Assembly (NCBI RefSeq): GCF_026213295.1
Contig: NC_079423.1
Coordinates: 16,966,896 to 17,030,895, forward strand
Source: Gadus chalcogrammus
Taxonomy: Eukaryota > Chordata > Actinopteri > Gadiformes > Gadidae
Length of the DNA stretch: 64,000 bases
Reading direction: 5' to 3'
Shown: in pieces, positions 1 through 64,000 of the stretch
How positions within the stretch are numbered: the stretch's first letter is position 1
Layout of the letters: each line of letters begins with the position of its first letter
Notes under the pieces: generated by a model
Told to the model about the DNA's origin: nothing
Databases searched by the model: none
What the model saw: the letters and a program-made list of their open reading frames with translations, nothing else
Program-made: the position numbers and the translations under genes

Positions 1-105
1 TCTGGTGGGGTTCAGTACGGTCTGGTGGGGTTCAGTACGGTCTGGTGGGGTTCAGTACGGTCTGGTGGGGTTTAGTACGGTCTGGTGGGGTTCAGTACGG
101 TCTGG
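1..105. repeat. 20-bp tandem repeat in intron
   Basis: About five head-to-tail copies of a 20-bp GT-rich unit (tctggtggggttcagtacgg) with one C-to-T variant. It lies in the obscn intron before the first exon seen here and runs off the window edge, so the true copy number is unknown. Confidence 0.9.
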
Positions 106-234
106 TTGATTCAATTGTTGGTTCACTTGTTAGTCTGCAAATATATCCATGTTCCAAACACAAAGGTCTTACAGCTGTAACCAAAACGCACAGAGACGGA
201 TGTATCTGACCTGTATTCCCGGGACGTCCCTCAG

Positions 235-501
235 CCCTCCCTGTCACCTTCACCAAGGAGGTGGAGCCGGTGTCGGTGAGGGAGGGGGGCCGGGCCGTGC
301 TCTGCTGTGAGCTGTCCCGGCCCGGGGCCCCTGTGGACTGGACGAAGGGCCGGACGGTGCTCAGACCGGGGGACAAGTACGAGATGAGGCAGGAGGGGCC
401 CTACACCAAGCTGGTCATCCTCAGCGCAGAGGAGAGCGACGCGGGCAAGTACACCTGTAAGAGCCAGGACGGACAATCCACCGCACAGCTCACCGTCACA
501 G
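235..501 (+). CDS. obscn: obscn Ig-domain exon 1 (of window)
   Basis: A 267-nt phase 1-1 exon bounded by ccctcag and GTAAGG. It encodes one I-set Ig domain: AVLCCELS (B-strand Cys), VDWTKG (core Trp) and DAGKYTC (DxGxYxC, F-strand Cys). It belongs to the diverged part of the Ig array. GC content is much higher than in the homogeneous array downstream. Confidence 0.9.
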
Positions 502-3500
502 GTAAGGTACCGCTGGGATGAGGTCATCACCCATGTTTTGAATGTTTGTAAAGGTGAAAGGTAAAAGCTTAAAGTTGCCTCGGAGTCTAACATTTGGATT
601 TCTTGTTATTTTGAATCGACCCCAAAAATATTTTTTCATTGATATAAAAAGTACTAAGAAGTAAAAAGTTTTTACATAATAATTGTTATTGCATCAAATA
701 AAATACTCAAAATGAATAAATGAACTATGCATAATTGAATTAATAATAAATGCATTCAAGACGTCAAGGTAATTTAAATCCACATGGTATCTACTACATC
801 ATAACGTCTTAAAGGTCTCACCTTACATCCTCATCACATCTTCAGTCATCGTCCTCAATATCTACACCGTGCATGACCTGGTTCGGAGCTCCACCTCATG
901 GCCATGTTCCTCAGCGTTGTCCCCCCCCCCCCCCCAGCTCCCCCCATCACCTTCAAGGTGAAGCTGAGGAACCAGCAGGTGGAGGAGGAGAGCAGCGTCA
1001 CCCTGAGCTGTGAGCTCTCCAGGCCGGGCCTGGCGGCCGAGTGGAGGAGGGGGCTGGAGGTCCTGAAGAGCGGCCTGAGGCACCAGGTCAGACGGAGGGA
1101 GGGCGTGATGGAGCTGACGGTCAGGAACGCCCTGCTGGAGGACAGCGGGGTGTACTGCTGCGTCTACGGCGACGCCCTGACCACGGCCAACCTCACCGTC
1201 ACCCGTAAGGAGACCGCTGCTTCTGCGGCAAAGTCACTTTTACAGTTCACTGCATACTTGTATGCATTTGACAAATACAACTTGTGAATCTTGAATCTTG
1301 AACCTCTGTTTAGATTCAAGATTCAAGAAATAGAGATAGATAGATACGTCTCCGCATGATTCACTGGGTTTCTTAGGCAAATACATGACTTGATTTTATA
1401 ACATTAGGTCCTCTGAAATATTCCACTGCTGGACTTTTTCCTCAGACAGGACACAGTTATATCGGAGTAGTTAGGAAATTATGAAGAATAAATAAACAAG
1501 CAATCCCATAATAAAAGGGAGATCTTGACCTCTCAGGGCTAGGGTCATAGGGGTCAGGGGGGGATAATAAAATAGATGGCTCGTTAAGCCCTTTGAGACT
1601 GTGCGTAAGGGCTATAAAAATAATCCACTAACATGATTGAATGAATCCCTCCCCTCCCCCCCTCCCTCCCTCCCTCTCCTCCCTCCATCCCTCCCCTCTC
1701 CTCCCTCCCCTCTCCTCCCTCCATCCCTCCCCCCCTCCCCCCTCCAGCGATCCCCATCACGTTCAAGACGGGTCTGAAGAACCAGGAGGCGCGTGAGGGC
1801 GGGGACGTGGCCCTGCGCTGCGAGCTGTCCAAGGCCGGCGTCCCGGTGGAGTGGTGGAAGGGGGAGGACCGGCTGGAGCCCGGCGGACGCTACCAGACGG
1901 TGCTCAGCGGCACCTCGGCAGAGCTGCACATCAGGAACATCCAGCCCGAGGACGTGGGCGAGTACAGCTGCATCCTGGGGGAGCAGAGGACCACGGCCGA
2001 GGTCAACGTCAGAGGTAGGGGGTCCCCGTACGGGTCTGGAGTCCTGTTGTCTGGAGTCTTGTTGTCTGGAGTCTTGTTGTCTTATTGTCTGGAGTCTTGT
2101 TGTCTTGTTGTCTTGTTGTCTGGAGTCTTGTTGTCTTGTTGTCTGGAGTCTTGTTGTCTTGTTGTCTGGAGTCTTGTTGTCTTGTTGTCTGGAGTCTTGT
2201 TGTCAGGTTGTATTGAATCTTGTTTTCTTGTTGTCTTGTTGTCTGGAGTCTTGTTGTCTTGTTGTCTAGAGTCTTTGTTGTTGTCACAAACAGTCATTGG
2301 GGTTGTTTTTAATATCCTCAAAACTCAAGCAAAAATACCTTGTCATCAATCCTACGTTCGGTTTGCACACATTATCAGATACATTACAAAATGTATTGAA
2401 TCCCAGAATTCTGACTTTAATCTCAGAATTCAGAATTTAAACTTAGAACTCTAAATAAATAAAAAACCCAAAGTGGCGGCAAAAACATCTGGCCTCCTTC
2501 CTCCCTCCAGCTGCAGCGTCGGTGTACATCGAGAAGGAGCTGGAGAGCCGGGTGGAGGTGACGGAGGGCAAGACGGCCGTGCTCTGCTGTGAGATCTCCA
2601 GCGCCAACGTCCCGGTCACCTGGAAGAAGAACGACACCACGGTGGAGCCGGGAGGCCGGTGCCTCATCAGGAAGGAGGGCTTCACCCACACCCTGGAGAT
2701 CCAGGGTGTGGGTCGAGAGGACGCCGGAGAGTACTGCTGCATCACCCGGGGCAAGAAGACCGCCGCCCGGCTCATCGTGAGGGGTAGGTGGACCGGTAGC
2801 CAGCCACTGAGGTCACTGAGGTCCGGACCTCGGCCATGTCTGAAGAGACGATAGAAAATCCTGACCTAAATACTGTAAATCAGAGGTTCTCTCCGGTCTC
2901 CGAGATGAGTCAATTATTAATTCAGTGAAGACTCATTTCTCCCCACACAAGAAGCCCAACGCCAGGGGAGGGTCTGAGCATGCAGAGGTGAATCCCATAA
3001 ATTCCTCCTGAAACTGATGACATTTTGGGGCTTCTGGATGGCGCTTACTTTTTCCAGGATACTCCTTTCCCCTTGTCGTCAGATTTACGTTTCAACCACT
3101 TGTCCATTTTCTCAAATTTATTTTGTCTAGCTTTCACAATTGACTTTGCTATTCTATTTTTTAATACATTTTCAGGAGTACCCCCCGCAGTACTCCAAAG
3201 TACCCCTAGGGGTGCACATACCCCCATGTGAGACCCACTGACCCAGACCGTTCTCCCTCATCAGAGCGCGTGCGGATCGTCTCGGGGCTGCAGGACCGGA
3301 CGGTGACGGCGGGCGAGGACGCGGCGTTCGTGTGCGAGCTGAGCCACGCCGACGTGAGCGAAGGCGAGTGGTGGCTCCTCTCCAGCCCGCTGCAGAGGAA
3401 CGAGATGAACCGGATGACCTTCCAGGGGCGGCAGCAGCGCCTGGTGCTCACCATGACCACGCCGGACGAGACCGGAGAGGTGGCCTTTGTGATCGGCGAG

Positions 3501-6125
3501 GAGAGGACCTCAGCCATGCTCTTAGTGGTTCCCAGAGTCAAAGGTAGAGATGTTCTGATACCACTTCTTCCTTACCGATACCGATTCCGATTATCGACCG
3601 ATACCGAGTATATACCGATTTCGCATCTAGCATTGTAACTACTAATAGCACTTGTTCTTATTGAAGGGTTCTCTTACGTTGACAGCAATGTATAGTCGGT
3701 ACATTCTGTCGACAATTCATTTTTTTGTCATGTGATGGTATTGAATCGGTGTATAGACTTGCGTACACACCGATACCCAATACTGCATTTTAGGCAGTAT
3801 GGGACGAATTTCCGATACTTGTATCATATCGGAACAATTCTAGACAACGGTAAACAAAGGGACGTGTGAGTCAAAGGGGATTCCTGCCTTTATGATTGGA
3901 CGACCTAACTTAACGATGCACGCTAACAAATCCAAAATTGTCTTTGCAAAATGTAGTTTTGTTGAAGGAGCGGCCTAAGGATGTCGTGATCATGGAGGGG
4001 CAAACGGCCACCCTCTCCTGCACCACGTCTGATGACACCAACCCGGTCACCTGGAGAAGGAACAGCGCACCCCTCCACCACGGCACCAAATACGAGATCC
4101 GCAAGGAGGGCCACCTGAACCTGCTTCTCATCCACGACGCGGAGCTCCTGGACACCGGCACATACACCTGTGACACTGGCGATGTGAAGGGCAATGCCCT
4201 GCTCACTGTGCACGGTAAAACCTATCCAAACGAGGATCTATACCATGTTTGCCTGCTTTTTGTAAAAAATAGTATTGATATTTTTTTACCTATGTCCTGC
4301 ACGATAAATCTTGTATCTTTTGAAGTTAGTTAGTTTGAGTTCGTTGAGGTATATATTATTGCTTTGGGATGTTCATTCTCTTGTGACCCAAGCACCTCTT
4401 ATGACAAGTCTTAACTTGGCATCCAACTCTCTCTTCCAGAACTGCCTCCGTTCTTCCAGGAAGGGGTGCATGATGTAGAAGCTGAGGAGGAAGGAACTAC
4501 CTCTCTGTCCTGTGAGCTTTCTAAGCCTCCTCAGCCTGGAGTGTTGGTGCAGTGGCGGAAGAACAGGCTGCCAATGAGAGCCAACAGGAAGTATGAGATG
4601 AAACAAGATGGCTGCCTGCTCCAGCTCCTCATCAAGGACCTCAAACCAGAGGACAGTGGCAGCTACTCCTGTCAAGTTGGAGAAGTCGAGAGCACTGCTA
4701 GTTTGGCAGTCAGAGGTGAGAACACATTGGATTGGTTTATAATTACCCCAATCTAACATGGTGCATTTGTATATCTTATAATGGTTACATTTCAAACTGA
4801 TGAAACTGTGTAATGGTGTACACAATCATTCTTCCTAGTACGTGGTCAAATATTTGTCAAAAGCTGGATATTGTCTTTGGGCATCATGTTCTGTGGCATG
4901 TACTCTCTTCCCAGTACCCCAAACATATCTATCCTCTGCCCTATCCTGTTCAGTGTTTATATTCATCCCTGCTCTTGTAATCAGCTGGTAAAGAACATCA
5001 TTAATTTGCTACGCTGATGGCATCCAGGTTTTTACTAAGGTATTCAAAGTGTTGGCGAACTCCTTGGGCCTTGTCAATGGCCTCATCCTAGACATTGAAA
5101 TACAGAAAGGACAACACAAAGATTTTGCCTCAAAGAAAGATTTCTATAATACCAACCTATCTCAATGCTGCATATCTTCTCTCCTCCAGAACTCCCTCCA
5201 ACTATCAAGAAGGAGCTACAGAGTGTGGAGGCAGAGGAGGAAGGAACTACCTCTCTGTCCTGTGAGCTTTCTAAGCCTCCTCAGCCTGGAGTATTGGTGC
5301 AGTGGAGGAAGAACAGGCTGCCACTGAGAGCCAACAGGAAGTATGAGATGAAACAAGATGGCTGCCTGCTCCAGCTCCTCATCAAGGACCTCAAACCAGA
5401 GGACAGTGGCAGCTACGCCTGTCAAGTTGGAGGAGCAGAGAGCTCTGCTAGTCTGACTGTGAAAGGTGAGTTCATATTGCAGTGATTCAAAGGTAATCTT
5501 AAAGGCCATTACTCCAATTCAAAAAAAGTGAATTTGTACAACGTACCTGCCATGGCATAACTCCATTCCTTGCATTAGTTAGGGTGACCAGACGTCCTCT
5601 TTTTCCCGGACATGTCCTCTTTTCGAGACCTAAAAAATGCGTCCGGCAGGGATTCCAAAAACGTCCGGTATTTTGCCTCGTCGCAAAAAAAAAAAAATAT
5701 ATATATTATTGTTATTATTATCTTTTTATTTTTTTTTGCCTCGTCGCATATTTGTGTTTCTGGGTCTTTCACATAACCTACTAGTTATTACCATTGTATA
5801 TGTCTATGGTTATTACGGCCTTCCAAGTTCTGGAAATGGTATCTCCCTTACGTTCCACCTTCTTGCGCGAGCTGACTGTAGAGAGAGTCTGTCATTGGGC
5901 GACCGATCTCATGTGCTCGTTGAGAAGGTGCCGTGTATAGACGGAATGAAACCCCCACTGAAGTACGTAGGCTCACGATAAAACACCCCCCCCCCCCCCC
6001 CCCCCCCCCCCCGTCAACAATCTTGCCCGGGGCGCAATTGGACCTAGGATCGCCACTGTCTGCAGCCATGCCTAAACGTAATGTAAGTTCACGGACGAAC
6101 TAAAGAAAAAATACCCATGTTTTCG

Positions 6126-6157
<32 letters not shown>

Positions 6158-9100
6158 CGACGAAGTGTCCTCTTTTTCACAAACTCAAATCTGGTCACCC
6201 TACATTAGTTAGTGGGATTTGGTTGAATAAGCCTCTTTGTCCCGGGGATATAGTGATACTTGATATTATCACGAACCAAACCATCTGCAGTTTTTCAGCT
6301 GAGCGTACCGCATAGTCCCGATTTAATTGTGACACTAAGATCATTCGGGTGACATATATCCATAGGCTGCAAGAAATGGGAATCTCGATTTGTGTCATCA
6401 GCTGGCAAGAAATATCATTCAATCACTATGCTGATGACTCCCAGTTGTAAATATGGTGTCCAATGTCTGGGCTAACACCTTGTCAATGAGCCACCAGAAA
6501 GATTGCATCGTGAAAATGTTCTTCCGAACATAAATAAGAATACGATGTTCCGTATCTTCTCTCCTCCAGAACTCCCTCCTTACTTTGAGGAGGAGATGCA
6601 GGATGTGGAGGCAGAGGAGGAAGGAACTACCTCTCTGTCCTGTGAGCTTTCTAAGCCTCCTCAGCCTGGAGTGTTGGTGCAGTGGAGGAAGAACAGGCTG
6701 CCACTGAGAGCCAACAGGAAGTATGAGATGAAACAAGATGGCTGCCTGCTGCAGCTCCTCATCAAGGACCTCAAACCAGAGGACAGTGGCAGCTACTCCT
6801 GTCTAGTAGGAGGAGCAGAGAGCTCTGCTAGTCTGACTGTCACGGGTGAGTTCATATAGTGTTCTTGACAGTAATATCTGAGGTTATTCCTCCAATGTCA
6901 GATGGTAGTTACATTATTGGAAAAGTATTTTAGTACAAAGTTGAACTTTTAGTACTTTTAGTATTTTAGTACAAAGTTGAACATTGCTAAATGCAGTGAG
7001 TCTCTTCTAAATTACTTCCTATGGCTTCATGGTTACATTTTGGACCCAAAGAGCTGGACATAATCTGGAGCATCATGTTCTCAGACGTGAACTTCCTCCT
7101 CTGTAATTGAGGATAATCTGTTGTCTCCGCCTCATATTGTCACACTGTAGTGCTCTCTTGGTTGGTCATAATTTGGAAAAAAATATCATTAATTTGTTAT
7201 GCTGATGACACTCAGCTGTACCAAGTCATTTGCGGGCTGAAGAATTCTTAATGGGCTTCAACCAGTCAGAAAATTACAACACATGCAAAAAAATGGCCAG
7301 CTCTTTGATGTTGCCCAAAATATATGTTTTCATGAAATCAATCATTTCTCAATGCTTCATTTCCATCTCTTCTCCAGAACTCGTTCCATCGTTCAACAAG
7401 GAGCTACAGAGTGTGGAGGCTGAGGAGGAAGGAACTACCTCTCTGTCCTGTGAGCTTTCTAAGCCTCCTCAGCCTGGAGTGTTGGTGCAGTGGAGGAAGA
7501 ACAGGCTGCCACTGAGAGCCAACAGGAAGTATGAGATGAAACAAGATGGCTGCCTGCTCCAGCTCCTCATCAAGGACCTCAAACCAGAGGACAGTGGCAG
7601 CTACTCCTGTCTAGTAGGAGGAGCAGAGAGCTCTGCTAGTCTGGCTGTCACAGGTGAGTTCATATAGTGTTCTTGACAGTAATATCTAAGGTTATTCCTC
7701 CAATGTCAGATGGTGGTTACATTATTGGAAAAGTATTTTAGTACAAAGTTGAACTTTTACTACTTTTATTTTTTAAGTACAAAGTTGAACATTGCTAAAT
7801 GCACTGAGTCTCTTCTAAATGACTTCCTACGGCTTCATGGTTACATTTTGGACCCAAAGAGATTGACGTAATCTGGAGCATCATGTTCTCAGACTTGAAC
7901 TTCCTCCTCTGTAATTGAGGATAATCCGTTCTCTCCGCCTCATATGGTCACTTTGTAATGCTCTCTTGGTTGGTCATAATTTGGAAACGAATATCATTAA
8001 TTTGTTATGCTGATGACACTCAGCTGTAACAAGTCATTGGTGGGCTGAAGGATTTTAAACGGGCTGCAACCAGTCAGAAAATTACAACATATGTAAAGAA
8101 ATTGCCAGATCTATGAATTTGCCCAAAATATAAATTGTCCTAAAATCAAACATATCTCAATGCTCCATATCATCTCTTCTCCAGAACTCCTTCCATCGTT
8201 CATGAAGGAGCTACAGAGTGTGGAGGCTGAGGAGGAAGGAACTACCTCTCTGTCCTGTGAGCTTTCTAAGCCTCCTCAGCCTGGAGTGTTGGTGCAGTGG
8301 AGGAAGAACAGGCTGCCACTGAGAGCCAACAGGAAGTATGAGATGAAACAAGATGGCTGCCTGCTCCAGCTCCTCATCAAGGACCTCAAACCAGAGGACA
8401 GTGGCAGCTACTCCTGTCTAGTAGGAGGAGCAGAGAGCTCTGCTAGTCTGACTGTGACCGGTGAGTTCTTATACTGTACCGGCTGATATCTAATGTTAAG
8501 GCTATAACTCCAATGTCAGATGGTAGTGAAAATATTGGAAAAGTCCAGTATTTTATTACAAAGTTGAACTTTGCAAAATGAAGTGAGTCTCTTCTGAATT
8601 ACTCCGTACTGCTTAATGGTCACATATTGGACCAAAATATCTTGACATATTCTGGAGCATCATCTTCTCAGACGTGACCTTCCTTCTCAGAAACTGAGGA
8701 GAATCTGTCCTCCCCCTTATCGTGTTCACTCTGTATGTTCTCTCCATGTTGGTCTTCAGTGTTGATAGAATGTAATTCATTTGTTACGCTGATGACACTC
8801 AACTATACTAGTCAACTGTACCAATTAATTGGTTGGCTGAAGAATTATAAATGGGCTGCAACCAGTCATAAAGTTACAACATATGCCTAAAATAGGCCAG
8901 CTCTATGATTTTGCAGAAAATATCTATCTTCCTAAAATCAAACATATCTCAATGCTCCATATCATCTCTCCTCCAGAACTCGTTCCATCGTTCAAGAAGG
9001 AGCTACAGAGTGTGGAGGCTGAGGAGGAAGGAACTACCTCTCTGTCCTGTGAGCTTTCTAAGCCTCCTCAGCCTGGAGTGTTGGTGCAGTGGAGGAAGAA

Positions 9101-12100
9101 CAGGCTGCCACTGAGAGCCAACAGGAAGTATGAGATGAAACAAGATGGCTGCCTGCTCCAGCTCCTCATCAAGGACCTCAAACCAGAGGACAGTGGCAGC
9201 TACTCCTGTCTAGTAGGAGGAGCAGAGAGCTCTGCTAGTCTGACTGTGACCGGTGAGTTAATAACCTTGTTGATCTTTAGGCATTTTAAAGACTCTTACT
9301 CAGATACAAGGTGGTGTTCTTGCATGTTATGACATGTTCATATCCCAGACTTTGTAGTCAAAGGGCTGTTAACAGCGCACAGTTTATTGGTCTGTAGTAA
9401 TTATTAAAATATTAAATATTTCAATGAAAAGTGTACTTATGCCAAATTCTCAAATTGCTGCATACAATTCAGCTGCTGCCTTGTCTCATATTTGACCATA
9501 AACATAGCATTCCCTGGGTGATCCAGTTCTTAGAGGTGCATTGTCTTTTCAGGGTTGTAAAAACATATATTTGTGGCTCTATTCAGTTGAGCTGGTTGAT
9601 GCTCATCTTTGGTGATGTCATCAGATGGTCAGGAATATAGTTTAATCTCTATGCTGATGATACGTAGCTGTACCAAGGTGTCCAAGATATTGGATATCTT
9701 ATTGGCAATGGCGTGGAGTCGGTCGTACACGTAAAGATATCCGACAGATTGGCCTGCCCTATGAATGTGCTGAGAAGATCTTTGCCTAGCATCAAAAGAT
9801 GTGTAGATTAACCATATCCATCTCTCCTCCAGAACTCCTTCCATCCTTCAAGAAGGAGCTACAGAGTGTGGAGGCTGAGGAGGAAGGAACTACCTCTCTG
9901 TCCTGTGAGCTTTCTAAGCCTCCTCAGCCTGGAGTGTTGGTGCAGTGGAGGAAGAACAGGCTGCCACTGAGAGCCAACAGGAAGTATGAGATGAAACAAG
10001 ATGGCTGCCTGCTCCAGCTCCTCATCAAGGACCTCAAACCAGAGGACAGTGGCAGCTACTCCTGTCTAGTAGGAGGAGCGGAGAGCTCTGCTAGTCTGGC
10101 TGTGACCGGTGAGTTCATATACTCTACTGGCTGATATGTTAAAGGATATTACGCCAATGTCAGATGGTAGTTACACTATTGGAAAAGTCCAGTATTCTAG
10201 TACAATGTTTGACTATACTGAATACAGAGTCAGTCTCTTCTGAATTACCCCTTCGTGCTTCATTGTCACATTTTGGACCCAAAGTAAGAAAAATAAAAAG
10301 AAGGTGCCGCAAACTCTGAGTTCCACTGGTAAGAATGATTAATTGGTGATAACAGTTTGGCCTACAAAGGCCTTCATCAGATCACATAGGACCCATATTG
10401 GACCCAAACATCTTGACATAATTTTGAGCATCATGATCTCAGGCATGAACTGCCTCCACAGAAACTGAAGAGAATCTGTTCTCTACGCATCACCTTGTTC
10501 TCTCTGTAATGTTCTCCTGGTTCATCATCAGTTGAGATCGAATGTCAATCATTAGTTACGCTGATGTCACTCAACTGTACCACTCAGCTGTACCAAGTCA
10601 TTTGTTGGCTGAAGAATTTTAAACGGGCTGCAACCAGTCAGAAAATTACAACATATGCAAAAAAAATTCCAGATCTATGAATTTGCCCAAAATATATGTT
10701 GTCCTAAAATCAATCATTTCTCAATGCTTCGTTTCCATCTCTCCTCCAGAACTCGTTCCATCGTTCAACAAGGAGCTACAGAGTGTGGAGGCTGAGGAGG
10801 AAGGAACTACCTCTCTGTCCTGTGAGCTTTCTAAGCCTCCTCAGCCTGGAGTGTTGGTGCAGTGGAGGAAGAACAGGCTGCCACTGAGAGCCAACAGGAA
10901 GTATGAGATGAAACAAGATGGCTGCCTGCTCCAGCTCCTCATCAAGGACCTCAAACCAGAGGACAGTGGCAGCTACTCCTGTCTAGTAGGAGGAGCAGAG
11001 AGCTCTGCTAGTCTGACTGTGACAGGTGAGTTCATACTCTTCTTGATCATCAGGTATTCTAAAGACTCTCCTCAGATACAAGGTGGTGTTTGAAGCATAG
11101 AGTTGATCTGCTGCATGGTCTCATATTTGACCATAAACTTGGAATTTCCTGGAGGGTCCTGTTCTTAGATGTGCAGTGTCTCTTCAGAGTTGTACAAAGA
11201 TATATTTTTGTCTCTATTCAGTTGACCTGGTTGATGCTCATCTTTGGTGATGTCTTTAGCTGGTCAGGAATATAGTTACAAACCTTTGCTGATGACACCT
11301 AGCTGTACCAAGGTGTACAAGAGGTTTGATATCTTATTGACCATGAGGTGGATTCGGTCATACATATAAAGATATCCTATAGATTAGCCAGCACTATGAA
11401 AGTGCTGAGAAGATCTTTGCTTAGCATTAAAAGATGTGTAGATTAACTTTAAACATCTCTCCTCCAGAACTCCTTCCATCGTTCAAGAAGGAGCTACAGA
11501 GTGTAGAGGCTGAGGAGGAAGGAACTACCTCTCTGTCCTTTGAGCTTTCTAAGCCTCCTCAGCCTGGAGTGTTGGTGCAGTGGAGGAAGAACAGGCTGCC
11601 ACTGAGAGCCAACAGGAAGTATGAGATGAAACAAGATGGCTGCCTGCTCCAGCTCCTCATCAAGGACCTCAAACCAGAGGACAGTGGCAGCTACTCCTGT
11701 CTAGTAGGAGGAGCAGAGAGCTCTGCTAGTCTGACTGTGACCGGTGAGTTCATATGTTAAAGGATATTACTCCAATGTCAGAAGGTAGTTACACTATACG
11801 AAAAGTCCAGTATTTTAGTACAAAGTTGGACTATACTGAATACAGAGTCAGTCTCTTCTGAATTACCCCTTTGTGCTTCATTGTCACATTTTATACCCAA
11901 AGTAAGAAAAATAAAAAGAAGGTGTCGCAAACTCTGAGTTCCACTGGTAAGAATGTTTGATTGGTGATAACGTTTTGGCCTACAAAGGCCTTCATCAGAT
12001 CACATAGGACCCATATTGGACCCAAACAAATTGACATCATTTTGAGCATCATGCTCTCAGGCATGAACTGCCTCCACAGAAACCGAGGGGAATCTGTTCT

Positions 12101-15100
12101 CTACGCATCACCTTGTTCTCTCTGTAATGTTCTCCTGGTTCATCATCAGTTGAGATCGAATGTCCTTCATTAGTTACGCTGATGACACTCAACTGTACCA
12201 CTCAGCTGTACCAAGTCATTTGTTGGCTGAAGAATTCTAAATGGGCTGCAACCAGTCAGAAAATTACAACATATGCAAAAAAGTGGCCAGCTCTTTGGTT
12301 TTGCCCAAAATATATATTTTCATAAAATCAATCATATCTCAATGCTTCATTTCCATCTCTCCTCCAGAACTCCTTCCATCGTTCAAGAAGGAGCTACAGA
12401 GTGTGGAGGCTGAGGAGGAAGGAACTACCTCTCTGTCCTGTGAGCTTTCTAAGCCTCCTCAGCCTGGAGTGTTGGTGCAGTGGAGGAAGAACAGGCTGCC
12501 ACTGAGAGCCAACAGGAAGTATGAGATGAAACAAGATGGCTGCCTGCTCCAGCTCCTTATCAAGGACCTCAAACCAGAGGACAGTGGCAGCTACTCCTGT
12601 CAAGTTGGAGAAGTCGAGAGCTCTGCTAGTTTGGCAGTCAGAGGTGAGAACACATTGTATTGGTCTATAATCACCCCAATCTAACATGGTACATTTGGAT
12701 ATCTTATAATGGTTACAGTTCAAACTGATGAACCTGTGTAATGGTGTACACAATCATTCATCCTAGTAGCCTACGTGGTCACATATTTGTCAAAAGTTGG
12801 ATATTCTCTTGGGGTATCAAGTTCTGTGGGATGTACTCTCTTCCTAGTACCCCAAACATATCTATCCTCTGCCCTATCCTGTTCACTGTTGATATTCATC
12901 CCTGCTCTTGTAATCAGCTGGTAAAGAACATCATTAATTTGCTACGCTGATGACATCCAGGCTTTTACTAAGGTGTTCAAAGTGTTGGCGAACACCTTGG
13001 ACCTTGTCATTGGCCTCATCCTAGAAATTGAAATACAGAAAGGACAACACAAAGATTTCTCCTCAAAGAAAGATTTATATAATACCAACATATCTCAATG
13101 CTGCATATCTTCTCTCCTCCAGAACTCCCTCCAACTATCAAGAAGGAGCTACAGAGTGTGGAGGCTGAGGAGGAAGGAACTACCTCTCTGTCCTGTGAGC
13201 TTTCTAAGCCTCCTCAGCCTGGAGTGTTGGTGCAGTGGAGGAAGAACAGGCTGCCACTGAGAGCCAACAGGAAGTATGAGATGAAACAAGATGGCTGCCT
13301 GCTCCAGCTCCTCATCAAGGACCTGAAACCAGAGGACAGTGGCAGCTACTCCTGTCTAGTAGGAGGAGCAGAGAGCTCTGCTAGTCTGGCTGTGACCGGT
13401 GAGTTCATATACTGTACTGGTTGATATGTTAAAGGATGTTACTCCAATGTCAGATGGTAGTTACACTATTGGAAAAGTCCAGTATTTTAGTACAAAGTTT
13501 GACTATACTGAATACAGAGTCAGTCTCTTCTGAATCACCCCTTCGTGCTTCATTGTCACATTTTGGATCCAAAGTAAGAAAAATAAAAAGAAGGTGCCGC
13601 AAACTATGAGTTCCACTGGTAAGAATGATTAATTGGTGATAACGTTTCGGCCTACAAAGGCCTTCATCAGATCACATAGGACCCATATTGGACCCAAACG
13701 TCTTGACATCATCTTGAGCATCATGTTCTCAGGCATGAACTGCCTCCACAGAAACTGAAGAGAATCTGTTCTCTACGCATCACCTTGTTCTCTCTGTAAT
13801 GTTCTCCTGGTTCATCATCAGTTGAGATCGAATGTCAATCATTAGTTACGCTGATGTCACTCAACTGTACCACTCAGCTGTACCAAGTCATTTGTTGGCT
13901 GAAGAATTTTAAACGGGCTGCAACCAGTCAGAAAATTACAACATATGCAAAAAAAATTCCAGATCTATGAATTTGCCCAAAATATATGTTGTCCTAAAAT
14001 CAATCATATGTCAATGCTTCGTTTCCATCTCTCCTCCAGAACTCGTTCCATCGTTCAACAAGGAGCTACAGAGTGTGGAGGCTGAGGAGGAAGGAACTAC
14101 CTCTCTGTCCTGTGAGCTTTCTAAGCCTCCTCAGCCTGGAGTGTTGGTGCAGTGGAGGAAGAACAGGCTGCCACTGAGAGCCAACAGGAAGTATGAGATG
14201 AAACAAGATGGCTGCCTGCTCCAGCTCCTCATCAAGGACCTCAAACCAGAGGACAGTGGCAGCTACTCCTGTCTAGTAGGAGGAGCAGAGAGCTCTGCTA
14301 GTCTGGCTGTCACAGGTGTGTTCATAACCTTCTTGATCATTAGACATTTTTTAATTCTCTCACTCAGAATCAATGTGGCGTTTTTGCATGCAATGACATG
14401 TTCACATCCCAATCTTTTGTAGTTAAAAGGCTTTAAACATTGTAAAACTAGTGGTCTGTTGTGATTGGCAATATTTTAATATTTTAAAGTAAATTGTACT
14501 TATGCAAAATTCAGTTTGTAGCAGACAATTCATCTGCTGCATGGTTGCATATTTGACTGTAAACATGGCATTTAAACCAGTCCTTAGATGTGTACTGTCT
14601 CTTCAGGGTTGTACAAAGATATATTAGGCTCTATTCAGTTGACCTGGTTGATGCTCATCTTTGGTGATGTCATCAGCTGGTCAGGAATGTAGTTAAATCT
14701 CTAAGATGATGATACCTATCTTTACCAAGGTGTCCAACACATTGGATATCTTATTGACAATGGCGTGGAATCTGTCATGCGTATAAAGATATGCTAGAGA
14801 TCGACCAGTCCTATGAATGTGTTGAGAAGATCTTTTCTTAGCATTAAAAGATGTGTAGATTAACTTTAAACATCTCTTCTCCAGAACTCCTTCCATCGTT
14901 CAAGAAGGAGCTACAGAGTGTGGAGGCTGAGGAGGAAGGAACTACCTCTCTGTCCTGTGAGCTTTCTAAGCCTCCTCAGCCTGGAGTGGTGGTGCAGTGG
15001 AGGAAGAACAGGCTGCCACTGAGAGCCAACAGGAAGTATGAGATGAAACAAGATGGCTGCCTGCTCCAGCTTCTCATCAAGGACCTCAAACCAGAGGACA

Positions 15101-18100
15101 GTGGCAGCTACTCCTGTCTAGTAGGAGGAGCAGAGAGCTCTGCTAGTCTGGCTGTGACCGGTGAGTTAATATACTGTACTGGTTGATATGTTAAAGGATA
15201 TTACTCCAATGTCAGATGGTAGTTACACTATTGGAAAAGTCCAGTATTTTAGTACAAAGTTTGACTATACTGAATACAGAGTCAGTCTCTTCTGAATCAC
15301 CCCTTCGTGCTTCATTGTCACATTTTGGATCCAAAGTAAGAAAAATAAAAAGAAGGTGCCGCAAACTATGAGTTCCACTGGTAAGAATGATTAATTGGTG
15401 ATAACGTTTCGGCCTACAAAGGCCTTCATCAGATCACATAGGACCCATATTGGACCCAAACATCTTGACATCATATTGAGCATCATGTTCTCAGGCATGA
15501 ACTGCCTCCACAGAAACCGAGGAGAATCTGTTCCCTACGCATCACCTTGTTCTCTCTGTAATGTTCTCCTGGTTCATCATCAGTTGAGATCGAATGTCCT
15601 TCATTAGTTACACTGATGACGCTCAACTGTACCACTCAGCTGTACCAAGTCATTTGTTGTCTGAAGAATTTTAAATGGGCTGCAACCAGAAAATTACAAC
15701 ATATGCAAAAAAGTGGCCAGCTCTTTGATTTTGCCCAAAATGTATATTTCCATGAAATCAATCATTTCTCAATGCTTCATTTCCATCTCTTCTCCAGAAC
15801 TCGTTCCATCGTTCAAGAAGGAGCTACAGAGTGTGGAGGCTGAGGAGGAAGGAACTACCTCTCTGTCCTGTGAGCTTTCTAAGCCTCCTCAGCCTGGAGT
15901 GTTGGTGCAGTGGAGGAAGAACAGGCTGCCACTGAGAGCCAACAGGAAGTATGAGATGAAACAAGATGGCTGCCTGCTCCAGCTCCTCATCAAGGACCTC
16001 AAACCAGAGGACAGTGGCAGCTACGCCTGTCTAGTAGGAGGAGCAGAGAGCTCCGCTAGTCTGGCTGTGACCGGTAAGTTCATATTCTCCTGGTCGATAT
16101 GTGATCTTAAAGTCCATGAAACCTAATTAAGATGGTCAATTTGTATATGCCATGACCTAACTAGATTTGTGAGTGCATAACTGAAAAGGGATTTGTGAGC
16201 TATACTAAATAGTGATAGTCAACATCATTAATCGCCAAGCCATCTGGATTTCAGGTGAGCTAGTGTGTGGATGGTCCTAAATAAATGGTGATATTGTTCG
16301 TAATGATATCAGCATCATCAGGTTGCTCCAGTCACCACCTTCTCCAGCCCAGAGCTCAGTTTGTGTCATCAGCTCGCAAGGAACATGATTACATTTCTAT
16401 GTTGATGAAAACCAGTTTTTGTGATGGTGTCTAAAGTGTTGGCTTACGCCTTGTAAAGTGGCCAAAATGCAAAGTGCTGTAGACACGTCAGAAGTTTGAT
16501 TGACCCTTGAAGAGGGATTTGCCTAATTTCGAAAATAATAAAATGTTCAATATCTATCTCTTCTCTAGAACTTCTTCCATCTTTCAAGAAGGAGCTACAG
16601 GATGCAGTGGCTAAGGATGGAGAGACTGCCTCTCTGTCCTGTGAGCTTTCGAAGCCTCCTGAGCCTGAAGTGAGGGTGAGGTGGAGGAAAAACAGGCTGC
16701 CACTGAGGGCCAACAGAAAATATGAGATGAAACAAGATGGCTGCCTGCTCAAGCTCCTCATCAAGGACCTCAACCTAGAGGACAGTGGCAGCTACTCCTG
16801 CCTAGTAGGAGGAGCAGAGAGCTCTGCTAGTCTGGCTGTTACAGGTGAGTTTGTAAAACAAATCTCATTGTATGTTTGTTTATATTTCTGCAAAGAAAGC
16901 CTTACTAATGAAACTTTTTTCAAATGGTGTTTAGCGATTGATTTGGATCTCCCTAAGAAGACACTGCCGGTCAAGACAAAGCCTACTTCAGAAGAGAGTG
17001 TTGTCGAACACACTCCTCGAGTTCCACCGGTCACGTCCATTACTAAAGATGCCATACCTGTTCCATTGTCCCAGACCTGCGTGACTGACCAGGAATTAGA
17101 ACTGGAACCAAAGGTGGCACCTAAGGCGGAACCTAAAGTGTCAAAACCTGAGCAAAGGAAGGAGCAGGAAGACCAAGGAGAAACATTGACATACATAGCA
17201 CCTAACAAAGTCAGTGAGGAAAAGCCCAAAGCCAAGCAGCTAGATGGAACCCAAGAAAGAAACAATGACGTGATCAAGAGACGCATGTCAGGTTCTCAAG
17301 ATACCAAGGTTGTGCGATTTGACATCACTGACCCAGAAGATGAACCGCAGCCAACGGCGGAGCCTCAGGTGCCGAAGCCAGTCCCAAGGAGGAAGAATGA
17401 GGTCCAAAGAGACACGTTGCCATTAAAGCTCCTGAAAGAAGACAATGAGGAAGTGCATGAAGTGAAGCAGCTTGAAGGTAAACAAGAAACAATCACGGAA
17501 GTCGACAAGAGACATATGTCAGTCAGTAAAGACACCAAGGTGGTGAGATTTGACATTTCTGACCCAGAATGTGAACTGGAGGAAAGGGTGGAACCTGAAG
17601 TGCCAAAGCCGGTCCCAAGAAGGAAGCATGAAAGAGACGCAGTGCCAATTATGTCTCTGAGTGATGATGGTGAGAAGGGGCATAAAGTTGAGCAGCTTGA
17701 GGTGAAGAAAGAGCATACCTTGGAGATGGAAAAGAGACGTTCGTCTTCAGCTTTGTCACTAGAGAGCAAGAGTAAGAAATCCTCAAATGAAGGACCGATG
17801 GTGAGACCTCTGCAGTCGGCCATGATGAATCAAAAGAAGGAGACAGAGCCCGAGGAACAGAAAGAAAAACTACCATCAACACATTTGGTGAAACCGAGGG
17901 GTGGTGATCAGATGTCAGCACCCACTCCACAGGAACAAAGTGAGATTAAAAAGACTGAACAAATGCCTTTGGACCCACCACAGAAGTATGTCGAGAACAA
18001 ACACATAATGCCTCAAATTGTGACGTATACCTCAAAGGAGGATGACGTACAAAAGAGAGAGGAGGTGCCTTTGAGACCACCGGTAAGAACTAAAGGGAAA

Positions 18101-21100
18101 CTTACTGCGTCAAGCAAAGCATCCGAGTCAGGCTTCAAGGAAATAGTTGAGAGGCAACCATCAAAGGATGATCCTGAACAAGACAAGGTTGTCGAAGATA
18201 TTGTCCCACCACATGAAACCTCTTTGATGGAAGCCACTGTGAAGATGTCACTGAAAGCTCTTGAAAAAACGCCTGCAGCAGATGCTATGGATGAAGTGGC
18301 AGTAAAGACAAAAGAGAGGCCTATTGTGATAGAGACCCTACCACCAAAGCCACCTGCGAGGACCAAAGGCAGGGCCAGGAGGGCATCGGGAAGCCAGTTC
18401 TCAAGAGACTCCGAGGCAAGTCAAGATGAAGAACAGGTCCTGGTCATTCCTGTGTTTAAGAAGGAAGTTCAGGCAGCTCTAGACTCTGTAAAACTTTTCG
18501 AGAAGAAATGTGAGGAGAATAATGATGTTGAGAGGGAACAACCTGTCACACGAGACATCGAGACCGAACAGGAAGCTAAACAACTCGTCAAGAGTAAACA
18601 GAAGGAAGTGGAAATGAAACAGCCGTTGCTGCCAGTGGGGCCCCTTAAAGAAATGGAACAGCCAGTGGCAACACTGGTGGGAACCCCAAGCAGTGTGCCC
18701 AAACTGGACGAGGGCAGGAAGCACGAGGTGCGACCGATGCGCTTGGAGAGTGAGACACCAGAGTCCCGCGATAACATTCCTCTTCTCTTCATCACGGAAG
18801 ACGACACCTTCTCTATAGCCGGATCGGAGAAAACGGTGGACTTCAGCAGCATCCAGCCTTTCGGCTTCACCGTTAATGCGCCATCTCAACCTGCTCCCAT
18901 CCAGCTTTTACCTCAGGTGACCCAACCACCAGAGGCACCAACTGAAGCTCCAGAAGATATCATGGATATCATAGACAATGAACCCGAGATGCTGGAAGCT
19001 GCGGTCAAGATTCAGGCTGCGTTCAAAGGCTACAAGGCCCGTAAAGACATGCGTCCCGTCTTCAAGGAGGTGTTTAAGAACCAGGGGGTGGAACTCGGCG
19101 GTACGGCCCATTTGGAGTGCGTTGCGGAGGGGAAGCTCGAGGCTGTGCGCTGGCTTAAACACGGACAGCAGATAATCGCCGACCAGCGGCACAGGATGAA
19201 GACTTCAGAACACGGTGTCCTCGTACTGGAGGTCACCGACGTGAACCTCATGGACAGCGGCGTTTACACCTGTGAAGTCGTCAATAAGTTTGGTGTGATC
19301 TCCTATAGCGGTAACATAACCGCACAAGCGACCCCAGCCAGCACCACCAAGCCTGTTCACTCTGCGCTCGCAGCCATAATGCCACTTCAACCGGTGCCCC
19401 AGAAGCCTCAAGCCCTGGCAAAGCCGATGCCCCAGGCTCCGCCTCCGACCCAGGCTCCGCCTCCGACCCAGGCTCTGCCTCCAGCCCGGACTCCAGTAGC
19501 CCCGGTAGCCTTAGCCAACGAGCCGACCGGCTTTGTCGTTGAGAGTGAGGGCGTCTCTCTATGGGAGGCCTACAACCTGACTGAGCAGGACAGCCAGATG
19601 ACTCTGCAGGAGAGGAGGCGAGCCTCGCTGATCCCTGCCAGTTCCAGTAAGTGACCCGGTAGCATGGATCAGTTCGTGGTTCACTTGAGACGCGCTTGGA
19701 CACGGGTCGTTACCCATTTCGTTGTGTTGCTATGCAGAGAGCGCCGTGGCCGTCCTAGGAAGGGGAGGGGCGGTATGTCTGACCTTGCGGTGGTTTTCTG
19801 CGAAGTGGAATGGATTCAAAGTGTAACTGGTTATGACTCTCTGGTGTTAATGACACCATGACACTCCACGCTAAGCAATCGATTTGAAGTGCAGTCCAAA
19901 CATCCAGAATGTTTTAAGCTGGAGCTCATATAAATGTCATCAAACCTAGGGAACCGTGTCCAACCGCGTCTTAAGTGAATTCCCCTACAGCGTGGGGGAT
20001 TCTAGTCTGGCTGAGGTGCCCCTGGCTGTTACTATCGATAACACCTGCCTTGTTCTTTAGAAATAGGAAGTTCAATAGCAATCCAATACGCCCAGTGTAC
20101 ACATATTTGTATCACCTTTGATCACCTGTAACCTGTGAATCTTCTACACTGACCCGGTCTCCCTCAGTGTCCAGCCCCTCCGACTACGACACCGCTCCAG
20201 ACTACATGGAAGCTCTCGAGACCGCTCCCGAACCCAGGTCAGATAGGGTGGCTGCATGCCCGATTTCAAATGAAACCATTGCCCTGTAGCAACTGAACCA
20301 ACCTCAGATTATCCTCACAGCGAGGATCCCGAAGAGGAACAGGTGGCTGTGATGGACGATAGAGAACCGACAGCTGAGACGCGACCACAAATGAAACTCC
20401 TGAAGGTCAAAGGTCAGCAAGGCCAATTCTAAACGAATCAGCATCGAGAACAAACATTAAATGACGGCTTATGACCTCTTTCTGTGTATTTTGGTCCAGG
20501 TGAATTTGAGGGCGTATCAAGAACACCCTCTCCTAAGCATCACCGTGCCCACGCACCTTTAGCTGCTGCCGGCTCAGCGTCAGAGTCCGAGGGAGACGAA
20601 GATAGAAGAGAGGTTTACATTTTTTCTTCGTATATAATGTTCTATTTCTATGACACACTTACATTCACATACAGAACGTCTGCATGCAAACATCCGTGGT
20701 AATGCCTGGTGTTTGCCCGTTCCTTTATTCGACCAGACCTTTGACATCTACGTGGCCCGAGCCGACTGCAGCCCCAGCGCTGGAAACAAGGAGGCCTTTA
20801 TTCTGAAGGAGGGCCAGTTTGTAGAGGTCCTGGATTGTGTACACCCGGACAAGTGGTTGGTTCGCACGAAGCCCACCAAAAACAACCCTGTACGGCAGGG
20901 ATGGGTCTGCCCAGCGTATCTGGAGAAGAAGAGAACCGTAGGAAACACTTTGTATTTCCCTTCGTGCCTTTTCCAGGCCATGCAACAGATAATTCTCTGC
21001 TAATTACCTCCATAAATAAAATTATTACATTCGCTTGTATAAATCCCAGAATAATGATAGGATAACCATAAAAATGTTCTAAACACAATAACAACACGAC

Positions 21101-24100
21101 TATAAACCCTGTATTGCGTGTTGGGGTATTCCCTTGGGAGAGGTATTGGCTGAACACTTAATCCCCACTTGGCGCAGGAGACGTTCCCACTGCCGAGCGC
21201 TCCTCAGGAGGATCTGGACGGGATCGGGTCGACCGGTGAGGAGTACCGGAGGACACTGAGGTCGGTCACGTACCACGAGGGAATCAGGGCCTGCATCTAA
21301 AATGATGTCTATGTGCCTGATACAAGCTGACCTCAATGCATACATTTAGGGGATTTAGCATTTTTATCCAAGGCAACTTACAACCATTCATTCACACATT
21401 CACACACCGATTGCGGGAGACAACCACGCAGGGAGACAGCCAGCTCGTCTGGAGCAATCAGGGTGAGCCGTCTTGCTCAGGGACACTTCGACACTCGGCT
21501 AGGAGGAGCCGGGGATCGAACTAGCAACCTTCCGGTTACCGGTCAACCCGCTCTACCTCCTGAGCCATTTTGCCCCAAATACATCACACCACGGTGGAAA
21601 GGCCTGAAACCTGATTATCACAGTAGGGAATGTAAAAGTGGTATTAGCCTGTATAGTAGTACATAACACTGATGATAATAACAGGAGCTCTGTCTTCAGC
21701 CAACTGATCCAGGGCCTGGTGGACGGGGAGGAGGAGTTTGTGAAGGAGATGAAGGACTTTGCGTCCCATCACCTTGAGACCGGCCCCCATGTCCTGCCCA
21801 GCGTCCTCACCCAGAGAGAGACCGTCTTCAGGAACATCAGCGACATCATCCTCCTCCACGAGAGGTGAGGCACACCTTATTGTCTCACATGTTCTAATAA
21901 GCTATGCAATTGTCTTTTCTTTGTTTATATCCTTTTTGACCTTTTGAAGAAATCCTCCTGATTCTTTATGGCACTCGTTTTGCAGGCTTTCCTTGTCACT
22001 TTTAAGATCCTTTGGATAAAATGTCAACTGTATGTATTTTAGCACTTTACAATATCCACATTCACCCATTCATGCACATGTTCACACACCGACGGGAGGT
22101 GTCCACCATGCGAGGCGACAGCCAGCTCGTCAGGAGCAGTCAGGGTGAGGCGTCTTGCTCAGGGACACCTCGACACTCAGCTAGGAGGCGCCGGGGATCG
22201 AACCAGCAACCTTCCGGTTACCATCCAACCTGCTCTATCTCCTGACTTGACTCTCAACCATGTCCCTCCAGGTCCGTGCTGCCCAGACTGAGCGACTGCG
22301 CCACAGATGATGACGTGGCCATGCATCTGCTGAGGCAGGCGGAGGACTTTGAGAAGTACGTCCACTACATGGTGGGCCAAACCCAGGCAGAGGCGTCCGT
22401 CACCGAGAAGGCTGTCCAGCAGTATCTAAACACAAGGGTAAACCCCCCCCCCCCCCAAATCCATGACTCATGTTGTATACCGATGCATAGAAAACCCAGT
22501 GTTTCATGGGTGATGTTGTAGAGTGGGATACTTACATCTGACCCCTAGGGGCAGTAGTGCTATTGCTGTGTACAGTAACCTAACGCTAGCTATCCTGAGT
22601 TAGCCGGTTGATGTATGGTTGCTATGCGGGAGAGCCACGTTTACGTGTTCAATAAATAAGCAAAGAGAAATGTCTAGTGATTGTTAGTATACCCAATATA
22701 CTACAGCTAAATAGGTGGTTTTTGAAAGGTGATATCCCAGGGAACATGTGTCATGTATCCTCCTGTTTTCTACACACTAGGATCCATCAGAGCCGGGGAA
22801 CCCTGAGACCACAGCCATGGAGGTCCTCACGTTCCTCCAGCGACCCATGGAACGCATCCAGACCTACCAGGCCCTGCTGAAGGTATCAGTCAGGCTCCTC
22901 TCTCACTCTGCCTCAAAGAGAGCAGGGTTAGGCTTAAGAGCATGGAGGATGAACCTCTTCCTCTGTGCTTTAACCCTGTAGCTCACATCAGTACACTCCT
23001 CTGATGACGTGTTTGTTGTGTTGGTTTGTTTGTTGTGTCGGTTTGCGGCTTTATTTGTTTGTTGTATTTGTTTGTTGTGTTCATATTCGTTTGTTGTGTG
23101 TTTGGTCTTTTGATTTGCTGTGTTTGTTTGTTAGGTTTGTCGTATTTATTTGCTGTGTTTTTGTGTTGTATTTGTCTGTTGTGTTTGTGTGTTGTGTTTC
23201 TTGTATTTATTTGTTGTGTTTGTGTGTTGTATTTGTTTGCTCTGTTTGTTGTGTCTGTTGTATTTGTTGGTTTATTTGTTGTATTTATTTGCTGTGTTTG
23301 TGTGTTTGTTGTGTCTGTTGTATTTGTTGGTTTATTTGTTGTATTTATGTGCTGTGTTTGTGTGTTGTATTTATTTGCTGTGTTTGTTGTGTCTGTTGTA
23401 TTTGTTGGTTTATTTGTTGTATTTATGTGCTGTTTTTATGTGTTTGTTGTGTCTGTTGTATTTGTTGGTTTATTTGTTGTATTATTTGCTGTGTTTGTGT
23501 GTTTGTTGTGTCTGTTGTATTTGTTGGTTTATTTGTTGTATTATTTGCTGTGTTTGTGTGTTTGTTGTGTCTGTTGTATTTGTTGGTTTATTTGTTGTAT
23601 TTATGTGCTGTGTTTGTGTGTTTCCAGGAGCTGATCCGGAACAAGGCCCAGAGCGGCCAGGCGTGCTGCGTTCTGGAGGACGCCTTCTCCATGGTGTCGC
23701 GTCTGCCCGGCCGCTCAGAGAAGCTGCGTCTGGTCTCCCTCATAGAGAACTACCCCGCGCCGCTGTCCGCCCTGGGGGAGCCCGTACGCCAGGTAGCACA
23801 CCGGGGGCCTACAGTTACATCCAGGGTATTCAGCAGATGCTTTTATCCAAAGCGACTTACATTTTCAGGAGAAAGTGAAACCACAATATATCGCTGTCGG
23901 TACAGTAAGGATGTTCATGGAAACGAGTGCAATTTTTAGGTTAACCCATTCCCCTTATACAACAAAGATAGCTAGGATAAGATGCTACACAATGCTAAGT
24001 AATATCTTTAAGTGCAAGGACGTACAGCATACAATAAGTGCGTACGTTAAGTGCCAGGATGTACAACAAACAATGAGTGCGTACATTAAGGGCCAGGACG

Positions 24101-27100
24101 TGCAACATACAATAAGTGTGTACATAAAGTGCCAGGTTAACCTAACCCTAACACTACCCTAACAATTAACTCAGCAGTCAGGAAGTCAACCTGTTGTGAA
24201 ACTGCCTTTGATGTCGGGTGCTTCACTGCTTTACTGTGAACGTCCATTGAGCCCCTTTCCTTCTCAGGGGGTCTTGACGGTGTGGGAGGAATCCCCGGAG
24301 ATGAAGACGGCCAGCAGAGGGCAGCAGAGACAAGTGTTCCTCTTCAAGGACTGTGTGATCCTGTGTAAACTGAAGAGGGGCCCCGGGGCCAACACTGACG
24401 TCTACGGCTTCAAAAACAAGATGAAGGTGAGAGGAAGGTGCATGCTTAATGCAAAGGAAAACCCTGATTAGCATCTGGATCACCACCAAAAGGTCCTATG
24501 TCGGTTTTTATCCCCCTGGCATCAACCAAAGAACTATTGTTGGATATGAATATGTTTGGAAACCAATTATTCATTATCTTCTTTAAACACACACATATAT
24601 ATAGATATGTATATAGATATAGATATAAAAAGCATGCTTTATACAAAATAAATATTATTTGAATACAAAACAATGGACAGCGGAATAAAATCACAATTCA
24701 CTTTTTATAATATTCTCATGACATGAATGCACTACAGACCTTAAATCTCCCTCCCCCCTTCCTCCCCCCCCCCCCCCCCCTCCCAGCTGAACGACCTGAA
24801 GGTGAAGGACAGTCCCGGGGGGGGAGGCGACGAGAGGAGCTGGGTGCTGGGCCACGAGCACCGGGGCTCGGTGCGGACCTACACCCTGCAGGGCCGCTCC
24901 ACCCTGGTCAAGCTCTCCTGGCTCCGGGACCTCAGGGAGCTCCAGCAGACCTCTGAGCTCCCCTGCTGCAGTGAGTCCCTCTATCAGTCAGACCAGAGCA
25001 AACGATCAGACCTCTGAGCTCCCCTGCTGCAGTGAGTCCCTCTATCAGTCAGACCAGAGCAAACGATCAGACCTCTGAGCTCCCCTGCTGCAGTGAGTCC
25101 CTCAATCAGTCAGACCAGAGCAAACGATCAGACCTCTGAGATGGGCGAAGTTCTGAGTGAACTGTTGGACACTTGTTGATGAGTCAATTCTCTTATTGTT
25201 GGAAATAATTTCAAATTCTGCGTATAGATATATATATATTTGTATATTTAATATTTCAATTTAGGAAAATTATTTAATGAAAATCTAGTTCAATATTTAA
25301 AAAGTTATTTTCTACTAATTGTATCGTCATGCAATTCTGCTGCTGTGAAGCCCAAACACCTGGTCTTTGATTAATAATGCCTATCTCATCATATCCATTT
25401 TGGCACGCAGAGGATACTCCTGTAAATACAATACAAGGTCATTCTGTGTCTCTTCTACCCTGTTTGGTTCCTTGGTGTGTGTCTGCGTGTCCCAGGCCCG
25501 CCAGTGTTTGAGGAGCAGCTGTCAGACGTCACCACCCAGCCGGGGCAGACCATCCGGCTGGCCTGCAGGGTGACCGGCTCCCCCGCCCCGGTAGTCAGCT
25601 GGCTCAAAGGTACGGGCCCCAGCGGGGTCACAGGGTCAATCCCAGAGCGCCATGGGACTCTGGAGAGGGAGACAATTGTTGTGTTCTTTCCGAATGTAAC
25701 ACAATATTAGGGTGTGGGGGATTGTTGTTTCATATCGGCAAAGTGGCCATCCAAAAGTACATTCAATCAATCAATCAAACTTTATTTATACAGCGCCTTT
25801 CGTGCAAAATGCAATGCAAGGTGCGTAGCAATGCAATGAAAATAAAGTAATATAAAAGCGTCTGTTAAATGCCCTGAATGTTAATGTAAATGACCCCAGG
25901 ACGCTGACCCTAACATGTGGTGTTGTGGTGCCCCCAGACGGGCTCCACCTGGACGTGGACCTGCGCCACATCCTGACGGCCAGGCGGTCGGGGGCCCACA
26001 GCCTGGTGCTGGACGGCCTGGCCCCGGGGGACGGGGGCCAGTACCTCTGCTACGCCCTCAGCCCGGTGGGCAGCGCCAGCACCCTGGCCCGGGTCACCGT
26101 GGAGGGTGAGGGCGATGCCAGGCATCCATTCATCCGTTCATACCGATGTTCACTTTGATTTAGAATGAATTTAAATCTCTTCATCATACCCATTATTTAA
26201 ATTGCTAATTAGGTTTGAAAGAGCTCTTGGAAAAAATATGTGAAAAAGATATCACCACCTAAGGTTGACTTGTAACCGGAAGGTTGCTAGTTCGGTCTCC
26301 TAGCTGTGTGTTGAGGTGCCCCTGAGCAAGGCACCTCACCCTGACCGCTCCCAACGAGCCGGCTGTCGCCCAGCGCGGTCGACTCCGCCGTCGGTGTGTG
26401 AATGTGTGCATGAATGGTTGACCGTCGCTTTGGATAAAAGTGTCTGCGAAATGCCCCAGATGTAACGTAAATATATATATGAATGATGGTCAAAATGTTT
26501 ATTCGAGAAGATAAACAGAAGCGAAAAGTCAAACAGTCCAAGCCACATGTAATCCATGTAGACGACGTGGGTTTATGACTGCGGCCTGTACTGTAGTCAC
26601 ACGGTAACTCACCCCTCCTCTCCCCAGCTCCTCCCCGGTTCCTCAGCCGACTGGAGAGCATGTGTCTGATGGAGGGGGAGGACCTCCAGTTCATCTGCTC
26701 CACCCTCTCCACCCCCCTGCCCAGAGTCAGGTACAGCCCCCCCCCCCCCCAACCCTTATCAAAAGGACAGTTGTTACCGTGGACCCGACTAACCCCTGAG
26801 TTATCCACTGTATCGCCAGGTGGGGTAAAGATGGCGTAGAGCTGACCGACCGGAGTAAGTACCGGATCTCCAACGACGCCCGCAGTGGGATCCTGACTCT
26901 GACCGTCGTCAGCCCCACCGAGGCCGACGTCGGCCTCTACGAGTGCGAGGTACGAAACGCAAGTCAAGAGGTGCATCAGAATAAGGATGGATGTAAAGAA
27001 TATATCGATTGTGTAGTGGCACTTGGTTCCATTACACATCCTTACTGTACCGACGACAGCGATATTTTGTTCTTTCTCTTTCTTCTGACAAATGCACTTA

Positions 27101-30100
27101 TTGTTAGTCGCTTTGGATAAAAGTGTCTGCTTAATGCGCTGAATGTAAATGTAGTGGCTCAAAGTGTTCAACTTTAAGCCAAAATGTAGAAGGATTTATC
27201 CCCAATAATGTCCACAAACTACGTGGTGGCATCCTTGAGCAATATACCCGAACCTCTAAGTGCTATGTTTCAGAAATCTAGTATAACAAGGCCATATATA
27301 TTTGACGTCAGGTTACCGTCACTGCTTTTATTATTATTAATATTATTCTGCTCTAGCTCTCGAACCCGATGGGCTGCGCCAAGTGCAAGGCCGGGCTTTG
27401 CCCCGCCTACGTGCCGTCGATTGACAGCGAGATCGTCGAACCGCAGGACTTGTCCCCCAAAGGTAGGACGGTCCCAGACGAGCCAGGTAAACACGCATCA
27501 CAGGGGCCCGGGGCCCCCAAGAGAGTTTTATTAGCGTTGTATCTCAGTTATAAACACCCTGGTGGTACAAGGAAACACTGGGAATACTTTTAGTGGGACC
27601 AGGACATAGACATTGAACACTTTAAATTCAGACCCGCTCCCCTGCACTACCAAACACAGCCCCTACACTCCCCCCACCCCTCCAGCCCCTCCACCTCCCA
27701 TCCTCTCAACACCGTCGTCGACCCCTTCACAGATCACTCTCTCACTCTCTCACTCACTCACTCTCTCACTCTCTCACTCTCTCACTCACTCACTCACTCT
27801 CTCACTCACTCACTCACTCACTCACTCACTCACTCACTCACTCTCTTACCTACACCCCGTGTCACGGTTATTATGCAGGCAGGGTGCAGGTGACATCCCA
27901 TTCCATTTCCCCTGACCCCAACCTCAACACCTCCACCCAAACCTCCTCCATCACCTCCGACACCACCGCTCCACCAAACACCATACCTACGTCCCCACCG
28001 TCTGAAGACATTGATACAGTCATGTATTGGATGTTTTTGTGTGCCTGTTTTCATCATCTGTTCTTCCATTTCCAGAGGCCCCATGACTGACATTTCCTTC
28101 ATTGTTCTCTCATCTTTGTGGTTCAAAAGAACCCTTTGCTATCATTCTACGATAATAGCATCGAAAGGAATAAATCCAGTGTAATCCTGGGAGGTTTGTA
28201 TAACAGATCCTCAGGTCATAGTCGTTGAATTAGCACCGCAGGAATCGTTGTTTTGTCTCATTTCCTTTTGGGCGTCCGTCCACCATTTTGTTCATCCGTA
28301 TTCACTGTCATCCTCCTCCCTTCATGAGACGGACAGCAGGAAGTCTCTCATGTAAGTCCTCATCTAAGTGCATGAAACAACATCTCAACATCTCAACATC
28401 TTCCTGCTCCTGATGCATGCCGATCTAATTCTCCATTCTCCCACCTTGAGACGGGCATGTGCTGTTAGGTCTTCTAGAGCCACCTGGGGAATGGTATGGT
28501 CCATATCCCGTTGATATGGTGGGTTAACGGGGGTTTGACCCTGGTTCATGTGAGGTAAGAAGTTAAATCTGCCATCTCTCTCAATCTCTGTGAAGGTAAA
28601 GGTACTGTACCACTCTCAAAATTCCTCTCCTCGCTATATGAGTATAATTATTATAATTAATTTATAAATATGACCCCCAAAGTTAAGTCAACCGGAAGAT
28701 CTCCCATCGTTTACTATTCCCGCTCCTCCTCCACATGTTAAGAGGTGCTAAGATGGAGGGTTTGGTTCCCCCAGACGCTGACTCAGAAGGCTGGTCCGCT
28801 GTCCTGGTGAAGAAGTGGCTGCAGACGGACTTCAGTCCCAAGTCCATCGTGAGGAGCCTCTTCGGTCCGGGGAGCTCAGAGGAGTGAGTCTGGCTTCATC
28901 CATCACTTCCTCTCCCCCCGTCCTCCTCTTGATAGTGACCTGATGCACTCTCTCTGCAGTGCTGAAGGTCTTCCTGAAGTGGGTGAAGCTACCCCCCCAC
29001 CCACGGAGACCCCCCCCCGCGAGCCCCTTTACTACCCCGAGGGAGAGGAGGAGGAGCTCTTCATCTCAGAGCCCATGCAGGAGATCCAAGATGGTACTTT
29101 AGTCCCCAACACAACCAGCAACACAGCCGACCCATTCAACCCCCAATCCTACTGGAGTCCGTTTCTTGTTTTCTTTTCCAGCTCCTCCCTTCGTTCAGGT
29201 TCCCCCAGAGAGCCTGTGCGTGGAGCCCGGCCAATCAGCTGTCTTCACTGCCATCATCACAGGAAGACCCGCCCCCCACATACAGTGGTACAAGGTCGGC
29301 ACTAACACAAATATTAAGCCCTCATTGTATGTTGTACATCCTGGGACTTTAAAATAGTACTTGGCATCGTGTAGCATCTTATCCTAGCTATCTTTGTGGT
29401 GTACGGGGAATGGGTTAACCTAGTGATGGTTAGTGCTTGGCACTTGGTTCTATGAACATCCTTACTGTACCGACAGAGATATATTGTTGTTTCTCTTTCT
29501 TCTGACAAATGTACTTATTGTAAGTCGCTTTGGATAGAAGCGTCGGCTAAATGCCCTCCATGTTAAATGTATGACACACTGTGATTGGAGGACGAGGAGG
29601 AGCTCTCAGCCAATGACAACGTGGAGATGAGGCAGCAGGGGGCCCGCTGCTCGGTGACGGTGGTCTGTCCTGAGGGGGAGGACAGCGGCATGTACACCTG
29701 CCTGGCCTACAACGACTCGGGACACACCTCCTGCCAGGCGGAGCTCATTGTGGAGGAAGGTGAGTCTGCACCCCCGGTCAGTGCTGTGGTCAACCTGGGG
29801 GTCTGACACAAGGGATGGAGGTACAGGGAGGAGAGGGGGGGAGGGAGGGAGGAGGGGAGGGAGGGAGTGGGAGGGGGTGTTGCAGACATCTGTCTTCTCC
29901 AACACAACCCCATCATGTTGGATCAATGCAACGCTCTGCGATCATCACGAGGGAGAGCTGGAGATGTTAGTCAGAGCTCAGGACGACCTCATGGCCTCAT
30001 GACCGTACGTCTTCCCCGTAGGACCGCTGGAGGTGGAGGAGCGCGAGGTGGAGCTCGGCAGGCGGAGGAAGCTGTTCTCCGTCTACGACATCCACGAGGA

Positions 30101-32560
30101 AGTGGGAAGGTGAACCGGCGCCTCGTCTTCCGCCGCCATGCTGCCCTCGGTTGTCGTTGAACACCGGGCTGTCCCAGCAGCGACCTCCACCCCCCCTCAC
30201 CCATCGCGTCTCCTCCCCTCCCCAGGGGGGCGTTCGGCGTGGTGAAGCGCGTGGTCCACAGGAGGACCGGGGAGGGCTTCGCGGCCAAGTTCCTGCCCCT
30301 GAGGAACAGCACCAGAACCAGGGCCTTCCAGGAGAGGGACCTGCTGTCCCGCCTGGCCCACCCCAGGGTGGCCTGCCTGCTGGACTTCTTCTGCACCCGA
30401 CGCACCCTGGTCCTGGTCACCGAGGTGTATCCTGGGACACTGAGCAGGATCACAAGCATTTACTCTTTAACACTCTCTACTCCTGAACTTCTATTATTAT
30501 GTGGGACTACAGATCCCTTTTACTATCAGTTCCTTTACACTACTTTTAAGACATTATCACTAAGCTCTAAGAAAGATTAATTTAAACAGATCGACCATCC
30601 ATTAATGAGCGTTCAGTCCCTAACAACGTTACAGCTGCTGTCCTTATGGACTTCTGGACCATCTGCTGCTCAAGGCATCGGTCACAGAGAGAGAGGTAGA
30701 CAGACATGTACATCACACAGTATCCTTTACTTGATCAACTTTGTACAACGACATTAAATTGCCGAAAATGCCGTTTGTTTTCCTCAGGTCCAGTCTTACC
30801 TCCAGCAGATCCTGGAGGGCGTCGCCCACATCCACAGCATGAACATCCTGCACCTGGACCTCAAGGTGAGCCGGACGTCCGTTGATCACCTGGTCCCCCT
30901 GTGATCTCATGGTCAGACTGCCCCACCATATCTCCTCCATATCTCCTCACTCGTCTGTTCCCAGCCCGATAACATCCTGATGGTCTACCCGCCACGAGAT
31001 GAGGTCAAGATCTGCGACTTCGGCTTCAGCCAGGAGATGGACGCGTCCCGACACCAGTACAGCAAGTTCGGGACGCCAGAGTTCGTGGCCCCGGAGATCG
31101 TTCACCAGGAGCCCGTCACCGGGGCGACGGACGTGTGGTGGGTCTGACCGATGATCTAGGGGTGATCCATGAGGTCACGCGTTAGATGCAGATCTGGATG
31201 AGATGGTGTCTCCGTGTACTTAGATGGATGAGAGATCTGCGCATAGGCAGATGCAAACGGGGGCGGTGGGTAGTAAACCAGTGCCCAAGATTCACACATT
31301 CACACACCGATGGCGGTATCAGCCATGCAAGCTCATCCCGAGCAGTTAGGGTGAGGTGTCTTGCTCAGGGACACTTCGACACTCAGGGCCCGGGGATCGA
31401 ACTGGCAACCTTCCCGTTACCAGCCAACCCCCTCTACCTCCTGAGCCACATGTTGACTCCATGTCCTCTGCTTTGTCTTCATCCTGCGCTAACCCTCTGT
31501 CGTGTTCCCCCTGCCAGGTCCCTGGGAGTGATCGCCTTCCTCTGGTACGTACGTCTAGAACCGTGGCGAGGCCTTATGGTGCCTCGGCCCCTCAGTGGTA
31601 GTACAGGATTGGTCGGTGTGCTGACGGGCGGTCCCGACGTGTCGTTGACAGCCTGACGTGCCGCTGCCCCTTCGCCGGCGAGACGGACCGCGCCACGCTG
31701 CTCCGGGTGGGGGAGGGGACCCTGAGCTGGGAGACCCCCGACCTGACCGCCCGCACCCCCGAGGCCCAGGACTTCCTGCGCCTGGTCCTCCAACCGGAGC
31801 CTGAGTACCTGAGCTTCTTATTGGTCCACCCACAACACACTGAGACACCTGTAGCTCACACACCCATGCCAATACCTTCGATTCAATTCATCATTTGTGC
31901 AGCCCTTAATCTCCATTACAGTCTCAAAGGGCTAAACAGGCCAAATACTTATGACCCCCCCCCGAGCCAAGCCCCCACATCAGATATCATGTTATAAAGG
32001 AGGACAAGGAACCCAACTAAGTCTCCTAATGAGACATTTACATTTACATTTAGGGCATGTAGTCCGTTTCCATACGGCAAAACATATTTGTTGTTGTAAA
32101 TGGTTCCTAAAATGATGAATATCAAAGTATGGATTGTTTCTTGTGTGATAATTTTTCTTTAAGGAGGAGACCCACTGCCACTGAGTGCTTGAGCCATGAG
32201 TGGTTCCTGGTGAGTGTAACATCTGGCTGTTCTTAGGCAGAGTGAGTCTTAGTCATGGCAGAGCTCAGAGCCACCCGCTGTCATGAACCTGTTTCAGGAT
32301 GAGCACGCAGTCGAGGACACGGACGACATCAACACGAGGAGCTTGAAGGTCTTTATCTCCAGGAGGAAATGGCAGGTAGGAAACGGCTGCTACAGCTTCA
32401 ACACTTTGGACAATAAGCTGCTCCCACATTTTAGACGGAAGTGAATAAATACCTGGAAACTAAATCATAGTATTTCAGTAAGAACCATAAAAATTTTCAA
32501 TGAAAAGAAAATTGATTTATAAACATAAAATTGTAATTTATAAATTTTAGATTAATTTTT

Positions 32561-32598
<38 letters not shown>

Positions 32599-35500
32599 CA
32601 TATTTATGCATCAAAGAAAATAAATATATATTTATAATATATATATAAAAAATAAATATATATTTATAATTATGTATAAAAAATACATATATATTTGTAC
32701 ATTTTCTATTCCTCCCTCTCCGACCCTCTGCACGCCCAGCGGTCGCTGACCTGCATCGGCTCCGTGCTGACCCTGCGGCCCCTCCCCGAGCTGCTGGGGG
32801 CCCCTCTCAGGGACACGGCCGCCACAGTCCCCCGGGAGCCCCGCGACCACAGCAGCTCCTCGCCCAGCAGCGGCTCCTCCTCCGAGTACGACGAGGCCGA
32901 CTCCTGGGACTTCTTCCAGCACGCCAGCCCCACCGAGGAAGAGGAGGAGGACGACGACGAAGAGGAGCAGGAGGAGGAGGAGGAGGGGGGCTACGACCCG
33001 CTGGCGAAGCGGGCCCGCATCCCGCCGCCCTTCATCGCGCGGCGCTTCGGTTCCGAGGACGACGAGGAAGAGGAGGAGGAGACGCTCGGCGACGAAGAGG
33101 ACGAAGAGGAGGAGGAGGACGGCGAGCTGGCCCGGAGCGTGCTGGCTCGGAGCGTCAGCAAGCAGTCGGTGGGCTCCTCGGAGCTGTCCTGCCAGCGGAC
33201 CCCCCAGAGGGAGCGGCGTCCCAGCCGGGACAGCAGCCCGTCCCTGTACCTCTCGGAGGGCGAGGAGGGCTCGGGCAGCGACAGCAGCCGCGTCCCGCGG
33301 GGCAGCGTGATCCGCAGCACCTTCCACAGCTCCTCCCAGCAGCTGTCGCCGCTCTCCGCCCGCCACATGACGCTCCGCGACCGCTTCCAGGCCAAGAAGC
33401 AGGAGCGCGGCCGGCGCCCGCTGCGCCGCAGCCTCTCGGGCCGGCTCAGCGAGCCGCTCATCGAGTACGTGGAGGACGAGGCGGAGGCGGGGCGCGGCCC
33501 GCGACGCGCCGCCTCGGCCCAGCCGCCCATGCAGAAGTCGTGCTCCTTCGACAGCGGCGTCAGCCTGTCCCAGGCCAACCCGCCCCCCCACCGGAGGAGC
33601 CGCTCGCTGGACGAGTGCTCCCGCCGCTCGCCCGCCTCGCCCCAGCGGAGCCCGGGGCGGGCCGAGGAGGAGGAGGAGGAGGGGGGGGGCAGCCGGAGCG
33701 TGAAGGAGGAGTTCACGGACGACGAAGGGGGGCAGAGGAAGCTGCTGGCCCCGCCGGTCGCCGGCCGGACGTCCAGAAGGAGAGGCTCCGTGGCTCCGGT
33801 CCAAGGGAACCTCTTCCTAGGGGGAGCGCTGGTCGGCTCAAGGCTCCAGGCGTGGGAGAAGAGCCCTCTGATGGGGGAGAGGAGCCCTCTGATGGGGGAG
33901 AGGAGGCCTTTGATGGGGGAGAAGAGCCCTCTGATGGGGGAGAGGAGCCCTCTGATGGGGGAGAGGAGCCCACTGATGGGGGAGAGGAGCCCTCTGATGG
34001 GGGAGAGGAGGCCTTTGATGGGGGAGAAGAGCCCTCTGATGGGGGAGAAGAGCCCTCTGATGGGGGAGAGGAGCCCACTGATGGGGGAGAGGAGGCCTTT
34101 GATGGGGGAGAGGAGCCCACTGATGGGGGAGAGGAGCCCACTGATGGGGGAGAGGAGGCCTTTGATGGGGGAGAGGAGGCCTTTGATGGGGGAGAGGAGC
34201 CCTCTGATGGGGGAGATGGCGCCCATGACGCATCGGGAGCCCCTGGAGGTGGGGAACCCGGCGGGGTCCCACAGTCCCCTGGCCGGGCCCCTCGTCCGGG
34301 TGCACGGGGACTCCGAGTCCCCCAGCGGACCGGGCCCCTGCGAGGAGGTGGCTCCCGTCCTCTCCGCCGCCCGGTTCCGGCCCGGCCAGAGGTACGGTGC
34401 TCCGTGTTCGCTCCGGTTCTCCGAGGTGGACGCCAAGCCGAAGAGCGCGGCCCCCCTGCCCCCGCCCCGGGCCCGGACCCGCTCCCACCAGGACCTGGCG
34501 GCCAGCAGCGGCGGCAGCATCCACCGGGCGGGGGCCCCCTCCGGGGTCCAGCCCAGCCCCAGCCCCAGCCTGACGTCCCTCCAGTCCCCGGAGAGACCCC
34601 CCAGGACCAAGGACAAGACGGGCAGCCAGGGGCTCCAGAGGCACGCCTCGGCCCCCGCCCTGGAGATCAAGATCCCCCCGGGGAAGTCCCCCAAGCTGGG
34701 CCTCATGACGATCTTCCGCCGGCAGTCCTGGACGGGCCACTCCTACGCCCCGCTGGAGACCCCCGGCCTGGGCCCCACCCTGGGGGAGATCATGGCCCCG
34801 GACACCCCCACCATGACCCTGAGGAAGAAGATGAGGGCGTCGGCCTCCAGCCTCACCAAGCTGTTCAGATCATCCAGCAAGGAGGACCTAACCAAGGGAG
34901 GTGAGGTGGACTAGTGAGGGAGGTGAGATGAACTAGTGAGGGAGGTGAACTAGTGAGGGAGGGGAGGTGAACTAGTGAGGGAGGGGAGGTGAACTAGTGA
35001 GGGAGGTGAACTAGTGAAGGGAGGTGAGGTGAACTAGTGATGGGGGGGAGGTGAACTAGTGAGGGGAGGTGAACTAGTGAAAGGAGGGGAGGTGAACTAG
35101 TGAGGGAGGTGGACTAGTGAAGGGGGGGGAGCTGGTGGAAGATGAACGGTTGCCTCCTACTGCCATAAGAGCAGACACCTGTTAGTCAGAATGAAAGGAC
35201 AATTGGAAAAAAATACAAATCACAGATCCCATATTTGATCACATACTAGTGCACCACAAATTGTGGCTGGACTTCACTTCATAAAGATGCTGTTGTCTTA
35301 CAACCTTACTATTAGGTTAGGTATATGATGTGTTTTAAAGTCCAACGTTTCTGCCCGTCATGTCTTTGTGTAAAAGGGCCGATCGTGAAAGGATCTCCCA
35401 TCCCTCCTAAAAGGGGCAGTCCCTCCGGATCGGAGAGCCCTCAGAACAAAGTGTCCCGGCTGCTGTCCTCCTTCAAGATACCGGCCTTCAAGAAGACCAA

Positions 35501-38500
35501 AGGTACTGGTCCCCTTCCGTTACGCCTGGCCCCAGATCAGTCCTGCTCTGTCCTCTCGCTAACGCTGACCCCCCCCCCCCCACCCCCCCCTCCAGAGCCG
35601 CCGCCTCGGCGCAGCAGGCCTGACGTGGTCCAGCTGGACGGGGGCGGGGTCCTCCTGGTGTGGAGGCAGGTCCAGACCCCCTCCCCGGCGCTCTACTGCG
35701 TACAGTACTGCTCGGACGGTGGGTGGCATGGAGTAAAACATCCCCAAAGACAGATCTTTTTTTTATTTTTTTTATGAATAGTTACACATGAGTTGTTACT
35801 TTCCTTGCTAAGTTGCTAATATATGGACAGGTATTAATTTTACTTAAAAAATCTTTTATTGTTGAACTGGGCTGGTTTTCTCCGGGAAGAAGGAAGGAAT
35901 TGATGTCCAAGAACTAATAATAGCATAAATGTCTCTTTTCCCATAACTCTTTAATTTGTATGTTTATTTTACAATTGTTTTGATTATAACGAACTTCACT
36001 TTATGATTGTTAGTGTCTCGAAAGCATGAGTGCGTGAGCTCCAGCTGCTTGCAGTTCACTTAGCGGCCCATAGGGCCAGTAATGAGAAGGAGTTTCTGAT
36101 TCTTACACAAAGTATAAAAAATACCCCAAAAACATTGATCACCAGCAAAATCGACATAAATGCCCATCAAGTGTTGTCGGGGTCATAGATCCACCTTCCT
36201 GTCTTGCTTTTCACCACAAACCCGCGCCCACGTCACTGCTGAAGCGGGGGCCTGATCCGATGATGCGAGGGTGTGAGTTGACTCCCCCCTGCGTGTCCCC
36301 TCAGGGGTCCAGTGGCGGGCCCTCTCGGAGGGGGTGGCGGAGAACGTCCTCGTGGTGAAGGACCTGCCCCGGGGGGCCTCCTACGTCTTCAGGGTGGGCG
36401 TCGTCACCCAGCAGGGGGCCGGCTCCTTCAGCGACCCCTCGCTCCCCGTCGTCATGGCAACGCACCCCGAAGGCAAGTCCGCGGACCCGTCGCCCCGACC
36501 TCTCGGTGGTTTAGGAACTGAACCATCAGTGCATCTGCACACAAACAACAACAACAGATAATATTCATATATCTTTTTGTATAATTTTTATTTTCAAATG
36601 AAAGTTCATAAAGTATAGATAATTCAGTAATATAAGCGACTGTATAGTGATACGGCCCCATATTTTAATGTATTATCTAAATTTAAACTTTAGGAACTTT
36701 CATTAAAGAATTTTAATAAAATATTACAAAAATGCTAACTCTGTCTCCTCCTCAGAAGTCCAGCTGCCGCTCATCCAGACGGACTCCCCAGAGACGAGGG
36801 CCGTCGGGGGGGCACAGCCTTCACACAAGACCTACAGCTTCCTCTCTGAGATCAACAGGTAGGATCCTCACGTACCATACACTGTGGGAACCAACTGGAA
36901 TATCATGGTTGGTAGTGTTTAATCGGTGGACATGGTCCAGTACGAATTAAGAACAGATCGTAGTAACAAATAGAATCGCTCGGTAAAGAGTTCTCCAACT
37001 TTGTCTCTCTCTCCCACCTGCTGTCTCTGCCCTCTCTCTCTCTCTCTCTCCCTCCTCCTCCTCTCCCTCCCCCTTCCTCTCTCCCCCTCTCCCCTCCCTC
37101 TTCCCTCCTTCCCTCTCTCTCTCCCTCTCCCCCTCCTTCCTCCCCTCTCTCCCCCTCCTCCTCCTCCTCCCCTCCCCCTCCCTTCCTCCCTCCCCCTCTC
37201 TCTCCCTCTCTCCCTCCTTCCTCCCCTCTCTCCCCCTCCTACTCCTCCCCTCCCCCTCCCTTCCTCCCTCCCCCTCTCTCTCCCTCTCCCCTCCCTTCCC
37301 CTCTCCCCTCCCTCCCTTCCCCCCTCCCCTTCTCTCTCCCCCTCCTCCTCCTCCCCCTCCTCCTCCTTCCCCCTCACTCTCCTTCTCCCCCCTCTCCCTC
37401 CCTCCCTCGCCCCCTCTCCCTCTCCCCCTCCTTCCTCCCCTCTCTCCCCCCCCTCTCCCTCCCCCTCCCTCTCCCCTCCCTCCCCCCAGGGGTCGCTTCA
37501 GCGTCATCACCCAGTGCCGTGACGCCCAGAGCGGGCGCGTGTGCGCGGCCAAGCTGACGCCCTACGGCCCGGAGCAGCGACAGGGCGTGCTGAGGGAGTA
37601 CCTGATCCTCCGGCGCCTGCACCACCGCCACCTGGTGCAGCTGCACACCGCCTACATCACCCCCGCATACCTGCTGCTGGTGCTGGAGCTGTGCCCCGGC
37701 CGCGAGCTGCTGCCCAGCCTGGCCCAGAGGTGAGCGCCCCCTGCTGGAGGCAACGCGTCAGGGTCTTGAAAGACTTTTTTTTTATTTTTTTTTATTTTTT
37801 TTTATAAATAAATAAATACATACATGTTCATATGAGTAAACTCTTTAAGTAAAAACTTTTTTTTGTTTTTGTTTTAAATTAAATGACATTAAATTAATAA
37901 ATTACTTGAATAAGGACTATAAATGTTAAACGTGGTAGATGTGCAGTATCTTCTAGTGAACGTGTTTCATTACACAGCATCATGTAGCACGTGAACATCT
38001 TGTGGGAGTCAAAGGGCCAAGAAATACCGACAACACAGATGTACAACCAGCCTAAATCAGTGTCCTTTGTGTTCATCTTCATCGTAAAACGCGAAATATA
38101 ACATTATGTAATACGTAACAAATGACGTACCTCCCTGGGCAGAGACCTGTACTCTGAGAAGCACGTGGCTGAGCTGCTGGTCCAGATCCTGGGCGCGGTG
38201 GACTACCTGCACGGACGCTGGGTGGTGCACCTGGACCTGAAGTCGGACAACGTGCTGGTGAACGAGCAGAACCAGCTGAAGATCGTGGACCTGGGCTCCG
38301 CTCAGCCCTTCACCCCCGGGCAGCCCGTCCACATCGAGCACTACCAGGGGCTGGCCGAAAGCAAAGGTACGTGCTCAAGGACACACTGATATGTTTATGA
38401 ATATTATTTTATCTAATATTATATATAGTATAGATGTTTTTGAATAAAAGTTTATGAAATAAATCACAATTTGGAATTCAAATTTGGATACATAAACTGA

Positions 38501-39002
38501 GGCACACTAATGGACTAATCCCGTCCTCTTTGACGTCATGGCCTTCAACAGAATGCAGCAGCAAAGGTACGCGCTGACGGGAGATGGATGGAAGGACCTA
38601 GCTCACCCTAACCAACCCCACCACACGTTCTCAGCTGCTTGTTTCTCATCGATCATTCACCATTCTCATCGTCGTTGTTTTTCAATGAATTTTTCTGTAT
38701 CAACAGAAAAATGTTGTGTCGTGTTTATGAAGATGCGTTATGTCTGTCTGTCAGTTTACATTGTGCTTCCAAAAGCTCCCGAGATTCTGGAAGGCAACGG
38801 AGTCGGACCGGAGACGGACATCTGGGCCATCGGCGTCCTGGCCTTCATCATGTGAGGACAGGATCAGCTCGCTCTCTCTCTCTCCCTTTTTCCCTCACTC
38901 TTTCTTTCTTTCTTTCTTTCCTTCTTTCGCTCTCGCTCTCTCTCTCGCTCTCTCTACCACTCTCGCTCTCTCTACATCCCTACCTCTAAAGCTTTCTCTC
39001 CA

Positions 39003-39058
<56 letters not shown>

Positions 39059-39716
39059 CACATAATGAGCGCTCCTTCCTCCTCCTCCTTCCTCCTCCTC
39101 GTAGGTTCAGTGCCGACGCTCCGTTCCACTCGGAGCTGGGCTGGGAGCAGGATAGGAACATCCGGAAGGGGAAGATCCAGTTCAGCCGCTGCTACCCGGG
39201 TCTGTCCGAGGGGGCCATCAGCTTCATGAAGACCAGCCTGAACCCCAAAGCCTGGTGAGCAGCACGCCGGCCGTGATATGAATGACGATGAAGACTGCGT
39301 CCCTAACCAACACCGAGTTGAACCCGATAGAGCTGCTACGTGGCGTTTACGACCGAGAACCCGATAAAACAGCTACACGATGTCTATGATCGACACCCGC
39401 CAAATGTTTGTGACGAGAACCCGATTGAACCACTATGCTACGTTTACGACAGAGAACTGTGAGATGATGTTTTCGACCAAAAACCCTGACCCCTGACCGC
39501 TAACCCCTGACTGCTGACCCCGGCCCTCTGTGCAGGGGGAGACCCACGGCGGCAGAGTGCCTGCAGAGCCCCTGGGTGAGGGCCCCCCGGGGCCCCGCCC
39601 AGCAGGGGGACTCCCTGGTCAGCTTCTCCACGGACAAGCTGAAGGCCTACCTGAGGGAGCGGCAGGCCAAGAGGGACCAGGTGCAGACCAAGCTCCGAGG
39701 ACCCTTCTTCAAGTGA
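235..39716 (+). CDS. obscn: Obscurin, 3' part of gene (61 exons seen; 5' end outside window)
   Basis: Obscurin is a giant sarcomeric protein that links the contractile lattice to the sarcoplasmic reticulum and signals through a RhoGEF and two kinases. Seen here: an Ig array, IQ motif, Ig, SH3, DH, PH, two Ig, linker, Ig, kinase, long linker, FN3, kinase. This order with IQ-SH3-DH-PH distinguishes obscurin from its paralogue SPEG, which has two kinases but no RhoGEF. I placed 61 exons by AG/GT sites and codon phase. They sum to 15,602 nt, enter with two bases of a split codon, and close in frame at TGA 39714-39716. The first Ig exons are phase 1-1, so the gene must begin upstream of the window. 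No start codon or promoter is visible. Exon calls are inferred from sequence and not supported by transcripts. Confidence 0.93.
938..1204 (+). CDS. obscn: obscn Ig-domain exon 2
   Basis: A 267-nt phase 1-1 exon after a poly-C acceptor tract, ending at GTAAGG. Ig signature: [15 protein letters not shown] and DSGVYCC. An upstream in-frame ATG at 898 lies in intron sequence and is not a start. Confidence 0.9.
1748..2014 (+). CDS. obscn: obscn Ig-domain exon 3
   Basis: A 267-nt phase 1-1 exon with donor GTAGGG. Ig signature: [14 protein letters not shown] and DVGEYSC. It is preceded by about 100 nt of CCTCCC-rich pyrimidine that serves as the polypyrimidine tract. The reading frame stays open into the downstream GTTGTC repeat, which is intron rather than coding sequence. 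Confidence 0.9.
2035..2285. repeat. GTTGTCT/GGAGTCTT minisatellite in intron
   Basis: Degenerate tandem copies of about 15-23 bp built from gttgtcttgttgtctggagtctt. It starts about 20 nt after the Ig exon 3 donor. Lack of A-rich codons leaves long spurious frames on both strands. Confidence 0.85.
2511..2783 (+). CDS. obscn: obscn Ig-domain exon 4
   Basis: Ig domain with [14 protein letters not shown] and DAGEYCC; donor GTAGGT. Two acceptors six bases apart (ctccag and ctgcag) share the same phase. Using the second (exon start 2517) gives the usual 267 nt; using the first adds two residues. Confidence 0.88.
3265..3543 (+). CDS. obscn: obscn Ig-domain exon 5
   Basis: A 279-nt phase 1-1 exon. 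It has the B-strand Cys (AAFVCELS) and a Trp pair (GEWWLL), but the usual F-strand DxGxYxC reads [11 protein letters not shown], so the second cysteine is replaced by Phe. The intradomain disulphide partner is therefore absent, which is tolerated in cytosolic muscle Ig domains. Confidence 0.85.
3957..4214 (+). CDS. obscn: obscn Ig-domain exon 6
   Basis: A 258-nt phase 1-1 exon, shorter at the N-terminal edge than its neighbours. Signature: [14 protein letters not shown] and DTGTYTC. Donor GTAAAA is weak. This is the last diverged Ig before the homogeneous array. Confidence 0.87.
4440..4715 (+). CDS. obscn: obscn array Ig exon A1
   Basis: First of fifteen 276-nt phase 1-1 Ig exons. The N-terminus is [13 protein letters not shown] and the end is [14 protein letters not shown], with one RLPMRAN substitution. 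Together with its 3' intron it matches array exon A10 and the intron after it closely. Confidence 0.92.
5190..5465 (+). CDS. obscn: obscn array Ig exon A2
   Basis: 276 nt, phase 1-1. N-terminus [13 protein letters not shown] (shared only with A11), F-strand [10 protein letters not shown], ending LTVK. The intron after it carries the 623-bp DNA transposon. Confidence 0.92.
5580..6202. mobile_element. Non-autonomous DNA transposon with TIRs and target duplication
   Basis: Inverted termini TAGGGTGACCAGA (left) and its complement (right) enclose 623 bp, flanked by CATTAGT direct repeats at 5573-5579 and 6203-6209. The interior has no transposase, A/T-rich stretches and two long C runs (about 5985-6012 and 6127-6156). 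The termini and a 7-bp or slightly longer duplication suggest a hAT-like MITE, but the superfamily is not certain. It sits in the intron between array exons A2 and A3, which is about 0.62 kb longer than its siblings because of it. Confidence 0.85.
6570..6845 (+). CDS. obscn: obscn array Ig exon A3
   Basis: 276 nt, phase 1-1. Its N-terminus [13 protein letters not shown] is unique in the array; the rest is the array consensus with [10 protein letters not shown] and LTVT. The 3' intron resembles that after A4. Confidence 0.92.
7080..7350 (+). mobile_element. Decayed LINE reverse-transcriptase fragment (type copy of array introns)
   Basis: The stretch tatgctgatgacactcagct followed by gtacc reads YADDTQLY, the catalytic YADD box of vertebrate LINE reverse transcriptases of the L2/Rex1 kind. 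It is preceded by sequence resembling the LLF-LYMLPLG segment and followed by a degraded LKNWM-like stretch. Stops and indels make it non-functional. Similar copies occur in the array introns, for example near 4990, 7990, 8790, 10560, 12180, 12940, 13850 and 15610, often with one or two changes. Confidence 0.7.
7378..7653 (+). CDS. obscn: obscn array Ig exon A4
   Basis: 276 nt, phase 1-1. N-terminus [13 protein letters not shown], ending LAVT. The upstream intron retains a LINE RT remnant (YADDTQLY codons near 7198-7221). Confidence 0.92.
8185..8460 (+). CDS. obscn: obscn array Ig exon A5
   Basis: 276 nt, phase 1-1. N-terminus [13 protein letters not shown], ending LTVT. Met at the seventh residue is private to this copy. 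Confidence 0.92.
8977..9252 (+). CDS. obscn: obscn array Ig exon A6
   Basis: 276 nt, phase 1-1. N-terminus [13 protein letters not shown], ending LTVT. The intron after it is of the second intron type (starting ataaccttgttgatc), which alternates with the other type through the rest of the array. Confidence 0.92.
9833..10108 (+). CDS. obscn: obscn array Ig exon A7
   Basis: 276 nt, phase 1-1. N-terminus [13 protein letters not shown], ending LAVT. It begins the clear two-exon higher-order repeat; the intron after it carries a short insertion flanked by ttggacccaaa. Confidence 0.92.
10279..10408. mobile_element. Short insertion flanked by TTGGACCCAAA, repeated in four array introns
   Basis: About 0.13 kb beginning gtaagaaaaataaaaag and containing the palindrome-like ggcctacaaaggcc. 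It interrupts the LINE-derived intron between two copies of ttggacccaaa. The same insertion lies near 11900-12030, 13570-13700 and 15330-15460. Introns such as 7654-8184 show the uninterrupted form. One insertion followed by amplification with the dimer explains the pattern; the element type is not recognised. Confidence 0.7.
10750..11025 (+). CDS. obscn: obscn array Ig exon A8
   Basis: 276 nt, phase 1-1. N-terminus [13 protein letters not shown], ending LTVT. It is nearly identical to A11+1 (A12), including the preceding intron. Confidence 0.92.
11468..11743 (+). CDS. obscn: obscn array Ig exon A9 (lacks B-strand cysteine)
   Basis: 276 nt, phase 1-1. N-terminus [13 protein letters not shown]. 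The B-strand cysteine codon TGT found in every sibling is TTT at 11539-11541, giving SLSFELS. The rest of the fold signature (VQWRKN, DSGSYSC) is intact and the frame is open. Confidence 0.92.
12368..12643 (+). CDS. obscn: obscn array Ig exon A10 (hybrid)
   Basis: 276 nt, phase 1-1. The 5' part ([13 protein letters not shown]) matches most array members, but the 3' end ([14 protein letters not shown]) and following intron match A1. This looks like a recombination or conversion junction inside the exon. Confidence 0.92.
13123..13398 (+). CDS. obscn: obscn array Ig exon A11
   Basis: 276 nt, phase 1-1. N-terminus [13 protein letters not shown] as in A2, with the array-standard end [14 protein letters not shown]. 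It is the 3' partner of the A10 hybrid. Confidence 0.92.
14040..14315 (+). CDS. obscn: obscn array Ig exon A12
   Basis: 276 nt, phase 1-1. N-terminus [13 protein letters not shown], ending LAVT. The donor is GTGTGT instead of the array-typical GTGAGT, so this copy may splice less efficiently. Confidence 0.91.
14885..15160 (+). CDS. obscn: obscn array Ig exon A13
   Basis: 276 nt, phase 1-1. N-terminus [13 protein letters not shown]. It carries a private GVVVQW (others GVLVQW). The following intron repeats the insertion seen after A7, A9 and A11. Confidence 0.92.
15798..16073 (+). CDS. obscn: obscn array Ig exon A14
   Basis: 276 nt, phase 1-1. N-terminus [14 protein letters not shown]-strand SYACLVGG, ending LAVT. 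Donor GTAAGT is the strongest in the array. The intron after it is unrelated to the repeated introns and marks the end of the homogenised region. Confidence 0.92.
16569..16844 (+). CDS. obscn: obscn array Ig exon A15 (most diverged)
   Basis: 276 nt, phase 1-1. It shares the family frame ([20 protein letters not shown]) but differs at many sites ([32 protein letters not shown]). This makes it a candidate for the state before homogenisation. It is followed by a 90-nt intron that is itself open in frame. Confidence 0.92.
16935..19646 (+). CDS. obscn: obscn long exon: linker repeats, IQ motif, Ig domain
   Basis: A 2,712-nt exon with acceptor tggtgtttag and perfect donor GTAAGT. The first 2 kb encode a charged, Pro/Glu/Lys-rich linker of low complexity. 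It includes two copies of a unit reading DTKVVRFDI(T/S)DPE followed by VPKPVPRRK (about 17290-17400 and 17515-17630), and Pro-rich PPVRTKG and [10 protein letters not shown], which look like SH3 ligands. Next comes an IQ calmodulin-binding motif, [14 protein letters not shown] (about 19003-19044), then an Ig domain ([22 protein letters not shown]). A Pro-Ala tail with PPPTQA repeats follows. The spacing IQ-Ig-SH3-DH-PH is diagnostic for obscurin. The coding frame is also open through the preceding 90-nt intron. Confidence 0.93.
20168..20612 (+). CDS. obscn: obscn linker exons between Ig and SH3
   Basis: Three small exons, 20168-20237, 20321-20412 and 20500-20612 (70, 92 and 113 nt; phases 1-2, 2-1, 1-0). 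They encode an acidic, disordered linker ([17 protein letters not shown], then [14 protein letters not shown], then a Ser/Pro/His stretch ending EGDEDRRE). The introns are very short (83 and 87 nt). No domain is recognised; the placement rests on phase and splice sites. Confidence 0.82.
20737..20937 (+). CDS. obscn: obscn SH3 domain exon
   Basis: A 201-nt phase 0-0 exon encoding an SH3 domain: [12 protein letters not shown] (ALYDY-like strand), [14 protein letters not shown] (RT loop and diverging turn), DKWLVRTKP (WW-like strand with a single Trp) and [12 protein letters not shown] (the GWVPxxYL motif with Cys-Pro). It directly precedes the RhoGEF, the usual SH3-DH-PH cassette. The donor is GTAGGA. 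Confidence 0.9.
21178..21260 (+). CDS. obscn: obscn linker exon between SH3 and DH
   Basis: An 83-nt exon (phase 0-2) encoding [15 protein letters not shown] and then EEYRRTLR. It joins the SH3 exon and the first DH exon in frame. Acidic/proline linker with no domain. Donor GTCGGT is suboptimal. Confidence 0.78.
21341..21570 (-). mobile_element. tRNA-derived SINE
   Basis: On the minus strand: a tRNA-like head with a B-box (agttcgatcccc), then a body containing cctgagcaag, then gtgtgtgaatgtgtgaatg and an L2-type tail resembling ttggataaaaatgctaaat. It lies in the obscn intron between the linker and DH exons. Confidence 0.78.
21685..23792 (+). CDS. obscn: obscn RhoGEF (DH) domain exons
   Basis: Four exons: 21685-21864, 22272-22437, 22781-22882 and 23628-23792. 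Together they encode a Dbl-homology domain, the GDP/GTP exchange module for Rho-family GTPases (RhoA-type targets are known for mammalian obscurin). Recognisable parts are [18 protein letters not shown] (first DH helix, CR1), [14 protein letters not shown], the SVLPRLSDC to [10 protein letters not shown] stretch, and [22 protein letters not shown] (the CR3 helix, QRPxxRxxxYxxLLxEL). The fourth exon ends [10 protein letters not shown]. Phases chain 2-2, 2-0, 0-0 and 0-0. The third intron contains 0.6 kb of GT-rich repeat right up to the acceptor. Confidence 0.92.
22040..22246 (-). mobile_element. tRNA-derived SINE
   Basis: Same family as the copy at 21341-21570, minus strand. The head includes ggttcgatccccggcgcc, and the tRNA-like end is at about 22246. 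The body has ccctgagcaagacgcc and the tail is partly lost. It lies just upstream of the second DH exon. Confidence 0.75.
23000..23626. repeat. TTTGTTGTGT-type low-complexity repeat next to DH exon 4
   Basis: About 620 bp with almost no A or C on the plus strand, built from tttgttgtgtctgttgtatt-like units with a longer periodicity of roughly 60 bp. All three plus frames are open for 200-300 codons (Val/Cys/Leu/Phe-rich), purely from composition. It ends at the acceptor tttccag of the last DH exon. Confidence 0.9.
23810..24130 (-). mobile_element. Dispersed repeat with L2-like tail
   Basis: The inverted tail gcagatgctttta tccaaagcg is followed by a body with taagtgcaaggacgtacagc-type tandem motifs. 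Related sequence in the opposite orientation occurs near 26985-27160, 29360-29560 and 61985-62155. Confidence 0.6.
24268..24970 (+). CDS. obscn: obscn PH domain exons
   Basis: Two exons, 24268-24426 (159 nt, phase 0-0) and 24787-24970 (184 nt, phase 0-1). They encode a pleckstrin-homology domain: [29 protein letters not shown] (strands b3-b4), [29 protein letters not shown], and the C-terminal helix with its invariant Trp in [17 protein letters not shown]. It follows DH directly, as in all Dbl-family exchange factors. The donor GTGAGT at 24971 is the first of three tandem copies; only it keeps the frame. Confidence 0.92.
24948..25138. repeat. 61-bp tandem triplication carrying exon end and splice donor
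   Basis: Three copies of a 61-bp unit that includes the last coding bases of the PH exon, its GTGAGT donor and about 40 nt of intron. Donors are at 24971, 25032 and 25093. Using the second or third would read through an in-frame TGA at 25015-25017. Confidence 0.93.
25496..26105 (+). CDS. obscn: obscn Ig domain after PH (two exons)
   Basis: Exons 25496-25609 and 25938-26105 (114 and 168 nt, both phase 1-1) encode one I-set Ig: [32 protein letters not shown], then [15 protein letters not shown]. The intron falls after the C-strand Trp, unlike the one-exon Ig units upstream. A teleost repeat with an actttatttatacagcgcc motif lies in this intron near 25760-25820. Confidence 0.92.
26258..26471 (+). 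mobile_element. tRNA-derived SINE
   Basis: Plus-strand copy: tRNA-like head with ggttgctagttcggtctcc, body gcccctgagcaaggcacc, gtgtgtgaatgtgtg, and tail gtcgctttggataaaagtgt. This is the most complete member in the window. Confidence 0.8.
26628..27462 (+). CDS. obscn: obscn second Ig domain after PH, with Cys-rich tail
   Basis: Exons 26628-26730, 26820-26949 and 27357-27462 (phases 1-2, 2-0, 0-1). Ig signature: [34 protein letters not shown] and DVGLYECE. The third exon continues as [18 protein letters not shown], a small cluster of four cysteines after the expected G strand, and then an acidic linker. Whether CxxCxxxxC does anything is unknown. Confidence 0.9.
26985..27160 (+). mobile_element. 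Dispersed repeat with L2-like tail
   Basis: Shares ttccattacacatccttactgtaccgac with the copy at 29360-29560 and ends in the tail tcgctttggataaaagtgtc. It lies in the intron before exon 27357. Confidence 0.65.
27733..27845. repeat. (ACTC)n microsatellite
   Basis: About 110 bp of ctcactca/ctct in the 1.3-kb intron between the Ig tail and the next linker exon. The rest of that intron (27463-28774) shows no gene-like sequence. Confidence 0.9.
28775..29093 (+). CDS. obscn: obscn linker exons before the kinase-1 Ig
   Basis: Exons 28775-28883 and 28960-29093 (109 and 134 nt; phases 1-2, 2-1). They encode [19 protein letters not shown] then [18 protein letters not shown], and a Pro/Glu linker ending [16 protein letters not shown]. 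The first half looks like an amphipathic helical segment; no named domain is assigned. Placement is by phase. Confidence 0.82.
29182..29759 (+). CDS. obscn: obscn Ig domain preceding kinase 1
   Basis: Exons 29182-29294 and 29591-29759 (phases 1-0, 0-1). Ig signature: [28 protein letters not shown], then [14 protein letters not shown]. The B-strand cysteine position is Ala ([12 protein letters not shown] at 29250-29252), while the F-strand Cys is kept. The second exon's acceptor (ctgtgattggag) has a poor pyrimidine tract. A dispersed repeat fills most of the intron. Confidence 0.88.
29360..29560 (+). mobile_element. Dispersed repeat with L2-like tail
   Basis: Begins near tgtagcatcttatcctagct and ends with taagtcgctttggatagaag. 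It is closely similar to 61985-62155 in the tp63 locus. It lies inside the Ig intron just before exon 29591. Confidence 0.7.
30022..32375 (+). CDS. obscn: obscn kinase domain 1 (nine exons)
   Basis: Exons: 30022-30109, 30226-30426, 30635-30695, 30788-30865, 30965-31137, 31518-31544, 31652-31804, 32164-32209 and 32298-32375. They encode a MLCK-like Ser/Thr kinase: [19 protein letters not shown] (complete Gly loop), [11 protein letters not shown] (catalytic Lys), [11 protein letters not shown] (helix C Glu), LHLDLKPDNIL (catalytic loop, HLD in place of HRD), ICDFGFSQ (DFG), [11 protein letters not shown] (APE), [15 protein letters not shown] and [14 protein letters not shown]. All key catalytic residues are present, so it is probably an active fold. 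The 61-nt exon ([20 protein letters not shown]) and the 27-nt exon were placed by phase and homology. The 30426 donor is GTATCC, two bases past an alternative GTGTAT that would break the frame. Confidence 0.9.
31281..31450 (-). mobile_element. tRNA-derived SINE (partial)
   Basis: Minus-strand copy with the tRNA-like head at about 31445 (gttcgatccccg) and body ccctgagcaagacacctc. The L2-like tail is missing. It lies in the kinase-1 intron before the 27-nt exon. Confidence 0.72.
32561..32698. repeat. AT-rich simple repeat
   Basis: (AT)n at about 32570-32595 and a degenerate tatatttataat stretch, directly upstream of the very GC-rich exon 32740-34900. The base-composition step is abrupt. Confidence 0.85.
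32740..34900 (+). CDS. obscn: obscn inter-kinase linker exon (acidic, Ser/Arg-rich, with coding minisatellite)
   Basis: A 2,161-nt exon, phase 0-1. It first finishes the C-terminal extension of kinase 1 ([19 protein letters not shown]). Two Glu/Asp runs follow (about 32935-32990 and 33052-33120), then Ser/Arg-rich segments with many basophilic sites ([25 protein letters not shown]). A 17-copy, 7-residue repeat SPLMGER spans 33862-34218. The C-terminal part has short ordered-looking pieces ([50 protein letters not shown]). The composition suggests a disordered, phosphorylated linker between the kinases. High GC leaves long open frames on other frames and the opposite strand. Confidence 0.9.
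33862..34218 (+). repeat. obscn: Coding minisatellite, 17 x 21 bp
   Basis: Seventeen uninterrupted 21-bp units (agccctctgatgggggagag plus one g, with variants) encode (S/R)PLMGE(R/K). Unit variants are shuffled along the array ([21 protein letters not shown]), which indicates repeat turnover. Length changes would add or remove seven residues in frame. Confidence 0.95.
34901..35130. repeat. GGTGAACTAGTGAGGGA minisatellite
   Basis: Degenerate 15-25-bp units of gaggtgaactagtgaggga start at the donor of the long linker exon and run for about 230 bp. The repeat contains several further GGTGAGG or GGTGAAC donor-like sites, and the first copies carry in-frame stops. Confidence 0.88.
35377..35502 (+). 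CDS. obscn: obscn linker exon before FN3
   Basis: 126 nt, phase 1-1, encoding a basic Ser/Pro linker ([18 protein letters not shown], then [16 protein letters not shown]). The acceptor gtgtaaaag is weak. The 93-nt intron that follows is stop-free and in frame. Confidence 0.82.
35596..36472 (+). CDS. obscn: obscn fibronectin type III domain (two exons)
   Basis: Exons 35596-35718 and 36305-36472 (both phase 1-1) encode one FN3 module. Parts seen: [25 protein letters not shown] (B-strand Trp), [17 protein letters not shown] (C strand), [19 protein letters not shown] (the L-x-P-x-x-x-Y-x-F-R-V signature) and [13 protein letters not shown]. The second exon ends at a GC donor, AAG|GCAAGT. No Ig domain is found between kinase 1 and this FN3, although vertebrate obscurins usually have one. 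Confidence 0.88.
36756..39716 (+). CDS. obscn: obscn kinase domain 2 and C-terminus
   Basis: Exons: 36756-36858, 37490-37729, 38143-38366, 38755-38851, 39105-39254 and 39536-39716 (TGA 39714-39716). MLCK-like fold with altered motifs: the Gly loop reads [15 protein letters not shown] (first and third glycines replaced by Asn and Ser); the catalytic Lys is present in VCAAKL; helix C Glu is in LREYLIL; the catalytic loop is [12 protein letters not shown]; the metal-binding loop is VDLGSAQ (DLG rather than DFG); then [27 protein letters not shown] and [13 protein letters not shown] basic C-terminal tail ([14 protein letters not shown]) ends at PFFK. Activity is uncertain from sequence alone. The first exon, 36756, is the lead-in ([13 protein letters not shown]). 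Confidence 0.9.
37010..37488. repeat. 480-bp CT-rich polypyrimidine tract before kinase 2
   Basis: Almost pure pyrimidine on the plus strand, with an internal near-duplication of about 100 bp (around 37130-37200 and 37225-37290). It ends at the acceptor of exon 37490. It is a strong candidate for triplex-forming DNA and a replication-slippage site. Confidence 0.92.
38868..39058. repeat. CT microsatellite in kinase-2 intron
   Basis: (CT)n with TTTC and CTCG interruptions. It starts just after the 38851 donor and includes a pure (TC)n block at about 39008-39055. Confidence 0.92.
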
Positions 39717-40310
39717 TGAAGACGAGGCTTCGCTCACAGGCTGCTGTCTGAGTCCCAGAGACTTGTGGAGGTGGAGGCGGTCTATGGAGTTGGAGGTGGA
39801 GGTGGTCTTTGGAGGTGGAGGTGGAGGTGGTCTTTGGAGGTGGAGGTGGTCATTGAAGATGAAGGTGGTCATTGAAGATGAAGGTGGTCATTCGAGGTGG
39901 AGGTGGTCATTCGAGGTGGAGGTGGTCATTCGAGGTGTTCTTTGGGTCCTCATTGTTTTCTGGATACCCTGCCGCCATTTTGGCACATTCACTCATTGCG
40001 AGTTTATTTTAAATCGATGTTGCGTCTTAAGAATGGTTCAACGTATACGTGTATACGATTGGCGGTTTATGTTTATTGACATTTAACAGTGTGTAGTTCT
40101 TGCTTTGGCAGATTTATTGAGATCAGGGATACATTTTGGGGAATAAATTATTGGCTGATGCTGTGAGTGCATATTGAGACACATTATTGGTTTGTTTTAA
40201 ATGTACTTATACATTTATTCATTTATAAAGTGTTTTGGGGGGTGAGTCCTGTTTCAGGGTTCTCCGTTGTTCCTGTGGTTTGTAAAGTGATTAAAGACGG
40301 ATTGCACGCC
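39717..40310 (+). other. obscn: obscn 3' untranslated region
   Basis: Starts after TGA 39714-39716. It contains a ggaggtggtctttggaggtgga-type tandem stretch at 39765-39940. Candidate poly(A) signals are AATAAA at 40142-40147 and ATTAAA at about 40290-40295. The exact cleavage site is not visible. Confidence 0.65.
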
Positions 40311-40535
40311 GCAACGTGCCTGTGAACTCTACCTGTGAAACCATTTCAGGGCTCTTAATGAAACAAAAGTGATCGATCAGCGTCTCCTTGTCTTTTCTTC
40401 ATCCCCCACCCCATGCAAACACAGTCTTGGCACATGTAGGGACGTATTTTAAGTGGAGCAAATGCAATTACGTGAAAGGCTAATAATGTTAATATTGGTT
40501 TTTGGCTTTACTATTAGGGTTCGACTACGCCTCGC

Positions 40536-40680
40536 ATCCGTGAGGAACTCGGATTAGAGCCGCTGCTCCTTTACTTAGAAAGGAGTCAGCTGAGGTGGTT
40601 CGGGCATCTGGCAAGGATGCCCACTGGGCGCCTCCCTTGGGAGGTGTTTCCCGACCAGGAAATGCGCTCCTCGAACATCA
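40536..40680 (+). mobile_element. LINE ORF2 C-terminal fragment
   Basis: Translates without interruption to REELGLEPLLLYLERSQLRW then FGHLARMPTGRLPWEVF. The SQLRWFGHLxRMPxGRLP motif is common at the end of teleost non-LTR retrotransposon ORFs. It lies between the obscn 3' end and the satellite and is too short to be active. Confidence 0.7.
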
Positions 40681-41621
40681 GCAGAACCCAACCGTCACCC
40701 CCTTCAAAGGTTTACCCTTCTTGTTGGCTCGGATAAAAAGCGACCCTTACGTTTTATTCGACGACGAGCGATAAAATACGACTGTGTTGCCCCTTATGTT
40801 TATATGCTGGTATAAACATAAGGTGTAAGGCTAATTGGCTCGGATAAAAAGCGACAGTGTTGCCCCTTATGTTTTATATGGCGACGAGCGATAAAAAACG
40901 TAAGTGTTACCCCTTAGGTTTAATTCAACAACGACCGATAAAAAGCGACAGTGTTACCCCTTATGTTTTATTCGACAACGACCGATAAAAAGCGACAGTG
41001 TTGCCCCTTATGTTATATTTCACAACAACCAATAAAAAACAACAGTGTTAAACCTTATGTATTTTTTCATGGCGTGTGATAAAAAGCAACAGTGTTACTC
41101 TTATATTTTATTAGACAACGATGATAAAAAAAAAACGACAGTGTTACCCCTTATGTTTTATTCGACAACGACCAATAAAAAATGACAGTGTTACCCCTTA
41201 TGTTTTATTTGACAACGACCAATAAAAAACAATAGTGTTACCCCTTATGTTTTTTTCCATGCCGAAAGATAAAAAGCGACAGTGTAACCCCTTATGTTTT
41301 TTTCCATGACGTGTGATAAAAAGCGACAGTGTTACCCCTTATGTTTTTTTTTCATGACGAAAGATAAAAAGCGACAGTGTTACCCCTTATGATTTTTTCC
41401 ATGACGAAAGATAAAAAGCAACAGTGTTACCCCTTATGTTTAATTAGACAACGATGATAAAAAAAAAACGACAGTGTTACCCCTTATGTTTTTTTCCATG
41501 ACAAAAGATAAAAAGCGACAGTGTTACCCCTTATGTTTTATTCAACGAGAGCAAAAAAAGACGACAGTGTTACCCCTTATGTTTTTTTCCGTGACGAAAG
41601 ATAGAAAGCGACAGTGTTACC

Positions 41622-41890
41622 CAGGGCCGGCGCTGGCCGTTTCGGAGCCCTAGGCGACTCGAAATCAACTTGCGCCCTGGACAGGTCTTGCGAGCGGGGG
41701 GGGGGGGGGGGTGCTACGCTGACGGTTTCAGGCCGCCCTGACAATTGCTCCCGCGCCCCCTCGCTTCTCCGTTCGCGTCGTATATTTTAATTGATATATT
41801 TTTTAATTAAGGGCGCCACCAGAGGGCGCCCCCAACGCATTTGTCGCCCTAGGCGGTCGCCTAGCTCGCCTATGCCGATCGCCGGCCCTG
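41622..41890. mobile_element. hAT-like MITE inside satellite, with 8-bp target duplication
   Basis: 269 bp bounded by CAGGGCCGGCG and its inverse, flanked by GTGTTACC at 41614-41621 and 41891-41898. An 8-bp duplication and CAGGG-type termini are hallmarks of hAT elements. There is no transposase. The interior includes a G run, a gcgccacc/agagggcgcc stretch and ccctaggcggtcgcctag near the right end. The duplicated target is part of the satellite unit itself. Confidence 0.9.
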
Positions 41891-43390
41891 GTGTTACCCC
41901 TTATGTTTTTTTCCGTGACGAAAGATAAAAAGCAAACGTGTTACCCCTTATGTTTTTTTTTCATGACGAAAGATAAAAAGCGACAGTGTTACCGCTTATG
42001 TTTTTTTTTCATGACGAAAGATAAAAAGCGACAGTGTTACCCCTTATGTTTTTTTTTCATGACGAAAGATAAAAAGCGACAGTGTTACCCCTTATGTTTT
42101 TTTCCGTGACGAAAGATAAAAAGCGACAGTGTTACCCCTTATGTTTTTTTCCATGACGAAAGATAAAAAACGACAGTGTTACCCCTTATGTATTTGTCCA
42201 TGACGAAAGATAAAAAACGACAGTGTTACCCCTTATGTTTTTTTCCATGGCGAAAGATAAAAAACGACAGTGTTACCCCTTATGTATTTTTCCATGACGA
42301 AAGATAAAAAACGACAGTGTTACCCCTTATGTATTTGTCCATGACCTAAGATAAAAAACGACAGTGTTACCCCTTATGTATTTGTCCATGACGAAAGATA
42401 AAAAACGACAGTGTTACCCCTTATGTTTTTTTCCATGGCGAAAGATAAAAAACGACAGTGTTACCCCTTATGTTTTTATTTCATGACGAAAGATAAAAAG
42501 CGACAGTGTTACCCCTTATGTTTTTTTTTTTTTTTTTTTCATGACGAAAGATAAAAAGTGACAGTGTTACCACTTATGTTTTTTTCCATGACGAAAGATA
42601 AAAAACAACAGTGTTACCCCTTACGTTTTATTCAACAACGAGCGCAAAAAAACGACAGTGTTACCCCTTATGTTTTTTTCCGTGACGAAAGATAGAAAGC
42701 GACAGTGTTACCCCTTATGTTTTTTTCCGTGACGAAAGATAAAAAGCGAACGTGTTACCCCTTATGTTTTTTTTTCATGACGAAAGATAAAAAGCGACAG
42801 TGTTACCCCTTATGTTTTTTTTTCATGACGAAAGATAAAAAGCGACAGTGTTACCCCTTATGTTTTTTTTTCATGACGAAAGATAAAAAGCGACAGTGTT
42901 ACCCCTTATGTTTTTTTCCGTGACGAAAGATAAAAAGCGACAGTGTTACCCCTTATGTTTTTTTCCATGACGAAAGATAAAAAACGACAGTGTTACCCCT
43001 TATGTATTTGTCCATGACGAAAGATAAAAAACGACAGTGTTACCCCTTATGTTTTTTTCCATGGCGAAAGATAAAAAACGACAGTGTTACCCCTTATGTA
43101 TTTTTCCATGACGAAAGATAAAAAACGACAGTGTTACCCCTTATGTTTTTTTCCATGGCGAAAGATAAAAAACGACAGTGTTACCCCTTATGTTTTTATT
43201 TCATGACGAAAGATAAAAAGCGACAGTGTTACCCCTTATGTTTTTTTTTCATGACGAAAGATAAAAAGTGACAGTGTTACCACTTATGTTTTTTTCCATG
43301 ACGAAAGATAAAAAACAACAGTGTTACCCCTTACGTTTTATTCAACAACGAGCGCAAAAAAACAACAGTGTTACCCCTTATGTTTTTATG

Positions 43391-43870
43391 CTGGTGACCG
43401 ATAAAATACAGCAGTGTCAAAATGTACTTCCGAACGAGTCCTATTATCTTACTCTGTGGTACAGTGGATACAGCTTTGGGCTTTAGTATCTGAGTTCCTC
43501 TGTTCAATTCCCACCGAGGTCACTTAACTGTTTCCATTGATTCGACTTATTACTTTAGATACACGTTTCATGTGTATTGTAATGTCAAGTATAACTTCAA
43601 AAGGTTTATTTTTCAGTGCCCAGGTGGTGCAGTGGTAAGAGAGTGCTTTAACACTCTGTTGACCCTGGTTCGAATCCTCATATAAACACACAGCCACAGT
43701 GGGAGGAGGTGGGCTCTCACCTATAAATTCAGCTTATTTCTTCTACAAATTGTAAGGTCAAGTATAACTTCCGAAGTATTTAATTACTGTGTCCTGGTGG
43801 TGCAGTGGTATATTATAGGGTGATAGATTAACACTCTGTAGACTCGGGTTTGAGTCCCCGCTACCTCATT
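43391..43870 (+). other. 480-bp tRNA-like insert in satellite, copy 1
   Basis: Non-satellite sequence with three tRNA-like modules. One is around 43445-43515 (tggtacagtggatac, then tgttcaattccc). The second is 43615-43685 (ggtggtgcagtggtaagaga, then ggttcgaatcc, a perfect B-box core). The third is 43795-43860 (ggtggtgcagtggtat, then gggtttgagtccc). Acceptor stems do not pair well, so these are SINE heads or tRNA pseudogenes rather than working tRNA genes. Confidence 0.7.
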
Positions 43871-45240
43871 TGACGACGAGCTACAAAAAAACGACAGTGT
43901 TACCCCTTATGTTTAATTTGACAACGACCAGTAAAAAACGAGTGTTACCCCTTATGTTTTATTAGACAACGATGATAAAAAAAAACCGACAGTGTTACCC
44001 CTTATGTTTTTTTCCATGACAAAAGATAAAAAGCGACAGTGTTACCCCTTATGTTTTTTTCCATGACGAAAGATAAAAAACGACAGTGTTACCCCTTATG
44101 TTTTATTCAACGAGAGCAAAAAAAAACGACAGTGTTACCCCTTATGTTTTTTTCCATGGCGAAAGATAAAAAGCGACAGTGTTACCCCTTATGTTTTTTT
44201 TTCATGACGAAAGATAAAAAACGACAGTGTTACCCCTTATGTTTTTTTTTCATGACGAAAGATAAAAAACGACAGTGTTACCCCTTTTTTTTTTTTTGTC
44301 ATGACGAAAGATAAAAAACGACAGTGTTACCCCTTATGTTTTTTTCCATGACGAAAGATAAAAAACGACAGTGTTACCCCTTATGTATTTTTTCATGACG
44401 TGTGATAAAAAGCGACAGTGTTACCCCTTATGTTTTATTCAACGAGAGCAAAAAAAACGACAGTGTTACCCCTTATGTTTTTTTTCATGACGAAAGATAA
44501 AAAACGACAGTGTTACCCCTTATGTTTTTTTTTCATGACGAAAGATAAAAAAGCGACAGTGTTACCCCTTATGTTTTTTTTTCATGACGAAAGATAAAAA
44601 GCGACAGTGTTACCCCTTATGTATTTTTCCATGACGAAAGATAAAAAACGACAGTGTTACCCCTTATGTTTTTTTCCATGGCGAAAGATAAAAAACGACA
44701 GTGTTACCCCTTCTGTTTTTTTTTCATGACGAAAGATAAAAAGCGACAGTGTTACCCCTTATGTTTTTTTCCATGACGAAAGATAAAAAACGACAGTGTT
44801 ACCCCTTATGTATTTTTCCATGGCGAAAGATAAAAAGCGACAGTGTTACCCCTTATGTTTTTTTTCATGACGAAAGATAAAAAACGACAGTGTTACCCCT
44901 TATGTTTTTTTCCATGGCGAAAGATAAAAAACTACAGTGTTACCCCTTATGTTTTTTTCCGTGACGAAAGATAAAAAGCGACAGTGTTACCCCTTATGTA
45001 TTTTTCCATGACGAAAGATAAAAAACGAAAGTGTTACCCCTTATGTATTTTTCCATGACGAAAGATAAAAAACGACAGTGTTACCCCTTATGTTTTTTTC
45101 CATGGCGAAAGATAAAAAACGACAGTGTTACCCCTTATGTTTTTTTCCATGACGAAAGATAAAAAACAACAGTGTTACCCCTTACGTTTTATTCAACAAC
45201 GAGCGCAAAAAAACAACAGTGTTACCCCTTATGTTTTTAT

Positions 45241-45720
45241 GCTGGTGACTGATAAAATACAGCAGTGTCAAAATGTACTTCCGAACGGGTCCTATAATCT
45301 TACTCTGTGGTACAGTGGATACAGCTTTGGGCTTTAGTATCTGAGTTCCTCTGTTCAATTCCCACGAGGTCACTTAACTGTTTCCATTGATTCGACTTAT
45401 TACTTTAGACACACGTTTCATGTGTATTGTAATGTCAAGTATAACTTCAAAAGGTTTATTTTTCAGTGCCCAGGTGGTGCAGTGGTAAGAGAGTGCTTTA
45501 ACACTCTGTTGACCCTCGTTCGAATCCTCATATAAACACACAGCCACAGTGGGAGGAGGTGGGCTCTCACCTATAAATTCAGCTTATTTCTTCTACAAAT
45601 TGTAAGGTCAAGCATAACTTCCGAAGTATTTAATTACTGTGTCCTGGTGGTGCAGTGGTATATTATAGGGTGATAGATTAACACTCTGTAGACTCGGGTT
45701 TGAGTCCCCACTACCTCATT
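45241..45720 (+). other. 480-bp tRNA-like insert in satellite, copy 2
   Basis: Nearly identical to 43391-43870, with a handful of substitutions and a small indel (cccacgagg for cccaccgagg). The flanking satellite units also match, so this is a duplication of a larger block about 1.85 kb long, not two insertions. Confidence 0.85.
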
Positions 45721-48700
45721 TGACGACGAGCTACAAAAAAACGACAGTGTTACCCCTTATGTTTAATTTGACAACGACCAGTAAAAAACGACAGTGTTAC
45801 CCCTTATGTTTTATTAGACAACGATGATAAAAAAACGACAGTGTTACCCCTTATGTTTTTTTCCATGACAAAAGATAAAAAGCGACAGTGTTACCCCTTA
45901 TGTTTTTTTCCATGACGAAAGATAAAAAAACGACAGTGTTACCCCTTATGTTTTTTTTCATGACGAAAGATAAAAAACGACAGTGTTACCCCTTATGTTT
46001 TTTTTTCATGACGAAAAATAAAAAGCGACAGTGTTACCCCTTATGTTTTTTTTTCATGACGAAAGATAAAAAGCGACAGTGTTACCCCTTATGTTTTTTT
46101 TTCATGACGAAAGATAAAAAACGACAGTGTTACCCCTTATGTTTTTTTCCATGACGAAAGATAAAAAACGACAGTGTTACCCCTTATGTTTTTTTCCATG
46201 ACGAAAGATAAAAAACGACAGTGTTACCCCTTATGTTTTTTTCCATGGCGAAAGATAAAAAACGACAGTGTTACCCCTTATGTTTTTTTCCGTGACGAAA
46301 GATAAAAAACGACAGTGTTACCCCTTATGTTTTTTTTCATGACGAAAGATAAAAAGCGACAGTGTTACCCCTTATGTTTTTTTTCATGACGAAAAATAAA
46401 AAGCGACAGTGTTACCCCTTATGTTTTTTTTTCATGACGAAAGATAAAAAGCGACAGTGTTACCCCTTATGTTTTTTTCCATGACGAAAGATAAAAAGCG
46501 ACAGTGTTACCCCTTATGTTTTTTTCCATGATGAAAGATAAAAAACGACAGTGTTACCCCTTATGTTTTTTTCCATGACGAAAGATAAAAAACAACAGTG
46601 TTACCCCTTATGTTTTTTTCCATGACGAAAGATAAAAAGCGACAGTGTTACCCCTTATGTTTTTTTCCATGACGAAACATAAAAAGCGACAGTGTTACCC
46701 CTTATGTTTTTTTCCATGACGAAAGATAAAAAACGACAGTGTTACCCCTTATGTTTTTTTCCATGGCGAAAGAAAAAAAACGACAGTGTTACCCCTTATG
46801 TTTTTTTCCGTGACGAAAGATAAAAAGCGACAGTGTTACCCCTTATGTTTTTTTTTCATGATGAAAGATAAAAAGCGACAGTGTTACCCCTTATGTTTTT
46901 TTTTCATGACCTAAGATAAAAAACGACAGTGTTACCCCTTATGTATTTTTCCATGACGAAAGATAATAAACGACAGTGTTACCCCTTATGTATTTTTCCA
47001 TGACGAAAGATAAAAAACGACAGTGTTACCCCTTATGTTTTTTTCCATGGCGAAAGATAAAAAACGACAGTGTTACCCCTTATGTTTTTTTCCGTGACGA
47101 AAGATAAAAAACGACAGTGTTACCCCTTATGTTTTTTTTCATGACGAAAGATAAAAAGCGACAGTGTTACCCCTTATGTTTTTTTTTCATGACGAAAGAT
47201 AAAAAGCGACAGTGTTACCCCTTATGTTTTTTTTTCATGACGAAAGATAAAAAGCGACAGTGTTACCCCTTATGTTTTTTTCCATGACGAAAGATAAAAA
47301 GCGACAGTGTTACCCCTTATGTTTTTTTCCATGACGAAAGATAAAAAACGACAGTGTTACCCCTTATGTTTTTTTCCATGACGAAAGATAAAAAACAACA
47401 GTGTTACCCCTTATGTTTTTTTCCATGACGAAAGATAAAAAGCGACAGTGTTACCCCTTATGTTTTTTTCCATGACGAAACATAAAAAGCGACAGTGTTA
47501 CCCCTTATGTTTTTTTCCATGACGAAAGATAAAAAACGACAGTGTTACCCCTTATGTTTTTTTCCATGGCGAAAGAAAAAAAACGACAGTGTTACCCCTT
47601 ATGTTTTTTTCCGTGACGAAAGATAAAAAGCGACAGTGTTACCCCTTATGTTTTTTTTTATGACGAAAGATAAAAAGCGACAGTGTTACCCCTTATGTTT
47701 TTTTTTCATGACCTAAGATAAAAAACGACAGTGTTACCCCTTATGTTTTTTTCCATGACAAAAGATAAAAAACGACAGTGTTACCCCTTGTTTTTTTCCA
47801 TGACGAAAGATAAAAAACGACAGTGTTACCCCTTATGTTTTTTTCCATGGCGAAAGATAAAAAACGACAGTGTTACCCCTTATGTTTTTTTCCGTGACGA
47901 AAGATAAAAAACGACAGTGCTACCCCTTATGTTTTTTTTTCATGACGAAAGATAAAAAGCGACAGTGTTACCCCTTATGTTTTTTTTTCATGACGAAAAA
48001 TAAAAAGCGACAGTGTTACCCCTTATGTTTTTTTTTTCATGACGAAAGATAAAAAGCGACAGTGTTACCCCTTATGTTTTTTTCCATGACGAAACATAAA
48101 AAACAACAGTGTTACCCCTTATGTTTTTTTCCATGACGAAAGATAAAAAGCGACAGTGTTACCCCTTATGTTTTTTTCCATGACGAAACATAAAAAGCGA
48201 CAGTGTTACCCCTTATGTTTTTTTCCATGACGAAAGATAAAAAACGACAGTGTTACCCCTTATGTTTTTTTCCATGGCGAAAGAAAAAAAACGACAGTGT
48301 TACCCCTTATGTTTTTTTCCGTGACGAAAGATAAAAAGCGACAGTGTTACCCCTTATGTTTTTTTTTCATGATGAAAGATAAAAAGCGACAGTGTTACCC
48401 CTTATGTTTTTTTTTCATGACCTAAGATAAAAAACGACAGTGTTACCCCTTATGTATTTTTCCATGACGAAAGATAAAAAACGACAGTGATACCCCTTAT
48501 GTTTTTTTCCATGGCGAAAGATAAAAAACGACAGTGTTACCCCTTATGTTTTTTTCCATGGCGAAAGATAAAAAACGACAGTGTTTCCCCTTATGTTTTT
48601 TTCCGTGACGAAAGATAAAAAACGACAGTGTTACCCCTTATGTTTTTTTTTCATGACGAAAGATAAAAAGCGACAGTGTTACCCCTTATGTTTTTTTTTC

Positions 48701-51700
48701 ATGACGAAAGATAAAAAGCGACAGTGTTACCCCTTATGTTTTTTTTTCATGACGAAAGATAAAAAGCGACAGTGTTACCCCTTATGTTTTTTTCCATGAC
48801 GAAAGATAAAAAGCGACAGTGTTACCCCTTATGTTTTTTTCCATGACGAAAGATAAAAAACGACAGTGTTACCCCTTATGTTTTTTTCCATGACGAAAGA
48901 TAAAAAACAACAGTGCTACCCCTTATGTTTTTTTCCATGACGAAAGATAAAAAGCGACAGTGTTACCCCTTATGTTTTTTTCCATGACGAAACATAAAAA
49001 GCGACAGTGTTACCCCTTATGTTTTTTTCCATGACGAAAGATAAAAAACGACAGTGTTACCCCTTATGTTTTTTTCTATGGCGAAAGAAAAAAAACGACA
49101 GTGTTACCCCTTATGTTTTTTTCCGTGACGAAAGATAAAAAGCGACAGTGTTACCCCTTATGTTTTTTTTTCATGATGAAAGATAAAAAGCGACAGTGTT
49201 ACCCCTTATGTTTTTTTTTCATGACCTAAGATAAAAAACGACAGTGTTACCCCTTATGTATTTTTCCATGACGAAAGATAAAAAACGACAGTGTTACCCC
49301 TTATGTTTTTTTCCATGGCGAAAGATAAAAAACGACAGTGTTACCCCTTATGTTTTTTTCCGTGACGAAAGATAAAAAGCGACAGTGTTACCCCTTATGT
49401 ATTTTTCCATGACGAAAGATAAAAAACGACAGTGTTACCCCTTATGTTTTTTTCCATGGCGAAAGATAAAAAACGACAGTGTTACCCCTTATGTTTTTTT
49501 CCGTGACGAAAGATAAAAAGCGACAGTGTTACCCCTTATGTTTTTTTCCGTGACGAAAGATAAAAAGCAACAGTGTTACCCCTTATGTTTTTTTCCGTGA
49601 CGAAAGATAAAAAGCGACAGTGTTACCCCTTATGTATTTTTCCATGACGAAAGATAAAAAACGACAGTGTTATCCCTTATGTTTTTTTCCATGGCGAAAG
49701 ATAAAAAACGACAGTGTTACCCCTTATGTTTTTTTCCGTGACGAAAGATAAAAAGCGACAGTGTTACCCCTTATGTTTTTTTTCATGACGAAAGATAAAA
49801 AACGACAGTGTTACCCCTTATGTTTTTTTTCATGATGAAAGATAAAAAGCGACAGTGTTACCCCTTATGTTTTTTTTTCATGACCTAAGATAAAAAGCGA
49901 CAGTGTTACCCCTTATGTTTTTTTTTCATGACGAAAGATAAAAAGCGACAGTGTTACCCCTTATGTTTTTTTCCATGACGAAAGATAAAAAGCGACAGTG
50001 TTACCCCTTATGTTTTTTTTTCATGATGAAAGATAAAAAGCGACAGTGTTACCCCTTATGTTTTTTTTTCATGACCTAAGATAAAAAGCGACAGTGTTAC
50101 CCCTTATGTATTTTTTCATGACGTGTGATAAAAAGCGACAGTGTTACCCCTTATGTTTTATTCAACGAGAGCAAAAAAAACGACAGTGTTACCCCTTATG
50201 TATTTTTCCATGACGAAAGATAAAAAACGACAGTGTTACCCCTTATGTATTTTTCCATGACGAAAGATAAAAAACGACAGTGTTACCCCTTATGTTTTTT
50301 TCCATGGCGAAAGATAAAAAACGACAGTATTACCCCTTATGTTTTTTTCCGTGACGAAAGATAAAAAGCGACAGTGTTACCCCTTATGTTTTTTTCCGTG
50401 ACGAAAGATAAAAAGCCACAGTGTTACCCCTTATGTTTTTTTAACATGACGAAAGATAAAAAACGACTGTGTTACCCCTTATGTTTTTTTCCGTGACGAA
50501 AGATAAAAAGCGACAGTGTTACCCCTTATGTTTTTTTTTCATGACGAAAGATAAAAAACGACAGTGTTACCCCTTATGTTTTTTTCCGTGACGAAAGATA
50601 AAAAGCGACAGTGTTACCCCTTATGTTTTTTTTTCATGACGAAAGATAAAAAACGACAGTGTTACCCCTTATGTTTTTTTTACATGACGAAAGATAAAAA
50701 ACGACAGTGTTACCCCTTAGGTTTTTTTCCATGACTAAAGATAAAAAACGACAGTGTTACCCCTTATGTTTTTTTCCATGACGAAAGATAAAAAACAACA
50801 GTGTTACCCCTTATGTTTTTTTCCATGACGAAAGATAAAAAGCGACAGTGTTACCCCTTATGTATTTTTTCATGACGTGTGATAAAAAGCGACAGTGTTA
50901 CCCCTTATGTTTTATTAAACGAGAGCAAAAAAAACGACAGTGTTACCCCTTATGTTTTTTTCCATGGCGAAAGATAAAAAACGACGGTGTTACCCCTTAT
51001 GTTTTTTTCCGTGACGAAAGATAAAAAGCGACAGTGTTACCCCTTATGTATTTTTCCATGACGAAAGATAAAAAACGACAGTGTTACCCCTTATGTTTTT
51101 TTCCGTGACGAAAGATTAAAAGCGACATTGTTACCCCTTATGTTTTTTTTTCATGACGAAAGATAAAAAGCGACAGTGTTACCCCTTATGTTTTTTTCCA
51201 TGACGAAAGATAAAAAGCGACAGTGTTACCCCTTATGTATTTTTTCATGACGTTTGATAAAAAGCGACAGTGTTACCCCTTATGTTTTATTCAACGAGAT
51301 CAAAAAAAACGACAGTGTTACCCCTTATGTATTTTTCCATGACGAAAGATAAAAAGCGACAGTGTTACCCCTTATGTTTTTTTCCATGGCGAAAGATAAA
51401 AAACGACAGTGTTACCCCTTATGTTTTTTTCCATGGCGAAAGATAAAAAGCGACAGTGTTACCCCTTATGTTTTATTAGACAACGATGATAAAAAAAAAA
51501 ACAGTGTTACCCCTTATGTTTTTTTCCATGACGAAAGATAAAAAGCGACAGTGTTACCCCTTATGTATTTTTTCATGATGTGTGATAAAAAGCGACAGTG
51601 TTACCCCTTATGTTTTATCAGACAACGATGATAAAAAAAAAACGACAGTGTTACCCCTTATGTTTTATTTGACAACGACCAATAAAAAACGACAGTGTTA

Positions 51701-52230
51701 CCACCTATGTATTTTCCATGACGAAAGATAAAAAACGACAGTGTTACCCCTTACGTTTTATTGGATGACGAGCGATAAAAAACGACAGTGTTACCCCTTA
51801 TGTTTTTTTCCATGACGAAAGATAAAAAACGACAGTGTTACCCCTTATGTTTTATTAGACAACGAGCGCAAAAAACGACGGTGTTACCCCTTATGTTTTA
51901 TTCAACGTGAGCAAAAAAAACAACAGTGTTACCCCTTATGTTTTTTTCCATGACGAAAGATAAAAAGCGACAGTGTTACCCCTTATGTATTTGTTCATGA
52001 CGTGTGATAAAAAACGACAGTGTTACCCCTTATGTTTTATTCAACAACGAGCGCAAAAAACGACAGTGTTACCCCTTATGTTTTATTTGACAACGACAAA
52101 AAAAAAACGACAGTGTTACCCCTTATGTCTTATTAGACGATAAAAAATTACTTACTTTTCGTTTGACGACGACCTATAAAAAGCGACAGTGTTACCCCTT
52201 ATGTTATATTCGACAGTGACCATAAAAAAC

Positions 52231-52478
52231 GAGCCGCTCGTCATGGAAAAACACATAAGGGGTAACACTTTCACTTCTTATCGGTCATTGTCAAATAAAA
52301 CTTAAGGGGTAACACTGTCGCTTTTTATGGCACAACATGAAAAAATACATAAGGGGTAACACTGTCGCTTTTTATGGCACAACATGAAAAAATACATAAG
52401 GGGTAACGCTGTTAAGGGGTAACGCTGTTAAGGGGTAACGCTGTTAAGGGGTAACGCTGTTAAGGGGTAACGCTTTAA
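52231..52478. repeat. Reversed-orientation end of satellite and 16-bp subrepeat
   Basis: The unit switches strand here (tcatggaaaaacacataagg, then ggtaacactgtcgctttttat). It then degenerates into five copies of the 16-mer aaggggtaacgctgtt at about 52398-52475. The array ends at unique sequence near 52480. Confidence 0.9.
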
Positions 52479-52479
52479 T

Positions 52480-53798
52480 CGCTCGTCACAAGCGATTAAA
52501 AAATATTGTGAATGGTGAATTCTAGATGATTGAAAACAATGAAACAATATTCATAAACATGAAATGCATTTAGTATGTATATTTATTTTGGATTTATATC
52601 ACAAAAGCCCACTTGCAACATATTTACAATATATTGTACAAAAATATGAAATGGCAGATGCTTTCTAAGGCTTTAACAATGCTACTTGGCACATCATGCT
52701 GGTAAAGGGTACATATGTATAACTGTCGATTAATACAAACATTAGTTCTGATGGTACCGCTGTATTCACATCCATATGGCATTGGGCTTATCAAGTATTT
52801 TCTTTAGGTTTGTTCAAGAAAATAGCTATACAAATGTATATACATGATATCAAATGTTTTGGCTAACTATCAAACATAAACCCTTACCAAAACTATACGG
52901 TCCTTAAAAACGTAGTAAACAAAGATTCGATGCCAGGCACCTTTTGATCGATGGAAACACAGACATCAGTTCAGTACACCTGCAACACTGACAAGAAGGA
53001 TATAGGAGGAAGGATGGATCCTGAACCGGAATACTTGGGAATCCCACACACACACGTAGCACGTAGCTCCTAGCACATAGCTCCTAGCATGCAGCCCGTA
53101 ACACGTAGCACGTCGCTCTTAACACGTAGCTGAGACAGAAACAAACAGAAGCGGGCGCGAGGCTAACAGCAGAAGCGAGAGCTGCAAGAGGAGCACTGGG
53201 GAGCTCTGGGGAGCAGGTCATCATAACACTTTGGTGAGAAGAAGACTCTTGAAATGTTTACAGTCCGACCTCGGGGCGGTCGGAGGGTGAACGCTTTAGC
53301 CTGGGAAGGCTCTAACAGAGACTACGAAACCCAACGACCCAGAAGCCCCTCGCACGCAAGATCCACGTGCGGTCCTGCTTTACATTGGAAAGTATTAAGA
53401 CCATATCTGACGTATATAAAAACAAAAAAACAAAGACGACAAAAAAAAAAAATTACGATATAAAAACCTTTCGCAGCATTCCCTAAGTGCTCTCTCTCTT
53501 TCGAGCGAGGCGAACCCTTAAGCAAATGCACGCGGGACTCGAACGCGCGCCTCTCCAGGCGACCGGCCGAGCCCCCACACTCAAGACCTTAAGTGCACTT
53601 TTGATCTGTACCTCTTTTTAAAACAAAGTGTCCGGCTCTCCGCGGCGCAACGGCGAAAACACCGGAGATTTCAATTGAAATGTTTCAGCGGGTTGAACTG
53701 AAATGGCGGCCCGGGGGGGGGGGGGGGGGGGGGGCGGGGGGGTTGTCAGCGGGGGGTCAAGGGTCAGGGGGGCGGGTGCATGTAAACAAATGGTCCGT
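52480..53798 (-). other. tp63: tp63 3' untranslated region (probable)
   Basis: Unique AT-rich sequence downstream of the tp63 stop, with no coding potential. A minus-strand AATAAA (TTTATT at 52582-52587) is a plausible poly(A) signal, which would put the transcript end within about 100 bp of the satellite. A G run is present at 53710-53740. Extent is inferred. Confidence 0.55.
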
Positions 53799-62968
<9,170 letters not shown>

Positions 62969-62999
62969 CTATCAGAACCCTTGAGCCAAGACTACAGGG

Positions 63000-63150
63000 A
63001 GTCCACCGGTCCTTACGGAGCGGGTTCAGGTGAGGTGCCGTCTGAGTCAAGGATGCCCGCTGGACAGTGTGGACGACGGGGATCGAACCCAGAACTTTTC
63101 CGCATGGAGTCGAACCTCCTAACACACACTTACGAACCATCCGGCCCCTA
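63000..63150 (-). mobile_element. tRNA-like dispersed sequence
   Basis: Minus strand contains two B-box-like stretches (aggttcgactcc and gggttcgatcccc) about 30 nt apart. It resembles a SINE head; no complete tRNA fold was found. A second tRNA-like stretch (gggttcgaatccccgcgg, minus strand) lies at about 63690-63730. Confidence 0.45.
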
Positions 63151-63348
63151 TAGAGTAAAACCATGATGTACCACAACCCTTAATAACAGTTTGCTGGGTT
63201 TATATCAAATAAAAGCTCTGGAAGGATTGATGTTGGGCATGTGAACCGGGGAGGAGGGCGAGTGGGAGGTGGAAACACCTGGAGAAGAGCTCAGGTACAC
63301 CCCGAGGAGAAGGAGTTAAAAGACTGTGATTATGGCTTTAATGAATGT

Positions 63349-63351
<3 letters not shown>

Positions 63352-63399
<48 letters not shown>

Positions 63400-63421
63400 T
63401 GTGTGTGCGTGTGTGTGTGTT
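63352..63421. repeat. (CA)n-CG-(TG)n palindromic dinucleotide repeat
   Basis: About 20 CA units pass through ACGTGT into (GT)n with one GC. The junction makes the tract self-complementary. It lies in the tp63 intron upstream of the DBD exon. Confidence 0.95.
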
Positions 63422-64000
63422 GGGAGCACTTCAATGGGTTTTCCTGGGGCCCGGAGGACTTCCGTGGAGGGTCGTAAAGGGAGGGCTGAGGGCCCCAGAA
63501 GGAGCCGTAAAACGGGGCCCGGCTCGGGGCTCAGAGCAGCCGCTCCCTCACCCCCCAGCCCGCCCTGGATCAACCCCCCGGTTCACCGCCGTTCCGCGGG
63601 CGCTTACAACCACGAGGTCATTCGGGAGCAGGCCGCGGTCAGCCGGAGGATTGTGTTAGTCTCGCTCATCGATGCCCACGGGTGAGGCTGTGTGGGCACC
63701 GCGGGGATTCGAACCCACCACCACCGCGGCCGGGACCCAAACACCTCTAACCGATGGGGTTTTCGCGCCGACGTCACGAACGAGAGTCCGTGGCTTCGGG
63801 AACGAGAGCAGGAGATTCTACAACAGCTAGGTTCAACCTTCAGTACAGGAGGTTCTCCAGAGAACGCTGTTCCCACTGGAGAGAAGGAGTGGTGAGCAGA
63901 TATAAATCTAATCTAAATCAAAGTGAATGATGAGCAAACAGCAGAGGGAAAAGTTTCTTGGGTGGAGTCTTGGGGTTTGGCAGTGGCTTGGTAAGGTGTA

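Follow-up and report, generated by a model that had tools for sequence, protein, structure and literature searches.

The window, a 64,000-nucleotide stretch of the Gadus chalcogrammus genome, carries a fish obscurin gene. This identification, already made in the preliminary description, agrees with database names, with an exon that encodes an IQ motif and an Ig domain (the IQ-Ig exon), and with PH and kinase domains farther downstream. The top database relative of the window protein is the obscurin of Merluccius polli, in which six successive Ig domains match the upstream Ig exons U1-U6 in the same order at 79-85% identity. Between these six diverged exons and the IQ-Ig exon lies an array of fifteen Ig exons, E1-E15, at positions 4440-16844 (Table 1); U1-U6, E1-E15 and the 2712-nt exon that follows join into a single 2820-codon frame without a stop. 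Pfam finds I-set in an array exon and both I-set and IQ in the following exon, as in an obscurin, where a series of I-set Ig domains, for the most part encoded by single exons, leads up to IQ and Ig. The kinase of the long obscurin isoform is represented by separate Pkinase pieces. Of the SH3-DH-PH module that in obscurins comes after IQ-Ig, the PH domain was detected; an SH3-like exon scored 13.6 bits, under the Pfam cut-off, and no Pfam match was found for the DH candidate pieces of the gene.

Table 1. Exons, introns and downstream domains of the obscurin gene, in window positions
Feature	Position	Strand	Remarks
U1-U6, mutually diverged upstream Ig exons	235-4214 (235-501, 938-1204, 1748-2014, 2511-2783, 3265-3543, 3957-4214)	+	AG/GT ends, open frame
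Ig exon E1	4440-4715	+	ends differ from other copies (FFQE at the start; QVGE and VR at the end), core like theirs
I1, class gamma	4716-5189	+	93% identical to I10, 7.9 kb away
Ig exon E2	5190-5465	+	
I2	5466-6569	+	longest intron, 1104 nt; no full-length relative among other array introns
Ig exon E3	6570-6845	+	
I3, I4, I5, class alpha	6846-7377, 7654-8184, 8461-8976	+	I3/I4 91% identical; I5 about 78% to I3 and I4
Ig exon E4	7378-7653	+	between class alpha introns I3 and I4
Ig exon E5	8185-8460	+	between class alpha introns I4 and I5
Ig exon E6	8977-9252	+	
I6, class beta	9253-9832	+	grouped with I8 and I12
Ig exon E7	9833-10108	+	
I7, class alpha	10109-10749	+	grouped with I9, I11 and I13
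Ig exon E8	10750-11025	+	
I8 and I12, class beta	11026-11467, 14316-14884	+	I6/I8/I12 80-84% identical over longest matches
Ig exon E9	11468-11743	+	Cys to Phe at the unit's first conserved Cys
I9, I11, I13, class alpha	11744-12367, 13399-14039, 15161-15797	+	with I7, 93-97% identical
Ig exon E10	12368-12643	+	3' end E1-like: nine 3' columns common to E1 and E10 only
I10, class gamma	12644-13122	+	in the slot where beta/alpha alternation predicts a beta intron
Ig exon E11	13123-13398	+	5' end E2-like: columns 6, 11, 13 and 14 common to E2 and E11
Ig exon E12	14040-14315	+	identical to E4; weaker donor GTGTGT
Ig exon E13	14885-15160	+	
Ig exon E14	15798-16073	+	
I14	16074-16568	+	no full-length relative among other array introns
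Ig exon E15, diverged sister unit	16569-16844	+	
Long post-array exon, IQ motif and I-set Ig domain	16935-19646	+	Pfam, open frame
SH3-like exon	20641-21003		under Pfam cut-off
PH domain	24163-24465		Pfam
Pkinase pieces	30161-30574, 30905-31141, 38126-38383		Pfam

All fifteen array exons lie where the preliminary description had placed them, and each is 276 nt long and in phase 1-1, with an AG acceptor, a GT donor and no in-frame stop. The upstream exons U1-U6 measure 258-279 nt, not 276, and are diverged from one another, as had been described, with neighbouring domains 20-42% identical in protein. The further claim that fourteen array exons are nearly identical and differ mostly at their ends was confirmed, with a correction for some copies. 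Of the 276 columns of E1-E14, 46 vary: the first 44 nt hold 23 of these, the last 49 nt hold 14 and the stretch between them holds 9. The ends of E1, E2, E3 and E10, however, are less alike than those of the remaining copies, and E1 differs from the other E1-E14 copies at 20-32 sites. Mean protein identity within E4-E14 is 96%, and E4 and E12 are identical over all 276 nt, though 6.7 kb apart. E15 differs from the E4-E14 consensus at 30 of 276 sites.

The array introns sort into classes alpha, beta and gamma, and many members of the same class are clearly diverged. The preliminary description had called the introns similar too, which is true of I1/I10, I3/I4 and I7/I9/I11/I13 (3-9% different; the closest pair in the array, I7/I11, differs at 18 of 606 sites) but not of the other 17 of the 25 same-class pairs, which are 17-25% different. 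No Pfam family was found for a YADD-bearing reading frame inside the gamma introns.

It is this intron divergence, rather than intron similarity, that provides the actual evidence for conversion. In the 17 diverged pairs, whose introns are 17.5-24.8% apart, the flanking exon cores carry 0-2 differences in about 81 synonymous sites, a contrast with a binomial P of <1e-4 for each pair, the pairs not being independent. Synonymous sites are thus homogenized beyond the flanking neutral DNA around 17 of the 25 pairs but not around the other 8, where exons and introns contrast little or not at all (P of 0.005-0.38) and recent block duplication would suffice. For the seven exons preceded by an alpha intron, windows of 40 columns have a mean divergence of 0.067-0.214 within the intron, up to about 17 nt short of the exon, and of 0.000 wherever they lie between exon nucleotides 24 and 183. 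In the core codons (15-75), pS and pN are 0.0135 and 0.0025 for E4-E14; for E1-E14, core pS is 0.021, compared with 0.22 in codons 1-14 and 0.18 in codons 76-91. E15, used as a control, shows ordinary divergence from E1-E14 (at 11.5-19.5 of some 64 synonymous sites); a mosaic test of E15 was weak, with 61 of 2000 permutations equally extreme. In the gamma transfer linking E1-I1-E2 with E10-I10-E11, both ends fall within exons. Conversion was assessed inside one genome, from the window DNA, and other fishes were compared as proteins. The exon-intron contrast in 17 of 25 pairs, together with the ordinary divergence of E15, points to an old array in which gene conversion acts mainly on exons, with some larger transfers that span introns. 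This supports the proposal that the array was shaped by tandem duplication and conversion and not by protein selection alone.

For comparison with other fishes we tabulated 70 hand-picked species, one record each, out of 236 database matches; isoforms, non-teleosts and some teleosts (among them Danio, Cirrhinus, Coregonus and Synaphobranchus) were left out, and Salmo trutta was dropped because a single unit lies between its anchors. The other 69 tabulated teleost obscurins all have the array flanked by the same neighbours. Unit number varies by species, from 8 to 30 in the 68 other teleosts with both anchors; these counts from predicted proteins are approximate, since anchor-based and identity-based counting give different numbers for five species out of 69 (Larimichthys, 6 and 10, respectively; Sphaeramia, 11 and 12; Salvelinus, 13 and 9; Solea, 21 and 14; Knipowitschia, 15 and 14).

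Copies are more alike within than between species: protein identity is 96% within E4-E14, 90% within Merluccius polli units 2-13 and 86% between the two, a difference that weakens with extra gadiform-like records. In a tree with Merluccius polli, all 15 window units form one clade (support 100/92), whereas unit 1 of five further teleosts clusters across species (99/97). One-to-one orthology, which the preliminary description had named as evidence against its reading, was not found for the inner units when the array was compared with that of Merluccius polli and those of five less closely related teleosts. When Muraenolepis and a Lepidogalaxias-labelled record were added, the window units needed two tree changes rather than one and formed a single clade in 14% of bootstraps; this loss of strict monophyly indicates that unit types common to several gadiforms persist. 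Cores-only or ends-only trees with the added records required three changes but had too few characters, the ends tree having 56 of 80 rows. A 3-residue insert is present in 15/15 window units and in 44/44 units of Merluccius polli and Muraenolepis; of 801 units elsewhere, 9 carry it, and 7 of the 9 come from a single record that looks oddly gadiform. No clean signal emerged that E1 has ends, but not a core, orthologous to unit 1 of other species (against Merluccius polli unit 1, 19/28 positions are identical in the ends and 56/64 in the core).

Three rival readings, namely recent expansion of the whole array, duplication by the assembler and constraint on synonymous sites, were considered and ranked behind conversion. 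Very recent expansion, in which one or two units multiplied too lately to differ, had been one of two options in the preliminary description and is not supported, as the array occupies the same place in all 69 other tabulated teleosts and most introns are too diverged. Many of the 17 diverged intron pairs also have large length differences, and the beta introns I6/I8/I12 are less alike (80-84%) than the alpha introns of the same supposed blocks (93-97%). The whole-array version is therefore already contradicted, and recent expansion in general is improbable, even though the alpha introns of E7-E14 are only 3-7% apart and part of that region could be a recent two-exon block duplication. Decidedly improbable, too, is constraint on synonymous sites (through splicing enhancers, RNA structure or codon choice) acting with protein selection and without conversion. 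Excerpts of one report describe alternative splicing of human muscle OBSCN Ig exons (PMC11871629), which would fit such constraint, but E15, of the same family and gene, has diverged at synonymous sites, pS is high at both ends of E1-E14, and constraint alone would not predict a species' own variants being identical in all copies.

Near-identical arrays are difficult to assemble, and the 30-unit array of Muraenolepis, with five-unit blocks repeated almost without protein difference, may be an artefact. That an assembler repeated or misjoined units in the window is nevertheless very unlikely, given that the longest exact repeat within 4301-17000 is 295 nt and that every unit's introns differ from all others, down to the closest pair. 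Homogenization templated by reverse-transcribed obscurin mRNA, overwriting exons and halting at splice sites, would account for homogeneity that is centred on exons and declines near their ends. We regard it as far-fetched, because some transfers carry whole introns (I1/I10; the alpha introns of E7-E14) and because copy-specific differences are kept at exon ends, as expected of DNA-templated tracts.

We favor, at a probability of roughly 0.85, the reading that this is an old tandem Ig array of fish obscurin that evolves in concert via exon-centred conversion. Tandem duplication would have multiplied the units at the start, partly as two-exon (beta plus alpha) blocks. Protein constraint on the exons would then keep a stretch of roughly 200-270 nt alike enough for pairing, so that ectopic gene conversion would begin there, overwriting the cores and erasing synonymous differences too, and introns, having drifted too far apart, would seldom be covered. 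An occasional longer tract may have carried a whole intron and halves of both flanking exons (E1-I1-E2 to E10-I10-E11), and longer tracts may also lie behind the homogenized alpha introns I7/I9/I11/I13. Unequal exchange within the same exons would alter unit number. By analogy with obscurin generally, the array may serve the protein as a spring or spacer built of near-identical Ig domains, gaining or losing 92 residues with each unit.

The array resembles the nebulin (NEB) triplicate region, as described in parts of PMC9142044, and the titin (TTN) segmental duplication in being a set of near-identical tandem exon blocks in a giant muscle gene with gain and loss of copies. Those are multi-exon blocks of two to three copies, whereas obscurin repeats a single Ig exon (in part a pair) 15 times, and its introns have diverged more than its exons. 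The titin PEVK-C exon repeats are likewise homogeneous and differ in number among species, according to excerpts of PMC6469411, whose main text does not use the wording "gene conversion"; they are short disordered PEVK exons, whereas the obscurin array encodes folded Ig domains. Dscam also has Ig exons duplicated in tandem within one gene, but its alternative exons are mutually exclusive, while the 15 phase 1-1 exons of obscurin can all join in frame. Among other vertebrate obscurins, which share gene and Ig type, shark, sturgeon, lamprey and mammal records contain near-identical unit clusters, some of them elsewhere in the protein than the window array (in Pteropus alecto, from about residue 885 of 4908); identities here were taken over HMM columns, and cluster sizes alone from ungapped comparison with E7, which is out of register for 88-89-residue units. 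No report of conversion or concerted evolution in obscurin appeared among the literature matches listed, in which "obscurin" partly matched "obscuring." One source, in the portion available, names OBSCN, TTN and NEB among the genes whose human haplotypes show excess homoplasy, and there reports no OBSCN gene conversion.

Adjacent array units are 82-98% identical, against 20-42% between upstream Ig domains. Array neighbours are more alike than upstream Ig neighbours in 68 of 69 other teleost obscurins, with identity above 0.70 in 47 of 69, and mean neighbour identity over the 69 teleost arrays is 0.75, compared with 0.40 for the Ig domains upstream of them. Titin work, as excerpted from PMC4660218, holds that neighbouring Ig domains must differ in sequence, identical ones making long-lived misfolded states; the titin pair I27-I28, at 24% identity, forms none (PMC4660218, same excerpts). 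Judged from predicted protein sequence, the obscurin array shows the reverse of the divergence between neighbours that is held to keep tandem Ig domains from misfolding. It is conceivable, though we think it unlikely, that homogeneity is itself selected: many teleost obscurins would keep a near-identical Ig lattice, whether as a uniform spring or as a docking surface that repeats, despite the misfolding risk, with exon-to-exon conversion as the means of upkeep and mixed A-B orders (Salvelinus) as another way of coping with that risk. Provided that the units are translated side by side, these arrays would provide a natural many-species test of the neighbour-divergence rule. The locus would offer a clean case of exon-centred conversion within one gene, in which the intron classes serve as markers, and the array is a candidate for length polymorphism in a muscle protein of commercially important fish.

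The gene lies on the + strand and the window starts within it (see the table). When the six diverged upstream Ig exons (U1 to U6), the 15 array exons (E1 to E15) and the 2,712-nt exon that follows them (the IQ exon) were spliced in silico, they yielded 2,820 codons and no stops; downstream of these, Pfam places a PH domain and then pieces of a kinase. The best database relatives are named obscurin, namely, that of Merluccius polli (84% identity over the queried part), joined by that of the gadiform Muraenolepis orangiensis once longer proteins were admitted to the search. U1 to U6 are 79 to 88% identical to these two and 60 to 83% identical to four other acanthomorphs (Lucifuga, Plectropomus, Hippoglossus, and Oreochromis), from which we take the window to be probably gadiform. 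Elsewhere in the gene region, a 744-residue open frame (32680–34911), for which a Pfam search found no family, holds a 21-bp repeat (33854–34224; 17.6 copies at 91%) that may encode a 7-residue repeat. The window also carries, at 40843–52412, an 11.3-kb satellite (about 239 copies of a 47-bp unit, 82% matches) and after it a short stretch (52247–52412) with a consensus that reads like the reverse strand of that unit.

Features of the obscurin array and its flanks, in window coordinates
Feature	Position or members	Strand	Basis
Six diverged Ig exons, U1–U6	235–4214	+	AG/GT ends, open
Array Ig exons E1–E15, each exactly 276 nt	4440–16844	+	AG/GT ends, all open
2,712-nt exon with IQ motif and I-set Ig domain	16935–19646	+	Pfam
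Alpha class introns	I3, I4, I5, I7, I9, I11, I13	+	sequence identity
Beta class introns	I6, I8, I12	+	sequence identity
Gamma class introns	I1, I10	+	sequence identity
Introns outside classes	I2, I14	+	sequence identity

Of the 276 columns, 46 vary among E1 to E14, and 37 of these lie in the 5'-most 44 or 3'-most 49 nt; E4 equals E12 over the full exon. Protein identity averages 96% for E4 to E14 and 92% for all 15 units (array Ig domains), the latter ranking second among 70 teleost arrays (the window and 69 others), below only Mastacembelus. In the core of E1 to E14 (codons 15 to 75), synonymous difference per site is 0.021, compared with 0.22 in codons 1 to 14 and 0.18 in codons 76 to 91. 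Protein selection cannot level synonymous sites; such sites do diverge in a unit left alone, as E15 differs from E1 to E14 at 11.5 to 19.5 of about 64. GC3 is 0.57 to 0.63 in array exons and 0.82 to 0.98 in U1 to U6; the exons are homogenized without GC enrichment, contrary to the tendency of GC-biased conversion. In a single copy, E9 (11468–11743), the unit's first conserved Cys is replaced by Phe.

We set all 25 same-class intron pairs against synonymous sites in the flanking exon cores. In 17 pairs, the introns are 17.5 to 24.8% apart while the cores show 0 to 2 differences per about 81 synonymous sites (binomial P, 7 × 10−10 to 2 × 10−5, for pairs that share exons and introns and so are not independent). 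In the other eight (I3/I4, the six among I7, I9, I11, and I13, and I1/I10), introns are 3 to 9% apart and P is 0.005 to 0.38. Across the alpha set, mean divergence in 40-column windows is 0.067 to 0.214 in the intron and 0.000 at exon nt 24 to 183.

Nine 3' columns are common to E10 and E1 only, four 5' columns are common to E11 and E2, and I1 and I10 are 93% identical; from these, a stretch of about 540 nt with both ends within exons appears to have been copied across 7.9 kb. Introns I6 to I13 follow a beta/alpha alternation, broken only where gamma I10 stands at an expected beta place. We read this as replacement, hence conversion, with unequal exchange a possible alternative. Neighboring introns have different histories, because I7, I9, I11, and I13 are 93 to 97% identical and the adjoining beta introns only 80 to 84%. 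Gamma introns I1 and I10 contain an open frame (at 4992–5327 and 12925–13260, respectively) with LICYADD, which we take to resemble a reverse transcriptase motif; a Pfam search with this frame gave no match. The array copies are unlikely to have been made by the assembler: the longest exact repeat within 4301–17000 is 295 nt, and no intron pair in the array is identical. Copies may have been lost in assembly.

Between their U6 relative and IQ exon, the 68 other teleost records that have both anchors carry related units, 6 to 30 by anchors and 8 to 30 by identity (median 12 by both; the counts disagree in 5 of 69 records); the M. polli record has 14 units, without the IQ end. Within-array mean identity runs from 0.55 to 0.95, so the strength of homogenization differs between lineages, from weak to strong. 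A 3-residue insert occurs in 15/15 window units, in 44/44 units of M. polli and Muraenolepis, and in 9/801 units elsewhere, namely, seven in a record labeled Lepidogalaxias and two, of other sequence, in Diretmus. NCBI places Lepidogalaxias salamandroides in Lepidogalaxiiformes, yet the obscurin in the record so labeled looks gadiform (88% identity to the window in IQ-Ig and 74 to 85% in U1 to U6; insert in 7/9 units), and the record is possibly mislabeled or mixed. Residues 2788 to 3969 of Muraenolepis orangiensis repeat a five-unit block three times. The unit pairs shown differ by no more than one residue each, and some units end abruptly after SYSCQ or CCQ; the cause may be a recent duplication of blocks or an error of prediction or assembly.

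In an 84-unit tree of seven species, the window's 15 units form one clade (100/92) beside M. polli, and all seven species together need 16 species-label changes (shuffled mean, 56.6). Across five other species, the first units cluster (99/97), as do a few inner units, so concert is incomplete. With Muraenolepis, the Lepidogalaxias-labeled record, and Diretmus added (80 rows), label changes number 2 for the window, 9 for Muraenolepis, and 7 for M. polli; from cores only, the window needs 3. Units 1 to 8 of M. polli alternate between two types, one of which the ends of E1 and E3 resemble.

Adjacent units are 82 to 98% identical in the window array, against 20 to 42% in U1 to U6. Array neighbors likewise exceed the upstream Ig region in 68 of 69 other records (means, 0.75 versus 0.40), and array neighbor identity is above 0.70 in 47 of 69. 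The lone exception is Salvelinus, where two unlike units alternate (adjacent, 0.35; next but one, 0.97). Arrays of the salmonids Salvelinus and Coregonus interleave the array unit with an unlike second Ig unit, which in Salvelinus is U6-like, and next-but-one units are about 97 to 100% identical. In titin experiments, identical neighbor domains reportedly misfold stably and a natural pair at 24% identity does not (PMC4660218), and OBSCN exons skipped in human muscle mostly code for whole Ig domains (PMC11871629).

The exon cores are level and most introns are not, at an old address where unit number varies by species. Conversion would require a few hundred matching bases. Selection would maintain the exons in a pairable state, conversion would begin in them, and exchange would alter unit number. 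No earlier report on obscurin conversion or concerted evolution was among the literature matches listed. Nebulin and titin offer precedents for this kind of system (PMC9142044, PMC6469411); we regard a single-exon Ig unit in this many copies, its exons homogenized beyond their introns, as a new variation on them.
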